This document shows, in pieces, positions 1-64,000 of a stretch of 64,000 nucleotides of DNA (position 1 is its first letter; each line of letters opens with the position of its first letter). The stretch spans positions 1 to 64,000 of the forward strand of contig CATLBR010000002.1 in the NCBI GenBank assembly GCA_949879795.1, given 5' to 3'. Position numbers and translations under genes: made by a program. The DNA is from an uncultured Hungatella sp. (GTDB lineage Bacteria; Bacillota; Clostridia; Lachnospirales; Lachnospiraceae). The notes beneath the pieces were generated by a model that did no database searches, was not told where the DNA came from, and saw only the letters and a program-made list of their open reading frames with translations.

Positions 1-231
1 CCTCAGTGAGCAAGCTCCCTGCTTCGCCATGCTGCCATCTGCTGAACCTGACGGTTCATCAGATGATACGGCTCTCGCCGTATAGGAGAAGGTTTCCAGC
101 TTTTCCTCAGTGAGCAAGCTCCCTGCTTCGCCATGCTGCCATCTGCTGAACCTGACGGTTCATCAGATGATACGGCTCTCGCCGTATAGGAGAAGGTTTC
201 CAGCTTTTCCTCAGTGAGCAAGCTCCCTGCT
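1..231. repeat. 104-bp tandem repeat with internal palindromes (2.2 copies, open at left edge)
   Basis: Two exact copies of a 104-bp unit (1-104, 105-208) are followed by 23 bases of a third (209-231); the array may continue left of the window. Each unit holds two hairpins: an imperfect 11-bp stem around loop TGAC (core GAACC-TGAC-GGTTC) and a perfect 7-bp stem ATACGGC/GCCGTAT around TCTC. There are no unique spacers, so it is not a CRISPR array. The open frame across it (minus strand, 3-257) is probably accidental. It lies directly 3' of prfC. It looks like an intergenic palindromic repeat family that duplicated in tandem. Confidence 0.9.
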
Positions 232-252
232 GAAAAGCTGGAAACCTTCTCC
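189..252. repeat. 21-bp perfect inverted repeat at the end of the tandem array
   Basis: The end of the second repeat unit (189-209) is repeated in exact inverse orientation at 232-252, with a 22-base loop made of the partial third unit. On the minus strand it would form a strong hairpin 11 bases after the prfC stop, but no T-run follows either arm, so it does not fit a standard intrinsic terminator. It could still protect the prfC mRNA 3' end, or be the trace of an inverted duplication of the repeat. Confidence 0.85.
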
Positions 253-262
253 TGCATGGCTC

Positions 263-1855
263 TTAACTACGACCAAACTCGGACAGCTTCAGGTTTGGGT
301 TGCGGTCTTGGACCATTCCAACACTCCAGCTGTTTACAAACAGCAGCAGTGGGTTGTCTTTCAGGTCTTTGATTCGTTTCATGTCCGATGTGCCCTGAAT
401 TTTAGCCACGTCGATCTCGTCTTTGTTTTCTACCCATCTGATGTATTCGTAGGGCAGCTTCTCCAGTTTTACTTCTACGTTGTACTCGTTTTCCAGGCGG
501 TATGTGAGGACTTCGAACTGCAATTCACCCACCACGCCCACGATAATCTCCTCCATGCCCGTGTTGAACTCCTGGAATATCTGGATAGCTCCTTCCTGGG
601 CGATCTGGTTTACGCCTTTGATGAACTGTTTCCGCTTCATGGTGTCCACCTGGCGGACTCTGGCGAAATGTTCCGGGGCGAAAGTGGGAATTCCTTCAAA
701 CTGGAATTTCTGGCTGGAGGAGCACAGAGTATCCCCGATAGAGAAAATACCTGGGTCGAAAACTCCGATGATATCCCCGGCGTAGGCCTCTTCCACGATC
801 TTCCGGTCCTGAGCCATCAGCTGCTGAGGCTGGGAAAGCCGCAGCTTTTTCCCGCCCTGAACGTGATTTACTTCCATGCCCGCCTCAAATTTGCCGGAGA
901 CCACACGCATGAAAGCGATCCTGTCCCTGTGGGCTTTGTTCATGTTGGCCTGGATCTTGAACACAAAGGCGGAGAAATCCTCCTTAAAAGGGTCCACCTC
1001 CCCTGTAGTGGTCTTTCTCGAGAGGGGGGATGTAGTCATCTGAAGAAAATGCTGCAAAAATGTCTCCACGCCAAAGTTGGTCAGAGCCGAACCAAAAAAT
1101 ACCGGCGACAGATTTCCCTGTCTCACTCTCTCAAGATCAAATTCATCCGCCGCTCCGTCCAGCAGTTCGATTTCCTCCATCAGCTGCTCATGATAATCCC
1201 GGCCGATGACGGCCTCCACATCATTTGTTTCCACATCGAAGGTCTGGGACGCCACTTCCTTCTGTCCGCCCATGGCTGCCGTGAATGTGGTGATCTGCCT
1301 TGTCTCACGGTCATAGACTCCTTTAAAGTTTTTCCCGCAGCCAATGGGCCAGTTGATGGGGCAGGTACGGATTCCCAACACGTTTTCAATGTCGTCCATC
1401 AGTTCAAACGGATCTCTGGCCTCCCGGTCCATCTTGTTGATAAAAGTAAAAATCGGAATCCCCCGCATGACACAAACCTTAAACAGCTTGATGGTCTGAG
1501 CCTCCACGCCTTTGGAGCCGTCGATGACCATGACGGCGCTGTCCGCCGCCATGAGCGTCCGGTAAGTATCCTCCGAGAAATCCTGGTGGCCGGGGGTATC
1601 CAGGATGTTGATGCAATAATCGTCATATTCAAACTGCATAACCGACGAGGTTACAGAGATTCCTCTCTCTTTCTCTATCTCCATCCAGTCCGACACCGCG
1701 TGCTTGGCGGCCTTCCTTCCTTTTACCGTCCCTGCCAGATTGATGGCGCCTCCGTAGAGAAGAAACTTCTCCGTCAGAGTGGTCTTACCAGCATCGGGGT
1801 GGGATATGATGGCAAATGTTCTTCGTTTTTTGATTTCTTCTGATATAGTTGACAA
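263..1855 (-). CDS. prfC: Peptide chain release factor 3 (RF3)
   Basis: Cytoplasmic translational GTPase that recycles RF1/RF2 from the ribosome after termination. The 530 aa match the usual family length. Visible G motifs: P-loop SHPDAGKTT (residues 18-26), DTPGH (86-90) and NKMD (140-143), followed by the EF-Tu-like domain II and RF3 C-terminal domain. The start is TTG with GGAGG seven bases upstream. It is the last gene of a minus-strand run coaBC-HAD-prfC, 42 bp after the HAD gene. A long frame on the opposite strand is only its shadow. Confidence 0.95.
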   Translation of the reverse strand: MSTISEEIKKRRTFAIISHPDAGKTTLTEKFLLYGGAINLAGTVKGRKAAKHAVSDWMEIEKERGISVTSSVMQFEYDDYCINILDTPGHQDFSEDTYRTLMAADSAVMVIDGSKGVEAQTIKLFKVCVMRGIPIFTFINKMDREARDPFELMDDIENVLGIRTCPINWPIGCGKNFKGVYDRETRQITTFTAAMGGQKEVASQTFDVETNDVEAVIGRDYHEQLMEEIELLDGAADEFDLERVRQGNLSPVFFGSALTNFGVETFLQHFLQMTTSPLSRKTTTGEVDPFKEDFSAFVFKIQANMNKAHRDRIAFMRVVSGKFEAGMEVNHVQGGKKLRLSQPQQLMAQDRKIVEEAYAGDIIGVFDPGIFSIGDTLCSSSQKFQFEGIPTFAPEHFARVRQVDTMKRKQFIKGVNQIAQEGAIQIFQEFNTGMEEIIVGVVGELQFEVLTYRLENEYNVEVKLEKLPYEYIRWVENKDEIDVAKIQGTSDMKRIKDLKDNPLLLFVNSWSVGMVQDRNPNLKLSEFGRS

Positions 1856-1897
1856 AACAGTTCCTCCGATTCGTTTAAGTGCGTAACTATTGTAGTA

Positions 1898-2704
1898 TTA
1901 ATCCAGGTTTCCGTCAAGGTTTTGCCGGAAATAATTGATTGCGTCTAAGTACTCCGCAATTCCGTCTTCATCGTTATTGCCGATTACCAAATCCGCCTTT
2001 TCCTTGACCTGTCTTATCCCGTTTCCCATAGCAATACCTTTTCCGCATAACTCCAGCATTCCGATATCTGCATAGTCATCGCCAAATGCTGTGATTTCTT
2101 CCGGACTTATCCCACATACGGAACAGACTTCCATGACGGCCCTCTCTTTTGTAGCGTTTTTCCGGGTAAATTTATACCAGTGTCCGTCAGAAAAACGTAC
2201 ACAGTCGCACTCATTCAGCAATTCTATCAGCCTTTTTGTCTGACTATCTTCAAAAATCTCTACGCACATTTTCAGAGAACTCATTCTAAAATCTTCAAAA
2301 TCCGTGTAAATACTGTCGCCCCAGCTCTGATCCTGCACCCTTGGGTCAATCCTGTAATTCCAATAATGGGAATCTATCGTGTCAACTGTTATCTCGCAGT
2401 CAACACCACATACTTCTCTGGCTGCCTCAATCATCCGCCATATCTCTTCCCCTGAAAACTCGGCTCTGTATATGTATTCGCTATTATATTTGACAAGGGC
2501 TCCTCCGCTGGCAATCAAGATATCCGGCTGTAACTCCTCTATAAAAGGCAATGTATTCTGTTCCCCTCTGGACGTGGACACGCCGATTAATATACCGTTC
2601 CTTCTGCATTCCTGCAGCGCTTTCAGCGTCCTTTGTGAAATAGTTTTGTCGCTGCAAAGCAACGTGCCATCCAAATCAAACAAAAGTAATTTACAGTATT
2701 CCAT
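1898..2704 (-). CDS. HAD-superfamily phosphatase, Cof type (class IIB)
   Basis: Cytoplasmic haloacid-dehalogenase-type hydrolase, 268 aa. Motif I is FDLDGT (residues 9-14, catalytic Asp10 and Asp12), and motif IV is GDDYADIGML near residue 215, followed by the AMGNG element typical of Cof/YidA proteins. This subclass removes phosphate from sugar phosphates, FMN or pyridoxal phosphate; the substrate cannot be read from sequence. It starts 3 bp after the coaBC stop, so it is probably co-transcribed. Base composition looks more AT-rich than coaBC and prfC, hinting at a separate history. Confidence 0.85.
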   Translation of the reverse strand: MEYCKLLLFDLDGTLLCSDKTISQRTLKALQECRRNGILIGVSTSRGEQNTLPFIEELQPDILIASGGALVKYNSEYIYRAEFSGEEIWRMIEAAREVCGVDCEITVDTIDSHYWNYRIDPRVQDQSWGDSIYTDFEDFRMSSLKMCVEIFEDSQTKRLIELLNECDCVRFSDGHWYKFTRKNATKERAVMEVCSVCGISPEEITAFGDDYADIGMLELCGKGIAMGNGIRQVKEKADLVIGNNDEDGIAEYLDAINYFRQNLDGNLD

Positions 2705-2707
2705 TTT

Positions 2708-3910
2708 CTATAAATCACCCCTCTGCGGATAAAAAATCTTCGTCAGCAGTTTATCCGCCACTTCTTCCTTGCTCATCTTACCCAGCTGAATCTCCTCGTC
2801 CTTCGTGATCAGAGTCACCACATTGGTATCCGTGCCAAACCCTGCCCCCTCCACCTTCAGGCTGTTGGCCGCCACCATATCCAGATTTTTTTTCAGGAGC
2901 TTGGCCCTGGAATTCTCCACCAGGTTCTGGGTCTCCATAGAGAATCCGCACAGGAACTGGCCTTCCCGTTTATGCTGTCCCAGGTAAGCCAGGATGTCGT
3001 CTGTCCTCTCCAGCTCCAGGCTCAGCTCCCCGTCCTTCTTCTTCATCTTCTCCTGGGAAACCTGGGCCGGACGGTAATCCGCCACCGCCGCCGCCTTGAT
3101 CACCGCATCCATCTCCCAGCTTATGGGGATGACCGCTTTAAACATATCCCTGGCACTCTCCACCGGGAGCACTTCTACAAATCTCGGCCTCTCTATCTCC
3201 GTGGGCCCTGTCACCAAAGTCACTTCCGCCCCCCTGCAGGCCGCCACCTTCGCCACAGCATATCCCATCTTCCCCGTAGAGTGGTTGGTCAGATATCTGA
3301 CCGGGTCCAGAGCCTCCCTGGTGGGACCGGCAGTCACCAGAATCTTCTTCCCAACAAGATCTTTCTCATAGCCGATCTCGTGGATGATATAGTCCAGCAG
3401 GACTTCTGGCTCCGGCATCTTCCCCGCCCCCGTGTCGCCGCAGGCCAGATATCCCACCGCAGGGTCGATCACATGCATCCCATAATCCCTGCACCGTTTC
3501 AGATTGTCCTGGGTCACAGGATTCTCATACATCTGGGTATTCATGGCAGGAGAAATGTACTTGGGACATTTGCAGGCCAGAAACGTAGTGGTCAGCATAT
3601 CGTCTGCCAGCCCATGTGCCGCCTTGGCGATCACGTTGGCCGTAGCAGGGGCCAGCATGAAAATATCGGCCTTCTTCGCCAGCGCCACATGCTCTACGCT
3701 GAACTCAAAATTCCTGTCAAAGGTATCTACCAGACATTTATTTCCCGTCAGGCTCTCAAATGTCACAGGCGTGATGAACTCCGTGGCATTCCTCGTCATA
3801 ATCACCTGCACATCCGCGTGAAGTTTCTTCAGGCTGCTGGCCAGATACGCGATCTTATACGCCGCGATGCTCCCGCTCACCCCAAGTACAACCGTCTTTC
3901 CACTGAGCAT
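2708..3910 (-). CDS. coaBC: Bifunctional phosphopantothenoylcysteine decarboxylase / phosphopantothenate-cysteine ligase
   Basis: Carries out two consecutive steps of coenzyme A synthesis: ligation of cysteine to 4'-phosphopantothenate and FMN-dependent decarboxylation to phosphopantetheine. The N-terminal CoaC flavoprotein half shows GVSGSIAAYK (residues 10-19), the APATANVIAK segment and PAMNTQMYENP. The CoaB half begins near residue 185 with KKILVTAGPTREALDPVR and contains NHSTGKMGYAVA. The length of 400 aa is normal. GGAGG lies 8 bases before the ATG. It is divergent from coaX, placing two CoA genes back to back around a shared 167-bp intergenic region. Confidence 0.95.
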   Translation of the reverse strand: MLSGKTVVLGVSGSIAAYKIAYLASSLKKLHADVQVIMTRNATEFITPVTFESLTGNKCLVDTFDRNFEFSVEHVALAKKADIFMLAPATANVIAKAAHGLADDMLTTTFLACKCPKYISPAMNTQMYENPVTQDNLKRCRDYGMHVIDPAVGYLACGDTGAGKMPEPEVLLDYIIHEIGYEKDLVGKKILVTAGPTREALDPVRYLTNHSTGKMGYAVAKVAACRGAEVTLVTGPTEIERPRFVEVLPVESARDMFKAVIPISWEMDAVIKAAAVADYRPAQVSQEKMKKKDGELSLELERTDDILAYLGQHKREGQFLCGFSMETQNLVENSRAKLLKKNLDMVAANSLKVEGAGFGTDTNVVTLITKDEEIQLGKMSKEEVADKLLTKIFYPQRGDL

Positions 3911-4077
3911 GTTCTTTCCCTCCGTCTTCTATTCCTTCGTTCAAACCAGTTAAGCATCTCCTTGTATTTTCCACTAAAATATGCTAATCTTTTACTCAGT
4001 ATATCACGCCTTCTCAATGATACACAACCTTTTTCGGCAAGCCCTCAAATAAATAACTTTTGAAAGGAGCCCCAAGC

Positions 4078-4857
4078 ATGATCTTAGCCATAGATATGGG
4101 TAACACCAACATCGTCATAGGCGCCATCGACGACGAAAAAACTTACTTCGTGGAACGGGTCACCACCAACCACGGGAAGACCGACTTAGAGTACGCCGTG
4201 AACATCAAAAGTATTCTGGAGATCCACAACATATCTCCCTCCCAAATCCAGGGAGCCATCGTCTCCTCCGTGGTCCCTCCCCTTAATTCCACCATCCTCT
4301 CCTCCGTAAAAAAGATATGCGGCTTTAAGCCCATGCTGGTAGGTTCCGGCATGAAGACGGGACTCAATATTCTGATGGACAACCCCAAAACCGTAGGCAG
4401 CGATATGATCGTAGACGCGGTGGCGGCGATCAAAGATTATCCCTGTCCCATTATCATCATCGACATGGGCACTGCCACCACCATGAGCGTGGTGGACTCC
4501 TCCGGAAACTACATCGGAGGCGTGATCCTTCCAGGGCTCAAGGTATCCCTCGACTCCCTCAGCGGAAAGACCGCCCAGCTTCCCTACATCAGCCTGGACA
4601 TCCCGGGGAATGTTATCGGCAAGAACACCATCGACTGTATGCGCTCCGGCATCATGTACGGCAGCGCGGCTATGATCGACGGCATCATCGACCGCATGGA
4701 AGATGAGCTGGGCGCCGTTGTGTCGGTGGTTGCCACCGGCGGGCTGGCCCAGTTCATCATTCCCCTGTGCCGGCATCACATTTGCTATGAGGATGATCTT
4801 CTCTTAAAAGGACTTCTGATCCTTTACAACAAAAACTGCCGGACTCATCCCCTCTGA
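4078..4857 (+). CDS. coaX: Type III pantothenate kinase
   Basis: Phosphorylates pantothenate, the first step of CoA synthesis, with the CoaX fold (ASKHA ATPase superfamily, not feedback-inhibited by CoA). 259 aa. The phosphate motif DMGNTN sits at residues 5-10, and later come the SDMIVDAVAAI and IDMGTATT elements. I place the start at the ATG at 4078 because AAAGGAG lies 8 bases upstream; the frame extends upstream only through a TTG that lies before this ribosome site. Its 3' end overlaps the convergent ABC ATPase gene by 13 bp. Confidence 0.95.
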   Translation: MILAIDMGNTNIVIGAIDDEKTYFVERVTTNHGKTDLEYAVNIKSILEIHNISPSQIQGAIVSSVVPPLNSTILSSVKKICGFKPMLVGSGMKTGLNILMDNPKTVGSDMIVDAVAAIKDYPCPIIIIDMGTATTMSVVDSSGNYIGGVILPGLKVSLDSLSGKTAQLPYISLDIPGNVIGKNTIDCMRSGIMYGSAAMIDGIIDRMEDELGAVVSVVATGGLAQFIIPLCRHHICYEDDLLLKGLLILYNKNCRTHPL

Positions 4858-5654
4858 TTGGCCGGATAGCTTCCGCCTGTGCACCCGTCCTGGGAAAGCC
4901 TGCAGCTCTCCAGCAATTCTCTGGTAAACTTGTGGCGGGGAGACGACAGCACCTTCCGGGTTTCTCCCGTCTCCACAAAACATCCGTCCTGCATCACGGC
5001 GATCTTATGGCACAACCACCCCACCACGGAGATATCGTGGGATATAAAGACATAGCTCAGTCCCAGGCTTTTCTGGAGGCTTTTGAGCAGATTCACCACC
5101 TGGGCCTGAACCGACACGTCCAGCATACTGGTGGGTTCATCCAAAATCAAAATTCTCGGTTCCAGGCTCAGGGCACGGGCGATCATCACCCTCTGGGCCT
5201 CACCGCCGCTGATCTGATGAGGAAAACTGTCAAGGAGCCTCTGGTTCAGATCCACCAGCTCCAGCAGACGGGCAAGCCTTTCCTTCCTCCCCTTTTCATC
5301 AAACATACGGTGGATCTTCATAGGCTCCTCCAGGCTGTATCCCACGGTTTTCGCCGGATCCAGGGAACTTTCAGGATGCTGGAAGATCATTTGAAGTTTT
5401 CTGGTTCTGGCGCGGAAGATTTTCCTGCCTCCCCACAGCAGGTCTTCTCCGTCCAGCCGTATGCTCCCGGAATCGGGGGAAACCAGGGAAGTGAGAATTC
5501 TCGCCACAGTGGACTTTCCGCAGCCGGAATTCCCCACAATCCCCAAAGTTTTTCCGTCCGGAAGACAAAAAGATATGTCCTTTACCGCCGCCACTGTCTC
5601 TCTCCGGATTATCCCTTTTACAAATGTCTTTGAAATACCTTCCACCTCAAGCAT
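4845..5654 (-). CDS. ABC importer ATP-binding protein, OppF/DppF/NikE type
   Basis: Second ATPase of a peptide/nickel-family importer; it hydrolyses ATP on the inner face of the membrane as a heterodimer with the upstream gene product. 269 aa. Walker A GNSGCGKST (residues 41-49), signature ISGGEAQRV, and Walker B with D-loop LILDEPTSMLD are all intact. The start overlaps the previous gene by 8 bp, with GAGGTG 8 bases before the ATG. It ends the five-gene operon led by the cobalamin riboswitch. The cargo is not readable from this subunit. Confidence 0.92.
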   Translation of the reverse strand: MLEVEGISKTFVKGIIRRETVAAVKDISFCLPDGKTLGIVGNSGCGKSTVARILTSLVSPDSGSIRLDGEDLLWGGRKIFRARTRKLQMIFQHPESSLDPAKTVGYSLEEPMKIHRMFDEKGRKERLARLLELVDLNQRLLDSFPHQISGGEAQRVMIARALSLEPRILILDEPTSMLDVSVQAQVVNLLKSLQKSLGLSYVFISHDISVVGWLCHKIAVMQDGCFVETGETRKVLSSPRHKFTRELLESCRLSQDGCTGGSYPANQRG

Positions 5655-6585
5655 AAAGAAAACACCTCACGATCCTCCCATCCTCCAAAACTGTCTCCGG
5701 TGGCAGCATTTGTCCGCATGCTTTAGATCCATGAGGACATCGGGGATAAAACCTGCATCCGGAATCTGTCTTTTTCTCGTCGGCCCTGGGAATGGGGTGC
5801 ATGCCGTTTTCCGGCAGAGACTCCAGCAGTCCTCTGGTGTATGGGTGGGCAGGATGGCGGAGAATCGTCTCGCCCTTCCCCTGTTCCATAACACACCCTT
5901 TGTAGAGCACCAGCAGCCTGTCACAGAGTGCTTCTGCCAGGAGGATATCATGGGTGATCACCATCATTCCTCCTGCTTCCGAACCCCCGATCTCTTTCAA
6001 AACCTGATATACCTGACGGCGAAGAACGGCGTCCAGACCCTTGGTTGGCTCATCGGCAATCACCCATCTGGGATGATTCATCAGACCCAGGGCGGTGACG
6101 ATTCTCTGGTTCATACCGCCGCTTAATTCAAAGGAATACGAATTGCTGACCTGCTCCGGCCTGTGAAATCCCAGACATCGAAGAAGCTGGTCCCTGCGTT
6201 TTTGGGCATCCGCTTTTCTCCTTTTTTCATGAATCGTGACACACTCTGTCAGCTGTCTCCCGATGGTTCGGACAGGGTTCAGTGATTCCGTTGGATTCTG
6301 AGGGATCAGGGCAATCTCCTTTCCCAGCACCTTCTGCATCTCCGCTTCCGGAAGAGAAAACAGATCACGCCCTTTGTACATGCACCTTCCCTCCACTCTG
6401 GCCGTGGCAGGCAGGAGCCTTAAGATCGACATGCCAAGCACCGATTTCCCGCTGCCGCTCTCCCCTATGAGACCGGTTATACTCCCCTCCGGAAACAGGA
6501 TATTCACATCCGTCACCACGGGAGTCACACAGCAGCGATTCACAAAAGAAACATTCAGTCCCTGAATTTCAATATCTGCATTCAT
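5647..6585 (-). CDS. ABC importer ATP-binding protein, OppD/DppD/NikD type
   Basis: First ATPase of the riboswitch-led importer, 312 aa from the chosen start. Walker A GESGSGKS, a signature motif written LSGGMNQRI (the family usually has Q before R, kept here), and Walker B VIADEPTKGLD are visible. The C-terminus carries the Cys-rich oligopeptide/dipeptide transporter tail (CRFYPRCPHGSKAC) typical of OppD/DppD. I prefer the ATG at 6585, which has GGAG six bases upstream; an in-frame GTG at 6606 and ATG at 6597 have poorer ribosome sites. It overlaps the following ATPase gene by 8 bp. Confidence 0.92.
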   Translation of the reverse strand: MNADIEIQGLNVSFVNRCCVTPVVTDVNILFPEGSITGLIGESGSGKSVLGMSILRLLPATARVEGRCMYKGRDLFSLPEAEMQKVLGKEIALIPQNPTESLNPVRTIGRQLTECVTIHEKRRKADAQKRRDQLLRCLGFHRPEQVSNSYSFELSGGMNQRIVTALGLMNHPRWVIADEPTKGLDAVLRRQVYQVLKEIGGSEAGGMMVITHDILLAEALCDRLLVLYKGCVMEQGKGETILRHPAHPYTRGLLESLPENGMHPIPRADEKKTDSGCRFYPRCPHGSKACGQMLPPETVLEDGRIVRCFLYA

Positions 6586-6643
6586 TCTTTTCTCCATCCC
6601 GCCCACATTTTACAACATATCTCTCTTTATTGCAGACAGCCTC

Positions 6644-7468
6644 CTACGTGATTTCCAGGCTGTCCCTGCGTGTGTCCAGCCAGTCCCTCAGCCCGTCTGC
6701 CGCCATATTGATGCTCAGTGACAAAAGCACAATGCAAAGCCCCGGCGCCAGGATCAGAAGAGGAGCCTGCCTGAAATATTGTCTGGCATCGCTGATCATG
6801 ACACCCCAGTCGGGCGCAGGCGGCTGCAGACCCAGCCCCAGAAAACTCATGGAGGACACGGCCATGATATTTCCCGCAACCCGCGTGGCAAACACCACCG
6901 CCAGAGTTCCGAAAATATTCGGTGCAATGTGGAGAAACAGAATTCTGCCATGGCAGGCCCCCACAGTCTTTAGACCGTCCACGAAACTCTCCTGCTTCAG
7001 TTTCATAACCTCCCCCCGGACGATGCGCGAGAATCCCGCCCAGGAATTTATCGCAATGGCAATCACCATACTTGTCACTCCCTGACCCAGAATCCCCGCC
7101 GCGGCGATCATCAGAGTCAGCCCCGGAAGTCCCTGGAAAATATTGGACAACGCGGTGATGACAAAGTCCGCTCCGCCCCCAAAGTATCCTGCCACAAGCC
7201 CCAGGACAAATCCCAGCGCCATGGAGAGGGACGTAGCTGCAAGTGCCACAAGAACAGACTGCCTGCCCCCGTAGAGCGTGCGGCTCAGCAGATCCCTCCC
7301 TATATTGTCTGTGCCCAAAAGATGTTCTCTCGAAGGTCCCTCCAGGGTGCGCCCCAGATCGGAGGCCAGGGGGTCACAGGGCGCGATCACCGGAGCCAAA
7401 ATGCCGGCCAGAAGGATCAAAGTCAGAATCAAGAGAGCCAGCTTCGTCTTTCCCGTGATATATCTCAT
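6644..7468 (-). CDS. ABC importer permease, OppC/DppC/NikC type
   Basis: Membrane-spanning subunit of the importer, 274 aa, with an N-terminal transmembrane segment (about residues 8-30), the LLGTDNIGRDLLSR segment common to OppC/NikC proteins, and further hydrophobic segments. The EAA-type loop that contacts the ATPase is near SWAGFSRIVRGEVMKLK. The ATG overlaps the stop of the preceding permease gene by 4 bp, a coupling arrangement. Part of the operon controlled by the cobalamin riboswitch at 10262-10468. Confidence 0.92.
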   Translation of the reverse strand: MRYITGKTKLALLILTLILLAGILAPVIAPCDPLASDLGRTLEGPSREHLLGTDNIGRDLLSRTLYGGRQSVLVALAATSLSMALGFVLGLVAGYFGGGADFVITALSNIFQGLPGLTLMIAAAGILGQGVTSMVIAIAINSWAGFSRIVRGEVMKLKQESFVDGLKTVGACHGRILFLHIAPNIFGTLAVVFATRVAGNIMAVSSMSFLGLGLQPPAPDWGVMISDARQYFRQAPLLILAPGLCIVLLSLSINMAADGLRDWLDTRRDSLEIT

Positions 7469-8418
7469 CTCCCCGCCTCCCCTCTTCGGATTCTCGGATT
7501 GACTGCTATGTAGAAAAGGTCGACAGCAATATTGGCCGCCACGTACACCGTCCCCGAAAAAAGCACGTAGGCCTGCACCACGTAGTAATCCTTAGACTGA
7601 ACGGCGGCGATGGCATAGCTTCCGATGCCCGGGACGGCGAAGATCGTCTCCACGACGGACGCCCCTCCCAGAATTCCCGCCAGATGGGTGCCAAGATATG
7701 TGACCACGGGAATCAGGGCATTGCAGGAGACATGGCGGACCACTGTCTGAAACCGGCTGAAGCCTTTGGAGCCGGCCACGGTCACATACTGCCTGCCAAG
7801 TTCGTCCAGGATGGCGCTCCTGGTAAGCCTGGCACACACTCCCGCACCGGGAAGGGCCAGGGTGAGCGCCGGCAGCAGATAACCGGTCCATGAAGCGATT
7901 CCGCTGGTGGGAAGCAGTTTCCACTTTTCCGCAAACAGCCAGATAAAAAGTATGGCGGTCCAGAAGCCCGGGACCGACAAGGCTGTCATGGACAAAGCGC
8001 CCAGAATGTGATCCGGGAACCGATCTTTATAGACAGCCGCCACCACACCTGCCCCTACGCCAAGGACGGCGGTAAATGCCATGCTCAGCGCCGCCAGCCT
8101 GGCAGATATGGGAATCCTCCTGGCCAGCTGGCCTTTCACGCTTTTGTTGGTAAAGAAGGAGCGCCCCATATCTCCACGGAACATGCCTGCAAGCCATTTT
8201 CCGTACTGTACCGCTGCCGGCTTATCCAACCCCATACGGGCCGCCATCCGGTCATATTCTTCCCGGGTGTAAGATTCGTTCCCGTTGGGGTTGAGCACCT
8301 GGTCCACCGGGTCTCCCGGCGACATCGCCCCCAACGCGAAAGCCGCGATGCTGATCCCCACAAGCACCGGAAGGAGAAGTGCCGTTTTTTTCAACATATA
8401 TTGCATCAGTACTGTCAT
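7465..8418 (-). CDS. ABC importer permease, OppB/DppB/NikB type
   Basis: Other membrane subunit, 317 aa. It shows the OppB-type N-terminal transmembrane segment, a long external region with the GDMGRSFFTNKSV segment, and C-terminal helices with the DLFYIAVNPRIRR ending typical of this family. The ATG lies 2 bp after the substrate-binding-protein stop, and a second in-frame ATG at 8406 is possible because the ribosome site is weak. Together with the next gene it forms the channel for the solute delivered by the lipoprotein at 8421-10055. Confidence 0.92.
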   Translation of the reverse strand: MTVLMQYMLKKTALLLPVLVGISIAAFALGAMSPGDPVDQVLNPNGNESYTREEYDRMAARMGLDKPAAVQYGKWLAGMFRGDMGRSFFTNKSVKGQLARRIPISARLAALSMAFTAVLGVGAGVVAAVYKDRFPDHILGALSMTALSVPGFWTAILFIWLFAEKWKLLPTSGIASWTGYLLPALTLALPGAGVCARLTRSAILDELGRQYVTVAGSKGFSRFQTVVRHVSCNALIPVVTYLGTHLAGILGGASVVETIFAVPGIGSYAIAAVQSKDYYVVQAYVLFSGTVYVAANIAVDLFYIAVNPRIRRGEAGR

Positions 8419-8420
8419 GG

Positions 8421-10055
8421 CTATTCTGTCCAGGAAATGGTGGGGAGACCTACGCCAAATGTCCTTCCTGCGTAGTCCTTGATGGCCTTGTTGTGTATAT
8501 TCACATTGATCTGGTAGCAGATGGGGAGGCAGGCGCTGTCCTCAAAAAGTACGGTCTGAATCTCATCGTAAATCTTTCCCCTCTTCTCCATGTCCGAGAT
8601 GGCGGGAGCCTTCGCCACCAGTTCATTGATGGCCTCATTGTAATAATTGTAATTCAGAGGCCGGTTGGAGTTTCCTTCGCTGGCAAAGTACTGTTTGAAG
8701 GTGGATGTGGGATCTGCGTTATTGATTCCGAACACCGTGAGAGTCATGTCATAACTGCCCTCCTGCTGCCGTTCTTTGTAGATGGAAGCGTCCAGGATCT
8801 CAATAGTTAAGTCAACTCCCAGTTCCCCGTAAACCTGCTTCAGATACTCGGCCACTGCCTTGCAGTTGTAGTCCGAAGCCGTGCCGGAACGGATGATCAT
8901 GGTCATGGCGGCCCGATCCGCCTGTTTCTCCACCAGAACTTCCCTGGCCAGAGCCTTGGCTCTCTCCATGTCATACCCGCCTTTAAGGTCCAGATGGAAC
9001 ACTGACTGCGTGCTTAAAAAGGAGTATGCAGGCTCCAGAAGCCCGTTGTAGAGAACATGGCAGATACTCTCCCGGTCCGTGGCAAGGTTCAGTGCCTCCC
9101 GCATGCGCCGGTCCGCCAGAAATTCGTTCTCGCAGTTGAACATGATATATTCTGTCATATGGCTGGGAGTGCTGTCCATGGCAAAATTCTCGTCTGTAGC
9201 GCAGAGATTTTTTGCCGCATCCATGGTGATGGCGCCGTTGTCGGCAAGCCCCATAACCTCCCCAGCCTTCAGAGCCGAGACTCTTGTCTGGGCATCGGGG
9301 ATGCAGAGGATCCGAAACCGCTTTACCTTTCCCGGACCTCCGTAATAGCCGTCGTTCCGCTCCAGAACCACATACTGTGACTCCACATGGTCCACGATCC
9401 GGTAAGGTCCTGTTCCGACAGCGTAATCATAGATCACACCCGTCTCCCTGTCAAAACAGTTGGGACTGAACATAGGGCTTCCGTAGTCGGAGAGAATATA
9501 CTCCAGGGTAGTGACCGGCTCTTTAAATGTAAATCTCACCGTGTAGTCGTCAACCTTTTCCATGTCAGCCAGGTTGGGAAAAGATTTTTCCACACTCAGA
9601 GACGTGTAGGTGGATGTGAGTCCGTGAGTCCACCGCTCAATATTTTCCAGACATACATCGGCATTGAACTGGACACCGTCAGTAAAAAATACATCCTGGC
9701 GCAGGTGAAAAATCCACTCTTTACACTGGTCGTCATGCTCCCATGACCGGGCAAGCCACGGTTCGATGACCCCTCCGTTGTTGGCTGTCAGGGCTTCCCA
9801 CACATAAGTGCCCTCCCAGCAGTAAAATGCGTCGCCGCTGCCCTGAACCGCATCCCTGTAAGCCGCGATTACCACTTCCTCGGTCTCATTGCGGTCTCCC
9901 ACTCCCTTGTCCCTGCCGCCTGGCCTCGCCGTCTCCTCCCTCGTCCTCTGAGCCGGAGCACTCGGCCGGGGTGCCTCGTTCCCGTGTCCGCATCCTGCCG
10001 CCAGCATCACAGCTGCACAGACAGCGAGAAACATACATGAAAACGTTCTTTTCAT
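8421..10055 (-). CDS. ABC importer substrate-binding lipoprotein (SBP family 5), B12-riboswitch controlled
   Basis: Extracellular solute-binding lipoprotein, 544 aa. The signal peptide ends in lipobox LAAGC (Cys22), followed by a charged, Pro/Arg-rich linker of about 35 residues and the family-5 binding domain (WEALTANNGGVIEPWLARSW onward). GGAGGAG lies just before the ATG. Family 5 includes binders of peptides, nickel, cobalt chelates and haem. Placement directly behind a cobalamin riboswitch is the only clue to cargo and favours cobalt, a cobalt chelate or a corrinoid over peptides; this is inference. It begins the operon SBP-permease-permease-ATPase-ATPase. Confidence 0.88.
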   Translation of the reverse strand: MKRTFSCMFLAVCAAVMLAAGCGHGNEAPRPSAPAQRTREETARPGGRDKGVGDRNETEEVVIAAYRDAVQGSGDAFYCWEGTYVWEALTANNGGVIEPWLARSWEHDDQCKEWIFHLRQDVFFTDGVQFNADVCLENIERWTHGLTSTYTSLSVEKSFPNLADMEKVDDYTVRFTFKEPVTTLEYILSDYGSPMFSPNCFDRETGVIYDYAVGTGPYRIVDHVESQYVVLERNDGYYGGPGKVKRFRILCIPDAQTRVSALKAGEVMGLADNGAITMDAAKNLCATDENFAMDSTPSHMTEYIMFNCENEFLADRRMREALNLATDRESICHVLYNGLLEPAYSFLSTQSVFHLDLKGGYDMERAKALAREVLVEKQADRAAMTMIIRSGTASDYNCKAVAEYLKQVYGELGVDLTIEILDASIYKERQQEGSYDMTLTVFGINNADPTSTFKQYFASEGNSNRPLNYNYYNEAINELVAKAPAISDMEKRGKIYDEIQTVLFEDSACLPICYQINVNIHNKAIKDYAGRTFGVGLPTISWTE

Positions 10056-10261
10056 TTTGTCTCCTCCATCTTCATAAATGGTATACTATATCCAATTCTT
10101 CAGGAAAATACGGGAGATCCCCCACGGACATGCAAAACGTTTTTATGTCTGCCGGCTCAGAGAAAGCACGACAAAAACACGCCGGCAGCCATGCAGTTCT
10201 CTCCTGCATTCTGCGGCTTGCAAAACGGTACAATCAATGCCTCGTGATCTGGAAATAAATT

Positions 10262-10468
10262 CCCGTACCGACAGACGGCAGGTTTCCTGACTTGCAGATC
10301 TTCACAAAAAGCCGCCTTCCCGGTTTCCCAGTGACCGCGCGGATATGCGCCTGGCTTTTGCTCCCTGCTTACAGTGACGAGATCGTACAGGATTCTCACC
10401 TGTTTCCCTTTTACCTCTCTCCTCTGGCTTCTCCAAAAGAGACAGCACCGGCTGCCTTCAAAATTGTC
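10262..10468 (-). promoter_or_regulatory. Cobalamin (AdoCbl) riboswitch
   Basis: On the minus strand the B12-box landmarks appear in order: the GGGAA...GTGAGAATC...CTG segment (about 10415-10395), CACTGTAA (about 10375), and the AGTCAGGAAACCTGCC kissing element (about 10285-10272). These match the class I/II cobalamin riboswitch consensus. It lies in the leader of the ABC importer; ligand binding in this class lowers downstream expression. About 205 bases separate its 3' end from the substrate-binding gene. I could not pick out a clear expression platform. Boundaries are approximate. Confidence 0.9.
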
Positions 10469-10475
10469 TGTGGTC

Positions 10476-10504
10476 ATTGTAGCATTACAAGAAAAAATAT
10501 GCAA
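10476..10504 (-). promoter_or_regulatory. Sigma-A promoter of the riboswitch-ABC importer transcript
   Basis: On the minus strand, -35 TTGCAT (10504-10499) and -10 TACAAT (10481-10476) are separated by 17 bases. Predicted transcription start is near 10469, just before the cobalamin riboswitch. A TTGACA a few bases further upstream has the wrong spacing to this -10. Confidence 0.6.
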
Positions 10505-10680
10505 TATCCTGTCAAGGCCTTCTTCCGAAATCGTACAGGAAATTATTTTCAAATACCATACCGCATAAATCCACCCAAATCCGTACATCATTTCCATAGA
10601 ACCTTACAGCCCGTCCGGTTCATTCCTATTCTCACAGGCTGTAAGACCTGACAAAAAAGATGCTTGCGGAGGTAATGGAT

Positions 10681-11457
10681 ATGTCAATATACAAAGTTGA
10701 AATCTGCGGAGTCAATACGGCGAAGCTTCCGTTACTGAACAATGAAGAAAAAGAAGAACTGTTTAGGCGTATTAAACAGGGTGATAAAGAAGCCAGAGAG
10801 CAATACATTAAAGGCAATTTAAGGCTGGTACTCAGCGTCATTCAGCGCTTCTCCGGCAGCAACGAGAATGTGGATGATCTCTTCCAGATCGGCTGCATCG
10901 GCCTTATCAAGGCCATCGACAATTTTGACACGTCACAAAATGTAAAATTCTCCACCTACGCCGTTCCCATGATCCTGGGAGAAGTGCGCAGGTACCTGCG
11001 AGACAACAATTCCATAAGGGTCAGCCGGTCTCTGCGGGATACCGCCTACAAGGCGATCTATGCCAGAGAAGGACTGACAAGAAAAAACGCCAAGGAGCCT
11101 ACCATCATGGAGATCGCCGACGAAATCGGTATCAGCAAGGAGGAGATCACCTACGCTTTAGATGCTATCCAGACCCCTGTCAGCCTCTATGAACCGGTGT
11201 ACACAGACGGCGGCGACCCCCTCTATGTGATGGATCAGATCAGCGATAAAAAGAACTTGGAGGAAAACTGGGTGGAGGATATCTCCCTGAGCGAGGCCAT
11301 GAAGCGTCTTCCCGAGAGGGAGCGGCACATTATCGATATGCGCTTTTTCGAGGGTAAAACTCAGACTGAGGTGGCTGAGGAGATCCACATCAGCCAGGCC
11401 CAGGTCTCCAGACTGGAAAAAAATGCCCTGAAAACCATGAGAAATTACCTGAGCTGA
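10681..11457 (+). CDS. sigG: RNA polymerase sporulation sigma factor SigG
   Basis: Late forespore-specific sigma factor. The N-terminus KVEICGVNTAKLP is the hallmark of SigG; region 2 (NLRLVLSVIQRF, VDDLFQIGCIGLIKAIDNFD, FSTYAVPMILGEVRRYLRDN) and region 4 HTH (TQTEVAEEIHISQAQVSRLEK) follow. 258 aa, the family length. I start at the ATG at 10681 since GGAGG lies 8 bases upstream; in-frame ATGs at 10660 and 10675 lie before or too close to that site. The classical order would be spoIIGA-sigE-sigG in one direction; here sigG is on the opposite strand with a sirtuin gene between it and sigE. Confidence 0.95.
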   Translation: MSIYKVEICGVNTAKLPLLNNEEKEELFRRIKQGDKEAREQYIKGNLRLVLSVIQRFSGSNENVDDLFQIGCIGLIKAIDNFDTSQNVKFSTYAVPMILGEVRRYLRDNNSIRVSRSLRDTAYKAIYAREGLTRKNAKEPTIMEIADEIGISKEEITYALDAIQTPVSLYEPVYTDGGDPLYVMDQISDKKNLEENWVEDISLSEAMKRLPERERHIIDMRFFEGKTQTEVAEEIHISQAQVSRLEKNALKTMRNYLS

Positions 11458-11634
11458 TGTTCTGGTGCTCCTGTGGCCATTTCCGCTTCCACTGTTTTTC
11501 TACAAAAGAACTGTTTATCCTAAAATCCTCGAAAATTCCCGAAATTATTTTATTATTTTTTGAAAACTTGTAGATTTTATCCAAAAAAAATAGTATAATA
11601 TCTTTATCAACCATACATGAAAGGGGAATTAGTG

Positions 11635-12366
11635 ATGGACGACAAGATTATCAGACTGCAGAGAATTCTAGATGAAAGCCACTATACAGTAGCCTTGTGC
11701 GGTTCCGGCATGATGGAGGAAGCAGGCTTTATCGGCATAAAAAATCAGGATAAGGCCTACGACATCGAACAGAAATACGGGTACGGCTCCGAAGAGCTGT
11801 ACACCAGCGCGTTTTACAACGCACGTCCGGAACTGTTCTTTACATTTTACCGCAACGAACTGCTCAACCACGCCCCTGAACCTACAGCCTCAGGCCCCGC
11901 TATGATGACACTTGAGAAAAACGGTCATCTACACTGCGTCATCACCAGCAACATATATGACCTGCCCGGCAGAGGTGGCTGCAAGAACGTGATCAACCTG
12001 CACGGCAGTATTTTTGACAACCATTGTCCCCGGTGCAAGAAAAAATATCCACTGGAGTACATCCAACATTCTCCCCGCAAGGTTCCCTTATGTGAAAAGT
12101 GCAACATTCCCGTAAGGCCTCTGGTTTCTCTGTTCGGGGAGATGGTGGACAGCCAGCGCATGACAAAAACTACTATGGAGATTTCCAAGGCAGATGCCCT
12201 CCTGCTTTTGGGAACTTCCATGGATTCCGATGTCTTCAGTCATTACATAAAGTATTTCACCGGCCGATGGCTTATCATCATTCACAACAAGCCCCACTAT
12301 ATGGACGGCTCCGCCAGCATGGTGATTCTTGACCATCCGAAGAATGTTCTGCCTCTGCTCACCTGA
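11635..12366 (+). CDS. Divergent Sir2-family (sirtuin) protein
   Basis: NAD-dependent deacylase family, 243 aa. Conserved: LCGSG (residues 21-25) in place of GAGxS, the catalytic His in NLHGS (His123), a structural zinc site of two Cys pairs (Cys131/134 and Cys153/156), and LLGTSM near residue 192. Odd: the usual TQNID motif reads TSNIY (Asp replaced by Tyr), and the SGIPDFR segment of the NAD loop is not recognisable, so activity may be reduced or altered. The start at 11635 has AAGGGG 8 bases upstream. It sits between sigG and the convergent sigE gene, 177 bp after sigG. Confidence 0.8.
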   Translation: MDDKIIRLQRILDESHYTVALCGSGMMEEAGFIGIKNQDKAYDIEQKYGYGSEELYTSAFYNARPELFFTFYRNELLNHAPEPTASGPAMMTLEKNGHLHCVITSNIYDLPGRGGCKNVINLHGSIFDNHCPRCKKKYPLEYIQHSPRKVPLCEKCNIPVRPLVSLFGEMVDSQRMTKTTMEISKADALLLLGTSMDSDVFSHYIKYFTGRWLIIIHNKPHYMDGSASMVILDHPKNVLPLLT

Positions 12367-12387
12367 TTTGTGTGATCTTTGTCGTAC

Positions 12388-12430
12388 AGAAAGGGAGATG
12401 GGTATTGTCAGGATGCCCATCTCCCTTTCT
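12388..12430. terminator. Bidirectional terminator between sirtuin gene and sigE
   Basis: A 15-bp perfect stem (12388-12402 with 12416-12430, core AAAGGGAGATGGG) and a 13-base loop, located between two convergent genes. The right arm touches the last base of the sigE stop. T-runs are weak on both sides, so efficiency is uncertain. Confidence 0.65.
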
Positions 12431-13170
12431 CACTCAAATCTCACAATCTCTTTTTTCAGTCTTTTCATGATCTTTTTCTCCAGCCGTGAGATGTAGGACT
12501 GAGAGATCCCTAAAAGGTCCGCCACCTCCTTCTGTGTCATCTCATCACCGTCCTCGCTGGTAAGCCCGTATCTCAGCTCCACAATCTTTTTCTCCCTGGG
12601 GCTTAAGCGGCTGATAGCCAGATTCAGCAGATCCTTCTCTGTCTCGTATTCCAGATCCCGATAAATCACATCCTCATCGGTTCCCAAAACGTCTGACAGA
12701 AGCAGTTCGTTGCCGTCCCAGTCCACGTTCAAAGGCTCATCGATGGAAACTTCCATCTTGGTCTTATTGTTTCTGCGCAGATACATCAGTATCTCGTTTT
12801 CGATACACCGGGAAGCGTAGGTGGCCAGCTTAATATTTTTTTCCGGGTTAAATGTGTTGATGGCCTTGATGAGACCTATGGTTCCGATAGAGATCAGATC
12901 CTCCACCCCTACACTGGTATTGTCAAATTTCTTGGCTATGTACACCACAAGGCGAAGATTGTGTTCGATGAGCGCTGATTTCGCCTGAGCCTCTTCTTCT
13001 GTTCCCAGCTTTTGTATCAGTCTTGTCTCCTCCTCCCCGTCCAGAGGCGCAGGCAGAATATCTGCCCCGCCGATATAATGTACCTCACCCTCTTTCTGAA
13101 ACAGCATCGTCTTAAAACTGGGCGCCGTCTTAAACTGAAAGCGGTTAGGTATGGATACTTTAATCACCAC
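12430..13170 (-). CDS. sigE: RNA polymerase sporulation sigma factor SigE (pro-form)
   Basis: Early mother-cell sigma factor, made as an inactive precursor and cleaved by SpoIIGA. 246 aa from a GTG at 13170, chosen because AAGGAGG lies 8 bases upstream; the longer frame has no such site. The first 29 residues form the pro-sequence, ending just before EVHYIGG as in known SigE proteins. The rest is highly conserved: [49 protein letters not shown] and the [16 protein letters not shown]. The start overlaps the end of spoIIGA by 11 bp, consistent with coupled synthesis of protease and substrate. Confidence 0.95.
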
Positions 13171-14044
13171 TTGTAGTTCCTCCTTCTTTGTCCTGTCCTG
13201 ATATGGCCGTCTCTCCGTGAAGCAACACCTCAAAGCCTCCTCCTTTGGCAAAGCCGAAAGGAGCTTTTGCTATCCACGGACCAAGGACTTTTATGTTGTC
13301 TTCTCTTTTCCCCGCCGAAATTCCGCAAATCACCATCTGTTCAATTCTAAAGCCCTCCATAAGTCCCCAGGGATTCCCCACTGTGTGATAGGGGATCATG
13401 GACCTCTTCTTATGAGAGTCTTGAAACAAATTCCATATCTTTTCTGTGACGATCTGAACCCCCTGTCCTGTCTCCGGCTCCGTCAGACAGTTTCCCGTGT
13501 CCAGATATCCTGTAGTCTTTACTTTCACATCACCGTCCTGCAGAACCACCACATACCGGTTCCTTCTCTCCCTGACCATCTCTCCGGCAAATCGCCACAA
13601 GCCCCATGCCAGAAAGCAGGTTCCTGCAGCCGCAAAGAGCCATGATAACAAAGGAAATGCGTATCCGCCGTATCCCCGCAGAAATTTCAGGAAGAAAAAA
13701 CCTGCCATCGTATATCCATACAGAAGCTCCATGAGCCCCCCCGAGAGAACTGCCAGAAAATACAGGCTGACTGTCTCCTTCACAAGCTCCCGCCGATCCT
13801 CAGGTCTGTACGCTACCGCTGTCATTATGGCAGCCGCAGGCACGGCGGCAGTCAGCATCACCCACGACGGAAGCCATGACAGCAGTGTCCCCAGACAGCC
13901 GAAAAGTCCGCCGACAGCAGCCCCCACTGCAATCCGCGCCGATGAAGCTGCTTTTTTCAGCAGTTTTTTCAGAAAAAACAGCAAAAGAAAATCCATAAAA
14001 AAATTCACAGCAAAAATCACATCTATGTACACGTCAATATCCAC
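13160..14044 (-). CDS. spoIIGA: Sporulation sigma-E processing peptidase SpoIIGA
   Basis: Membrane-embedded aspartic protease that removes the pro-sequence of SigE at the septum after a forespore signal. The N-terminal half has about five transmembrane segments (from [15 protein letters not shown]); the C-terminal half carries the catalytic DTGN motif (in [11 protein letters not shown]) and the [10 protein letters not shown] segment. 294 aa from the GTG at 14044, close to family length. The start is uncertain: GTGs at 14059 and 14032 are alternatives, and GGGAGG lies at the 14059 codon. Transcription probably starts at the long-spacer promoter at 14129-14161. Confidence 0.9.
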
Positions 14045-14128
14045 GCCACCATCTCTCACCTCCCGCCGAACGGCTTTAAATGCCGCTTGTTCTCACACAA
14101 AATATGTCTAAGCTGCTATACAACCTTC

Positions 14129-14161
14129 ATTATAAGAATTCTTCAAACGGAAATTTGTCAA
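14129..14161 (-). promoter_or_regulatory. Putative Spo0A-dependent spoIIG promoter with 21-bp spacer
   Basis: On the minus strand a perfect -35 TTGACA (14161-14156) and perfect -10 TATAAT (14134-14129) are separated by 21 bases, too far for ordinary sigma-A. The spoIIG promoter of Bacillus subtilis has the same oddity (22 bases) and works only with Spo0A-P. A 0A-like heptamer TTTGACA (one mismatch to TTCGACA) overlaps the -35. Located 85 bp upstream of spoIIGA. Confidence 0.65.
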
Positions 14162-14274
14162 AATCGGGGATACTTTTAAGAAAATTCATCGGGCAGATCC
14201 GCCAGGATCCGACCAGAGAAGAGAAAAAACCACCAGATGAGTCACCAAAGCCTTTTTATACCGAATCATAAAAT

Positions 14275-14329
14275 AAAAAGGACATCACAAAACAGCCGGA
14301 AGCGCCGACCGCTCTATGATATCCTTTTT
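14275..14329 (-). terminator. ftsZ terminator
   Basis: On the minus strand, 25 bases after the ftsZ stop, a 13-bp stem (14329-14317 with 14287-14275, one G-T pair) closes a GC-rich inner region and runs into TTTTTATTTTATG. It separates ftsZ from the spoIIGA-sigE transcript. Confidence 0.75.
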
Positions 14330-14353
14330 GTCTGTCTGCTTTTATATTGTGTT

Positions 14354-15631
14354 TTATCTCTTATTTCGAAGAAAATCCGGAATAGTTATGTCTTTCATAT
14401 TCACGTTGGGGCGATACGGAGCTCCCGTCTGAGGAGGTACTTGTCCGCCTGTCTGCTGACCGCCCGTGGGATGCATGGACTGCTGGCCTGCACCGCCCTG
14501 GATAGGCCGCAGGGGTGTGGGGGAAACCATGGGCGCCGGACGGCCGGAGTTAAACCCACCCTGAACCGTGTTCTGAGCCGTGGCTGCCACTTCCGCCTGA
14601 GCAGGCTGAGGTTTCTGTCTGTAGGAGTTAAAGTTCGCCATGGCGCCTGCCACCGGCGCCCCTGCCGTCCCGGCAGATGTGCGTCCGTCCAGACCTGTGG
14701 CTATGACCGTGATGGTGGCCTCGTCCTGGGCATTCTCGTCGTACATGGCGCCGAAGATAATATTGGCGTCGTCCCCTGCCAGTTCCTGCACGTAGCTGGC
14801 CGCCTCGTTGGCCTCGATAAGGCTGATATCGCCGGAGATATTGATAATCACATGAGAAGCGCCCTCGATAGTAGTCTCCAAAAGAGGACTTGACACGGCC
14901 TGCTTCACAGCCTCCACCGCTTTCTCGTCACCCTTGGCCTTGCCGATCCCGATGTGTGCGATGCCCTTGTCCACCATGACCGTCTGTACATCCGCGAAAT
15001 CCAGGTTGATAAGTCCCGGAACGTTGATCAGATCAGTGATGCCCTGCACCGCCTGCTGAAGCACCTCATCCGCCTTCTTCAGCGCATCAGGCATGGTAGT
15101 CCTCCTGTCCACAATCTCTAGAAGTTTATCGTTAGGGATCACGATCAGAGTATCCACGCTCTCTTTGAGACGCTCGATTCCCTGGAGCGCATTGGTCATA
15201 CGGGTCCTGGCCTCAAACCGGAAAGGTTTTGTCACCACTCCCACAGTCAGAATCCCCATATCTTTCGCAAGTTTGGCCACCACAGGCGCAGCTCCCGTAC
15301 CGGTTCCGCCGCCCATGCCGCAGGTGACGAATACCATATCGGCCCCTTTCAGGGCCTGGGCCAGTTCCTCAGAACTCTCCTCGGCCGCCTTCTCGCCGAT
15401 CTCCGGCCTAGCTCCCGCCCCCAGCCCTTTTGTCAGCTTCTCACCGATCTGCATGGCTGTGGGCGCCTTACAGAATCCCAGAGCCTGCTTGTCCGTGTTT
15501 ACACCGATGAATTCTACGCCTGCAATATTCTCATCAATCATGCGGTTCACCGCATTGTTTCCTGCGCCGCCTACGCCTACTACTATGATTCTGGCTGCAT
15601 TCTCCGCCTCATTTATCTTAATCTCTAACAA
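14354..15631 (-). CDS. ftsZ: Cell division protein FtsZ
   Basis: Tubulin-like GTPase that forms the Z-ring. 425 aa. N-terminal GTPase: [15 protein letters not shown], tubulin signature [11 protein letters not shown] (near residue 107) and the NFADVQTVM-type T7 region ([10 protein letters not shown]). A Pro/Gln/Gly-rich linker of about 90 residues leads to the conserved C-terminal peptide [12 protein letters not shown] that binds FtsA/SepF-type partners. The start is TTG (15631) with GGAGG seven bases upstream. It has its own promoter (15718-15746) and terminator, so it can be expressed apart from the upstream mur/fts genes. Confidence 0.97.
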
Positions 15632-15717
15632 GATACTTCCTCCTTCATACTTAACATGAGCCTCCGATGATTCCTGACCGCCCTGTGCATCTTCCTAATC
15701 ATTCTAGTCTATCTAAT

Positions 15718-15746
15718 ACTATATTTTATTTCCCTGAAAATATCAA
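15718..15746 (-). promoter_or_regulatory. Sigma-A promoter of ftsZ
   Basis: On the minus strand, -35 TTGATA (15746-15741) and -10 TATAGT (15723-15718) with a 17-base spacer, about 80 bp upstream of the TTG start of ftsZ and in the gap after ftsQ. Confidence 0.75.
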
Positions 15747-15790
15747 CTGTTTTTTTCGCTTATAAGCCAAAATTCTCACAGCGGCAGCTG

Positions 15791-16504
15791 TTACGACTTC
15801 CGCTTAAAGATATAAGCCATACTGGTGTTGGCCGGGTCGTAAGTATCCAGATACAGCGTCCCTCTCAGGCCCTCCAGCTTGGGGAGCATGTTGGACAGTT
15901 TAAGAATCTTCCCGTCCATGTCGGAGCTGCTTCCCAGAAACACTTCCAGGTCTCCCATATACAGTGTGGTGTCTCTGCGTCTGTCAAACTGTATCCTGTC
16001 CACATTCATCTCATGCATAGACAAAATCTGAGTCAGGTTCAGAATATCCTTAAAGATATCTTCATCCGCCACGGGAATGGGCTGGTGAAGCACAATCTGG
16101 CCAAACTCCAGCCCCACGATGCGCGGAATTCCATCAATAGTCTCGTTGGTGCTCTCCACAATGATCCCATCCTTGTCAAAATACATGCAGCTGCTCATGT
16201 AGGACACATAACCCACCACACTTTTTTCATGGACAATAACCTCCACCTGGGAATTACTGTGAAACACCAGGCTGTAATCTTCCACGAAAGGGATCTGCTG
16301 GTGTTCCTTCAGCTGATCTTTGATGTAGCAGCAGACGGTATTCCTGTCTGCAGGGGTTGCGAATATCCGTTCTATCAACTCCTCATCTGTGTAATGGCTG
16401 TTGCCGCTCACCGTAATCTCGTCGACTTTCAGCGACAGCACGATAACCCCCAGCACCAACCCGAAAGCTGCCAGCAGGGACAGCACTATGTGTGTGTTTT
16501 TCAT
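15791..16504 (-). CDS. ftsQ: Cell division protein FtsQ/DivIB
   Basis: Bitopic membrane protein of the divisome, 237 aa: short cytoplasmic N-terminus, one transmembrane helix (about residues 7-26), then a POTRA domain starting at VDEITVSGNSHYTDEEL and the beta domain with VEVIVHEKSVVGYV and DKDGIIVEST. It is smaller than many FtsQ proteins but typical of DivIB in Clostridia. Overlaps the end of murA by 4 bp, with GGAGAGAAAG before the ATG inside murA. Confidence 0.9.
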   Translation of the reverse strand: MKNTHIVLSLLAAFGLVLGVIVLSLKVDEITVSGNSHYTDEELIERIFATPADRNTVCCYIKDQLKEHQQIPFVEDYSLVFHSNSQVEVIVHEKSVVGYVSYMSSCMYFDKDGIIVESTNETIDGIPRIVGLEFGQIVLHQPIPVADEDIFKDILNLTQILSMHEMNVDRIQFDRRRDTTLYMGDLEVFLGSSSDMDGKILKLSNMLPKLEGLRGTLYLDTYDPANTSMAYIFKRKS

Positions 16505-17751
16505 CTTTCTCTCCGTATATCTGCTCCCAGACAGCCAAGGTCCCCGCAGATATCCTCATATCCTCTAAAAATATGGCGGCAGTCCCCAATCCTGGTCACT
16601 CCTTCTGCTGCCAGCCCTGCCACCACCAGGGCGGCTCCTCCCCGCAGGTCTCTTGCCTGTACATCGGTTCCCTTAAGGCTGTACCCTCCTGCGACGTGAG
16701 CTTCCTTCCCTTCTATTATAATCTCAGCGCCCATTTTATGCAATTCTTTTGCGGTGGCAAATCTTCCCTCAAATACCGTTTCTTTCAAACATCCCTCTCC
16801 GTCTCCCAGAGTCAGAAGCACCAGCATCATGGACTGGAGATCCGTAGGAAATCCCGGATAGGGACCGGTCTCTATGCAGATTGCCTTCGGCCGGCCGGCC
16901 GCCTTGATCTCCATATCTCCGCCGCTGATGCGAACTCTGGCCCCCATGCGCTCCATGGTTCTCACCACCTGTTCAAGGTGACCGGGACTGCTTCTCCTGA
17001 AAACAGCCTCTCCTCCCGCGGCCATGACCGCAGACATATAGGTTCCCGATACGATCCTGTCTCCGGGCACGTCGTACACTGTGTCATGAAGCTCCCGGAC
17101 GCCCCGAATTCTCAGCACCCCCGTGCCTTCTCCCTGGATATCCGCCCCCATAGACTTGAGCATCCGGCACAGAGACTCCACCTCCGGCTCCATGGCCGCT
17201 CCCTTGAGAATCGTAGTTCCCTCTGCCGCGACGGACGCCAGAAGTATATTTTCCGTAGCCCCCACGCTGGGATAAGGAAGTGTGATGTGGGCTCCTCTCA
17301 GTTTCCCAGACAGGGCATGTATCACATCCCCCTCCTCCGAAAACACGGCTCCGAGTTTCCCCAGGGCAGACAGATGCATGTCAATAGGCCTGCTTCCGAT
17401 GGAACAGCCTCCCGGATAATGGACACAAGCCTCCCCGCAGCGGCCCAAAAGCGCCCCCAGAAGCATGATGGAGGATCGCATGGCCTTCCCGTTTTTCTCA
17501 GGAATGCGGACATCTCTCAGGTCCGACGCCGTGACAGTCAGCCTGTGCCCCTCCAGAGCACAGGTACAGCCCATAGATTCCAATATCCCCATCATACAGA
17601 AGACATCCTGTATTCTGGGGACATGTTCCAACACTGTAGTGCCTTTATGGAGAACTGCGGCGGCCATCATAGGCAGCACCGCGTTTTTCGAGCCCTGAAT
17701 CTCTATCTCACCTTTTAGCAGATGGTAACCCTGGACTAAAATCGTGGACAC
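16501..17751 (-). CDS. murA: UDP-N-acetylglucosamine 1-carboxyvinyltransferase
   Basis: First committed step of peptidoglycan precursor synthesis: transfers enolpyruvate from PEP to UDP-GlcNAc; target of fosfomycin. 416 aa, normal length. GSKNAVLPMMAAA near residue 20 is the substrate loop and YPGGCSIGSRPIDMH carries the catalytic Cys that fosfomycin alkylates. The start is GTG (17751), preceded by GGGAGGG. It sits where B. subtilis has murG/murB; there is no murG in this cluster. Confidence 0.95.
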   Translation of the reverse strand: MSTILVQGYHLLKGEIEIQGSKNAVLPMMAAAVLHKGTTVLEHVPRIQDVFCMMGILESMGCTCALEGHRLTVTASDLRDVRIPEKNGKAMRSSIMLLGALLGRCGEACVHYPGGCSIGSRPIDMHLSALGKLGAVFSEEGDVIHALSGKLRGAHITLPYPSVGATENILLASVAAEGTTILKGAAMEPEVESLCRMLKSMGADIQGEGTGVLRIRGVRELHDTVYDVPGDRIVSGTYMSAVMAAGGEAVFRRSSPGHLEQVVRTMERMGARVRISGGDMEIKAAGRPKAICIETGPYPGFPTDLQSMMLVLLTLGDGEGCLKETVFEGRFATAKELHKMGAEIIIEGKEAHVAGGYSLKGTDVQARDLRGGAALVVAGLAAEGVTRIGDCRHIFRGYEDICGDLGCLGADIRRER

Positions 17752-17893
17752 TCTGTTCCCTCCCGAGGTTTCCTGTGGTAACCGTTCAGTACTCCGTTTA
17801 AAATCGCCTGCAGCGATAGAATTTTCCTGCCGAACAGTTACTTTCTATACTACTATCTTATGTAAGGCAAGACTGTCCGTTGCCAAATTCTAT

Positions 17894-19033
17894 CTATTTT
17901 TCCAGTTTTATCTGGTTAGACACACTGAGTACCATCCCCATCTCAATCATCAAAAACAGTACGGAGGTTCCGCCATAGCTGATAAAGGGAAGAGTGATTC
18001 CCGTGTTTGGGATGGTATTGGTCACCACTGCGATGTTCAGGATAACCTGGATGGCTATATGGGCCATGACACCTACCACAATCAGAGCTCCAAACAGATC
18101 CGGAGCGTTGCTGGCAATCAGCATAAACCGATAGATCATAAACACAAATATCAGGATCACCGAGACGGCTCCAAAAAGTCCCAGTTCCTCGCAGATAATG
18201 GAAAAAATCATGTCATTCTGAGCCTCAGGGACAAATCCCAGCTTCTGTATACTCTCCCCCAGGCCTTTGCCGAACAGCCCTCCTGAACCGATAGCATAAA
18301 GTCCCTGAAGCACCTGATAACCGCCGGTGGTTGGATATGCCTCCGGGTCCAGCCACACGTTGATACGGTTCATCTGATACGGCTTGAGAAGTTTGATCTG
18401 AGTGAGAAAATTGCCTATAGGACCTGCGAAAGCTATGGCCAGGCCTGCGAAGGCCACACAGCCCCCGTAGACCAGTTTTTTCCTGCTGGATACAAACATC
18501 ATCACAAAGCCGATGCCTGCGATGATGATGCCCGAACTCAGGTTGTTGGCCGCCACGATGCCCGCCAGAGGGATGGTGATGAGAACCGCCCGTACGATGC
18601 CCGCCGGCCGGTCTACATCCTTGCCGATCCTGGTAATCAGCGACGCCATGGCCACGATGACCGTGATCTTTACCAGCTCGGTAGGCTGAAAGCTCACGGC
18701 CCCCACTCCCAGCCATCTCTTCTTTCCGTTGACCTCCCTCCCCACCAGAGTCACGGCGATCATGAGCGCCCAGGATACAAGAATGGCCAGGCCGGAAAAT
18801 CCGGCATACCAGTGATAATCCATCTTGGAGACCATAATCATGATCACAAAACCGCCCAGAGCGATGGCCCCCTGGCGCGTCATAAAATACGCTCCGTTCC
18901 CTTCGTAAGTCAGCTGCGCCTTGTAAGAGCTGGCGCTGTAGATCATCACCAGCCCAAAAATCGTCAAAAATACAATGGCAAACAGAAGGCTGTAATCGTA
19001 AAAACGTTTTGACCTCTTTTTATTTTTAGACAA
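17894..19033 (-). CDS. ftsW: FtsW/SpoVE-type peptidoglycan glycosyltransferase (SEDS family)
   Basis: Polytopic membrane protein, 379 aa, with about ten hydrophobic segments. It polymerises lipid II together with a class B PBP at the septum. Visible SEDS landmarks: the long extracytoplasmic loop with GLGESIQKLGFVPEAQNDMIFS, and the C-terminal FISYGGTSVLF. The TTG start is preceded by GGGGAGGGGG. By position it corresponds to spoVE or ftsW; the sequence alone does not tell whether it serves vegetative or spore division. The 143-bp gap to murA shows no ORF. Confidence 0.93.
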   Translation of the reverse strand: MSKNKKRSKRFYDYSLLFAIVFLTIFGLVMIYSASSYKAQLTYEGNGAYFMTRQGAIALGGFVIMIMVSKMDYHWYAGFSGLAILVSWALMIAVTLVGREVNGKKRWLGVGAVSFQPTELVKITVIVAMASLITRIGKDVDRPAGIVRAVLITIPLAGIVAANNLSSGIIIAGIGFVMMFVSSRKKLVYGGCVAFAGLAIAFAGPIGNFLTQIKLLKPYQMNRINVWLDPEAYPTTGGYQVLQGLYAIGSGGLFGKGLGESIQKLGFVPEAQNDMIFSIICEELGLFGAVSVILIFVFMIYRFMLIASNAPDLFGALIVVGVMAHIAIQVILNIAVVTNTIPNTGITLPFISYGGTSVLFLMIEMGMVLSVSNQIKLEK

Positions 19034-19066
19034 AACAGCCCCCTCCCCTATCTGGCTGTGTCTCCT

Positions 19067-20431
19067 TTACAGGTTTCTGACACACTCTTTAAATATTCTG
19101 CCGCGCTCTTCATAGTTTTTGAACATGCCCCAGCTGGCGCAGGCAGGAGAAAGCAGTACGTTGTCTCCCATATTGGCGTAGGACGCACACACCCTCACCG
19201 CCTCAGACATATCCTCCGCATACATAATCTCCGTAAAACCGTGGGCTTTGGCGCATTCCGCGATCTTATCTCTGGTCTGCCCGATAAGGACCAGATATTT
19301 TACTTTATCTCCAAATGATTCGATCCACTGGTCATACTCCGACTCCTTGTCATACCCCCCGGCGATGAGAAGTGTCGGTCCCGGCATAGCTCTCACCGCC
19401 TGGATGGCGGCATCCGGATTGGTCCCCTTGGAGTCGTTGTAATACCTCACCCCCGACCGCTCCAGCACAAACTCGATGCGGTGCTCCACCGCCTGAAATC
19501 CTTTTACCACTCTGCGGATCCGGTCAATAGACACCCCCATGGAAGACGAGATGGCGATGGCCGCCATGACATTCTCGTAGTTGTGGCGTCCCAGCAGCTT
19601 CAGCTCCCTGGTATCTACAATCTCGCTCACTCTTCCGTTGTGGGCAAAGCAGATCATGTCGCCGTCCAGATAATACCCTTCCGCCAGGGACTGCCGGCTG
19701 CTGAAAAAGACGACTCTGCACTTGCGCTGCTCATTTTCCTGCGAACCAAACTCTCTCAGGACAGGGTCGTCGTAGTTGAGTACACAGATGTCCTTCTCCG
19801 TCTGGTTCATGGTGATGCTCTCCTTGATGGCTATGTAGTTCTCCATAGTGTGGTGGCGGTTTAAATGATCAGGCGTGATATTTAAGATCGCGCTGACATC
19901 CGGCCGGAAATCCATGATGGTCTCCAGCTGAAAACTGCTGACCTCCGCCACGGTCACAGTGGCGTCCTCTGTCTGAAGTGCAATCTGGGTGTAAGGAATT
20001 CCGATATTACCCACCACCTGCACATCCTCAAATTTGGACTTCATGATCTCCCCCACCAGAGCGGTGGTGGTAGTTTTTCCATTTGTCCCCGTGATAGCGG
20101 CAAGACGGCCTTTGGCACACTGGAATGCCAGCTGTATCTCTCCCCATATGGGAATCCCGGCATCGTCGATAAGCTGTACAAACGGGGATTCCAGAGAGAT
20201 GCCGGGACTGATGATACACATCTCCACCCCCGCCAGATCCCCTCTGGTCAGTTCTCCCAAGACGATGGAGACTTTCGCCTCCTCCTCGAATTCTTCCCGC
20301 AATTTCTTTTCATCCAGGCTGGCGTTGCCGTCATACAGCACCACCTCGCCGCCCATATCCAGCAAAAGCCTGGCAGAAGATATGCCGCTTATTCCGCCGC
20401 CTGCCACCAGAACTTTCTGACTCTTACCCAT
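19067..20431 (-). CDS. murD: UDP-N-acetylmuramoylalanine--D-glutamate ligase
   Basis: Adds D-glutamate to UDP-MurNAc-L-Ala in the cytoplasm. 454 aa. Rossmann-like N-terminal domain (VLVAGGGISGISSARLL), ATP-binding GTNGKTTTT near residue 117, and the Mur ligase signature and C-terminal domain with YNDSKGTNPDA. GGAGG lies before the ATG; 12 bp downstream of mraY. Confidence 0.96.
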   Translation of the reverse strand: MGKSQKVLVAGGGISGISSARLLLDMGGEVVLYDGNASLDEKKLREEFEEEAKVSIVLGELTRGDLAGVEMCIISPGISLESPFVQLIDDAGIPIWGEIQLAFQCAKGRLAAITGTNGKTTTTALVGEIMKSKFEDVQVVGNIGIPYTQIALQTEDATVTVAEVSSFQLETIMDFRPDVSAILNITPDHLNRHHTMENYIAIKESITMNQTEKDICVLNYDDPVLREFGSQENEQRKCRVVFFSSRQSLAEGYYLDGDMICFAHNGRVSEIVDTRELKLLGRHNYENVMAAIAISSSMGVSIDRIRRVVKGFQAVEHRIEFVLERSGVRYYNDSKGTNPDAAIQAVRAMPGPTLLIAGGYDKESEYDQWIESFGDKVKYLVLIGQTRDKIAECAKAHGFTEIMYAEDMSEAVRVCASYANMGDNVLLSPACASWGMFKNYEERGRIFKECVRNL

Positions 20432-20443
20432 AGTCTCTTCCTC

Positions 20444-21412
20444 CTATAATCCTAAGTATGCTACCAGGCAGAGAATGGCCGTAATAATGGAAAACACTGC
20501 CACCACCCTGGTTTCAGACCAGCCGCACAGTTCAAAATGATGATGAATAGGCGCCATCTTAAAGATTCTCTTTCCACCCGTCTTTTTAAAATATGTCACC
20601 TGAATAATCACCGACAGGACCTCCACCAGATAGATAAGGCCCACGATAGGGATAAACAGGGGCAGCTGCATCATGCAGGCGCTGGCCGCAACAAAACCTC
20701 CCAGTGCCAAAGAGCCTGTGTCTCCCATAAACACTTTCGCAGGATACACATTGAACAGGAGGAAACCCAGGAGGCTTCCCACCACGGCGCCTGTTATAGG
20801 GCTGATACCGCTCTCCTCCCCCAGGGAAATAATCGTAAGAAACGTGGCAACCAAAATGGTGACACTGGTGCACAAACCGTCAAGTCCGTCGGTAAAATTG
20901 ACGCCGTTGTCGGTCCCAAGCATCACGATAAACACAAAAGGTACATATAAAATTCCCAAATCCAGAAAATATCCGCTGTCAAAGCCTCCGGTAAAGGGAA
21001 TCAGCGCCGCCGTTCCCACCTCGTCAGAGTTCATGAGATAGTAGATAAAAATACCCGTGATCACAATCTGCCCCACCAGCTTCTGACCGGGATTCAATCC
21101 CTCGGAACGCTTCATCACGATCTTAATGTAGTCGTCCAGAAAACCGATGATCCCGAATCCCACAGTCACAAAAAGCACGGGGATCATCTTAGGATAATCC
21201 TTGATATAAAACAGGGATGTGATGATGGTACTTCCCAGTATGATCAGTCCCCCCATGGTAGGAGTTCCCGCTTTTTTCAGATGGGCCTGAGGACCGTCCT
21301 CTCTCACCTGCTGGCCAAACTTCAGCTTGTGGAGAAAGGGGATCACAATTGGACACAACACAGCGCTGATTGCGAAGGCGATGATAATCGCCAATATGGT
21401 TTCGTTAATCAT
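20444..21412 (-). CDS. mraY: Phospho-N-acetylmuramoyl-pentapeptide transferase
   Basis: Integral membrane enzyme that makes lipid I from UDP-MurNAc-pentapeptide and undecaprenyl phosphate. 322 aa with about ten transmembrane segments. Conserved motifs: GTPTMGGL, NFTDGLDGL (catalytic Asp), FMGDTGSLALG and the APIHHHFE histidine loop. I place the start at the ATG at 21412, following GAGGTG; the frame extends 4 codons to a TTG with no separate ribosome site. Confidence 0.96.
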   Translation of the reverse strand: MINETILAIIIAFAISAVLCPIVIPFLHKLKFGQQVREDGPQAHLKKAGTPTMGGLIILGSTIITSLFYIKDYPKMIPVLFVTVGFGIIGFLDDYIKIVMKRSEGLNPGQKLVGQIVITGIFIYYLMNSDEVGTAALIPFTGGFDSGYFLDLGILYVPFVFIVMLGTDNGVNFTDGLDGLCTSVTILVATFLTIISLGEESGISPITGAVVGSLLGFLLFNVYPAKVFMGDTGSLALGGFVAASACMMQLPLFIPIVGLIYLVEVLSVIIQVTYFKKTGGKRIFKMAPIHHHFELCGWSETRVVAVFSIITAILCLVAYLGL

Positions 21413-21513
21413 ATGGCACCTCAAATTCTTATGTATACCCTTTCAGGAGTCTCTTTTCAGGGTATCTTTTTTTACATGCACTTTTCATAGTATACGTCTT
21501 TTTACAGGAATAA

Positions 21514-23277
21514 TCAACCGTAGAATCGAAAGGCCGAAACAGTTTCTTCCTCTTCTGCCTCAATTCCCAGATATGGCAGAATATTGTCAAATAAATCCGC
21601 TATCACAGGAGCTGCTATGGTTCCTCCATAATATATTCCCACAGGCTCATCGATAGTGATCAGGGCAATGACCTGAGGGTCATCCGCCGGCGCGAATCCC
21701 ATAAAACTTGATATATACTTTTTCAGGCTCCTGGGAAGTTTCTCCGACGTGGCTGTCTTTCCCCCGATGCGGTATCCCGGAAGATATGCTTTCTTGCCGC
21801 TTCCCTCAGAAACCACCTTCTCCAGGACATACCTCATGGTTTTGCTGGTATCCTCCGATACGATTCCCTGTTTTACAGGATATGAAAAACGGTGAACTCT
21901 GGTTTTGTCTGCGCTGACCGCCTGAATTCCAAAGTGGGGAGTCACCCGGTTCCCGCCGTTTATGATGGAGGAAGCCGTGGTGATCAGCTGCAGAGGGGTA
22001 ATCTGAAACGACTGGCCGAAGGATATGGTGGCCAGCTCCACAAGTCCTATATTCTCCTTCTTGTGCATGATGGTGGACGCCTCTCCGGGAAGGTCGATTC
22101 CGGTCTTCCCCAGAAGTCCGAACTGTGTAAAATAGTCATAGTACCGCTCTGCTCCAAGTCTCTGCCCCACATCGATGAACACCGGGTTGCAGGAGTTCAT
22201 AACCCCCTGTAAAAATGTCTCCCCGCCATGCCCTCCCACTTTATGGCACCGTATCTTCCTGTCCTCCACAATGCGGAAACCAGGACAGGCAAAGGTGTCC
22301 TCCAGCTTCACTACCCCCGCCTCCAGACCTGCCGCCGCCGTGATGACCTTGAAGGTTGAGCCCGGCTCGTAGGTATCGTTGATGCTGGGATTTCTCCACA
22401 TCTGATTCAGCAGATCCTGCCTGGACGGCCCGCTTCCTTCCTCCGGCTCCACGTTTAGAGTAAAGGGATCGTTCAAATCAAATTCCGGCACATTCACCAT
22501 AGCCAGGACTTCCCCGTTTTGGGGATTCATGACGATGACAGAGACCCTTTTGGCCTCCTTTTCTTCCATCACTTTCAGGGCAGCCTGCTGAGCATATGTC
22601 TGAATATTCACATCCAGGCTTATGGTCAGATCCGCTCCCGGCGCAGGCTCCACCCGATCCTCAAAGGCATTTTCAATCTCCACCCCTGCCGCGTCGGCCT
22701 GTGTCAATATCAAGCCGTTGGCGCCCTTCAGCCACTCTTCATACATGACTTCCAACCCGATGATCCCCTGGTTGTCTCCTCCCGTAAAGCCTAAGACCTT
22801 GGAGGCCAGGCTTCCATAGGGATAATACCGCTTGTAATCCTCGTCTACCTTGACGCCGCCGAGACGGAAAGCACGGATTTTATCTCCCAGTTCCTTATCC
22901 ACATTGACAGCCACAATCTCCCTGGCGCTGTACTTTTCCACCTTCTTTCTCACTTCTTCCTCCGCAAGCCCCAGCGTTTCCGACAGGACCTTCACTACCT
23001 GGTCTCTGTCGGTAATCTGATTGTGAATCACGGATATGGTGCATACGGTGCGGTTGGTGGCGATCACGGTTCCGTTCCGGTCCAGGATCCGCCCTCTGGC
23101 CGCTTTGATAGTACGCTCACGCTGGTGAAGGTCCTCAGCCATCTGGCTGTAATGCTGAGAGCGGAAAATCATGAGAAAAATAAGTCTTCCTGTCAATCCC
23201 AGCATCAGCAGACATGACAACAGACACACGACAGCGATTCTTCCTCTGTGATATGACTGATTTCGGTTCATATTCAT
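21514..23277 (-). CDS. spoVD: Class B penicillin-binding protein, SpoVD-like
   Basis: Peptidoglycan transpeptidase anchored by one N-terminal helix (about residues 14-36). 587 aa: dimerisation domain from about residue 55 (RGRILDRNG), transpeptidase domain with SxxK at Ser307-Lys310 (EPGSTFK), SCN at 362-364 and the third motif written KTAT (507-510) instead of KTGT. No PASTA domains. By order (ftsL-PBP-PBP-mraY) it matches spoVD, used for spore cortex, but function is inferred. The start could also be the ATG at 23271. Confidence 0.85.
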   Translation of the reverse strand: MNMNRNQSYHRGRIAVVCLLSCLLMLGLTGRLIFLMIFRSQHYSQMAEDLHQRERTIKAARGRILDRNGTVIATNRTVCTISVIHNQITDRDQVVKVLSETLGLAEEEVRKKVEKYSAREIVAVNVDKELGDKIRAFRLGGVKVDEDYKRYYPYGSLASKVLGFTGGDNQGIIGLEVMYEEWLKGANGLILTQADAAGVEIENAFEDRVEPAPGADLTISLDVNIQTYAQQAALKVMEEKEAKRVSVIVMNPQNGEVLAMVNVPEFDLNDPFTLNVEPEEGSGPSRQDLLNQMWRNPSINDTYEPGSTFKVITAAAGLEAGVVKLEDTFACPGFRIVEDRKIRCHKVGGHGGETFLQGVMNSCNPVFIDVGQRLGAERYYDYFTQFGLLGKTGIDLPGEASTIMHKKENIGLVELATISFGQSFQITPLQLITTASSIINGGNRVTPHFGIQAVSADKTRVHRFSYPVKQGIVSEDTSKTMRYVLEKVVSEGSGKKAYLPGYRIGGKTATSEKLPRSLKKYISSFMGFAPADDPQVIALITIDEPVGIYYGGTIAAPVIADLFDNILPYLGIEAEEEETVSAFRFYG

Positions 23278-23322
23278 CTCACCACCGGAGCCGTTGCTAA
23301 AGTATATGAAAAATTCTAAGAA

Positions 23323-25542
23323 TTATTCCGCTCCTTCCCCCGAGGAAGGGCTGGTTTCCGTTTCTTCATCCGAGGACTCCTGAGACGGCTCTCCCGGCAA
23401 CTCCCCCTGAGAGCCGCTTTGTGATTCTCCTCTGGTGCTGCCCTGCGATTCACCCTCCGGATTCTCCTGGGATCCTGCCAGAAGATCCGGGAGATCGGAG
23501 GTGACTAACGAGCCGTCTTCATCGGTCTCCACCGGTACATACTCCTCTGTCTCATAGTTCTTTGCAGGTTCAGTTTCCTCCTGGGATTCTCCTGTATTGT
23601 CATTGATCCCCTCTTCCCCGGTCTCCTGACCTGACGTCATCTCACCGTCCTCCTCATCCCCGGTGTCCGGGAACACATTTAAATAAGGAAGAATATCACC
23701 CATAATCTGGGAGAATACCTGACTGGCAAACGTGCTGTGAGCCTGGTCCTCCGTATCAGGCTCGTCGATGACCACATACACCAGAACCTCCGGGTGCTCC
23801 GTGGGGGCAAAACCGCAGAAGGACACCACATAATCCTTCTTGTTCCGCCCTGTCTTCTCAGCCGTGCCCGTCTTTCCGCCTATCTGGTAACCCTCCACCT
23901 GGGCCGCTTTCCCGGTTCCCTCCGCCACCGTGCGTCTCAGTGCCTCTCTCAGAAATCTGCTGGTGGCATCGGATACTGTCTCCCTGACCAGAACGGCGTC
24001 CTTCTTCTCCACCACCGCCCCGTGCTCGTTGAGCACCTGTTTTACCACATGGGGCTCGTAGTAGGAACCGCCGTTGATCACCGAAGCGAAGGCCGCCGCC
24101 ATCTGAACCATGGTGCAGTTGAAATTCTGACCAAATCCGTTGGTGGCAAGGCTGGTGGCATCCATGTTATTTACCCGGTATACCAGGGAAGCGGCGCTGG
24201 CCTCCCCCGGCAGATCGATCCCTGTCTTTGACCCTAAATTAAACATATCCTGATACTTTTTAAATATGGTTTTCCCTTCCATGGCCGCCATGTGCATCAT
24301 GGCGTCGTTGCAGGATACGATAATGCTCTCCTCCACGGTCAGATCTCCATGGCCGCCCTTCAGATAGGCGGTACACTTGATTTTGTGCCCTCCGATCTCC
24401 TCCAATCCGTCGCATTCAAAATGGCTGGTAGTCTGAAAAACATTCTCCTCAAGCCCTGTGGCCACTGTCAGAACCTTTGCGGGAGAGCCCGGCTCGTAGG
24501 TATCGCTGACACAGAAATTTCTCCATATAAGGCTTAAGGCCTCCACCTTCTCCTCATCGGTCATAGAATCGATCTCTTCCTGGGTATAATAGCGGCTCAA
24601 GTCTCTCGGATCATTCAGATCATAGCTGGAGTCACTGGCCATAGCCAAAATCTCCCCGTTATCAGGGTCCATGACGACGACACCGATATGCTTGCTGCCC
24701 ATAGACTCCTTCCACTGCCGGATCCGCTCCTCCACCAGCTGCTGGATATACACATCTATGGTGGACATGATGGTGTTCCCGTTTTGAGCCGGCTTGATCA
24801 CCGCCTCCAGGTCAGAATCATCGTTGAGGTATCCGTATTCTCTCCCGTTTACCCCGATAAGAGTGTCGTTGTAGTACTGTTCAATCCCTCCGTTGCCCTC
24901 GCTGCCGTCGGCGGAGGTGAATCCGATGACGCTGCAGGCCAGAGTTCCGTATGGATAGAGCCTCTTGTACTCGTCCTCAAACCACACTCCCCGGATCCTC
25001 TGGTTATTCCCTTCTTTATAATTCTTTTCATTGACAGAGTTCTGCAGAGCTTCGAACGCCTCCTTTTTCTCATAGGTCATCCTCCGCTCATACCGGAGAT
25101 ACCGAGACTCCCGGTTATCATTCATGGTCTCCAGAAGTTCATTTCGGTTGTAGCCGAATATCTCAACAAGGGCGTTGACTGTGGGATCCAGGTAGTACTC
25201 TTCCTTTTCGTAAATCTGTCCGGGATCCAGAATCAGATTGTAGACTTTGTCGCTGGTAGCCAGGTAGGTTCCGTTCCGGTCCACGATATCACCTCTCCTG
25301 TAGGGGATAGTCCTGCTGTCATACGTGGAGCGCTGGGACAACACCACTCTGGTATAGTCTTCATTGTTCTCATCCACAATCTTGTAGAGAACCAAAACCA
25401 ATGCAAACAAAGCCAGCATAATCACGAGAACCGTGACAGCCAGCTTTTCCTGCATATACTTCTCGAATACCTTCTTGTGGGCAGGATTCTTTCCCTGCCC
25501 CTTCTGCCCCTTATGTCCATCAGTAGTTCGGGATGTCTTCAT
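23323..25542 (-). CDS. ftsI: Class B penicillin-binding protein, PbpB/FtsI-like, with acidic C-terminal tail
   Basis: Division transpeptidase with one N-terminal membrane helix (about residues 35-54). 739 aa. Dimerisation domain from YRRGDIVDRNGTYLAT, catalytic Ser353 and Lys356 (EPGSPAK), SCN 410-412 and KTGT 557-560. After the transpeptidase domain come about 110 residues very rich in Glu, Ser, Gly and Thr in place of the PASTA repeats of B. subtilis PbpB. The start overlaps the ftsL end by 23 bp. The assignment as the FtsI of the divisome rests on position next to ftsL. Confidence 0.88.
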   Translation of the reverse strand: MKTSRTTDGHKGQKGQGKNPAHKKVFEKYMQEKLAVTVLVIMLALFALVLVLYKIVDENNEDYTRVVLSQRSTYDSRTIPYRRGDIVDRNGTYLATSDKVYNLILDPGQIYEKEEYYLDPTVNALVEIFGYNRNELLETMNDNRESRYLRYERRMTYEKKEAFEALQNSVNEKNYKEGNNQRIRGVWFEDEYKRLYPYGTLACSVIGFTSADGSEGNGGIEQYYNDTLIGVNGREYGYLNDDSDLEAVIKPAQNGNTIMSTIDVYIQQLVEERIRQWKESMGSKHIGVVVMDPDNGEILAMASDSSYDLNDPRDLSRYYTQEEIDSMTDEEKVEALSLIWRNFCVSDTYEPGSPAKVLTVATGLEENVFQTTSHFECDGLEEIGGHKIKCTAYLKGGHGDLTVEESIIVSCNDAMMHMAAMEGKTIFKKYQDMFNLGSKTGIDLPGEASAASLVYRVNNMDATSLATNGFGQNFNCTMVQMAAAFASVINGGSYYEPHVVKQVLNEHGAVVEKKDAVLVRETVSDATSRFLREALRRTVAEGTGKAAQVEGYQIGGKTGTAEKTGRNKKDYVVSFCGFAPTEHPEVLVYVVIDEPDTEDQAHSTFASQVFSQIMGDILPYLNVFPDTGDEEDGEMTSGQETGEEGINDNTGESQEETEPAKNYETEEYVPVETDEDGSLVTSDLPDLLAGSQENPEGESQGSTRGESQSGSQGELPGEPSQESSDEETETSPSSGEGAE

Positions 25543-25993
25543 ACTGTCTTACATACTCGCTTTCTGTCTGTTCATATAAGAGAATCTGATCTTTGCCTGC
25601 ATAGACCATGCCCAGCTCCTCTGTCGCGACTTTATAAACATAGTCCAGGTCTGCCGATGTGTTGATTCTTATCTGCAGTGTATCATTTTCCGTCTTCAGC
25701 GTATCCAGATCCTGCTCCAGCTTTTTGATGTTATCCATGCGGGTCGTCATGTCCGATCTCACCTGGAGATAATTGATACAGATGAACAATGTACAGCAGG
25801 ACGCGATCATCAGAACCACCACATAGGGCAGATCCATCTGAAGCGCTTTCTCCTGATTCCGCCTCACTCTGTAGCTGGTTTTCCTGGCTTTTCTCTTCTT
25901 CCCCGATTTATCTGGTTCTCTTTCGGGATTTAGCTTCCGCACCGTATTTCCTTCTATGTACTCTTGTCTTCCGTGTCGTCTTCTCTCCGCCAT
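25520..25993 (-). CDS. ftsL: FtsL-like cell division protein
   Basis: Small bitopic protein, 157 aa: a basic cytoplasmic N-terminus of about 60 residues (ERRRHGRQ, SGKKRKARKTSYRVRR), one membrane helix (about residues 67-88) and an extracytoplasmic coiled coil (MDNIKKLEQDLDTLKTEND). This is the FtsL/DivIC plan; sequence identity in the family is low, so the call leans on gene order rsmH-x-PBP. I start at the ATG at 25993 with GGAGGAG five bases upstream; the longer frame runs into rsmH. Confidence 0.8.
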   Translation of the reverse strand: MAERRRHGRQEYIEGNTVRKLNPEREPDKSGKKRKARKTSYRVRRNQEKALQMDLPYVVVLMIASCCTLFICINYLQVRSDMTTRMDNIKKLEQDLDTLKTENDTLQIRINTSADLDYVYKVATEELGMVYAGKDQILLYEQTESEYVRQYEDIPNY

Positions 25994-26012
25994 ATAATCT
26001 CCTCCCGATCTG

Positions 26013-26948
26013 CTAACACCGCTCAAAAACCCGCAGCTTAGCGCTTTTTGAGCGCTTGTTCTCATCCCTCTCCGCCTCTGTGGGAAGAATGGGTTTTCTG
26101 GTGACCACCTTCCCTTTGCTTTTTCTTCCGCACACACACACAGGAAAATCCGAAGGGCAGATACAGGGATTCTCGTTTTCCCTGAATTTGTTCTTCACGA
26201 TCCGGTCCTCCAGGGAATGGAAGGTGATAATGCTCAACCGCCCTCCTGGATTCAGCAGACCGATCATGGTGTCTATAGTACTCTCCAGCACCTCCAGTTC
26301 TCTGTTGACCTCTATGCGGATAGCCTGAAAGGTTCTCTTTGCAGGATGTCCCCCAACAGCCCTCATCTTCATAGGTATGGCCGCCTTGATGATCTCCGTC
26401 AGCTCACCTGTAGTCTCAATCCTCTTCTTCTCTCTCGCTGCGACAATATGCCTGGCAATGTTGGCCGCAAATTTCTCCTCTCCGTAATCCCTGATAATCC
26501 GGCACAATTCCTGCTGACTGCAGCCGTTGACCACATCTGCGGCCGTTCTGCCGCCTTCTGCGTCCATGCGCATATCCAGAGGGGCATCCTCTCTGTAGGT
26601 AAATCCTCTCTTCGGGTTGTCCAGCTGGTAGGAGGACACCCCCAAATCAAGACAGATCCCGTCTGCCCCTGCCAAACCCAGCTTTTCAAACACGGACGCT
26701 ATCTGTTCATAGTTGCTTTTTACAATCGTAACCTTATCTATATAGTCCTTCAGACGCAGAGAAGCCGCAGCGATGGCATCGCTGTCCTGGTCTATCCCGA
26801 TCATCCTTCCCCTGTCCCCAAGACGGCTGCACACTTCCAGAGCATGCCCCCCTCCGCCCAGGGTTCCGTCCACATAGACTCCGTCAGGTTTGATATTCAG
26901 GCTGTCCACTGTCTCTTTCAGCAATACGGACTTATGTTCAAATGTCAT
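26013..26948 (-). CDS. rsmH: 16S rRNA (cytosine1402-N4)-methyltransferase
   Basis: SAM-dependent methyltransferase acting on 16S rRNA in the decoding centre; formerly mraW. 311 aa. The N-terminal [13 protein letters not shown] and the SAM site [13 protein letters not shown] are clear, as are [17 protein letters not shown] and [12 protein letters not shown]. The ATG overlaps the mraZ stop by 4 bp. Confidence 0.97.
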
Positions 26949-27370
26949 ATCTCAAAACCTTCCATGCTCTCGGCAATGTCATCCATATCGTCATATACAT
27001 TGGCAGACGTCCAGGATTCCTTGCTCCAGATTTCAATTCGGTTGCCCACACCTACCATGACGGCATCCTTTTCGATCCCCGCAAACTCTCTCAGAACCGC
27101 GGGGAGAAGTATCCTCCCCTGCTTGTCCACCTCGCACAAGGCGGCTCCTGCCAGGAAAAAGCGGTTGATCTTTCGGGCGTTAGCGTTGGTGAGAGGCAGC
27201 TTCTTCAGTTTCTCTTCCAGGATCTTCCACTCGGTGTTTTCATACACGAAAAGACAGCCATCCAGACCCTTCGTAACCACGAATTCATCTCCCAGCTGCT
27301 CCCTAAACTTGGAAGGAACGATCAGACGTCCCTTTGCGTCTACTGTATGATTGTATTCACCCATGAACAT
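26945..27370 (-). CDS. mraZ: Transcriptional regulator MraZ
   Basis: DNA-binding AbrB/SpoVT-like protein, 141 aa, with two copies of the fold ([20 protein letters not shown] and [18 protein letters not shown], each with the DxKGR/DxxGR turn). It regulates its own dcw operon by binding repeats downstream of the promoter, which are present at 27400-27447. Start at the ATG at 27370, six bases after AGGTGA; an ATG two codons later is possible. Confidence 0.95.
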
Positions 27371-27399
27371 ATGCAATCACCTGTTGTTATCCTTTGGCG

Positions 27400-27447
27400 C
27401 CACTTTTCAACCACTTCAAACCACTTTGTACCACTTTCCTCCACCAT
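27400..27447 (-). promoter_or_regulatory. MraZ-box operator array in front of mraZ
   Basis: Read on the minus strand there are four direct repeats of AAAGTGG (one as GAAGTGG): 27437-27431, 27427-27421, 27417-27411 and 27406-27400, spaced 10, 10 and 11 bases. A weaker fifth, ATGGTGG, lies at 27447-27441. The 10-bp phase puts all boxes on one face of the helix between the promoter and the start codon, as known for MraZ autoregulation. Confidence 0.85.
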
Positions 27448-27455
27448 TCACCTTA

Positions 27456-27484
27456 ATTTTAGTACAAACCGGAGCAAATAGCAA
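27456..27484 (-). promoter_or_regulatory. Sigma-A promoter of the mraZ (dcw) operon
   Basis: On the minus strand, -35 TTGCTA (27484-27479), 17-base spacer, -10 TAAAAT (27461-27456). Predicted start near 27449, right before the MraZ boxes. Confidence 0.75.
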
Positions 27485-27505
27485 GAAAAAAATATAAAAA
27501 TTACA

Positions 27506-27546
27506 ATAAAAAAAGAACAGCCTCTCTCCCATGCCGGCGGCTGTTC
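27506..27546 (-). terminator. Intrinsic terminator of the Spo0E-like gene
   Basis: On the minus strand, 24 bases after the small gene's stop: stem GAACAGCC/GGCTGTTC with a GC-rich loop of 16 bases, then TTTTTTTATTG. It isolates this transcript from the mraZ promoter 22 bp further on. Confidence 0.85.
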
Positions 27547-27569
27547 CCTTTCTTTAAAACTATGATGTT

Positions 27570-27725
27570 TTAATATCCTGACAATATGTACTGTTCAATA
27601 AGAACATCCAGCTCAACGCTGTTTTTATAGATCTCCTCATATCCCCTTTTTTCGTCGATGCTCTTATTCAGTATAAGTCTCGCGGACTCGATTTTCGTGA
27701 TCAGCTCTTCTTTTGCGCTCTCCAT
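27570..27725 (-). CDS. Spo0E-like sporulation regulatory protein (putative Spo0A-P phosphatase)
   Basis: 51-aa helical-hairpin protein. The C-terminal helix carries SVELDVLIEQY, matching the Spo0E-family signature S-x-x-x-D with the following LI, and the N-terminal helix has the usual LITKIESARLILN pattern. The family dephosphorylates Spo0A-P and so delays sporulation. I start at the ATG at 27725, because AAAGGAG lies seven bases upstream; the longer frame is unlikely. Upstream lie a long structured leader and a promoter next to Spo0A boxes. Small size makes the call moderately sure. Confidence 0.7.
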   Translation of the reverse strand: MESAKEELITKIESARLILNKSIDEKRGYEEIYKNSVELDVLIEQYILSGY

Positions 27726-27992
27726 CTCGATTCTCCTTTGCCTTAAGCCTCCTGCATTCACATGATTTGTTTACAGTGTCAATCTGACTTGATATACAAT
27801 CATCTGCCATAGAAAAAGGAGAGTTTTTTGTTTTGGCAAAATCAATCAGAACAGGAATACTATCTGTGACTCTCCCACAGATAGCAGACCTGCCAACTCA
27901 TGAATCCTGTGTCCGGATCAACAAGTTTTCACTTTCCATCCGGCGCCTGACTGCGCAGCCCAGATGCCGGTAAGGTTTCCTCATTCAAGGTC
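27726..27992 (-). other. Long structured leader of the Spo0E-like gene
   Basis: About 267 bases between the predicted transcription start and the Spo0E-like start codon. It contains a 9-bp perfect stem CTATCTGTG/CACAGATAG (27860-27868 with 27876-27884, 7-base loop) and a GC-rich block near 27938-27974 with CCGGC/GCCGG arms. I do not recognise a known riboswitch, T-box or 6S RNA in it. It may be a regulatory leader or a separate small RNA. Confidence 0.4.
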
Positions 27993-27998
27993 TTTTTC

Positions 27999-28027
27999 AT
28001 TTTACCCCCAAATAATCCAAAAATCAA
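27999..28027 (-). promoter_or_regulatory. Sigma-A promoter upstream of the Spo0E-like gene
   Basis: On the minus strand, -35 TTGATT (28027-28022), 17-base spacer, -10 TAAAAT (28004-27999). Two 0A boxes lie immediately upstream (28033-28063). Confidence 0.6.
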
Positions 28028-28032
28028 TGTAA

Positions 28033-28063
28033 TTCGACCGACATATTCTCCTAAAATTCGACA
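28033..28063. promoter_or_regulatory. Pair of Spo0A boxes
   Basis: TTCGACC (28033-28039, one mismatch) and TTCGACA (28057-28063, perfect inverse of the TGTCGAA consensus), 24 bases apart centre to centre and in the same orientation. They end 6 bases upstream of the -35 of the promoter that reads toward the Spo0E-like gene, the place expected for activation by Spo0A-P. Confidence 0.65.
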
Positions 28064-28132
28064 TTCCGTCTTATCAGGTATGATTTTCCGTCTTATTTTG
28101 ATGATTCTTATGGAAATTTGCCGTCTTCCCTC

Positions 28133-28161
28133 TTTCAATTCCCCGGGTTCTGTGATATGAT
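28133..28161 (+). promoter_or_regulatory. Sigma-A promoter of ychF
   Basis: -35 TTTCAA (28133-28138), 17-base spacer, -10 TATGAT (28156-28161); the gene starts 31 bp further downstream. Confidence 0.55.
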
Positions 28162-28192
28162 ATCATCGTCAAAAAATAAGGAAGGTAATCAT

Positions 28193-29290
28193 ATGAAATT
28201 AGGTATTGTCGGCCTGCCAAACGTAGGCAAAAGTACATTATTCAACTCACTGACAAAAGCAGGTGCGGAATCTGCTAACTATCCCTTCTGTACCATCGAC
28301 CCCAATGTGGGGGTGGTTCCTGTTCCCGACCACCGCCTGAAACTTTTAGGAGATTTCTACCACTCAAAAAAAGTGACCCCTGCCGTCATCGAATTTGTGG
28401 ACATCGCAGGTCTTGTGAAGGGCGCTTCCAAAGGTGAAGGACTGGGAAACCAGTTTCTGTCCAATATTCGAGAGGTTGACGCCATCGTCCATGTGGTCCG
28501 CTGTTTTGAGGATTCCAACGTCATCCATGTGGACGGAACCGTGGATCCCCTCAGGGATATCGAGACCATCAATCTGGAGCTCATTTTCTCTGATATAGAG
28601 ATTCTGGAGCGCCGCATCGCCAAAACTTCCAAGAGCGCTTTCAACGACAAGTCCCTTGCCAAAGAAGTGGAGACCCTCAAAGCCGTGAAGGCACATCTGG
28701 AAGAAGGACAGCTGGCCAGAAGTTTCTCCTGTAAGGACGAGGACGAGGAAGTATTCGTAGGTTCCTTAAACCTTCTCACCTGGAAGCCCGTGATCTTTGC
28801 CGCCAATGTGGGGGAGGATGACCTGCCTGATGACGGCGCCTCCAACTCCCATGTGGCCGCCGTGAGAAAGTTCGCTGCCGACACGGATTCCCAGGTGTTT
28901 GTCATCTGCGCCCAGATCGAGCAGGAGATCGCCGAGCTGGACGACGAGGAAAAAGCCATGTTTCTTGAAGACCTGGGGCTGAAGGAATCCGGCCTTGAAA
29001 AGCTCATTGCCGCCAGCTACAGTCTTCTGGGACTTTTGAGTTTTCTCACTTCCGGGGAGGACGAGACCAGGGCCTGGACCATCAAGGTGGGAACAAAGGC
29101 TCCCCAGGCCGCAGGAAAAATTCACTCGGATTTTGAGAGAGGCTTTATCCGTGCCGAGGTAGTCAACTTTCAGGATCTTCTGGACTGCGGTGCCTACTCC
29201 GCCGCCAGGGACAAAGGACTTATCCGCCTGGAAGGCAAAGATTATGTGGTTCAGGACGGGGACGTAATCCTCTTCCGCTTCAATGTGTAG
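28193..29290 (+). CDS. ychF: Redox-regulated ATPase YchF (Obg-like ATPase)
   Basis: Cytoplasmic P-loop protein of the Obg family that prefers ATP over GTP and associates with ribosomes; implicated in stress responses. 365 aa. P-loop GLPNVGKSTLF (residues 7-17), switch region DIAGLVKGASKGEGLGNQFL, the NxxE-type base motif (here in FAANVGEDDL), and the C-terminal TGS domain with DFERGFIRAEV. Start at the ATG at 28193 with GGAAGG upstream; the longer frame includes the promoter. Confidence 0.95.
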   Translation: MKLGIVGLPNVGKSTLFNSLTKAGAESANYPFCTIDPNVGVVPVPDHRLKLLGDFYHSKKVTPAVIEFVDIAGLVKGASKGEGLGNQFLSNIREVDAIVHVVRCFEDSNVIHVDGTVDPLRDIETINLELIFSDIEILERRIAKTSKSAFNDKSLAKEVETLKAVKAHLEEGQLARSFSCKDEDEEVFVGSLNLLTWKPVIFAANVGEDDLPDDGASNSHVAAVRKFAADTDSQVFVICAQIEQEIAELDDEEKAMFLEDLGLKESGLEKLIAASYSLLGLLSFLTSGEDETRAWTIKVGTKAPQAAGKIHSDFERGFIRAEVVNFQDLLDCGAYSAARDKGLIRLEGKDYVVQDGDVILFRFNV

Positions 29291-29336
29291 AATCCCGGAC
29301 ATCTGCTCCCTTCTGTTTCCTCTTATCTCCCGCACA

Positions 29337-29384
29337 AAAACGGTTCCTCAAAACACAGGTCTGCGCGCCTTGAGGAACCGTTTT
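29337..29384. terminator. Bidirectional terminator between ychF and addA
   Basis: A 15-bp perfect stem (29337-29351 with 29370-29384; arms begin AAAACGGTTCC) with an 18-base loop, followed by a T-rich stretch on the plus strand and T-run on the minus strand from the A-rich left flank. It sits between convergent genes. Confidence 0.85.
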
Positions 29385-29402
29385 CCCTTTTTCTATATAT
29401 TT

Positions 29403-32400
29403 TCACAAATCCAGCTTTTTCACATCTATGGCTATGGCTTTCTGCAGAGCCAGGGAGTAGAGCAGGCACTCCTTTACAGGCTTTCTTTTTATCTGCTCCA
29501 GCGCCCGCCGGTAGTATGCAAACTGTGTCTGATACCTTCTGATCAAAATATCTTCCTGTCCGTCTGATATCCGGTCCGTCTTATAGTCGATCAGAGTCAG
29601 GCCGTCTTCCCCATCTATCCAGGCGTCGATGATTCCCTGTATCAGCACCAGCTCATCAGAATCTCCCTGTCCCATCTCTTTTGCAGGAATTCCTATGACA
29701 AACTGGTCCTCTCTGTGAAGCCTTCCGTCCGTCTGCGCCTCTCTCATCCTCTTTCCCAGTGGGGTGCTCAGAAATCTCCATATCTTCTCTGCCTTCACCA
29801 TGGCTCTCATATCTTCCGAAAGCCGCCCTCCCGCTGCCGCATCCAAAAGCCATCTCCTGACATCCCCCAGGCTGTCCACGGCATCAAAATCCAGAAGCTC
29901 CAGAACCCGGTGATAGGCGCTTCCTCTCACCGCGCCTCCCTGTCTCCCCTCTTCTTCGTCCTTTCCACTTTTCTTTACAAAGTCCGGAATCACCGGCTGG
30001 TACAGGCCAGCTTCGTCGTCCACAACCTGGCTCTGCTTTTTCAGCCGGGACACCGACATTTTTGTGTACAGACGGATATCCGCCCTGTAGGGATATTTAT
30101 AGGAAAGTTTTTCTTTTAACAGCGCCTCCGTCTTCTCATCATATGTTTGTGTCAAGTCCAGAGTTTTCAGTTCTTCCTCCGATACGATCTTCTGTATCTT
30201 TCGCTCTACAGCGTCTCCTACCAGAGTTTCCACCTTCACCTCTTTCACTTGAAACAGAGGACTTTTATCCGGCCCTGTCATGAGAATCCAGTCTAGATAA
30301 GAGTCCGCCGCCATAAGGATAGTGTAGGGAATCTGCCTGGAATCCCAGGTCCTCTGCTGCCATTTTTCAAGATTCTTTGCCAGCGAACGGTGGGTGCAGG
30401 TGATGATCAGCTTTTCTTTCGCCCTGGTCATAGCCACATACAGAACCCTGAGTTCCTCCCCCAGATTGTCTATATCCATCTTTCGCTTCAGCACGTTTTT
30501 CTTCAATGTGGAAGTTTTTACTCTTGTATCCACATTCAGATAATCCGTCCCGATTCCCAGGTCAGAGTCTATGAGAAGTTTTCCACGTATATCCTGCCTG
30601 TTAAATTTTTTCCCAGCCCCCGCCAGAAAGACAACAGGAAATTCAAGTCCCTTGCTCTTGTGAATGCTCATGATCCGAACCATATCCTGGGACTTGCCTG
30701 CCCCGGTGGCTTCCCCAAAGTCCGTATTATATTTTTTCAGCTTTCCTATGTATCTGATAAAATGGAACAGACCTTTATAGCTGGTTTTCTCATAGGCCCA
30801 GGCCTTCTCGATGAGCATGTCCAGGTTGGCTCTCCTGGCCTCCCCGGCCGGCATTGCCGATACATAATCATAGTATCCTGTTTTCAAATACATCCGATGG
30901 ATCAGCTCATGGATGGGAACGTAGGCGGCCTCTCTTCTCATTTCCTCCAACAGTGAATGAAACTCTCGTATTTTCCAGGAAATGGATTCCGCCACACTGT
31001 CCTGTACCCCTGTCCGGACAGCCAGTCCATACCAGTTTTCTTTTCTCTCCCCGCCGGCCTCCCGGAATTCACCGTCCTGCCCCAGAGACAGCACCAGTTT
31101 CATCGCCCCGTAGACGCCACGGTCCTGCCCTCTTTCCGGATTCTTTTTTTCCACAGCTGCCATCCATGCCAGTTCCTCCTCGCTCATGCCTCCTATGGGA
31201 GACTTGAGCACCGCTGCCAGAGGGATGTCCTGCATGGGGTTGTCTATGACCGATAGCATGGACAGCACGGTCTCCACCTCGATGGTATCAAAATATCCTG
31301 TCCCTGTCTCGGCGAAGGCCGGTATGTCTTCCTGTGTGAGAACATTTAAAAAAGAATCCGTCCATCCGTTAAGGCTGCGCAAAAGGATCACCAGATCGCC
31401 GTACCTGGCTCTCCTGTAACATCCCCTCTCCTTATCCCACACTGCCAGCCCGTGCTCCGGATCTGTCAGCTGCCTGATCCGATCCGCGATGAGCCTGGCC
31501 TCGATCTCCTTGCTGGTGTACTCCTCCAGCTCTTTGTCCGAAGGTCCCAGGACTTTCGTTCCCGTATCAACCATCAAGAGTTCCGTTGGGGTTCCTGCCT
31601 GTTCCCCTGTCTCCTCAAACACGGCTCCTGGATGCAGGGCAATGCTGTCGGTGTACTGAATGTTACCCAAGTTTTTGGTCATGATCTGGAAAAATATGTG
31701 GTTGACACTGTCAAGAACCGATGCCCTGCTTCGGAAATTCTGACGCAGCTCTATCTTCCTGTCCAGACTGTCTCCTTTTTGATCGTCTTCTCGATACTCC
31801 TCATAGCTCTCATATTTTTTCATAAACAGTTCAGGCCGGGCCAGACGGAATTTGTAGATGCTCTGCTTCACGTCCCCCACCATAAACACGTTAGGCCTGC
31901 CAAACCGCTGGGCCGACAGACTTTTCAGCAGTGTCTCCTGAACATCATTGCTGTCCTGATACTCATCCACCAGGATCTCCTCATACTTTCTGCTCAGTTC
32001 GTCCGCCACAGAAGTGAAGGTCAGGTTTCCATCCTGGCTGACTACCAGTACCCGGAGAGCCTGGTGTTCCAGATCATTGAAATCCACAATATTTTTCTCT
32101 CTCTTGCTCTCCTGATACCTCCTGTCAAATTCTCCCGCCAGTTCCAACAGCTTCAACACCACGTCCCTGCTGCCCAGAATGTTGGCCGCCGCCTCTTCCA
32201 TAGTCTGCTGTCCATAACACTCCTTCAGAGTTCCCAGGGTTTTCTTCACCCGGTCCCTGACGGAAGACGCATACTCCTTTTTGGCCGGGTCGATGTCTTT
32301 CCCCCTTGCGGCGGCGATCCTCCCGAAGGCCACCTTCCCCAGCTTCCGGTTCAGTTCCTCGTAATCTTTGGACGCCTCCAGCCCCCTGATCATCTCCAGT

Positions 32401-33155
32401 TCTGCCTGGAGAGTCGGAATGTACTGCTCCGGCCCCCCCTCCTGGCTGCTGACCTGGATGGCTCCTTCCATCTGTTCTTCTATCTCCCGAAGCTGGGCCT
32501 TTACGTCTCTCATCATATAGGACAGCCAGGCCGTCTCCTCAATCCGGCCCTCCTCCATGTTCTCCAATTCCAGCCTGCATCGGGTCATCCACTCCTGAGG
32601 GAAGGGGTTGCTCTGAGAAAATGTGTACACCTGCATAATATAATCTTCGATGCCGCTGTCCGACTTGCCCGTTGCGTAGGTCTCCACAAATTCCTGAAAT
32701 ACCTGATCTTCGGACTCATAATACTCCTCCAGCATCTGTTCCATCACATCTGCCCGCAGAAGCATCAGCTCTCCCTCATCCCCTATGCGGAAACCAGGGT
32801 CCAGATCCAACATGTTGAAATGATCTCTTATGATACTCAAGCAAAAGCTGTCGATGGTGGTGATCTGGGCCCGGTGAACCAGGGCTGCCTGAACCTGCAG
32901 GTGCTCCCGCTCCGGCTCCTCCTCCAGCTTTCTGGTAATTGCCTGGGCAATTCTCTCCCTCATCTCCGCAGCAGCCGCATTGGTAAAGGTCATCACTAAA
33001 AGACGGTCAATGTCAACGGGACGGCTCTCATCACAGATCAGCCCGATGATTCTCTCCACCAGCACCGCCGTCTTTCCGCTTCCTGCCGCTGCGGACACCA
33101 GCAGATTGCAGCCTCTGGCATCAATAACTTCCTTCTGTTTCTGAGTCCATCTCAT
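29403..33155 (-). CDS. addA: ATP-dependent helicase/nuclease subunit A
   Basis: Helicase-nuclease subunit of AddAB, which resects double-strand breaks for recombination (RecBCD counterpart). 1250 aa. UvrD-type helicase: Walker A VSAAAGSGKTAVLVERI near residue 25, DEYQDSNDVQ (Walker B), LRQNFRSR, and VRIMSIHKSKGLEFPVVF. The C-terminal RecB-like nuclease has GIIDAWIDGEDGLTLIDYKTDR with catalytic D and YKTDR motif. I start at the ATG at 33155, 8 bases after AAGGAGG; an ATG two codons earlier is too close to that site. Overlaps addB by 35 bp. Confidence 0.96.
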   Translation of the reverse strand: MRWTQKQKEVIDARGCNLLVSAAAGSGKTAVLVERIIGLICDESRPVDIDRLLVMTFTNAAAAEMRERIAQAITRKLEEEPEREHLQVQAALVHRAQITTIDSFCLSIIRDHFNMLDLDPGFRIGDEGELMLLRADVMEQMLEEYYESEDQVFQEFVETYATGKSDSGIEDYIMQVYTFSQSNPFPQEWMTRCRLELENMEEGRIEETAWLSYMMRDVKAQLREIEEQMEGAIQVSSQEGGPEQYIPTLQAELEMIRGLEASKDYEELNRKLGKVAFGRIAAARGKDIDPAKKEYASSVRDRVKKTLGTLKECYGQQTMEEAAANILGSRDVVLKLLELAGEFDRRYQESKREKNIVDFNDLEHQALRVLVVSQDGNLTFTSVADELSRKYEEILVDEYQDSNDVQETLLKSLSAQRFGRPNVFMVGDVKQSIYKFRLARPELFMKKYESYEEYREDDQKGDSLDRKIELRQNFRSRASVLDSVNHIFFQIMTKNLGNIQYTDSIALHPGAVFEETGEQAGTPTELLMVDTGTKVLGPSDKELEEYTSKEIEARLIADRIRQLTDPEHGLAVWDKERGCYRRARYGDLVILLRSLNGWTDSFLNVLTQEDIPAFAETGTGYFDTIEVETVLSMLSVIDNPMQDIPLAAVLKSPIGGMSEEELAWMAAVEKKNPERGQDRGVYGAMKLVLSLGQDGEFREAGGERKENWYGLAVRTGVQDSVAESISWKIREFHSLLEEMRREAAYVPIHELIHRMYLKTGYYDYVSAMPAGEARRANLDMLIEKAWAYEKTSYKGLFHFIRYIGKLKKYNTDFGEATGAGKSQDMVRIMSIHKSKGLEFPVVFLAGAGKKFNRQDIRGKLLIDSDLGIGTDYLNVDTRVKTSTLKKNVLKRKMDIDNLGEELRVLYVAMTRAKEKLIITCTHRSLAKNLEKWQQRTWDSRQIPYTILMAADSYLDWILMTGPDKSPLFQVKEVKVETLVGDAVERKIQKIVSEEELKTLDLTQTYDEKTEALLKEKLSYKYPYRADIRLYTKMSVSRLKKQSQVVDDEAGLYQPVIPDFVKKSGKDEEEGRQGGAVRGSAYHRVLELLDFDAVDSLGDVRRWLLDAAAGGRLSEDMRAMVKAEKIWRFLSTPLGKRMREAQTDGRLHREDQFVIGIPAKEMGQGDSDELVLIQGIIDAWIDGEDGLTLIDYKTDRISDGQEDILIRRYQTQFAYYRRALEQIKRKPVKECLLYSLALQKAIAIDVKKLDL

Positions 33156-36100
33156 CCTCATCCCCTCCTTCTTCCATAATCTGCTCCCACACCTGCGCCG
33201 GCTTCAGGGATGGAAAGCGCCGATATCTATACCCGGAAACCTTCAGGTCAAATCCGCACACCCCGTGGTACGGGCAGTAGTCGCAGGCAGAGCGGCCTCC
33301 CTGTCTGTAGGGGGCCACCGGTATCTTTCCGTCCAGGATCTCCCGTCCGTCCTCCCTCACTTTGTCCCTCACATACATCTTCAGCGCCTCAAAATGCCTG
33401 CCGCTGGCCACGGAAGAATAATTTTCCTGAATCATTCCGTTCTTCATGGCCACAGGGATCACATCGGATTTGGATCGTATCTCCCTGTCCATATGCCCGA
33501 TAACCTCCAGGTCGCTGTTCACTAGGCCGTTCATCCGCAGCTGTTCCAGGATCAGGCTCTCTATATCCTCCGGATCCCCCACATCCTCCCGGTCTATCAC
33601 CGGATCTTTGATGTTGTAGTAAAAAATTCCTGCAGGAACCACCTCTTTGTCCGGGAAACGCCGTCTCTCCAATTCTGTCACAGCATCCATATACACCACC
33701 AGCTGCAGCTGCAGGCCGTAGTAGACTGCCGCCAGATCAAACCGGGTAGAACCGGATTTGTAATCTATAATTTTTACATACACATGTGTCTCGTCCTCAC
33801 ACAGATCCAGCCGGTCGATCCTCCCTCTCAGGTGCAGTTCTTCTTCCTCCGACAGGCGGATCTTCATGGCTTCCAGGTTGTCGATGGCGGAAAAAGCCAC
33901 CTCAAACCCTACCGGGACAAAGTCTCCTTTTTTCAGCTGCTCTGCCAGCGCCCACATAGTTCGGTCTGTCATCCTCTCGATGCGCCCGGCCAGATACTGG
34001 TTTCTTGCGCTGCTCTTCAGAATGGTGCTGCCATACTCCTCTGTCACCTGAGCCACACAGGTTTTCACAAGGCTTTTTCTCTCATCCTCCGTCAGCCCTG
34101 TCAGGTCAGCCTGCCTGTCTCTCAGCTCCCGAAAACACAGATCCAGGGAACTGTGAAAAAGATTTCCCATATCTGCCGCCCCGATCTGGTACTCCTGCCT
34201 CTCCATCAATTCCATGCCATAACTCAAAAAATGAGCATAGGCACAGGAGGCATATTTTTCGAGACGGGTCACGCTGCCCTGAAGTATGGTCCCGTACAAG
34301 GCCCTGGCCGCCGCCCTGCTGATTCCTCTCTCTTCATAGGAATAAAATGCCGCCTCCGTCAGTTTTTCCACCTGCTCCCTGTAATCCTCATGGCCTGCAA
34401 AGTACCGGTACAATTCCAAAAATACAGGGTCTTCTCTCCTGTTGTCATAGTCTCTCAGTCCCTCGATCAGGAGATCCAGGCCTTCAGCGGGGGAACCGAC
34501 AGTTTTTTCACCGCAGTCCACATCTTTTATCCGAATGTCAGGAAACAGCTTTTTCAGCTCTCCGATGAGAGAGGAAGGTCTCTGAGCTTTGCCTGCCTGG
34601 CTGAAAGAGCACCATGATATAATAAGGCGGTCCGACGGTTTTGTCATCATCAGGTACAGATAAAACCTCTGCTGAAAGCTGTCTTCCCTGGCAGTAGGCG
34701 CCAGCTCAATGGACATTTCTTTCAAAAATTCCCTGTCCATATCTGTCAGGATTCCGCCGCTGTCCTTCCTAGCAGGCACAATCCCCTCATTGACCCCCAC
34801 GAAAAACAGCACCTTGATGTGATCCAGACGGGTTCTGGTGATATCTCCCACCACCACCCGGTCCACGGTAGCCGGAATAACCCCCACCGCAATCTCCCCA
34901 AAGCCTGCATCCAATATCTGAGCGTACTCCCTGCGGCTCATAACCTCATCTCCCAGAAGGTGAACCAGCCGATCGAACATCTCCATCACCAGCCCATAGA
35001 CCTGCTCATATTCCTTGGCCAGGCTGTACTCGCCCGTCTCTTCAAAATATGCTCTGTAGTCTTCCAGCTGCTTCTGCACCTGACACTGTTCCAGGCAGGC
35101 TGTCACGGCGGCCGTCATAGTCCGCACCGTCTTCTCTTTCTCCCCCATGGCCTCCTTCAGGCACTCCAGCTTTTCCAGAATCTCCTGTCTGAACTGGTTC
35201 AGTTCTTCCAGATTAATGTCTTTTCCGCCCCGGTATGTATATTCCCATGTCTGAGACCATCGTTTGTAACCCCTGATTCCCAGAGCCACCACATAGTTTT
35301 CCAGACGATCTATCTTCTCCTGCTCTCCCGACACCAGACCCGTTTTGAGAAATCTGAACACGCTCTCATAGTCAAAATCCCTCTGAACTGTCTCCAGGGC
35401 GCTCCTGATAAACTCCACCATGACATTTTCCAGAATACTCTTTTTGTTGTCCATAAAATAAGGAATATTCTCTGCCTGGAAACGATTGATGATCTCGTAA
35501 CCGTAACCTGACAAATCTCCGGTGATCACTGCGATCTCTCTGTAGCGGATATTTTCTTCCTGAACCAGTCTGTGGATCTCGGATGCCACCGCCTCCAGCT
35601 CGCGCCCCGGTGTAGAAGCCTGAAAAAGTTCTGTCTCCCTGGGTTCTCCCTCAAATCTGGCGGGGGTGAAGTCATAGAGGTGTTTCTCGATAAACGCGAT
35701 TGATGGGCTGTTCTCAAATCTCCCCGGATGATGTGTCCCGGCGATGAGAACCACATCCTGGTCTCTCGCTGTATTCTGTCTCTCGGCCAGCTTCAAAAGA
35801 CGACACACCATCTGCCTGCCCATGTGAAAAAGATTCTGAATTTTTCCCGGCTTATAGGGATCCTCCCCGCGTCCTATGGTAACCGTCACCACCACTTTTC
35901 TGGCGTGGATCATCAAAAGCTCTACGAGCCGATACTGAACCGGCGTAAAACCGGTATAGCCATCCAGCGTCACCACGCTGTTTTTGATCCACCGGGAATC
36001 CGGCAGCACACGGCACAGCACATCCAGAATCTCTTCCGCCGTAATATATCTCTGGGAGATCTCCTCCTGAAACGCCTGATAGATCACCAGAAGGTCCTTA

Positions 36101-36564
36101 AGTTTTTCCTGGAGAACAGGGCTTTTCGTCTCTGACAAGGCATTTTTCAGTCCCTCCGGCCTCACTCCGTACTGGTAGAGCTCCGACAGCATAGATTTAA
36201 GCTGATTGATAAAGCCTGTCTGATTCAGATGGCCTGAAAAGATGCCCAGATTCTTCCTCTGTTCCGACGCCACCTTCCTGAGCACCATGGACTTCCCCAT
36301 GTCGTCCAGCACTTCCAGGTGCTCTATGGCAAGCTCCTCAAAGATCCGGTAGGCCAGTCTCTGAAAGCTGACAATATCAATATTCATGGATCCGTGGTCC
36401 GGGTGGAGCATCACCACATCCTTCTGTGTCTGCATGGTAAACTGCTCCGGGACGATGGCCACGTACTGAACCTGCTGCTCTTTCATGGACATTCGTATGA
36501 GATTTTCATAGAGATATCTGGTCTTTCCTGAACCGGAGCTTCCTATTATAAACTGTAAAGACAT
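33121..36564 (-). CDS. addB: ATP-dependent helicase/deoxyribonuclease subunit B
   Basis: Partner of AddA, 1147 aa. N-terminal Walker A GSSGSGKTRYL (residues 8-18), inactive helicase core, and C-terminal nuclease with GRIDRLDLCEDETHVYVKIIDYKSG shortened motif IDYKSG. An iron-sulphur cluster is indicated by Cys in KYASCAYAHFL and three Cys in CDYCPYHGVC. AAGGAGG lies before the ATG and a strong promoter just upstream, so addB leads a two-gene operon with addA. Confidence 0.96.
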   Translation of the reverse strand: MSLQFIIGSSGSGKTRYLYENLIRMSMKEQQVQYVAIVPEQFTMQTQKDVVMLHPDHGSMNIDIVSFQRLAYRIFEELAIEHLEVLDDMGKSMVLRKVASEQRKNLGIFSGHLNQTGFINQLKSMLSELYQYGVRPEGLKNALSETKSPVLQEKLKDLLVIYQAFQEEISQRYITAEEILDVLCRVLPDSRWIKNSVVTLDGYTGFTPVQYRLVELLMIHARKVVVTVTIGRGEDPYKPGKIQNLFHMGRQMVCRLLKLAERQNTARDQDVVLIAGTHHPGRFENSPSIAFIEKHLYDFTPARFEGEPRETELFQASTPGRELEAVASEIHRLVQEENIRYREIAVITGDLSGYGYEIINRFQAENIPYFMDNKKSILENVMVEFIRSALETVQRDFDYESVFRFLKTGLVSGEQEKIDRLENYVVALGIRGYKRWSQTWEYTYRGGKDINLEELNQFRQEILEKLECLKEAMGEKEKTVRTMTAAVTACLEQCQVQKQLEDYRAYFEETGEYSLAKEYEQVYGLVMEMFDRLVHLLGDEVMSRREYAQILDAGFGEIAVGVIPATVDRVVVGDITRTRLDHIKVLFFVGVNEGIVPARKDSGGILTDMDREFLKEMSIELAPTAREDSFQQRFYLYLMMTKPSDRLIISWCSFSQAGKAQRPSSLIGELKKLFPDIRIKDVDCGEKTVGSPAEGLDLLIEGLRDYDNRREDPVFLELYRYFAGHEDYREQVEKLTEAAFYSYEERGISRAAARALYGTILQGSVTRLEKYASCAYAHFLSYGMELMERQEYQIGAADMGNLFHSSLDLCFRELRDRQADLTGLTEDERKSLVKTCVAQVTEEYGSTILKSSARNQYLAGRIERMTDRTMWALAEQLKKGDFVPVGFEVAFSAIDNLEAMKIRLSEEEELHLRGRIDRLDLCEDETHVYVKIIDYKSGSTRFDLAAVYYGLQLQLVVYMDAVTELERRRFPDKEVVPAGIFYYNIKDPVIDREDVGDPEDIESLILEQLRMNGLVNSDLEVIGHMDREIRSKSDVIPVAMKNGMIQENYSSVASGRHFEALKMYVRDKVREDGREILDGKIPVAPYRQGGRSACDYCPYHGVCGFDLKVSGYRYRRFPSLKPAQVWEQIMEEGGDEDEMDSETEGSY

Positions 36565-36597
36565 ATGTTGCCTCCTTCGCTCTGTATGGGCAGCTTC

Positions 36598-36626
36598 ATT
36601 ATAGCTGACTGCGGGCCGGCAGTCAA
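36598..36626 (-). promoter_or_regulatory. Sigma-A promoter of addBA
   Basis: On the minus strand, -35 TTGACT (36626-36621), 17-base spacer, perfect -10 TATAAT (36603-36598); the addB ATG is 33 bases downstream of the -10. Confidence 0.8.
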
Positions 36627-36690
36627 ATCCATGTTTTCTTTAAAAGTCCGCTGCCGGGCGCATGCTTTGGCCCTATAACTGCTGGTTTTC

Positions 36691-36719
36691 TTTATAAAAC
36701 AAAAGGATATGGGTATAAT
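36691..36719 (+). promoter_or_regulatory. Sigma-A promoter of the FMN-bind-like membrane protein gene
   Basis: -35 TTTATA (36691-36696), 17-base spacer, perfect -10 TATAAT (36714-36719), 49 bp before the ATG at 36769. Back to back with the addBA promoter. Confidence 0.7.
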
Positions 36720-36768
36720 TGTCTGCCTGCAGTAATAGATTGTAACAAACAAAACCCGGAGGTTCCCT

Positions 36769-37206
36769 ATGAGCGCTAAAACAAAAATTGTGGTTCTGAG
36801 AATGAAGGAACTGATTTATACTGCGGTTTTTCTCGGTCTGGCGGTAGTCCTGATCACCCTGTTTCTGATCATGTTCCGCCCGAGGCAGGACCCGGCTTCC
36901 TCCTCCCAGAGCGCCGCTTACATACCAGGAGTCTACACTTCCTCTATGACCTTAGGCGGCCAGAGCCTGAATGTGGAGGTCACGGTGAACGCCGACCAGA
37001 TCCAGTCCGTGTCCTTTGTGTCCCTGGATGAGGCGGTTACCACCATGTACCCTCTGATGCAGCCTGTCATGGACGATCTGGCCTGGCAGATTGTACAGAA
37101 TCAGTCCACTGAAAATCTCTCCTACTCTCAGGAAACCCGCTACACCTCCCAGTCCCTGATCGGCGCCATTGACCGGGCTCTGGATAAGGCAAAAGTAAGA
37201 AATTAG
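36769..37206 (+). CDS. Small membrane-anchored protein resembling an FMN-binding domain without its attachment motif
   Basis: 145 aa with one N-terminal transmembrane segment (about residues 14-36) and an outside domain. The pattern YIPGVYTSSM...LNVEVTVNADQIQSVSF...and YTSQSLIGAIDRALDKA follows the layout of FMN_bind domains, but the SGAT motif that carries covalent FMN is missing, so flavin binding is doubtful. The family is not known to me by name. GGAGG lies before the ATG and it has its own promoter. The gene 58 bp downstream (MATE exporter) also has its own promoter. Confidence 0.6.
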   Translation: MSAKTKIVVLRMKELIYTAVFLGLAVVLITLFLIMFRPRQDPASSSQSAAYIPGVYTSSMTLGGQSLNVEVTVNADQIQSVSFVSLDEAVTTMYPLMQPVMDDLAWQIVQNQSTENLSYSQETRYTSQSLIGAIDRALDKAKVRN

Positions 37207-37210
37207 ACAG

Positions 37211-37239
37211 TTGTTTTTCCCCTCCTCCTGTGCTATAGT
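37211..37239 (+). promoter_or_regulatory. Sigma-A promoter of the MATE gene
   Basis: -35 TTGTTT (37211-37216), 17-base spacer, -10 TATAGT (37234-37239); GGAGAAGGGG ribosome site and ATG at 37265 follow. Confidence 0.65.
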
Positions 37240-37264
37240 TTCCTTATCAGGGAGAAGGGGAATT

Positions 37265-38650
37265 ATGGAACGCATGATAAAAAATAAAGAGCTCGCAGAC
37301 GAGCAGAATCAGATTACGGAAGGTGTTATCTGGAAACAGCTGCTGCTGTTTTTCTTCCCCATTCTGTTCGGTACATTTTTTCAACAGCTTTACAACACCG
37401 TAGACGCCATCGTGGTAGGACAATTCGTAGGAAAAGAGGCGCTGGCTGCCGTGGGAGGGCCTACCGGGACTCTGATCAATCTGCTGGTAGGCTTTTTCGT
37501 GGGCCTTTCTTCCGGCGCCACGGTGATCATCTCACAGTTTTACGGCGCCAAAAGGGAGGACAAGGTGGGCTTCGCCGTCCACACCTCGGTGGCTTTCTCC
37601 ATCCTCTGCGGCTTGGGAATCATGGCTGTGGGGATTCTTGGAGCCCCGTATGCTCTGTCCATGATGGGCACACCGGAGGATATCCTGGAACACGCCATCC
37701 TTTACATACGCATCTACTTTCTTGGATCCATCCCCAATCTGATCTACAACATGGGATCGGGAATCCTGAGGGCCGTGGGAGATTCCAAGCGCCCTCTTTT
37801 GTTCCTCATCACCGGCTGTCTTACCAACATTGTCCTCGACGTGGTGCTGGTGGTTTTCCTCCGCATGGGTGTGGCCGGCGCAGCGGCGGCCACGGTCTTC
37901 TCACAGACTGCCAGCTCTCTTTTTGTGGTGGCGGTACTGACTCGAACCCATGAGATGTACCGGCTCGTCTTCTCCCGCATCCGCCTGGACCGCCGTATGC
38001 TGAACCGCATCATCCGCATCGGACTCCCCGCCGGACTTCAGTCGGTGATGTACTCTCTGTCCAATGTTATCATTCAATCCAGCGTCAACAGTCTGGGAAC
38101 CGACACCATCGCGGCCTGGACCGCCTACGGAAAGATCGACAGCGTGTTCTGGATGATCATCAACGCCTTCGGCATCTCCATCACCACCTTTGTGGGACAG
38201 AATTACGGTGCGGGAAAGATGGAGCGGGTAAAAAAGGGAATCCGGCAGTGTATGGCCATGACCGTAGCCTCCGCTCTGGGTCTGTCCTTTGTCCTGTACC
38301 ATTTTGGCTTTTACATTTTTAAGATTTTTACCACAGACGTGGCGGTGCTGGAAAAGGGTATGGAGATCCTCCACTTCCTGGTACCTGCTTTCGTCACCTA
38401 TGTGGCTATAGAGATCTACTCCGGAGCCCTGAGAGGCATCGGCGACTCCTGGATCCCCATGATCCTTACCATGCTGGGGGTCTGCGCTCTCCGTGTGGCG
38501 TGGATCCTGGTGGCCGTGCCTCTGCGGAGAACCATCACCACGGTGGTGTTCAGCTATCCTCTGACCTGGACGGTGACCTCGGTGCTGTTTATCATCTATT
38601 TTCATCGATTCAGCAAGCTGGGAAGAAAAAAAGCCTCCTCCTTCAGATGA
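37265..38650 (+). CDS. MATE-family efflux transporter
   Basis: Multidrug/toxin extrusion antiporter, 461 aa, about twelve transmembrane segments. Family landmarks are FGTFFQQLYNTVDAIVVGQFVG in the first helix pair and FGISITTFVGQNYGAGKMERVKKG in the second half. The start at 37265 follows GAAGGGG; the upstream extension of the frame contains the promoter and so is not translated. A TetR-type regulator follows immediately, a common pairing for drug exporters. Confidence 0.9.
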   Translation: MERMIKNKELADEQNQITEGVIWKQLLLFFFPILFGTFFQQLYNTVDAIVVGQFVGKEALAAVGGPTGTLINLLVGFFVGLSSGATVIISQFYGAKREDKVGFAVHTSVAFSILCGLGIMAVGILGAPYALSMMGTPEDILEHAILYIRIYFLGSIPNLIYNMGSGILRAVGDSKRPLLFLITGCLTNIVLDVVLVVFLRMGVAGAAAATVFSQTASSLFVVAVLTRTHEMYRLVFSRIRLDRRMLNRIIRIGLPAGLQSVMYSLSNVIIQSSVNSLGTDTIAAWTAYGKIDSVFWMIINAFGISITTFVGQNYGAGKMERVKKGIRQCMAMTVASALGLSFVLYHFGFYIFKIFTTDVAVLEKGMEILHFLVPAFVTYVAIEIYSGALRGIGDSWIPMILTMLGVCALRVAWILVAVPLRRTITTVVFSYPLTWTVTSVLFIIYFHRFSKLGRKKASSFR

Positions 38651-38651
38651 C

Positions 38652-38681
38652 TTGATTTACCTTCATTTCTTATGATAAAAT
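38652..38681 (+). promoter_or_regulatory. Promoter of the TetR-type regulator gene
   Basis: -35 TTGATT (38652-38657), 18-base spacer, -10 TAAAAT (38676-38681). It lies over the first codons of the longest open frame, which argues that the regulator starts at 38702 or 38723. Confidence 0.5.
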
Positions 38682-38722
38682 GGGGCATCAAACAAATTTC
38701 CATGAAGGGATGGGCCTCCTCT

Positions 38723-39385
38723 ATGAAAACCAATGACAAATACACAGATATTTTTCTCGCATCCCACAAGCTCTTCCTGTCCCAGGGCTATGAGGCCACC
38801 ACCATACGGCAAATCTCCGACAAGGCTGGCGTGAGCCTGGGACTGACTAACCATTTTTTTCACTCCAAACAGGAGCTGGCCGGCCTTATGCTGGATATGC
38901 TGTTTGCCTTCACCGCCCGCTGCTGCGGCAGGCAGGACACCGGCCCGGATCTCCTGGCTCATGGAATGGTCTGCTCCCGTGTGGGGATCCTGTATCTGGC
39001 CCAGGGAAAATACCGCCGGTTTTATACGGAATGCCTCAGACACGACATCTATTTTTCCAGGCTGGAGGAGAACCCTGACCGTTCCCTCTATGAGCTGGCC
39101 CAGACGTATAAATTCCCGGTGGATGACGACCTGTTTCTTTTCTACGGAACCTATGTTCCCTACAACTGTGAAAAAACTCTGGTTCTCAGCAAAGAAAAGA
39201 GCATGTTTCCCACCATCTCCCAGGAAGATATTCCCGACTATATCGCCATAAGCAAATTTGAACATTTTCTGGAAACCGACATACTAAACACGGCTCTGGA
39301 CAACGCTCACAACGTCGCCAGAGCCGTGCTCTCCCGGATGCCTGCCGTGGTTCCGGACAGGTTTCTCATGGAATTCTTATCATAA
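38723..39385 (+). CDS. TetR/AcrR-family transcriptional regulator
   Basis: About 220 aa. N-terminal HTH: IFLASHKLFLSQGYEATTIRQISDKAGVS...(read in two pieces) followed by LTNHFFHSKQELAGLML, the standard TetR DNA-binding layout; the C-terminal ligand domain is not diagnostic. Start uncertain (38702 or 38723) because no good ribosome site is present; 38672 is ruled out if the promoter at 38652-38681 is real. It likely controls the adjacent MATE exporter or the convergent flavin lipoprotein gene. Confidence 0.8.
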   Translation: MKTNDKYTDIFLASHKLFLSQGYEATTIRQISDKAGVSLGLTNHFFHSKQELAGLMLDMLFAFTARCCGRQDTGPDLLAHGMVCSRVGILYLAQGKYRRFYTECLRHDIYFSRLEENPDRSLYELAQTYKFPVDDDLFLFYGTYVPYNCEKTLVLSKEKSMFPTISQEDIPDYIAISKFEHFLETDILNTALDNAHNVARAVLSRMPAVVPDRFLMEFLS

Positions 39386-39439
39386 CCTCCGCCGGACTTT
39401 CATGTGTGGCAGCAAGCACGCAGCCAGGCACATAGCGGT

Positions 39440-41257
39440 TTACTTCAATGTCTCTACAGCCTGCTCTCCTGCAACCCGGCCGAAGCACACGGACTGAGAG
39501 TAGCCGCCGGACTGCCATGTCACCTCGCCGGACGCGTACAGGCCTTCCACAGGGGTTCCGTCCTCATACAGTACCTGGGCATTCTCGTTACAGGACACAC
39601 CGCCCTTGGTCATATGGTTTGCAGCCTCAATGCGAACGCCATAGTAGGGACCCTCCGCATCAAGAGGACGAGAAGCTGCTGCTTCCAGGAGCTGGTCTGT
39701 CTCTCCTGCCTCCGCTGCCCCGTTAAAGTCGGCAACTGTCTGCTCAAGTCCTGCCGGATCAATCCCCAAAGCCTCAGCCAGCTCGGTTATGGTGTCGCCC
39801 TGAGAATAATATCCCAGCCCTACATGCTTGCGGATTCTGTAGAAAGAATCGTATCCTGTCTGATCCGTGATGCTGTATACAGCGCCGTCGGTCTGCGCCT
39901 GTATAGTGGTTCCAAGATTCAGGCCGCCAGCGTTCTCAGAGATGAACCTCTCTCCCTCTTTGTTTACCAGAAGACTCAGATCTGCGCCGCCGGTTAAGTC
40001 TCTGCGGGGAACAATGATGTTGGGGAACACCCGGACATTGTCCATCTGCTCCAGTTTGAAGCCGTTGTCCACAAACACCTTGACAAAATCGCCTGTGGTT
40101 CCCATCTGATTGGATGTATTCAGCACCTCATATCCGGGAGCGTACTCGGCCAGCAGCTCTTTGCTGCTGCAGAAACCGCCGGTAGCGATGATGGTGTTCT
40201 GAGCTTTGATGGCATAGCTCTCTTTGTTGTTGTTCTCCACGTTGACGCCTACGCAGCGGCCGTCTTCCATGATCAGGTCGATTCCCTTGGTCCCGGTGCG
40301 GATATCGATTCCCAATTCCACCGCACACTGCTCCATGCCTGCCTGAATCACTTCACCTGCGTACTGATCTTTCTCTGCCATGTGGTTCATGGCACCGTAA
40401 TTGTCGTTCAGCTCCACGCCCATATCGCGAAGCCACGCGTCCAGAACATTCTCCTGCTCTGCCCACACTTCCACTCGCTCCATGGTATCGCCCGCCGTGG
40501 ATTTTGCCTCTATAAAGTTCTCCACCTGATTCACGGTCCATTTCTCATTGCCTGCCGCCTTCTGGGCTTCCGAGTTGATCAGGTCATAAAAATTCATGTC
40601 AAATTTGCCGTTGCCGCTCAGGATGTCCATCTTCTCAACGAGAATGACATTCACATCCTTGTTGATCTGCTTGGCTGTGATCGCCGCAGCCAGGCCGGAG
40701 GGACCACCCCCTACCACCACGATATCCGCAGTCACGTCATCCAGCGTCTTTGCCTCTTTCTCCGGACCAGCGGTAGCCATGGTAATCTTCTCCACCTCAA
40801 GCCCTGCCTGACCCATGGCATCGGCAACTGCTGCCTTCACCGCATAGGAAGAAAATGTAGCTGCGCTGACGCTGTCCACCACCGGAGAGTTGGCCTCTAA
40901 GATCCTCTCTCTGATGATGGGGAAGGCTCTGTCCATAACCACGTTGGTCTCGTGATGGTCGCCCAGTTCCAACTCCGTGATGGTATCTCCCTCGATGGTC
41001 ACCTTCAGGTTCAGTTCCCCGCCGTAACCGCTGCCTTTGGCATCGTACACCACAGGTCCTGCCTCAGCCTTTGTAGTCTCGGCTTCTGTCGCCGGGGCCT
41101 CTGTCGCGGCCTCCGCGGTCGTTGTGGGAGCTGCCGTGGTAGTCTCCGGCGCCGCTGTCGCTGTCGTCTCCCCTGTTCCCGCTCCGCCCGAACATGCCGT
41201 CAGGCTCAGAGCTGCCGCCGATGCGGCAAACGTCTTCAATAACCTTGCTTTTTTCAT
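39440..41257 (-). CDS. Extracellular flavin lipoprotein reductase (FMN-bind + FAD-binding fumarate-reductase-like)
   Basis: Secreted lipoprotein, 605 aa: signal peptide with lipobox LTAC (Cys22), a Thr/Ala/Glu linker (25-65), an FMN_bind domain with the covalent-FMN motif SAATFSS (131-137, FMN expected on Thr134), then a FAD_binding_2 domain starting ADIVVVGGGPSG (FAD GxGxxG at 183-188) and ending GLYASGEVTW / VCFGRVAGEQA. This is the plan of extracellular flavin reductases that reduce fumarate, urocanate or similar acceptors. The acceptor here is unknown. The start at 41257 has GGAGG upstream and matches the promoter. Confidence 0.88.
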   Translation of the reverse strand: MKKARLLKTFAASAAALSLTACSGGAGTGETTATAAPETTTAAPTTTAEAATEAPATEAETTKAEAGPVVYDAKGSGYGGELNLKVTIEGDTITELELGDHHETNVVMDRAFPIIRERILEANSPVVDSVSAATFSSYAVKAAVADAMGQAGLEVEKITMATAGPEKEAKTLDDVTADIVVVGGGPSGLAAAITAKQINKDVNVILVEKMDILSGNGKFDMNFYDLINSEAQKAAGNEKWTVNQVENFIEAKSTAGDTMERVEVWAEQENVLDAWLRDMGVELNDNYGAMNHMAEKDQYAGEVIQAGMEQCAVELGIDIRTGTKGIDLIMEDGRCVGVNVENNNKESYAIKAQNTIIATGGFCSSKELLAEYAPGYEVLNTSNQMGTTGDFVKVFVDNGFKLEQMDNVRVFPNIIVPRRDLTGGADLSLLVNKEGERFISENAGGLNLGTTIQAQTDGAVYSITDQTGYDSFYRIRKHVGLGYYSQGDTITELAEALGIDPAGLEQTVADFNGAAEAGETDQLLEAAASRPLDAEGPYYGVRIEAANHMTKGGVSCNENAQVLYEDGTPVEGLYASGEVTWQSGGYSQSVCFGRVAGEQAVETLK

Positions 41258-41311
41258 AACAATCCTCCAATTTTTTTCAGGCCGTCTCATCCCTTTCGAC
41301 CTGTAGTTAAC

Positions 41312-41340
41312 ATTATATCTTGCTGTGAATGATTTATCAA
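41312..41340 (-). promoter_or_regulatory. Sigma-A promoter of the flavin lipoprotein gene
   Basis: On the minus strand, -35 TTGATA (41340-41335), 17-base spacer, perfect -10 TATAAT (41317-41312), 55 bp before the chosen ATG. Confidence 0.8.
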
Positions 41341-41434
41341 TCATCTTTTCCCTACATGGAAAATTTCGGCAGAATCTATAGTTTTCAGAGGCTTTTTATG
41401 TGTAAAACGCAGAAAGGGGCGTTGACCTAAAATT

Positions 41435-41484
41435 AAAAGGGCTGTTGCACTGACAGTAAAAATGATCTGTGCAACAGCCTTTTT
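41435..41484 (-). terminator. Terminator of the choline-binding-like gene
   Basis: On the minus strand, 1 base after the stop codon: stem of about 16 bp, AAAAGGCTGTTGCAC paired with GTGCAACAGCCCTTTT, followed by AATTTT. Confidence 0.8.
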
Positions 41485-41485
41485 C

Positions 41486-42343
41486 TCAGTTTTTGTTTAC
41501 ACTTTCCAGCGTAAACCCGATAAAACTGTTTGGGTTTTCTGTAAATACCGCAGTAAGATCTCCGCTTGTATCAAGTTCAGATACGTTATAAGTAACTGTA
41601 TAATGAACATTCAGATATAACTTTCCTCCGGCCAGGTGATAATCGGTAATTATGGCATCGGTTACTCCGTCCCCATCTGCACCTCCTATAGAAATAGTAG
41701 TATCATCTATCTGGAAATCTCTGATAGTGAGCATGTCCTCCTTCACCGGATGCCCATATAGATCCTCTATCCGCTTAAAGACCTTATATTTAGCAAAATA
41801 CCTCCTTCCGGAATCCAATGCTTCTGTATAAAACCCGCACACAAGATTAGAATCAGACCCTGAGAGATCATCATACATCTCAGAGTTGAGGTGACCATAA
41901 AGTATATGGCTTATGTTGTCAGAGGTCAGATTTTCTGTTTTATCCGGCAGGAAATCCGGAACCGAAGGGATCACATTCTCCAAAACCTTTTGCATGATTT
42001 CTCTCTGGCTTGAAGATAATGTAAAATCTTCCTTTACACTGCCGGAAGTTTTTGTCCTTACCTTTCCAAATTCGATCCACGCTCCATTTTGATTTACCTG
42101 GCTTCCGTCAGGTGTGGTCGTATCCATCAGACAGTATCCGTTCGCATCAAAGTAATAGCACTCTGAGATGCCATCGACGTCCCCATCAATCCACTGCCAA
42201 CTGGCATCTGGCCAGGTTCCGTCGTCATTGGAATACCACCAGCCGTTGGCATCTGTCTGCCAGGTTCCTGCATAGACAGTTGCGGCTGCAGATATTGAAA
42301 TTAAAATTCCTGATATCGCGATTATGAATTTTCGATTAATCAT
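41486..42343 (-). CDS. Secreted protein with choline/cell-wall-binding-like repeats
   Basis: 285 aa with a signal peptide (cleavage near VYAG, residue 26). Residues 27-95 carry aromatic CW-binding-like repeats (GTWQTDANGWWYSNDDGTWP, SWQWIDG, CYYFDANGYCL), as used to hold proteins to choline or wall polymers. The remaining 190 residues form an unrecognised domain with DSGRRYFAKYKVFK and LYLNVHYTVTYNVSEL. More AT-rich than its neighbours. AGAGGAAACG precedes the ATG. It is alone, with its own terminator. No function is assigned. Confidence 0.7.
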   Translation of the reverse strand: MINRKFIIAISGILISISAAATVYAGTWQTDANGWWYSNDDGTWPDASWQWIDGDVDGISECYYFDANGYCLMDTTTPDGSQVNQNGAWIEFGKVRTKTSGSVKEDFTLSSSQREIMQKVLENVIPSVPDFLPDKTENLTSDNISHILYGHLNSEMYDDLSGSDSNLVCGFYTEALDSGRRYFAKYKVFKRIEDLYGHPVKEDMLTIRDFQIDDTTISIGGADGDGVTDAIITDYHLAGGKLYLNVHYTVTYNVSELDTSGDLTAVFTENPNSFIGFTLESVNKN

Positions 42344-42384
42344 CGTTTCCTCTTTATTGTATCCATGCCCCAGAATGATCTACC

Positions 42385-43638
42385 CTAATTCGCCTTCCTG
42401 TTAATAAATTCTGTCTTGATCTTTGAGTACACAAATTTCTGGCTGCCGTACAGCCCATAATACCCCGACAGCGTGAAACTGACCGCTATAGCTATGGCAA
42501 AGTAAGGCATCGCCTCAAACCCGCACATCTCAAAAGCGATAAACATGCTGGACACGGGGCAGTTGGTCACCCCCGCAAACAGGGCTGCCATGCCGCATGC
42601 CGCACACAGGGACGGAGAGAAGCCGAAAAGCGTCCCCGCGATGCACCCGAAGGTGGCTCCCACGCACATGGTAGGCACGATCTCGCCTCCCTTGTACCCT
42701 GCCCCCAGAGTCACTGCGGTGAACAGCAGCTTCAGAAGAAATGCCTCATACCTGACATGCCCCTCCAGGGCCTCCTCTATGAGCGCCATGCTGCTGCCAT
42801 TGTATGTACGGGTGCCTGTCAGAAGAGTCAGGCCCATGAGGATAAACGCCCCGGCCAGGATCCGAACATAAGGATTCTTAAAAAACCTTTTATACAGATG
42901 CTCCGCCTGGTGGAGCACAAGGCAGAAGACAATACTCAGCACCGCGCACAGAATCCCCAGGCATATGATGAGCACTGCAGGCACAAACCCGAACTCCGGT
43001 ATCTCCCTGATCACAAAGTGCTCCCCCGACAGCCCCATGATTCCCGCGATCCCCGCTCCTATAAAGGAGGCGAACAGGCAGGGCACCAGAGCCGCGTAGT
43101 ACATGACGCCGATACTCACCACTTCCATGGAAAAAATACCGGCCGCCAGCGGCGTGCCGAACAGCGCCCCGAAGCAGGCACTCATGCCGCACATCACCGC
43201 CACTTTCCCGTCCCGCTCATCCAGCCGCAGAACTTTTCCCACCAGGGTCCCCAGACTTCCGCCGATCTGGAGAGCCGCCCCCTCTCTTCCCGCCGACCCG
43301 CCGGTCAGGTGGGTAAGCACCGTGCCGGCGAAGATCAGGGGACCGGTGGCCATGGACATCTTCTGATCCGAGGAGATGGCCTCCAGAACCATGTTAGTGC
43401 CTCTGTTCTTCCCCTCCTTTGTCACCTGGTACAAAAACACGATGATCACGCCGGACACGGGAAGCATGAACAAAAGCCAGCCGTGCTGCTGAAAGCCGGC
43501 GGCGGCAAGGCGTATCCCGTGTCCGAAGACACCGCCGATCAGGCCTCCCAATATTCCTGTCACACCGGAGATCACCGCCCATTTTACAAAATAGTCCACC
43601 TGAGCCCCGAAAGGCACCTTTATCTTTAACTGTTCCAT
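42385..43638 (-). CDS. ClC-family ion channel/antiporter, CLC-F-like
   Basis: Integral membrane protein, 417 aa, of the ClC fold. The gating motif reads GGSAGREGAALQIGG (Glu119), and the first anion motif GSGIP is replaced by RGTNMV (Asn82-Met83). Both fit the fluoride/proton antiporter branch (CLC-F) better than chloride channels, in which Ser is present. I found no crcB (fluoride) riboswitch in the 96 bp upstream, so fluoride specificity is an inference from motifs only. AAAGGGAAG lies before the ATG. Confidence 0.8.
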   Translation of the reverse strand: MEQLKIKVPFGAQVDYFVKWAVISGVTGILGGLIGGVFGHGIRLAAAGFQQHGWLLFMLPVSGVIIVFLYQVTKEGKNRGTNMVLEAISSDQKMSMATGPLIFAGTVLTHLTGGSAGREGAALQIGGSLGTLVGKVLRLDERDGKVAVMCGMSACFGALFGTPLAAGIFSMEVVSIGVMYYAALVPCLFASFIGAGIAGIMGLSGEHFVIREIPEFGFVPAVLIICLGILCAVLSIVFCLVLHQAEHLYKRFFKNPYVRILAGAFILMGLTLLTGTRTYNGSSMALIEEALEGHVRYEAFLLKLLFTAVTLGAGYKGGEIVPTMCVGATFGCIAGTLFGFSPSLCAACGMAALFAGVTNCPVSSMFIAFEMCGFEAMPYFAIAIAVSFTLSGYYGLYGSQKFVYSKIKTEFINRKAN

Positions 43639-43734
43639 CTTCCCTTTTCCCCCTGAACTTTCCCACAGGCAGCGGCCGATGCCAAACTGACTGGCCCCGT
43701 ACGCTGCCTGTGTTCCTGTCTTTTCTGTCGATTG

Positions 43735-44958
43735 CTATTCTGTGTAAGTCCCTGAGGCCTTCACCAGTTTGGGCCGGTATCCAGCCTCGTTCAGCGCCCT
43801 GACGATGGCGTTCTTGTGCTCGGTTCCGAAGGCCTCGATGGTGATCTTAAGTTCCACCGCCGCATTTCGGTTGATGCTGATAAACTGGTTGTGCTCCAGC
43901 TTGATGACGTTGCCCTTCTCCTCCGCCAGAAGCGTGGAAATCTTCGCCAGCTCTCCTGGTTTGTCGGGGAGAAGCACAGACACTGTAAATACCCGATCTC
44001 TCTGTACCAGACCATGCTGCACTACGGATGCCATGGTGATCACATCCATGTTGCCGCCGCTTAAGACAGAGACGATCTTTTTCTTTTGCACGTTCAGGTG
44101 TTTAAGCGCCGCCACCGTGAGGAGACCGGAATTCTCCACGATCATCTTGTGGTTCTCCACCATGTCCAGGAAGGTCACGATAAGCTCGCTGTCCTCCACG
44201 GTGATAATATCGTCCACATTCTCCTGGATATAGGGGAAAATCAGATCGCCGGGACATTTTACAGCCGTGCCGTCGGCAATGGTGTCAGCGGTCTTCAGCG
44301 TCACCACATGACCTGCTTTCAGGGATTCCTGCATACAGTTGGCCCCCGCCGGCTCCACGCCGATGATCTTGATCTTGGGATTCAAAAGTTTTGCCAGGGT
44401 GGAGACCCCTGCACACAGTCCGCCTCCCCCTACGGGTACCAGAATATAGTCCACGGTGGGCAGTTCCTTGATGATCTCCATGGCGATGGTTCCCTGCCCT
44501 GTGGCCACGGCCAGATCGTTGAATGGGTGGACGAAGGTCATCTTCTTCTCCTGAGCCAGCTGGCAGGCGTAGGCACAGCACTCGTCAAAATCGTTTCCCT
44601 CCAGAACCACTTCCGCCCCGTAATTCCTGGTGCGGTTCACCTTGATCAGCGGCGTGGTGGTGGGCATGACCACCGTAGCCGGAACCCCCGCCAGCTTCGC
44701 CGCGTAGGCCACGCCCTGGGCATGATTTCCCGCGGAGGCAGTGATAAGACCATGCTGCTTCTCCTCCTGAGTCAGGGTGCTGATCTTGTAGTACGCTCCT
44801 CTCAGCTTGTAAGCCCCTGTGTATTGCATGTTCTCAGGTTTAAAATACACCTTATTGCCGGTCTGCTCAGAAAAATATTCGCTGTACACCAGCTTTGTCT
44901 CCTGAGTTACCTTCCCCACTGCCTCTGAAGCTTCCTCAAAACTTTCCAATGTCATCAT
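43735..44958 (-). CDS. ilvA: Threonine ammonia-lyase with ACT domain
   Basis: PLP enzyme converting threonine to 2-oxobutyrate and ammonia. 407 aa: catalytic domain with the PLP lysine in YTGAYKLRGAYYKI, SAGNHAQGVAYAAK and the glycine-rich PVGGGGLCAGV, followed by one C-terminal ACT domain from about residue 325 (FTVSVLLPDKPGELAKIS). One ACT domain and this length match the single-ACT IlvA/TdcB branch in Firmicutes; feedback control by isoleucine cannot be judged. GGAGAGGA precedes the ATG. 4 bp upstream of ftsY's stop, so it follows that operon. Confidence 0.9.
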   Translation of the reverse strand: MMTLESFEEASEAVGKVTQETKLVYSEYFSEQTGNKVYFKPENMQYTGAYKLRGAYYKISTLTQEEKQHGLITASAGNHAQGVAYAAKLAGVPATVVMPTTTPLIKVNRTRNYGAEVVLEGNDFDECCAYACQLAQEKKMTFVHPFNDLAVATGQGTIAMEIIKELPTVDYILVPVGGGGLCAGVSTLAKLLNPKIKIIGVEPAGANCMQESLKAGHVVTLKTADTIADGTAVKCPGDLIFPYIQENVDDIITVEDSELIVTFLDMVENHKMIVENSGLLTVAALKHLNVQKKKIVSVLSGGNMDVITMASVVQHGLVQRDRVFTVSVLLPDKPGELAKISTLLAEEKGNVIKLEHNQFISINRNAAVELKITIEAFGTEHKNAIVRALNEAGYRPKLVKASGTYTE

Positions 44959-44962
44959 ATCT

Positions 44963-45904
44963 TCATTCCTCTCCTCTTTTTATATTAAACAGTGCATTGA
45001 TAAACTCTTCTGCATTGAATTTCTGCAGATCGTCGATCTGTTCTCCTATGCCGATGTATTTCACCGGGATTCCCAGCTCTGACTGGATGGCCACGGCGAT
45101 GCCGCCTTTCGCGGTTCCGTCCAGCTTGGTCAAGATAATGCCGGTGATATCCGCCACCTCCATAAACTGTCTGGCCTGAGAGAGCGCGTTCTGCCCCGTA
45201 GTTCCGTCCAGAACCACCAGCGTCTCCCGGTATGCCTCGGGGTACTCCTTGTCTATGATCCGGTTGATCTTCTTTAACTCTTCCATCAGATTCTTCTTAT
45301 TGTGAAGCCGTCCTGCGGTATCGCAGATGAGCACATCCGCATTTCTGGATTTTGCTGCGGCGATAGCGTCATAAATCACCGCTGCCGGGTCGGAACCCTC
45401 CTGCTGAGCGATGATGTCTACTCCCGCCCGATGGGACCACTCGGTCAGCTGTTCGATGGCCGCTGCCCGGAAGGTATCCGCCGCCGCCATGATCACCTTT
45501 TTGCCGCTGTCCTTCAGCTGCCCTGCCAGTTTTCCCACAGAAGTGGTCTTTCCCACACCGTTGACGCCGATAACCAGGATCACCGACTTCCTGTTCTCGA
45601 ACTCATAGGCATTTTCACCCAGATCCATCTGCTGCTTCATGGTCTCCATGAGAATAGCCTTGCACTCCGACGGTTCCTTGATGTGCTGTTCCTTCACCTT
45701 GGCACGGAGATTTTCCACTATGGACATGGTTGTCTGTATCCCCAGATCTCCCATGATCAGGATCTCTTCAATCTCCTCGTAAAAGTCATCGTCGATAGCG
45801 GAGAAACCGCTGAAAATAGAATCCATACCGGATATGATGTTATTTCTTGTCTTGGCAAGGCCTTCCACCAGCCTGCCGAAAAATCCCTTTTTTCCTTCTC
45901 CCAT
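44963..45904 (-). CDS. ftsY: Signal recognition particle receptor FtsY
   Basis: SRP-receptor GTPase that docks ribosome-SRP complexes at the membrane. 313 aa with a short N-terminal basic region rather than a long acidic A domain, then the NG domain: GVNGVGKTTSVGKLA (P-loop), DTAGRLHNKKNLMEEL, TKLDGTAKGG and GIPVKYIGIGEQIDDL. Start at the ATG at 45904, after GGAGGGAGACA. 10 bp after smc. Confidence 0.96.
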   Translation of the reverse strand: MGEGKKGFFGRLVEGLAKTRNNIISGMDSIFSGFSAIDDDFYEEIEEILIMGDLGIQTTMSIVENLRAKVKEQHIKEPSECKAILMETMKQQMDLGENAYEFENRKSVILVIGVNGVGKTTSVGKLAGQLKDSGKKVIMAAADTFRAAAIEQLTEWSHRAGVDIIAQQEGSDPAAVIYDAIAAAKSRNADVLICDTAGRLHNKKNLMEELKKINRIIDKEYPEAYRETLVVLDGTTGQNALSQARQFMEVADITGIILTKLDGTAKGGIAVAIQSELGIPVKYIGIGEQIDDLQKFNAEEFINALFNIKRGEE

Positions 45905-45914
45905 TGTCTCCCTC

Positions 45915-48900
45915 CTATTTATCCAGCGTGTCCTCAATTAAGTTCACCGAAACCAGGGTGGACACGCCCTTCTCCTGCATGGTAATGCCGTAAAGTCTGT
46001 CGGCGCTTACCATGGTCCCTCTTCTGTGGGTAATCACAATAAACTGGGTGTTCTTTGTCAGCTTGTGGAGATATCCGGCAAACCGGTCTACATTGGAGTC
46101 GTCCAGAGCTGCCTCGATCTCGTCCAGAAGACAGAATGGGGACGGTTTTAAATTCTGGATGGCAAACAGGAGGGCTATGGCTGTCAGGGCCTTCTCCCCG
46201 CCGGAGAGCTGCATCATATTCTGCAGCTTTTTGCCCGGGGGCTGTGAGATAATCTGAATTCCCGCCTCCAGGATATCTTCTCCCTCTACCAGTTCCAAAG
46301 TTCCGTGGCCTCCGCCGAACAGCTCTTTGAACACGTGGTCGAATTCCTGCCTGATTTCCTTGAATTTTTCTTCGAACTGCCTTCGCATACCTTCATCCAG
46401 CTCTGCTATGATTCCCAGAAGCGTCTCCTCCGCCTTCACCAGATCTTCATACTGAGCCTTCATGAACTCGTACCGCTCTGCCACCTCTCTGTAGTCCTCG
46501 ATGGCATTGACGTTAACATTGCCCAGGGCCCTGATAGAGGCTTTCAGCTGTTCCGTGTGCTTTTTCATGTCGGAGAGAACTGTCCAGTCCGGATTCTTAA
46601 GCGCCAAAGCCGTGGTAAAAGTCAACTCATACTCGCTCCACATATATTCAATATTGTGCTCCATACGCTCCTCCAGCTTTTCCTTCTGGCTCTGAAGGCG
46701 AAACAGTTCCTTGTCCAGACGGCTCTGACGTCCTGACAGTTCCTCACGCCGGTCAAACAGCTCCTTTTGCTCCTTTGACTTTTCTTCTTTCACGGCCAGG
46801 TGCTCCGCCACCTCTTGCTCCGCCTGAGCCGCCTCCCTGACAGCCTCCTCTATATGACCTTTCAGCTCCTCTATCTCTCTGTTTTTCCCTGCTATAACCT
46901 GATCACTCACATCCGTGCTGCCTGCCAGCTGCTCCAACTCTTCCTCCAGTTTCCCCATCTCTGCCCTGACACGCTTCACATTCTCCTGGACAAACTGATA
47001 CTTCTGCTGCAGGTTGGCGTTCTCCAGCTGAATAACCGACAAATCTTTTACCAGCTGCTCCCTCTGGCCTCTGGCCTCCTCCAGCTGTGCCGCCAGCTCT
47101 TCCACATTTCTGCTCTCCTGATGGTTCTGGGACTCCAGGCCGGAAACTCCTTCCGCCAATTCCTTCTGATTTCTCTCAATCTCCCGGATCTGCTCTTCCA
47201 GATGGCTGTTCTCCAGAACCATGTCCTGTGAGGACTCGGATATCTCCAGAATCTTGTCCTCAAGCTGGGACAGATTCATCCGGATCGTGTTCTGATCCAG
47301 GTATGCCTCCTGGCGCTGCTGCTTCAGCTGCTCCAGTTCTTCTCTCTGATATGTCAGCAGTCCCTCTTCCTCATCCAACTCCTTCTGAAGCTGCTCCGCA
47401 GCCCTCAAAGCCTTGTCACACAGTCTCTCCAGCTCCTCGATCTCTCTTCTTCTCCCCAGAAGGTTGCTGGTATTCTTAAAAGCGCCTCCGGTCATAGAGC
47501 CTCCCGCGCTGAAAAGTTCTCCTTCCAGAGTTACGATTCGCAAGGTATACTGGTACTTTCTTGACAGAGCGATAGCATGGTCGATGTTGTCTACCACCAC
47601 CACTCTCCCCAGAAGGTATCTGACCAGTCCCTCATACTGTTTTTCTGCCTGCACAAGCTGGCTGGCAAGGCCCAAAACTCCTGATTCCTCCAGAGCCTCC
47701 TTCTGTGTAAAGCCCCCCTTCTGTCCCACGCTGGTCAGAGGGAGAAAGGTAGCCCTGCCGTATTTGTTTTTCTTCAGATACTCGATGAGATGCTTGGCCG
47801 TGGTCTCCGAGTCCGTGACAATATTCTGAATGCTGCCTCCCAGCGCCGTCTCGATGGCTGTCTCATACTCTTTCTGGGTGGTGATGATATCCGCCACCAC
47901 GCCGTGGATTCCCCTGACCCTGCCTCTCACCTCCATGACCCGCCGGATGCTGCCTCCATAGCCCTCATACCTCTCTGCCAGATTCTTGAGAGATTCCAGT
48001 TTGGTAGAATCCGTGTGGTATTCCTGCTGTCTGTCATTCAGGTTCCGGGTCAGACGCCGCACCTCTGACTCCATCTCCCCGATCCTGCCCTCGCAGGTCT
48101 CCTGCTCTACGGCCAGGGCATCCAGACGGCTTTCTACCTGGGAGAGTTTTTTCATTTCCTCTTTTTTCAGCTCTTCCTGCACCGACTCATCGCTCTTTGA
48201 TTTTAAAAGTTTCTGAACCACTTCCGAGCGCCGCACCTGCACCTGTTCCAGCATAGCTTCATACCGCTGCTGCCGGGCTGTGAGAGATGCCTTTTCATTC
48301 ATGGTGAGGATGATCTGACTTTTCCCCGTCTCAAGTCTCTGATCCAAGAGCATGATGGCCTCGTCCGCCTGGCGGAGTGTCTCTTCGGATTGCTCCTGTT
48401 TTCGCTGCCCCTCTTTTACGTATCTGGATATCTGATCATCGTCTGACTTGTACTCCCGGATCTGCGCTCTCCGTTCTTCTATATCTCGACCGATCGTATT
48501 CATCCTGGAGCCTATATGCTCCGCGTTCATGCGCTCCGTGTTGATCTGTTCCCGAAGCACATTGATCCTGCCCTCCAGATTTCCTTTAAGCATGTTGGCC
48601 TGTCCTGTTTTGGCCTGTCCCTGGCGAATGGTCTCCTCCAGCTGTCTCAACGCCTGGTCCAGTTCTTCGTAGGTGGTCCGGATCTGATCCGAAGCCGCCC
48701 TGGTCTCATCCAGGTCGCCGGACACTACGGCTGAATTTTCCTCAACGGTTTTTAACTGCCTGCGTATGTCTTCACTCTCATTTAAAAAAACATTGACCTC
48801 GTATTGTTTCAGTTCTTCTTTCAGACGCAGGTATTCTCTGGCTGTCTCCGACTGTTTTGCCAAAGGACCCACCTGTTTTTCCAGCTCCGATAGGATATCG

Positions 48901-49475
48901 CCGACCCGGACCAGGTTCTGTTTCTCATCCTCCAGCTTCTTCTGAGCGATGGTCTTCCTCCGCTTAAACTTCACGATTCCCGCCGCCTCGTCAAACAGCT
49001 CCCGACGCTCCTCCGGCTTGCCGCTGAGAATCTTGTCAATCTGGCCCTGACCGATGATCGAGTATCCTTCCTTGCCGATTCCTGTGTCGTAGAACAGCTC
49101 ATTGATATCCTTCAGCCGGCACGCGCTCCCATTGATCAGGTACTCGCTCTCCCCGGAACGGTAGATTCTCCGGGCCACGGTCACCTGATCATAGTCGATG
49201 GCCAGCTGATGGTCCTGATTGTCCAGCGTGATGGCCACATAAGCAAATCCCTGAGGTTTTCGCGTCTCCGTCCCTGAGAAGATCACATCCTGCATACTGG
49301 CGCCTCTCAGCTGCTTGATTCTCTGCTCGCCCAGCACCCACCTGACCGCGTCTGCCACATTGCTCTTACCGCTCCCGTTTGGCCCTACAATACCTGTAAT
49401 ACCGTTGTGAAACTCAAACAGGATCTTGTTGGCAAAGGATTTGAATCCCTGTACTTCGATGCTCTTTAAATACAT
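45915..49475 (-). CDS. smc: Chromosome segregation ATPase SMC
   Basis: Condensin-type ATPase that loads with ScpAB and arranges the chromosome. 1186 aa: N-terminal Walker A GPNGSGKSNVADAVRW (from residue 32), two long coiled coils, hinge about residues 515-640 (with GYGGSIRRVMEV and VADIITTQKEYE), and the C-terminal signature LSGGEKALTAIALLFA with Walker B FCLLDEIEAALDDSN. The start overlaps rnc by 10 bp and AGGTGA precedes it. Confidence 0.97.
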   Translation of the reverse strand: MYLKSIEVQGFKSFANKILFEFHNGITGIVGPNGSGKSNVADAVRWVLGEQRIKQLRGASMQDVIFSGTETRKPQGFAYVAITLDNQDHQLAIDYDQVTVARRIYRSGESEYLINGSACRLKDINELFYDTGIGKEGYSIIGQGQIDKILSGKPEERRELFDEAAGIVKFKRRKTIAQKKLEDEKQNLVRVGDILSELEKQVGPLAKQSETAREYLRLKEELKQYEVNVFLNESEDIRRQLKTVEENSAVVSGDLDETRAASDQIRTTYEELDQALRQLEETIRQGQAKTGQANMLKGNLEGRINVLREQINTERMNAEHIGSRMNTIGRDIEERRAQIREYKSDDDQISRYVKEGQRKQEQSEETLRQADEAIMLLDQRLETGKSQIILTMNEKASLTARQQRYEAMLEQVQVRRSEVVQKLLKSKSDESVQEELKKEEMKKLSQVESRLDALAVEQETCEGRIGEMESEVRRLTRNLNDRQQEYHTDSTKLESLKNLAERYEGYGGSIRRVMEVRGRVRGIHGVVADIITTQKEYETAIETALGGSIQNIVTDSETTAKHLIEYLKKNKYGRATFLPLTSVGQKGGFTQKEALEESGVLGLASQLVQAEKQYEGLVRYLLGRVVVVDNIDHAIALSRKYQYTLRIVTLEGELFSAGGSMTGGAFKNTSNLLGRRREIEELERLCDKALRAAEQLQKELDEEEGLLTYQREELEQLKQQRQEAYLDQNTIRMNLSQLEDKILEISESSQDMVLENSHLEEQIREIERNQKELAEGVSGLESQNHQESRNVEELAAQLEEARGQREQLVKDLSVIQLENANLQQKYQFVQENVKRVRAEMGKLEEELEQLAGSTDVSDQVIAGKNREIEELKGHIEEAVREAAQAEQEVAEHLAVKEEKSKEQKELFDRREELSGRQSRLDKELFRLQSQKEKLEERMEHNIEYMWSEYELTFTTALALKNPDWTVLSDMKKHTEQLKASIRALGNVNVNAIEDYREVAERYEFMKAQYEDLVKAEETLLGIIAELDEGMRRQFEEKFKEIRQEFDHVFKELFGGGHGTLELVEGEDILEAGIQIISQPPGKKLQNMMQLSGGEKALTAIALLFAIQNLKPSPFCLLDEIEAALDDSNVDRFAGYLHKLTKNTQFIVITHRRGTMVSADRLYGITMQEKGVSTLVSVNLIEDTLDK

Positions 49476-50173
49476 GCTTCACCTGTGTTTTCTTCTCTCA
49501 ATTTTATGATTCCCTTGTAGGCGGCCATACTCTCCGCCGCTTTCTTGGTTCGCCCGGTTCCACGGCCCACCTCGGTCTCTCCCACCAGCGCCCTGGCCTC
49601 AAACAGCTTGTTGTGATCAGGCCCCTCCTCGCGCACCAGTTCATAACTCAGAGGGTTCTCCCCCATAGCCTGCACCATCTCCTGTAAAATAGTCTTGCTA
49701 TCAAAAAAGAGCTGTTTATGCTCAATGTCATTTAAAATAAACTGTCCGATGAACTCTTTTGCACTAGCAAAACCACCATCCAGATAAATCGCTCCGATCA
49801 GCGCCTCCATGGCGTCGGAGACGATGGAATTCCTCTCTCTCCCCCCTGTGGCTTCTTCCCCCTTGCCCAGAAGAAGGTACTCTCCCAGGGAAATGTCCCC
49901 CGCGCACAGAGCGAGGGTGGGTTCGCAGACAATGCTGGCCCGCATCTTGGTCAGATCACCCTCAGGCAGTTTCTTGTATTTGTGATACAGAAAATCGCTG
50001 GACACTACCTCCAGAACCGCATCTCCCAGGAACTCCAGCCTCTCATTGCATTTGGACTTGTCCATGTGATGCTCGTTGGCGTATGAACTGTGAGTCATAG
50101 CCTGATGCAGCAGTTTCTTATTCTGAAATTCATATCCCGTCCTCTGTTCCAGTTCTCTCAACTGTCGATTCAT
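49466..50173 (-). CDS. rnc: Ribonuclease III
   Basis: Double-strand-specific endoribonuclease for rRNA and other processing. 235 aa: RNase III signature NERLEFLGDAVLEVVSSDFLY (in pieces, residues near 43-60), second catalytic acidic patch ERNSIVSDAMEALIGAIYLDGG, then a dsRNA-binding domain (DSKTILQEMVQ...GRGTGRTKKAAESMAA). I start at the ATG at 50173 although the ribosome site is weak; the extra 13 codons upstream fall in the acpP terminator. Confidence 0.94.
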   Translation of the reverse strand: MNRQLRELEQRTGYEFQNKKLLHQAMTHSSYANEHHMDKSKCNERLEFLGDAVLEVVSSDFLYHKYKKLPEGDLTKMRASIVCEPTLALCAGDISLGEYLLLGKGEEATGGRERNSIVSDAMEALIGAIYLDGGFASAKEFIGQFILNDIEHKQLFFDSKTILQEMVQAMGENPLSYELVREEGPDHNKLFEARALVGETEVGRGTGRTKKAAESMAAYKGIIKLREENTGEACI

Positions 50174-50200
50174 AAATGTCTCTCTCTTTCCTATATGACG

Positions 50201-50225
50201 AAAAAGCCCCACGCCAGGGCTTTTT
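50201..50225 (-). terminator. Terminator/attenuator between acpP and rnc
   Basis: On the minus strand: stem AAAAAGCCC / GGGCTTTTT around a 7-base loop, ending in a T-run, 12 bases after the acpP stop and about 27 bases before the rnc start. It should reduce transcription from plsX-acpP into rnc-smc-ftsY. Confidence 0.8.
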
Positions 50226-50237
50226 CATCAGTTGTTT

Positions 50238-50468
50238 TTAGTTCAGCGCATTCTTTATCTGCTCCACCGCGTCGCCGACAGTCACGATCTTCTCAGCTTC
50301 CTCCTGGGGAATCTCAATATCAAACTGTTCCTCGATGGCAGCGATAATCTCGAAAATATCCAGGGAGTCCGCACCCAGATCGTCCACAAATGTAGTGGAG
50401 GTCGTGATATCGTCCTCTCCCACATTCATTACCTCCGCAATAATCCCCTGTAACTTTTCAAACTCCAT
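50238..50468 (-). CDS. acpP: Acyl carrier protein
   Basis: 76-aa four-helix carrier of fatty-acid synthesis. The phosphopantetheine Ser lies in GADSLDIFEI. Acidic throughout. The start at the ATG at 50468 follows GGAAGG by 7 bases. 20 bp after plsX, the usual plsX-acpP order. Confidence 0.95.
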   Translation of the reverse strand: MEFEKLQGIIAEVMNVGEDDITTSTTFVDDLGADSLDIFEIIAAIEEQFDIEIPQEEAEKIVTVGDAVEQIKNALN

Positions 50469-50488
50469 AACCAAACCTTCCTTTCTTC

Positions 50489-51502
50489 TTATTCTTCCTG
50501 CTCTTTGTTTGGCAGCAGGCTCTCCTTTATTTTTTCGTTGATCTGCTGTTCTTTAAAGGTGACGCACTGGAGGATGGAATTGCAGACCTCATTGGCTTTG
50601 GAATTGCCGTGGGTCTTCACCACCAGTCCCTTTAATCCCAACAGCGGCGCTCCGCCGTACTGGCTGGCGTCAAACGCCTTCATGGTCTCCTTGAGGGCTG
50701 GCTTTACCAGAAGAGCCCCCACCTTGCTGCGGAGACTTGTCATCATCCCCTTCTTGACCATACCGATGAGAGTGGAACCTACCCCTTCATAGAGCTTTAA
50801 GATCACATTGCCCACAAAGGCCTCACTGACAATCACATCCGCTCCGCCATGAGGGATCTCCCTGGCCTCAATGCTCCCGATGAAGTTGATGTCCTCACAT
50901 GCTTTCAGCAGGGGAAATGTCTCTTTCACAAGGGCGTTCCCCTTCTCCTCCTCAGCGCCTATGTTCACGATGGCCACTCTGGGATGCTTAATGCCTATGA
51001 CATGTTCCATGTAAATAGAACCCATCCTGGCAAATTGTACCAGATGGGAGGGCCTGGCGTCAACATTGGCTCCGCAGTCGATGAGAAGAGACACTCCCTT
51101 CTCCGTGGGAATCAGCGGCGCCAGGGGTGGTCTCTCCACTCCCCGTATCCTTCCCACGATCACCTGGCCGCCGACCAGGATGGCTCCGGAACTCCCCGCA
51201 GACACGAAAGCGTCCGCCTCCTGCCGCTTTACCAGGTTCATGCCCACTACAATGGAAGAATCCTTCTTCTTCCGGATAGCATTCACCGGCGGCTCCTCCG
51301 TCTCGATCACCTCAGAGGCATGGACAATGGACAGCCTGTCCTCCGGATAGGTGCAGCCCGACAGCTCCGCCCGGATCTTGTCCTCCTGACCTACCAGAAT
51401 GACGCTCACCTGATCCCTCTTCTTCAGCGCGTCCACTGCCCCTTTAACCATCTCCGCAGGAGCGTAATCTCCACCCATAGCATCCACTGCTATCTTTATC
51501 AT
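50489..51502 (-). CDS. plsX: Phosphate acyltransferase PlsX
   Basis: Makes acyl-phosphate from acyl-ACP for phospholipid synthesis. 337 aa. The N-terminal KIAVDAMGGDYAP is the family hallmark; DCGANVDARP and the C-terminal GAPLLGLKGLVVKTHG segment follow. Start at the ATG at 51502 because AAAGGAG lies upstream. In many Firmicutes rpmF (L32) precedes plsX; here there is none within the 460-bp gap, only repeats and a promoter. Confidence 0.95.
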   Translation of the reverse strand: MIKIAVDAMGGDYAPAEMVKGAVDALKKRDQVSVILVGQEDKIRAELSGCTYPEDRLSIVHASEVIETEEPPVNAIRKKKDSSIVVGMNLVKRQEADAFVSAGSSGAILVGGQVIVGRIRGVERPPLAPLIPTEKGVSLLIDCGANVDARPSHLVQFARMGSIYMEHVIGIKHPRVAIVNIGAEEEKGNALVKETFPLLKACEDINFIGSIEAREIPHGGADVIVSEAFVGNVILKLYEGVGSTLIGMVKKGMMTSLRSKVGALLVKPALKETMKAFDASQYGGAPLLGLKGLVVKTHGNSKANEVCNSILQCVTFKEQQINEKIKESLLPNKEQEE

Positions 51503-51549
51503 GCTGTGATTCTCCTTTCGGCTCAAGGGCCTTAGATAATCTATTACAT

Positions 51550-51578
51550 AATATACTAGATATCTTTTTATAAATCAA
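51550..51578 (-). promoter_or_regulatory. Sigma-A promoter of plsX-acpP
   Basis: On the minus strand, -35 TTGATT (51578-51573), 17-base spacer, -10 TATATT (51555-51550). There is no FapR site that I can recognise beside it. Confidence 0.7.
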
Positions 51579-51610
51579 TACTGATTTTCACGAAAACGAT
51601 GAGCAGTGCG

Positions 51611-51673
51611 AAAAAGGATTTGCGGTCCGGGTCGTTGTGCTTGCACATAAGACCCGGACCGCAAATCCTTTTT
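51611..51673 (-). terminator. 23-bp perfect palindromic terminator
   Basis: Perfect 23-bp stem (51611-51633 with 51651-51673, arms AAAAAGGATTTGCGGTCCGG...) and a 17-base loop; ends in TTTTT on the minus strand. Framed by a 9-bp outer inverted repeat GAGCAGTGC (51601-51609) / GCACTGCTC (51722-51730). It lies between the vWA operon end and the plsX promoter, so it can end the vWA operon; the length of the stem and the outer repeat are more than a terminator needs. Confidence 0.8.
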
Positions 51674-51792
51674 CATAGGGCGAACGTCCGTGAGCGAGAT
51701 GGAGCGCAAAAGAATCGAACAGCACTGCTCCGCCATAAACCGGTATACCTGATCGTCTCCGCCCACAAGGCGCCCCCGCTTCCTACTAAATT
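51674..51792. other. Intergenic stretch with no recognised gene
   Basis: Between two hairpins. A short open frame on the minus strand over 51673-51909 has no ribosome site and overlaps both hairpins. The text CGAACGTCCGTGAGCGAG next to the big hairpin looks like part of a dispersed intergenic repeat rather than coding sequence. Confidence 0.4.
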
Positions 51793-51823
51793 AAAGGACA
51801 GTACCATAAAAGGACTGCCCTTT
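51793..51823 (-). terminator. First terminator after the vWA gene
   Basis: On the minus strand: AAAGGGCAGT paired with ACTGTCCTTT (one G-T pair) with an 11-base loop, followed by AATTTAG. About 140 bases after the vWA stop. Confidence 0.6.
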
Positions 51824-51962
51824 CGATTACAGCAGGATGATGAGTCGGACGACACTCTGCGACCCCTAAATCTGCTTTCTATATTAAACATATCAAAGAA
51901 AATAACCATATGATCCTGTTATCATTGTCTTAAGAAAAACCAAACATATCATGGCTGTATCA

Positions 51963-53153
51963 TCACTCCTTCGCCATCTCCGCCAGGTCCTGACCCTTAA
52001 GCGCCCTCTCCAGAAGCTCCGGCAGCTTCTGAGGATTACAGGCGAAGCAGGGAATCCCCATGCGGGCCACCTTCTCCGCCATCTGGGCGTCATAGTAAGG
52101 CTTCCCGCCGTCAGCGATGGCCAGAAGGCACACCACCGTCACTCCGCTCTCTTTGAGCTCCCCCAGCCGTCTTACTAGAGCCGCCCTGTTTCCCCCCTCC
52201 ATCAGGTCGCTGACCAGGAAAAACAGAGTCTTCTTAGGGTTCTCCACAAACCGGCTGCAGTAGGCCACGGACTTGTCGATATCCGTGCCTCCCCCCAGCT
52301 GAAATCCGAACAGCAGATCCACCGGGTCGTCGCATTTTTCCGTCAGATCCACCACCTGGGTGTCAAAGGCTACGATCCTGGTCTTTACCGATGCCATGCT
52401 GGCCAGAATACAGCTGATGATGGAGGAATAGATCACCGATTCCCCCATGGAACCGCTCTGGTCCACATCCAGGATGATGGTATACTTGTTGGCCGCTGTG
52501 GTGGAGGTGCGGTCAAAGAAATAATAATGCTCCGGGATAATCTTTTTCAGCTCCGGCCTGTAATTCTTGATTCCTCTTCTTATGGTGGTGGGAAAATCCA
52601 GGGCCGAGGCGGAGGGAATGGGGGAATGCTGCCTCTTGTTCACCGCCGCCGTCACCGCTCTTCTGATATCGCTTTCCAGAAGCTTGTTGATCTCCTCCAC
52701 GATCTTTTTCATAAATTCCCGGACGCTCTCCTTGCTCCTTTTGGGTACCTGGTCTTTCAGGAGGAGGATGGTGGTGGCCAGATTCATATCCGGCTCCAGG
52801 TTCTCCAAAAGCTCCGGCTCAAAGATCAGCTGTTTTAATCCGCACCGCTCCATGGCGTCCGCCTGTACGATCTTTACCAGATCTTTGTCAAAAAGGGTTC
52901 TCACATCCCCCAGCCACCGGGTGATCTGGGGGTTTGAAGGCCCGTGGCCTGCCCCTCTTCCCCCTGGTCCGAATCCGCCCTGGGAAGTGTTGTTGTAGAT
53001 ACAGGCCAGGGCCTGGTCCATGAGCCACTGCTCCTGGGAAAGGGAAAGTCCCTCTCCCCCGTTCATCTTGTCAAACCCTTCTTCACTGTCCTGGCCCAGG
53101 ATGAGACGCCACCTGGTCATGCGCTCCTTTAATTTCTCGTCAGATATCCCCAA
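51963..53153 (-). CDS. vWA-domain protein of the MoxR-vWA system
   Basis: 396 aa. The C-terminal half is a von Willebrand A domain with an intact MIDAS motif D-Q-S-G-S (Asp231, Ser233, Ser235 in DVDQSGSMGES), the threonine in GGGTDID, and the SDLMEGG loop. The first half is helical, with a Gly-rich stretch at 58-73. Such proteins act as metal-dependent partners of MoxR ATPases. I place the start at the TTG at 53153, nine bases after GGAGG and overlapping the previous gene by 14 bp; the ATG at 53120 is an alternative. Last gene of the operon. Confidence 0.88.
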   Translation of the reverse strand: MGISDEKLKERMTRWRLILGQDSEEGFDKMNGGEGLSLSQEQWLMDQALACIYNNTSQGGFGPGGRGAGHGPSNPQITRWLGDVRTLFDKDLVKIVQADAMERCGLKQLIFEPELLENLEPDMNLATTILLLKDQVPKRSKESVREFMKKIVEEINKLLESDIRRAVTAAVNKRQHSPIPSASALDFPTTIRRGIKNYRPELKKIIPEHYYFFDRTSTTAANKYTIILDVDQSGSMGESVIYSSIISCILASMASVKTRIVAFDTQVVDLTEKCDDPVDLLFGFQLGGGTDIDKSVAYCSRFVENPKKTLFFLVSDLMEGGNRAALVRRLGELKESGVTVVCLLAIADGGKPYYDAQMAEKVARMGIPCFACNPQKLPELLERALKGQDLAEMAKE

Positions 53154-55569
53154 AATCAAAATCCTCCAATCCTTCCAGCATCTCCATGGCATCGTCTGTC
53201 AGACTCTCATTGAGAATCTCGCTGACCTGTTCCGGGTTTACCTGCCAGATCTCTCCCAGATTCTCCGCGATCTGATTCTTCTCCATGGAAGAAAAATCCG
53301 CGAAAGCCCGGCGCAAAAACAGCAGAGCCCTCTTAAATTCTTCCTCATCCAGGGTATCCAGATATCCGCTCAGCTTCTCCCACAGGGTAAGGCGGGCGAT
53401 GAGGGCATAGTGATTTCTGGAAGACAGTCCGGCGAACCACCCGGCTCCCAGTTCCGCCGGGATTCCTCTGGAGAGACGCCGCTCCACCTCCCGTCCCAGC
53501 TCCTCGCTGTCCATGATCCCCTGTTCTAGGAGGATGGAGGCGGCCAGCCCGGAAAGCCGGGTATTTAAGTCGTCTCTGGCGGCAATCTGTCCCAGGACAT
53601 CTAAGAAACGGTCACTGTCCAGAAAATCATGGGTCACGCTGACTGTCTGAAGACGGCCTATGGCTGTGGCCAGGGCCCCTGCCGCCCCGTCGTCACAGGC
53701 GCATTCTCCCGGCAGGATCAGGCAGGCCCGAAGAAACAGCTGAGACAATATGGGGATCAGAGGCCTCCGGTCCAGTTTTCGGATATCTCCGTACTGGATC
53801 ACCACCGACAGGCTTCCGGCCGTGTCAGCAATCTGAGCCACCGTCGCGGCGTCCACGGCCATGGCCTGGAGATGGTCCAGAGCCGCCGACACCATAACAG
53901 GCATGCCGCAGTAGAAGGCCTCCTCCACGATCCCGGCCATCCCGGCGATCCCCTGACTCTCCTCCATCCGGTTTTTCAGCTCAAAAGCCGCCGCCTGCTC
54001 CACCGTATCACCTTTTAACACCGCCTCCACGATCTGGATCTCCGCCTCCGGTGTCCACCTTAAGTTCCACTGTTCCGCCCAGGTGGCATTGTCCTGGCGG
54101 GCTTTCTGGACCTGGGCAAACTGGATACCCAGCACTCTCAGACGATGGAGGAAAAAGGAACGCTCCAGATCGAGAAAAGCCGCTTTTTTCGTCTTGACCC
54201 TTAAGTTTTCCCTTAAGTCCAGGGAAAGCTCCGAGGCGGTGACGGATTTATATTTTTCCAGTTTCAGTTCCTTTAATTTCTGATAGAAATCCCTCTGTAT
54301 GGAGGTCTGGCTTACCCCCTGGGGAAGGCTTCCGATCTTGGTGCCGATCTCCGTGTCGGCGGCCGCCAGGGCTAATTCAGAAAAGGAACCGTGGCCCATA
54401 CAGGTAATGGCCCCATCCCGCAGATCCTTGAGGGTGGGGATCCTGCCGTCGTGAAGTCCGGCCAGGGCCCCCGCCAGTCTGGCCGCCTCCAGAACCTCAG
54501 CCGAGGATACCACCCCGCCGTGATTTCTCTGAAACGCCGCCAGACCCGTGAGATACCGCCTGGCCCCAAAGTCCGGCTCCTTCCTCAAAAGTCCCTGCCA
54601 CAGATATTCGTAGTAAGCCGGAGCCCGGTTTCCCGCGCCATAGCCGGAATGCTCCGAAAGCCGGTAGTAGGAATAGGGCATCAGGGTCTTCATGGACTCC
54701 AGACGGGGAAGGGCCTTCAGCTCTTTGTCCGTCATAGCCGGATCCCCGCCCAGAATCCCGTCCACATGGTAGGCTCCCGTGATAACCGCGATCTTTTCGG
54801 GCAAAATCCCTTCCTTTACGGCCTCTTCAATCTGCCTTCTCATAAAGGCTTCCCGGACCAGATTTTCCCCGTGGTCCCTGACGCTTCTGGAATCCAGCTG
54901 CCGCAGGGAGCGGCCGAACTCTTTGGCTCCCATCTCATACCCGGCAGCGTCTACGGCCTGCTCCATGGTCCGCTCCCAGAAGGTCTCGTGGTCCTTGTCC
55001 TGGCACTGTCTGTCAAGGGCCCGGTAGACGTCGAATTCTTCCTGGTCCTGTACAGTTTCCTGATCCGGCAGGGCTGCCTGTTCCTTACTTTTTCCAGCTT
55101 TCCCTGCCTTCGTCTCCCGGTCTGCCTCCTGGCTGCCACTCTGTCCCTGGTTCTTATCCGAGTCCTCCGTCTCCGCCTCCCGCTCTTTGGCTTTCCCGGT
55201 CTCCGCTTCCCATAAAGCCGCCTCCCTGGCCTCTCTGGCAGCTCTCATGCCGAGAAACACTTCCGAGGGCAGGTCGCAGAACCGGCACCTGCGTCCGTGT
55301 TCCCTGGCCCAGAGAAGGGCCTGATATTCCGGGGAATACTCGGCGAAGGGATAGAGGATGGTCCGGATGGGAAGCTCTTTTGTGTAGGCCATGACAGCGA
55401 CCGGAGGCTTTACCTCTTCCGCCCCTAGGTCTTCCATCAGATCCGTAAAATCACAGGGTCCCTCGATGAGAACCAGCCCGGGGTCTGTCCGGTCCAGAAA
55501 TTCCCTCACATAGTAAGCCCCCGCCGGGGAGAGATGGCGGATTCCAAATACAAAAGGCTGTCTCTCCAT
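53140..55569 (-). CDS. DUF5682-family protein
   Basis: 809 aa. N-terminal FVFGIRHLSPAGAYYVREFLD and LVLIEGPCDFTDLM, with VMAYTKELPIRTILYPFAEYSPEY, are typical of DUF5682 proteins found beside MoxR and vWA genes. Residues 130-190 are a charged low-complexity linker (Glu, Lys, Gln, Ser). Further on GAYHVDGILGG may be an active or binding loop, but no catalytic role is known to me. The ATG overlaps the MoxR stop as TGATG, so translation is coupled. Large central helical region; no membrane segments. Confidence 0.8.
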   Translation of the reverse strand: MERQPFVFGIRHLSPAGAYYVREFLDRTDPGLVLIEGPCDFTDLMEDLGAEEVKPPVAVMAYTKELPIRTILYPFAEYSPEYQALLWAREHGRRCRFCDLPSEVFLGMRAAREAREAALWEAETGKAKEREAETEDSDKNQGQSGSQEADRETKAGKAGKSKEQAALPDQETVQDQEEFDVYRALDRQCQDKDHETFWERTMEQAVDAAGYEMGAKEFGRSLRQLDSRSVRDHGENLVREAFMRRQIEEAVKEGILPEKIAVITGAYHVDGILGGDPAMTDKELKALPRLESMKTLMPYSYYRLSEHSGYGAGNRAPAYYEYLWQGLLRKEPDFGARRYLTGLAAFQRNHGGVVSSAEVLEAARLAGALAGLHDGRIPTLKDLRDGAITCMGHGSFSELALAAADTEIGTKIGSLPQGVSQTSIQRDFYQKLKELKLEKYKSVTASELSLDLRENLRVKTKKAAFLDLERSFFLHRLRVLGIQFAQVQKARQDNATWAEQWNLRWTPEAEIQIVEAVLKGDTVEQAAAFELKNRMEESQGIAGMAGIVEEAFYCGMPVMVSAALDHLQAMAVDAATVAQIADTAGSLSVVIQYGDIRKLDRRPLIPILSQLFLRACLILPGECACDDGAAGALATAIGRLQTVSVTHDFLDSDRFLDVLGQIAARDDLNTRLSGLAASILLEQGIMDSEELGREVERRLSRGIPAELGAGWFAGLSSRNHYALIARLTLWEKLSGYLDTLDEEEFKRALLFLRRAFADFSSMEKNQIAENLGEIWQVNPEQVSEILNESLTDDAMEMLEGLEDFDFGDI

Positions 55570-56657
55570 CAATGATTTAACTCCTTGCACTCTTTATAGA
55601 GGGAAAGCCATCTGGAACCCCTCTTTTTCATGATGTTCTCCAGATACTCTTCCCACACCTTCTGATCCTTCTCGTCCTCTTTTACCACAGCCCCCTGAAG
55701 ACCGGCGGCCAGGTCGTAATCCGTGATGTTTCCGTTGCCGAAGCTCCCCGCCAGAGCCATGCTGTTGGCCAGAAGGGATATGGCCTCCGCCGTGGACAGC
55801 ACTCCTGTGGTGGTCTTCAGCTTCTGCTTTCCATCCAGAGTTGCCCCTGCCCTCAGCTCCCGGAAAATGGTACACACCTTCTCCACCACTTCCGTCTCCG
55901 GCAGTTTGGCGTTCAGGTCCAAGCTCTCCGACAGCTGGGCGATCCTGGTCTTCACGATCTCCATCTCCGCCTCCAGATTCTCCGGAGCCGGGAGAACCAC
56001 GATGTTAAACCGCCGCTTCAAAGCCGCCGACATCTCGTTGACTCCCTTGTCCCTGGTGTTGGCCGTGGCGATGACGGAAAATCCCTTTCTGGCAGGGACC
56101 TCGATGCCCAATTCCGGCACGGAGATCCGCTTCTCCGACAAAATGGAGATCAGGGCATCCTGAACCTCTGAGGCGCACCTGGAGATCTCCTCCACCCTGG
56201 CGATGGCTCCCTCTTCCATGGCCCGGTACACGGGGCTGGGAATCATGGCCTCTTTCGACGGCCCGCTGGCGATGAGCATGGCATAATTCCAGGAATACTT
56301 GATCTGCTCCTCCGTGGTTCCGGCAGTTCCCTGGATCACCCTGGTGGAATTGCCGTTGATGGCAGCCGTCAAATGCTCCGACAGCCAGGACTTGGCTGTC
56401 CCCGGCTCCCCGATGAGAAGAAGGGCCCGGTCCGTCACCAGGGTGGAGATGGCGATCTCCACCAGACGCTCATGGCCGATGTACTTGGGGGTGATCTCCA
56501 CCCCTCCGCTCTCTCCTCCGCAGATGTAGGTAAGCACCGACTTGGGCGACATGCGCCAGCCTGTGGGCACCGGATATTTCTCATTGGCGATCAAGGCATC
56601 GATCTCTCTCTGAAACAGCTGCTCCGCAGGCAGCCTTTGAACATTATTCTCACTCAT
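55569..56657 (-). CDS. MoxR-family AAA+ ATPase
   Basis: 362 aa. Walker A LIGEPGTAKS (residues 81-90), sensor/arginine segments IATANTRDKGVNEMSAALKRRF, and a Walker B that reads ARVEEISRC, with Glu where most AAA+ have Asp. MoxR proteins act as chaperone-like ATPases with a vWA partner. Start at the ATG at 56657: GGAGG lies five bases upstream. It is sandwiched between the ATPase-nuclease gene (27 bp upstream) and DUF5682. Confidence 0.9.
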   Translation of the reverse strand: MSENNVQRLPAEQLFQREIDALIANEKYPVPTGWRMSPKSVLTYICGGESGGVEITPKYIGHERLVEIAISTLVTDRALLLIGEPGTAKSWLSEHLTAAINGNSTRVIQGTAGTTEEQIKYSWNYAMLIASGPSKEAMIPSPVYRAMEEGAIARVEEISRCASEVQDALISILSEKRISVPELGIEVPARKGFSVIATANTRDKGVNEMSAALKRRFNIVVLPAPENLEAEMEIVKTRIAQLSESLDLNAKLPETEVVEKVCTIFRELRAGATLDGKQKLKTTTGVLSTAEAISLLANSMALAGSFGNGNITDYDLAAGLQGAVVKEDEKDQKVWEEYLENIMKKRGSRWLSLYKECKELNH

Positions 56658-56683
56658 GGTTTCCTCCAAATTCATGTTGATTT

Positions 56684-58384
56684 TTATAGCTGTTCTATTT
56701 TACAGGAATGCTTCTTTGTCTTCCTGCTGTAGCTGATACCCACAGCCAAAACACGGCCCGTAATTTTCGGTTTTTCTCCCAGTTTTCCCTTGAAACGAAG
56801 AGCGTAGTTCTTGTTCCTAATCTGCTGAATCGCTTTTTGAGGCGTACTGTCTACTTTCAATTCAAGAATGATCGCGTCATTTCCGCGGAATTGAGGATAG
56901 AAAATAAAATCCACATATCCCACTCCTGCCTTATCTTCTCTCTCCACACGATACCGGTCTCTGGCTGCCAGATAGACAAGATTGACGACGGCTGACAATT
57001 CGATCTCACTGTTGTAAGAAAAAAGCGGTGATTCCGTATTATGGGCAAATGTCAATATCTCTGTCATAGTCTTGGTGTCTCCCGAAAGAGTGGCCTCCAG
57101 CATTTTTTCCGATTCTCTGGCCAAGCTGTACACATATCCAAGGGAGTCTTTTGTCATCAGAAGATTTTGAAACTGTTTCATGATCTCCCGATTAGGTATA
57201 AAAACCTTCCCATCTTCATAGGTCAGCAGACCATATACCACCATAGCAGAATAAATCTCGTCCTTTGTTTTCAGTTCCATAGATACTGCCGCGTAATTCT
57301 GAATTTCCGCCTTAATACCTTCCCCTGCTGTCATGAGAACTATATCTTCCCGAACGTCATCGATATTATTTCTGATATAATAAAAGATTTCATCATACGG
57401 CCCTGAACTGGTCCAATAATCAGCCAGCTCATTATCCCCTAAGGCGCTGAGAATGGAACGGGGATTGTAGATCCTTTTTCCGCTGGCCGTGTGATAGCCA
57501 TCATACCATATACGCAGATCCTCTCTGGATATCTCCGGATTTATGGATTCTGTCTGATAGATTTCAAAAAGCCGGTCTACCTCTTCATCTAAAAACCCAA
57601 AATACTCGCTGAATTTTTTCTTGGTAGCCATGTCATATTCCAGAAACATATTGAGTTCTGAACCACTGGAATATGACGCCTCCGCAGGAAAGACTGCTTG
57701 CAGGCTTTCACCCGAGGCGTCAACGAAGGAATCGTCAGATTCCTGAGTACCGAACGAAGTGAGGCAAAAAGCGATCGGGAGCACGCCTGTCATATAGACC
57801 AGTTCCGCGTATACCTTTCCTTTTAAAAGTGACTTTAAGAAAAGCAGATATTCTTTCTGCTGATCCTCCGTGATAAACGGCATATGAAATATGGCATCCC
57901 ACTCGTCAAGGACAAAAATAAATTTCTGCCCGGTTTTTTGAAAAATATCTGTTAAAATATCCCAGACCGCATGTTCTTCATCAACTGGCAGTTCTTTATA
58001 TTCCTGGCACAGATCGAATTTCAGTCCACTGAGAATACGTGTGATATAATCATCATAAGACACACACTTCTCAGGCACCTCGCTGAAATCAATGTAGATT
58101 ACATTATGTTTATTCAGATGGTTCTTGTAATCCTTCCATTTCCCGATTTTGAGATTGTGAAACACTTTCTGTCCATCTGCCGCCTTCCCGAAAAAAGCTC
58201 CAACCATATTGGCCATAACGGTTTTTCCAAAACGGCGGGGTCTTGTAATGCAAAAAAACCGTTTTTCTCTTCCCAGAGACGGAATCAATTCTGATATCAG
58301 CCATGATTTATCTACAAAATATGGATCCAAAGCCATGGACTTAAACATTTCAAAAGGGACTTTACTGTTCAAAAATCTCCCCAT
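56684..58384 (-). CDS. AAA-ATPase-like / PD-(D/E)XK nuclease fusion protein with in-frame palindromic insertion
   Basis: 566 aa. N-terminal ATPase: P-loop RPRRFGKT (48-55), Walker B FIFVLDEWD (156-163). C-terminal PD-(D/E)XK nuclease: Asp in GYVDFIFYP and ELK in IILELKVD. The known family reads PIAKYSSGSELNMF in the middle; here 32 residues (206-237) intervene, encoded by a structured element (57674-57769). The gene is visibly AT-richer than its neighbours (one 60-base line counted 40% GC against 58% in the vWA gene). AAGGAGG lies 15 bases before the ATG, too far for a good site. Probably an acquired gene inside the operon; function in it unknown. Confidence 0.82.
   Translation of the reverse strand: MGRFLNSKVPFEMFKSMALDPYFVDKSWLISELIPSLGREKRFFCITRPRRFGKTVMANMVGAFFGKAADGQKVFHNLKIGKWKDYKNHLNKHNVIYIDFSEVPEKCVSYDDYITRILSGLKFDLCQEYKELPVDEEHAVWDILTDIFQKTGQKFIFVLDEWDAIFHMPFITEDQQKEYLLFLKSLLKGKVYAELVYMTGVLPIAFCLTSFGTQESDDSFVDASGESLQAVFPAEASYSSGSELNMFLEYDMATKKKFSEYFGFLDEEVDRLFEIYQTESINPEISREDLRIWYDGYHTASGKRIYNPRSILSALGDNELADYWTSSGPYDEIFYYIRNNIDDVREDIVLMTAGEGIKAEIQNYAAVSMELKTKDEIYSAMVVYGLLTYEDGKVFIPNREIMKQFQNLLMTKDSLGYVYSLARESEKMLEATLSGDTKTMTEILTFAHNTESPLFSYNSEIELSAVVNLVYLAARDRYRVEREDKAGVGYVDFIFYPQFRGNDAIILELKVDSTPQKAIQQIRNKNYALRFKGKLGEKPKITGRVLAVGISYSRKTKKHSCKIEQL
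57674..57769 (-). repeat. 96-nt palindromic element inserted in frame in the ATPase-nuclease gene
   Basis: Contains an 8-bp stem GACGCCTC/GAGGCGTC (57675-57682 with 57714-57721) enclosing GAAAG/CTTTC arms, and a 7-bp hairpin AGGAATC-GTCA-GATTCCT (57727-57744). It has no stop in the host frame and encodes 32 residues. The host frame is intact on both sides. The 57727-57744 hairpin core matches that of the tandem repeat at 1-231. Confidence 0.75.
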
Positions 58385-58404
58385 ATTATCCGCTCGTTTC
58401 CTCC

Positions 58405-60285
58405 TTACAAATCTCCCGCCAAAATCCCGTTTTTCAGCTTATCTCGCCACATCTCCAGGACTCCTACGCCGATTCTGGCCTTCTTCCCATAGCTCCTTAT
58501 AAGGCTGTCCAGCTCCTGGGCCAGCTCTTCACTGCTCATAGGCAGTTCTGTCAGAAGCTCTCTGATCTCATAGGTAGCGATGTGGTCATTCTTCTTTCCC
58601 GTGAGAGCCAAAAGGCCCTTGTAATCCTTCCAGCCGCATCGTTTCAGCATCCGTATGTCAGCGGCCACGGTTCCCCGCAGTCTGGCTCCCTGATAAAAAT
58701 AGTTCCCATAAGCTTCTTTCAGCTCTTCCATGTCAGGGCGGAACAGACCTGCCACCATGGCGTCATAGCCATTGTCATAGCTGCTTCTCACCTGTCTCCG
58801 AAGCCGGGTATCAAACCGGTCCTTTGACTGTAACAGAAGGGGATACCACCGGGTGTCCAATCCGTTCTCAAGTCTGGTAATTACGGTCCGGAAACGGATG
58901 GGGGAATCCCAGGATTCCCGGTACACCACATAGCCGCCCTCCTGCTCATCGTAACGCACCCGCATGAGGACCTGATAGATTCCCAGAGGATCCCTCTTTT
59001 TGCCGCCAATGTCCTTTCCCATATCCGGAAGACCCGCTGTCCTTACATATGGACTGAACCTGTCATAGACCGCCTCCGGGCTCTTGGTCAGCAGATCCAC
59101 CCAGAACACGGACTGAAGAAACCGGTCTCCGTAATCCCTGTACAGTTCCTCCGCCGTCCGGCACAGATTCTCCGGCTGCTCCTCCATGAGAGAAGTCCAC
59201 AGATTATCTGCCGTCTCCTTTGGGATTACCTGACAGACCCGCTTGTAGCAGGCACACAGCCGGGGAGAAGACTTCCTCTGGGCTCCTCTCCACAGATCGT
59301 ACAAAAGCTGCCGATCTTCCTCTTTCAGCTCCTTTAGTTTGAGATCTGACGCATCAAAGGTATCCAGCCACTGCTCCAGATGTTCCCCTATGAGATCCGA
59401 GGCCCACTGGGTTCTGGAATCCTGGAGATAGTCCACAGCCTTGCCCGGCTTTTTCTCCATCTGCTTTCTCCAGAACTCCCTGGCCCCTTCCCCGTTCATA
59501 TGGGTCAGAGCGCAGAGGGCCGCCTCTTTCACCTTCCCCTTCTCCGATTTCACCAGATCCAGCAAAAGCCCCTCGTTCTCCTCTCTGTGCCTCAGCGCCC
59601 GGACAAGTTCTTCCTTCACTTCCTTCGAGGCTTTCGGAAGGGCCTCCACATAGAAATCATTTTCCTCTCCCCCGGCGATGGCCGATATCAGCTCCACCCG
59701 TCTGGCCATATCCCGCTTTCCTTCCGGGTCAAATCCCTGCTTTAACAGAGGAAGGATCTCCTGGCCCTCATCCAGAAGCCATCCGGCCACCATGTCCGCC
59801 AGATCCCCGTAACTGTCCCCCAGTGCCTTCACCATAAGATGTCTGATTCTGAAATCTTCGAAAATCTCCGGCTTCTCCTCATGTGCATCCCGGATGACGG
59901 CGTATCTGCCGCTTCCCGTTCCCCGAAACGCCTCCAGCACCGGGGCCATCTGTCTGTAGGGAATCTTGACTGGGATTCCTCCCTGTCGGTCTTTGACGTC
60001 AATCTCCTGCCATTCCCCCTCTTTTAAAAGCCCTCCCTGAGTACACAGAACCGCATCCAGAAGGGCCAGGGTATCCAAAACCGCCGCCGTCCTGTCCTCA
60101 CACTCCAAAGCGACGGCTTTCTGGGCCATCTGACAGATCTTTCCGAACACCGGGGAAGCCTTGGCCAGAGGAGCCATCTGCTCCACGGCCCTCTTTAACC
60201 GGAAATCCTCCCCGATCAGACCGGTCCCTGCCACCGCCGCTGTCTTCAACCGGTCTCTCACCTCATAAACCACACTCAAATTCAT
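58405..60285 (-). CDS. Helical-repeat (HEAT-like) protein of the MoxR-vWA operon
   Basis: 626 aa, mostly alpha-helical with several HEAT-like helices (ARRVELISAIAGG, VKEELVRALRHREENEGLLLDLVKSEKGKVKEAALCAL read in pieces). The second half has LQSVFWVDLLTKSPEAVY and DIRMLKRCGWKDYKGLLALTG. In other bacteria, clusters with SWIM, MoxR, DUF5682 and vWA genes often contain a DUF5691-type helical protein in this position; I infer the same role but cannot confirm family membership. 20 bp before the ATPase-nuclease gene. Confidence 0.65.
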   Translation of the reverse strand: MNLSVVYEVRDRLKTAAVAGTGLIGEDFRLKRAVEQMAPLAKASPVFGKICQMAQKAVALECEDRTAAVLDTLALLDAVLCTQGGLLKEGEWQEIDVKDRQGGIPVKIPYRQMAPVLEAFRGTGSGRYAVIRDAHEEKPEIFEDFRIRHLMVKALGDSYGDLADMVAGWLLDEGQEILPLLKQGFDPEGKRDMARRVELISAIAGGEENDFYVEALPKASKEVKEELVRALRHREENEGLLLDLVKSEKGKVKEAALCALTHMNGEGAREFWRKQMEKKPGKAVDYLQDSRTQWASDLIGEHLEQWLDTFDASDLKLKELKEEDRQLLYDLWRGAQRKSSPRLCACYKRVCQVIPKETADNLWTSLMEEQPENLCRTAEELYRDYGDRFLQSVFWVDLLTKSPEAVYDRFSPYVRTAGLPDMGKDIGGKKRDPLGIYQVLMRVRYDEQEGGYVVYRESWDSPIRFRTVITRLENGLDTRWYPLLLQSKDRFDTRLRRQVRSSYDNGYDAMVAGLFRPDMEELKEAYGNYFYQGARLRGTVAADIRMLKRCGWKDYKGLLALTGKKNDHIATYEIRELLTELPMSSEELAQELDSLIRSYGKKARIGVGVLEMWRDKLKNGILAGDL

Positions 60286-60342
60286 AGTCTGCTCCTTTTA
60301 TTATCACTGTTCCACTGAAATCAGCCATACAGATCCTGTCTT

Positions 60343-61092
60343 TTACTCTCTCCATATCACCGTATCCATCTGTCCGCCTAATTGGAGGGGATAACTTTCC
60401 ATCACCATTCCGTCATAACGGACCCTGATCCGATCACCTGCGGCGGCCGTCTTTTTCTGTTCCTCATTGAGTCCCACCAAGACCTGATCCCCGGAACTTC
60501 TGATGGGCCATCCATTTTCCACCGATACCAGGGCCGACTCGCCGTACAGTTCCGTGATCACTCCCTCAAAAGTCTCACCCTCAAACACAAGACGAGGATA
60601 TTCCCCTTCTGTCCTGAGAGTCAGCAGGTCCATGACTTCACTGAGCATCACATAGCTGCTCCTTCTGTCAAACCGTGTCCCCAGATCGACTCCGTATCCC
60701 AGACTGGCCCCATATCCGCAGATATCACACACAACCCGGTTCTCTCCCGAACCGCTGTCATAGTCCACGAAGATCAGCTGAACCATGCCTTCATTTACCG
60801 TCTCCTGCAGATGTTCCCCGGAGCATCCCATAGCCTGGGCCATCTCATCTCTCGTGGTGTAGGGATCAAAGGTATATACCTGGTCCCACAAAAAGGGCGT
60901 CAGCTCCGACAGTTCCACGCAGTCCCCCTCCTGAGCCTGGGCTGCCCACTGTTTTACTGCCTTGGAAAATGCCCGGTTATTGCGGCTCACCGGATCCAGG
61001 ATGCCAAAGACCCTGTTGAAGAGAAACACTGCCGCCCCGCCGGTGACGACCAGCAGGACCATACCTGTCATGATCTTCTTTTTTCTGATCAT
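60343..61092 (-). CDS. Membrane-anchored protein with DUF3221-like C-terminal domain
   Basis: 249 aa. A basic N-terminus and one transmembrane segment (about residues 7-28) anchor it outside the cytoplasm. The C-terminal 70 residues (FEGVITELYGESALVSV, GDRIRVRYDGMVMESYPLQ) match the DUF3221 pattern, seen in small secreted Firmicutes proteins. The middle has a Cys pair (VVCDICGYG). I start at the ATG at 61092; the longer frame runs into the SWIM gene. It is an unusual member of a MoxR-vWA operon, placed between the SWIM and helical-repeat genes. Confidence 0.65.
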   Translation of the reverse strand: MIRKKKIMTGMVLLVVTGGAAVFLFNRVFGILDPVSRNNRAFSKAVKQWAAQAQEGDCVELSELTPFLWDQVYTFDPYTTRDEMAQAMGCSGEHLQETVNEGMVQLIFVDYDSGSGENRVVCDICGYGASLGYGVDLGTRFDRRSSYVMLSEVMDLLTLRTEGEYPRLVFEGETFEGVITELYGESALVSVENGWPIRSSGDQVLVGLNEEQKKTAAAGDRIRVRYDGMVMESYPLQLGGQMDTVIWRE

Positions 61093-61108
61093 ATTCTTTT
61101 TCCGCCCT

Positions 61109-62599
61109 CTAATATAAAAATCTGTAAATCCCGTCTTCCTTAATAACGCTGCATGGATGGATTCCCATCTGCCGGTCCTCGGAGTCATAGTATGCCAGTC
61201 CGAAGAGCACTCCTTCTCTGTAGAGAGAGGGATGGGGAAGCAGGGGGATCATGGAAACCGTATCCTCCATCCCCTCCGGACTGCGCAGTTTGACCCTGTT
61301 CCCGCTGTGATCCCTCATGGCATAGACTGTCTTTTCGGCCTCTCTGTTTTCGCTGCCGCCGTCGCCGGCTATCGGCCCAACTTTCACCATACCGATTTCC
61401 TCATAGGACACCAGAACAGGACAGTATCCCTGGGATAATGTATTTTTTATTTCATTTTTCACCGCCTTCATGGCCGTGGGAAGATCCCTATAAGCCTTTT
61501 CCATGATCCCTGTATAGACTGTCTCCGGTATATCCTCATAAGAGGCAGACTCCCACCGGACTCTCCTGTCTGTGGTGCCGGGATAATAGCTGAGGACCGG
61601 TATCCGCAGAAGCCCGAAACAGGAATCCTCCTGCTTTACATACTTGAGGGCCTTCACCGGGCGGTAATTACAGGTGTGAACGATCTGTCCGTCATCCACA
61701 TCCACCCAGTATCCCCTGTCAATGTACTCTTTTCTGGCAGCGTCAAAGGAAACCTGGAAGGACAACTGTACCAGACGGGCCTGTTCCTTCTTAAGACCCA
61801 GGTCATTTAACTGCTCCAGCTTCCAGATCCCTCCCAGCTCCTCGTAGAGCTCATCGTCGTCTGCCTCGGGGCTGTCACTGTCCAGTTTGTCCTGGAGGTA
61901 ACTCTGAGCCTTTTTCTCCAGTGCCCGAAGTTTTTTGAGAATCTCCACGCCGTTTTCATAGTGGCTCGGGTTCTGGTCTTTCTGGCAGGCCTCCATCTCC
62001 AGAATCAGCCGGTTCAGATACACCAGAGGGCCGGGCAGATAGTAATCCCCCAGCTGCTTTGCCAGGTCCCGGTAAGTCTTTAAAGACACGCTTCCCATGG
62101 CCGCCAGTCCGCCTTTCATCAGCCCGTCTGTCAGCTGCCTCAAAAGCTCAAGACCCTCCAGCTGCTTTTTAATCTTCTTTGTCCTGGCCGCCTTTGAGGC
62201 CTTTTTGCTCCTCTCCGTGGCAGGCTTTTTCTCACCTGACTGCTTCCCCGCCTCCCTGGCCTCTTTCTTCTCTCTCTTGTCCAGAATATCCTGGGGGATC
62301 TCCGTCAGGGCAAATTCTTTTCCCGCCGCCATGGTGTAGAGCAGCGCCAGGCTGTGCTTACAGGGAAACTGCCGGCTGGGACAGCTGCACCGGAACACCG
62401 GATGCTCCTCATCTATGTAGTCCGCTGACACAATATAATTGTTCTTTCCGCTTCCCTTGCATTCCCCCATATAAAAGCTGTCGTCCTCAGACCTTTTCAG
62501 AGACACGAACCCGCCCCCTGAACATATCTTTCTGCCATTGGCCGCCGCGTTGGCATTGGGCGCCAGAGCGGCGATCTCCTGTTCCTTTACTGTTCTCAT
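61109..62599 (-). CDS. SWIM zinc-finger protein
   Basis: 496 aa. The SWIM finger CxCxnCxH is complete: Cys71, Cys73, Cys80, His82 in FRCSCPSRQFPCKHSLALL. A Lys/Ala/Glu-rich linker (about 105-145) leads to a long helical region (EKKAQSYLQDKL) and a C-terminal beta-rich part. SWIM fingers bind DNA or proteins. First gene of the operon; AGGAGAGGAT precedes the ATG. Confidence 0.85.
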   Translation of the reverse strand: MRTVKEQEIAALAPNANAAANGRKICSGGGFVSLKRSEDDSFYMGECKGSGKNNYIVSADYIDEEHPVFRCSCPSRQFPCKHSLALLYTMAAGKEFALTEIPQDILDKREKKEAREAGKQSGEKKPATERSKKASKAARTKKIKKQLEGLELLRQLTDGLMKGGLAAMGSVSLKTYRDLAKQLGDYYLPGPLVYLNRLILEMEACQKDQNPSHYENGVEILKKLRALEKKAQSYLQDKLDSDSPEADDDELYEELGGIWKLEQLNDLGLKKEQARLVQLSFQVSFDAARKEYIDRGYWVDVDDGQIVHTCNYRPVKALKYVKQEDSCFGLLRIPVLSYYPGTTDRRVRWESASYEDIPETVYTGIMEKAYRDLPTAMKAVKNEIKNTLSQGYCPVLVSYEEIGMVKVGPIAGDGGSENREAEKTVYAMRDHSGNRVKLRSPEGMEDTVSMIPLLPHPSLYREGVLFGLAYYDSEDRQMGIHPCSVIKEDGIYRFLY

Positions 62600-62643
62600 A
62601 TCCTCTCCTGTCTGCCGGTAAAACGGCTGTTTCTTTATCCATT

Positions 62644-62673
62644 ATCATACCACTGTAGGGGAAATGGTGTAAA
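62644..62673 (-). promoter_or_regulatory. Sigma-A promoter of the SWIM-MoxR-vWA operon
   Basis: On the minus strand, -35 TTTACA (62673-62668), 18-base spacer, -10 TATGAT (62649-62644), 45 bp before the SWIM start. A dyad GCCAT/ATGGC (62674-62678 and 62689-62693, 10-base gap) lies just upstream of the -35 and could be an operator. Confidence 0.6.
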
Positions 62674-62794
62674 GCCATATTTGGTAAAATGGCACCACAA
62701 GAAACGCTTTACATCCTTTCTCTTTCCTATTATAATGAAGACAAGAACATTGATGACTGGTTGTTACAGATATATAAAGAAAAGAGCTGATGAT

Positions 62795-62977
62795 ATGCCA
62801 GAGATAGAAATGCTGAAAATCTCCGTTGAGGAATTTTCCAGAGTGCAGCGCTATATGAGGCTATCAGATAAGAACTCGGAAGCCTATGCCGAGATGAAAG
62901 AACGATATATTGAATTAAAAGTCATCCTGACAGCCTCGGGAATCAACCTCACGGAACTGGACAGGATCAAGGAGTGA
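62795..62977 (+). CDS. Small conserved hypothetical protein
   Basis: 60 aa, helical, with ERYIELKVILTASGINLTELDRIKE near the C-terminus, a pattern I associate with short uncharacterised proteins of Lachnospiraceae. The start is inferred at the ATG at 62795; the ribosome site (AAAGAG) is weak. Divergent from the SWIM operon. No function assigned. Confidence 0.5.
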   Translation: MPEIEMLKISVEEFSRVQRYMRLSDKNSEAYAEMKERYIELKVILTASGINLTELDRIKE

Positions 62978-63037
62978 TCAGGGACAGCATTCGAGCCGGG
63001 GAAGGTTCCCCTGCTCACTGCATAAGGACAAGTCTAT

Positions 63038-63283
63038 CTATAGAATTGCTTCTAATCGATATATCATAGATGGTGTGTCTTTTCCATGCTCATAAACGTA
63101 TATGCTTTTACAACACGGGCATCTCCAGACCTCATATTTTGGCAGAGGAATCATCCACGGCTGGATACTGTCACAATCGCATATTTCGCTCCACTCTTTA
63201 TCTGTATATACAACTAATTCTATATCGTTAGGAGCTTCATGATTATTTAATTCAGCTCCACAGGTACAGGTCATTCTTGCCAT
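63038..63283 (-). CDS. Small zinc-ribbon-like protein
   Basis: 81 aa. An N-terminal CTCG and a C-terminal CPCC (WRCPCCKSIYVYEHG) could bind one zinc. The rest (DIELVVYTDKEWSEI, WMIPLPKYEVWRC) resembles small cytosolic proteins seen in accessory and toxin-immunity loci, but I do not recognise the family. GGGAGG lies 11 bases upstream of the ATG. Confidence 0.55.
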   Translation of the reverse strand: MARMTCTCGAELNNHEAPNDIELVVYTDKEWSEICDCDSIQPWMIPLPKYEVWRCPCCKSIYVYEHGKDTPSMIYRLEAIL

Positions 63284-63584
63284 AATACATAATGCCTCCC
63301 ATTCGTTGTATGGTTGCTATTATTTTTAACAAAACACTTTACACTTTGGTCATACGGAAAATTATTTTTGGACAAATCAGCAGTCTTATGATTGTACATC
63401 ATAACAGCGGTTAATCCTCCTAAAGTCAGACTGCCTTTTACAACAAAAACTAAATTTGATACTCTGGAAGTTTACTTTACTGATATGCTGAAAAATATGG
63501 TTTTTGAGCGTAAGAGATATGCTTGCCTAAAGCCAGCCTGTCAGATATTTGGTCAGCGCGGATAAAAGGCCATAAGCCAACTAC
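63284..63584. other. AT-rich intergenic stretch
   Basis: No convincing gene. A stop-free plus-strand stretch (about 63394-63564) reads RLPFTTKTKFDTLEVYF and ends FGQRG-stop, without start or ribosome site; it may be a gene remnant. No repeats recognised. Confidence 0.4.
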
Positions 63585-64000
63585 TCAAAGATAAATGATA
63601 TCCGCCTGATACAATTTATCGACGATCTCTTCTGTGGTAACCTTATTTCCTGACATAATGGTTCCGATGATATCCCGGTTGGGAACAGAGGCGGATATCT
63701 GAGAAATCCATTCTCCCACTTCCTGATCGCTCCCTAATCCCATTCGGATCTTCTCCACATAGTCGTGGATTTCCTCCCTGCTTAACCTGACCATTTCTTT
63801 AGGCTGCTTTAAATCCAAAGATACATTATAATCACCGCAATATCTCAATAATAAATTCTCAATAATATCCACAGCCTCTTTTCTTTTTCTCGTAACATAT
63901 TCTCTCACAGGTTCTGACCAATTCTCATCAACGATTGCCTTGATATGAAAGGCCCCCGACGGATCCATATCAGGATACCACCCCAGGTCAATTCCGATCA
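63585..64000 (-). CDS. Unrecognised protein, 5' end beyond the window
   Basis: At least 137 residues. The frame stays open from the ATG at 63968 to the window edge and reads IGIDLGWYPD just before it, so the true start lies outside. It has an N-terminal strand-rich part (GAFHIKAIVDENWSE), a helix (RKRKEAVDIIENLLLRY) and a helical end (VTTEEIVDKLYQADIIYL). The size and mixed composition are reminiscent of contact-toxin immunity proteins; this is a guess. Confidence 0.5.
   Translation of the reverse strand, partial: IGIDLGWYPDMDPSGAFHIKAIVDENWSEPVREYVTRKRKEAVDIIENLLLRYCGDYNVSLDLKQPKEMVRLSREEIHDYVEKIRMGLGSDQEVGEWISQISASVPNRDIIGTIMSGNKVTTEEIVDKLYQADIIYL

Follow-up and report, generated by a model that had tools for sequence, protein, structure and literature searches.

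The seven genes at positions 51963-62599 of the DNA analysed here, a 64,000-nucleotide stretch of a contig from an uncultured gut Hungatella sp. (hereafter the window), form an operon of a kind already known: by sequence comparison, yehL, yehM and yehP of E. coli are its MoxR, DUF5682 and vWA genes. Five of the seven genes are a conserved unit, and the other two, encoding an ATPase-nuclease and a membrane-anchored protein, are recent lineage-specific additions, captured into the unit at the level of the genus. At the level of sequence profiles, the N-terminal domain of DUF5682 appears to be related to the TraB/TIKI superfamily, a relationship that is new here. We propose, with confidence evenly divided, that the operon encodes a YehL-type MoxR-vWA remodelling engine with a putative TIKI-like hydrolase, engaged in protein quality control or processing.

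In E. coli the counterpart is near-universal, yet no functional study of the yeh operon was found in the titles and abstract openings of the open-access literature, subscription literature being outside the scope, and a search of open-access papers found no mention of DUF5682 or DUF5691. A paper on copper evolution (PMC12409786) reportedly mentions yehM. The putative TIKI-type active site in DUF5682/YehM turns this gap into a concrete prediction, with residues to replace, a chemistry to assay and clients to trap. Setting the conserved machine apart from recent cargo also makes the nuclease less misleading as a guide to function.

Organization of the operon

The seven open reading frames lie on one strand, as the initial annotation had described, namely the minus strand, and five of its gene names are borne out by Pfam; the names of the anchored protein and the helical-repeat protein remain soft. 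The first gene encodes a SWIM zinc-finger protein of 496 amino acids (61109..62599; PF04434, 8.4e-5) that carries CSCPSRQFPCKH at residues 71-82 and has SWIM Cys/His residues that are invariant in 18 aligned sequences. With the ATG at 61092 as its start, the gene for the membrane-anchored protein (60343..61092) follows after 16 bp; the longest ORF, from 61188, runs into the SWIM gene. This protein has one N-terminal hydrophobic segment and a weakly DUF3221-like C-terminus, which scored 18.6 bits against PF11518, below the curated cut-off of 26.4. A gap of 57 bp leads to the gene for the helical-repeat (HEAT-like) core protein of 626 amino acids (58405..60285), which is syntenic in relatives and has a weak HEAT_2 match (E 0.026) as its sole Pfam match. 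The helical-repeat gene is tandemly duplicated in some species.

After a further 20 bp comes the gene for a protein of the DUF1703 family, AAA-ATPase-like with a PD-(D/E)XK nuclease (56684..58384), and 8 bp beyond it the gene for a MoxR AAA+ ATPase of the YehL type (55569..56675), with GEPGTAKS at residue 89 and a match to PF07728 (AAA_5) at 3.2e-40 and 137.8 bits. The last base of the MoxR gene, at 55569, is also the first of the likely ATG of DUF5682, which gives the TGATG overlap of the initial annotation. The DUF5682 protein, of the YehM type (ORF 53140..55590; Pfam DUF5682, 4.9e-151), consists of an N-terminal TraB/TIKI-like domain (about residues 11-305) followed by helical repeats, and the ATG at 55569 is its more likely start. 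A 14-bp overlap with the last gene would require a TTG start. That gene (51963..53192) encodes a CoxE-like vWA protein of the YehP type (PF05762, VWA_CoxE, 2.2e-41) with an intact MIDAS site (DQSGS...GGGTD...SD); the Pfam match covers residues 174-392 of 409, and no effector domain is fused to it.

A promoter had been placed at 62644-62673, and there, on the minus strand, we found TTTACA-18-TATGAT with TG before TATGAT, so that the extended -10 reads TGGTATGAT. When eight upstream regions were aligned, the window counted, the extended -10 AGTGGTATGAT was present in four, with a variant in a fifth (L062); L059, L063 and L064, which include two close sisters, did not show it. Two terminators had also been proposed. 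Folded directly, the first hairpin (51786..51832, minus strand; -16.8 kcal/mol, z -4.9) and the second (51605..51685, minus strand; -49.5 kcal/mol, z -10.0), the latter a 24-pair stem with a T run at its end and a small inner hairpin, each beat 200 of 200 shuffles. Neither is listed by a consensus terminator scan, whose limits on loop or stem exclude both, and in the window as a whole terminator-like sites were no more frequent than expected by chance (11 vs 12.6 in shuffles); Rfam gave no match at gathering thresholds. The operon is probably read as a single transcript, and it is taken to be more than a chance arrangement because it is conserved in relatives.

Conservation of the five-gene core

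The SWIM, helical-repeat, MoxR, DUF5682 and vWA genes keep their order and strand in 62 of the 63 loci that have all five, in agreement with the initial view of the core as a conserved machine. The spread of the operon within the family is patchy (41/397 genomes), and in E. coli yehLMPQ is found on the chromosome in 5162 of 5426 complete genomes. Unrelated genes lie inside the operon in other species, namely a GH36 galactosidase gene, which is encoded on the other strand, and genes for DUF1266, DUF6560 and an alpha/beta hydrolase.

The initial annotation had not named the operon as a YehL system. Within the scheme of seven MoxR subfamilies, as given in the available part of PMC3893208, we assign the MoxR protein to YehL on its identity to E. 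coli YehL (40% over 361 residues); DUF5682 is 25% identical to YehM and the vWA protein 32% identical to YehP. The linkage agrees with this assignment, since DUF5682 and CoxE-like vWA genes lie beside the MoxR gene, as does a SWIM gene, with PF04434 in both the window SWIM protein and YehQ; zinc motif aside, these two gave no profile match. Two candidates for the identity of the helical-repeat gene were set aside: DUF5691, with which a single-sequence profile comparison gave no match, and DUF4132, to which the match was weak and at the level of HEAT repeats (2.2%, E 0.021).

The two added genes

The ATPase-nuclease lies inside the operon in three of the 26 genomes of the genus (the window, L060 and L065 only) and the anchored protein in four, which upholds the earlier view of both as additions. 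The nuclease matches PF09820 (3.3e-23) and PF08011 (3e-7) and has the Walker A (RPRRFGKT), Walker B (FIFVLDEWD) and nuclease (D...ELK) motifs of the DUF1703 ATPase-nucleases. Our own Nei-Gojobori code, at dS near 1 and hence with rough values, gave a dN/dS of 0.075 for one pair of nuclease genes, a sign of strong purifying selection, and 0.22-0.28 for the anchored protein. Selection thus keeps the nuclease, yet sister species have the core without it.

Both added proteins might instead be functionally integrated regulators of this machine rather than passengers, as would fit the tight gene spacing, the selection on the nuclease and the persistence of the two genes at their places in three and four species. 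We think this unlikely: the sister species L059 and L063 lack one or both genes and have an operon that is otherwise intact, other species have unrelated genes inside theirs, and dispersed paralogues of the nuclease, whose family has matches in 24 of the 26 genomes and often in many copies, are up to 72-74% identical to it over part of their length. The suggestion that the additions supply an effector and an envelope sensor finds no support in these data, given the multi-copy family and the unrelated insertions.

A second clade (L152, L164 and L169) also has ATPase-nucleases within the operon or upstream of it, and these are of two types, PF09820 and AAA_35/PDDEXK_3. On a FastTree tree pooling both types, presence falls in two lineages, this clade and that of the window, with three changes. 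One set of 48 loci was searched for the PF09820 type only. We do not claim enrichment of ATPase-nucleases at the operon, the numbers being small, the family abundant genome-wide and the comparison chosen post hoc.

The N-terminal domain of DUF5682

Eleven TraB loci were available for comparison, of which five were excluded as the chosen ORF was fragmentary or truncated, leaving six for a larger alignment and three for a smaller one. In hhalign, a profile of 27 DUF5682 sequences (25 after filtering) matched the three TraB sequences with a probability of 94.3% (E 9.8e-8) over a region that includes both GxxH motifs, and the 27-member profile matched the six with 86.7%, against 0.1-0.4% for five controls. 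The isolated N-terminal profile matched TraB more weakly (61.5% and 14.9%), and a ChaN-family sequence, from one of two loci found, did not match DUF5682 (0.1%).

Seven residues of DUF5682 are invariant (H19, E43, E88, D106, R246, E247 and H275), and the catalytic-type set of H19, E43 and H275 is so in 27/27 and 56/56 sequences; the distance from H19 to E43 is 24 residues, as in the TraB protein of L218. Predicted structures of DUF5682 were confident. In a fold search with the full-length model no match reached E 0.001 and the top of the list was mostly helical-repeat proteins, and because these repeats swamped the search the N-terminal domain was searched separately; the first-ranked PDB entry was then a TraB family protein (7w5z_E), not significant at E 0.86. 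The invariance of the histidines and acids in the TIKI-type site extends from Lachnospiraceae to E. coli and suggests catalysis, or metal binding at the least, and DUF5682 looks like a putative hydrolytic, perhaps protein-cutting, enzyme. In the part of PMC6254334 available, a TIKI-fold member without the His/Glu set was inactive in that study's assay.

Is the operon a defence system?

Published vWA-MoxR ternary systems have been argued to be conflict systems (PMC7159879), and the initial annotation pointed to such systems as suspected in conflict or defence. On that explanation the MoxR-vWA core would sense invaders and the PD-(D/E)XK ATPase-nuclease would be the effector in this lineage. Several observations lean this way: the patchy distribution in the family, the two types of ATPase-nuclease in the second clade, the purifying selection on the nuclease, and matches of PHROGs families of unknown function to DUF5682 (5.9e-27) and vWA (4.7e-60). 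The MoxR protein also passes the cut-off of the Pfam bpMoxR model (PF20030), made for one ternary system (32.2 vs 27 bits), the AAA_5 match being far stronger. Among 50,697 phage records one, MT835988.1 (14 kb, human faeces), has both vWA and DUF5682, and it may be bacterial DNA.

Other observations count against it. PADLOC returned marginal partial matches, the best of which (8.3e-4) covered a portion of the profile for a type II restriction enzyme, and the NCBIfam MadB ATPase model scored 48.9 bits vs a cut-off of 475, so that no known anti-phage system was matched. None of 46 viral-contig candidates, picked by two peptide patterns, encodes a DUF5682 relative, and a DNA search of phage records gave no match. 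The operon has rnc, acpP and plsX on one side and no mobile-element gene above the cut-off on the other; its E. coli counterpart is chromosomal and present almost throughout the species; and the nuclease family is multi-copy across genomes. The vWA protein has no fused effector, and no other ternary-system component was found. A defence role is therefore not supported, and we regard it as improbable.

Proposed function

We infer complex formation, hydrolytic activity, substrate and biological role. By analogy with the mechanism described for NorQD in the available part of PMC13036017, the vWA protein would hold a client protein through its MIDAS site while the MoxR ring remodels this client at the expense of ATP. 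DUF5682 would cleave or otherwise hydrolyse the client once presented, or else a small ligand, and the SWIM and helical-repeat proteins could serve in client recognition and as a scaffold of the complex. The system most likely acts in the quality control or processing of proteins, not in phage defence.

A link to proteolysis is suggested by one clade, in which clpS-clpA-aat lies downstream of the operon; clpS starts -20 to 107 bp after the vWA gene in 9 of 80 loci. Since the link is confined to that clade it probably reflects one event, and in the genome of the window clpS is located elsewhere. More tentatively, YehL-type operons in general, E. coli yehLMPQ included, could be an unrecognised ATP-dependent hydrolytic machine in which a MoxR ring and a vWA adaptor feed the TIKI-fold peptidase DUF5682/YehM, alongside ClpS-ClpA N-degron proteolysis, and which is open to lineage-specific add-ons such as the ATPase-nuclease; we find this doubtful, if possible.

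The operon could also encode a chaperone for cofactor insertion or complex maturation, like NorQD or CoxD, in which MoxR-vWA twists a target enzyme open so that metal can be inserted, and DUF5682, with a TIKI fold but no catalysis, acts as a scaffold or carries the metal. Studied MoxR-vWA pairs act in this way in the available parts of PMC13036017 and PMC3893208, and here the vWA protein is CoxE-like with its MIDAS intact; the invariance of the TIKI-type site speaks against this explanation, and we rate it as rather unlikely. No metalloenzyme was recognised in the flanking clusters common to at least 4 of the 80 loci, only some of which were identified, which is no test of such a chaperone.

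Comparison with known systems

The preferred reading, a remodelling engine with a putative hydrolase, sets the operon beside several known systems. With the vWA-MoxR ternary systems (PMC7159879) it shares MoxR, vWA and further components in a fixed order. Those systems differ in having VMAP, iSTAND, FtsH or beta-propeller third components, none of which gave a Pfam match in any of the seven proteins up to an E of 1, and in vWA proteins to which effector domains of various kinds are fused; PMC7159879 contains neither the word SWIM nor the word yehL. The nuclease shares with the DUF1703 AAA-ATPase/PDDEXK_9 family (PMC6387759) the pairing of PF09820 with PF08011 and the expansion of the gene family, but here one copy lies within a conserved operon. 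DUF5682 resembles the TraB/PrgY/TIKI superfamily in its profile match, a GxxH-type first motif, a Glu 24 residues further on and a second GAxH, and differs in the usual form of the first motif (G-x-R-H), in the long helical repeats fused to the domain, and in the position of its gene inside a MoxR-vWA operon.

Methylosinus and Hymenobacter records have the first four genes, vWA not being in their (incomplete) gene tables, and in a Streptomyces match vWA precedes MoxR and DUF5682 is not listed. The yehL-yehM-yehP-yehQ operon of E. coli, like that of the window, brings together MoxR, DUF5682, vWA and SWIM genes, but its SWIM gene (yehQ) is last, a DUF4132 gene (yehI) lies upstream with no helical-repeat gene of the window type annotated in the stretch examined, and it is without the nuclease and the anchored protein. 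SWIM-DUF5691-MoxR-DUF5682-vWA operons are annotated on replicons of Deinococcus taeanensis and Rhizobium etli: in the former, unlike the window, MoxR and DUF5682 are separated by a small gene, and in both, with DUF5691 as the helical gene, the core order is the same as in the window.

The operon and its signals

The seven genes that the initial annotation placed on one strand at 51963..62599 are all present, on the minus strand, with the domains assigned to them, as judged by Pfam, and the observation of a seven-gene operon is right, with two of its labels soft. The membrane-anchored protein does resemble DUF3221, but its Pfam score of 18.6 bits lies under the 26.4 cut-off; one orthologue reached 23.2 bits and another had no match to the model at E 0.01. 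Likewise, the HEAT_2 match of the helical-repeat protein is present but weak. Motif inspection found the active sites of MoxR, vWA (MIDAS), SWIM and the ATPase-nuclease intact. The extended -10 element of the proposed promoter was seen again in four of eight aligned upstream regions, including that of the window, and was absent from the related loci L059, L063 and L064. Both proposed terminators form hairpins that, when folded, were more stable than all 200 shuffles, and a simple consensus terminator scan picked up neither. The hairpin at 51605-51685, between the operon and a plsX-like gene, holds a 24-pair stem of -49.5 kcal/mol and exceeds the usual terminator length.

Conservation of the core and variation around it

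Relatives of DUF5682 were sought in 84,980 species, one genome per species, giving 442 stretches, of which the best 80 were analysed. All five core genes were detected in 63 of these 80 loci, and in 62 of the 63 the SWIM, helical, MoxR, DUF5682 and vWA genes follow one another in the same order and on the same strand, which bears out the view of the core as a conserved machine. The sole exception, L161 (on the same contig as L058), has vWA first, not last. At least one core gene is missing from the remaining 17 of the 80, mostly owing to a contig end; in the flanking DNA examined, vWA was not found downstream in L144 and L178, nor SWIM upstream in L164 and L169. Five loci (L152, L164, L165, L169 and L181), all in the clade with the clpS linkage described below, carry the helical-repeat gene in two or three tandem copies. 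The system is patchy, occurring in 11 of the 26 genus genomes, 41/397 of the family and 11/398 of a phylum sample (8 of the 11 exceeding the cut-off). A 2.1-Mb Fusobacterium vincentii record labelled plasmid, chromosome-like in size (NZ_CP084075.1, locus L002), encodes a MoxR with 83.5% identity to that of the window, across phyla, and this identity may reflect horizontal transfer.

The split between core and additions was also right. Of the 11 genus genomes that have the system, three (the window, L060 and L065) carry the ATPase-nuclease between the helical gene and MoxR, and gene-order comparison did not find it at that place in the sister species L059 and L063; the anchored protein occurs in four of 26 genus genomes (the window, G152, G154 and G157). 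The two extra genes are recent. The nuclease belongs to the DUF1703 family, expansions of which have been described in one account without a known function (PMC6387759); the family was matched in 24 of the 26 genus genomes, with a maximum of 58 matching segments in one genome, and PF09820 has nine matches in the genome of the window. In the comparison of the window with L060, the nuclease has a dN/dS of 0.075, MoxR and vWA have values near 0.04, and the anchored protein has 0.22-0.28: the nuclease is retained, and evolution of the anchored protein is faster.

Different genes lie within the operon at other loci: L125 and L134 have DUF1266 and DUF6560; L182 has an alpha/beta hydrolase and a GyrI-like protein; L152 has DUF6709, Sel1 and an AAA_35-PDDEXK_3 ATPase-nuclease; and L061 has, at 6533-8722 on the opposite strand (L107:4501-6690 is on the same contig), a GH36 alpha-galactosidase that separates the helical from the MoxR gene. 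The operon therefore takes varied cargo. Relatives of this galactosidase gene precede the operon in L064 and L063. ATPase-nucleases recur in a second clade, that of L152, where L164 and L169 have them upstream of the helical genes (91 bp away in L164, a few small ORFs away in L169).

That clade also shows a linkage to clpS, which starts -20 to 107 bp past the vWA stop in nine of the best 80 of the 442 loci (L146, L155, L157, L159, L164, L165, L168, L169 and L181) and 1,953 bp past it in L152. It is followed by clpA in 8/10 loci and by aat in 6/10, several contigs ending earlier. Because all ten loci fall within one 12-member clade, of which L150 and L151 are without the link, the linkage probably arose in a single event. 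No clpS was found after vWA in the flanking DNA of 48 second-set loci, and clpS of the window's genome is located elsewhere. As a functional lead, the close, same-strand adjacency ties the system to N-degron proteolysis.

Relationship to the YehL system

Judged from sequence, the window operon is a YehL system, YehL being the name of one of seven MoxR subfamilies (PMC3893208). In E. coli K-12 the genes yehL (MoxR), yehM (annotated as a DUF5682 family protein), yehP (vWA) and yehQ (SWIM) are consecutive, and identities to the window are 40% for MoxR/YehL, 25% for DUF5682/YehM and 32% for vWA/YehP. The window order, layout type I, is also annotated in Deinococcus and Rhizobium, where the helical gene is DUF5691; in Methylosinus and Hymenobacter records, whose gene table is incomplete, the first four type I genes are listed without vWA. 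Layout type II begins with MoxR-DUF5682-vWA (L051-L053, L055, L196-L200, L207 and E. coli, L068). SWIM was confirmed after vWA in L052, L053, L055, E. coli and Agrobacterium vitis, and L052, E. coli (yehI) and Agrobacterium encode a large DUF4132 protein close by. Both layouts coexist in some genomes, and three family genomes (G594, G661 and G693) have two DUF5682 genes, one per score class. Since DUF4132 of L052 has a sub-cut-off HEAT_2 match, both layouts may share a large helical protein as a fixed component.

A suspected role in conflict or defence is not supported. In its favour, the window MoxR exceeds the Pfam cut-off of bpMoxR, a model of a published vWA-MoxR conflict system, and PHROGs models without known function match DUF5682 and vWA. 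PADLOC matches were marginal only, and the third components and fused effectors described for published conflict systems (PMC7159879) were not found in the window operon. Among the phage records searched, only one phage-labelled record had DUF5682 together with vWA. That record, MT835988.1, with the two genes at 9344-12767, is a 14-kb Bacteriophage sp. entry from human faeces and may be bacterial DNA. The yeh block is present at >=80% coverage in 5162/5426 E. coli genomes, and 5320/5322 placements are chromosomal; this near-universal, chromosomal presence favours a resident function. One genome-reduced strain has had the block and its neighbours removed (PMC10652928).

A predicted TIKI-type domain in DUF5682

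DUF5682 as a term was not found in the open-access papers searched, and a PDB search gave no sequence relative. From Lachnospiraceae to E. coli the family keeps a GxRH-type motif where strand one ends, followed 24 residues on by a Glu, as well as SPE, D106, R246-E247 and G-x-x-H; H19, E43, E88, D106, R246, E247 and H275 are invariant in 27/27 and 56/56 sequences, and the G of the first motif is present in 22/27 and 55/56. In three TraB proteins from genomes within the same taxonomic class, the first motif reads GTAH in two and PTAH in the third, and GAAH is present in every one; one of them, L218, has a Glu 24 residues past the first His, matching the DUF5682 spacing. A 27-member DUF5682 profile (25 after filtering) matched the three TraB proteins at 94.3% (E 9.8e-8) with both motifs aligned, and six TraB proteins at 86.7% with the first motif covered, as against 0.1-0.4% in five control profile comparisons and 0.1% for a ChaN-family sequence. 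A 56-member N-terminal alignment of close relatives gave 61.5% for the second motif and 14.9% for the first, and Pfam did not match TraB on single DUF5682 sequences. The structure was predicted with confidence: pLDDT and pTM are 85.1 and 0.78 at full length, and the N-terminal domain reaches 84.7 and 0.82. Foldseek returned no significant fold match for the N-terminal model (top E 0.86); a TraB family protein of Tetrahymena complex IV held ranks 1, 13 and 42 of the top 50 listed, non-significantly. TIKI-superfamily enzymes use a His-Glu set to hydrolyse peptides or esters, and a member without the set was inactive in one assay (PMC6254334). Taken with this chemistry, the invariant residues, profile scores and fold ranking make kinship of the N-terminal domain with TraB/TIKI likely and a predicted hydrolase activity plausible.

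Comparison with known machines

In NorQD, a finger of the vWA partner enters the pore of the AAA+ ring, which twists the target, and a MIDAS motif has been suggested as client holder (PMC13036017). Because of this analogy and the intact MIDAS of the window vWA, we propose client remodelling, although beyond family identity we infer every step: MoxR-vWA would remodel a client at the expense of ATP, DUF5682 would hydrolyse, and the SWIM and helical proteins would recognise or scaffold. The machine is of a known yet little-studied kind, of which the window carries a variant enlarged by two recent genes. Of most interest is the TIKI-type domain predicted in DUF5682/YehM, which opens the orphan E. 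coli operon to direct test.
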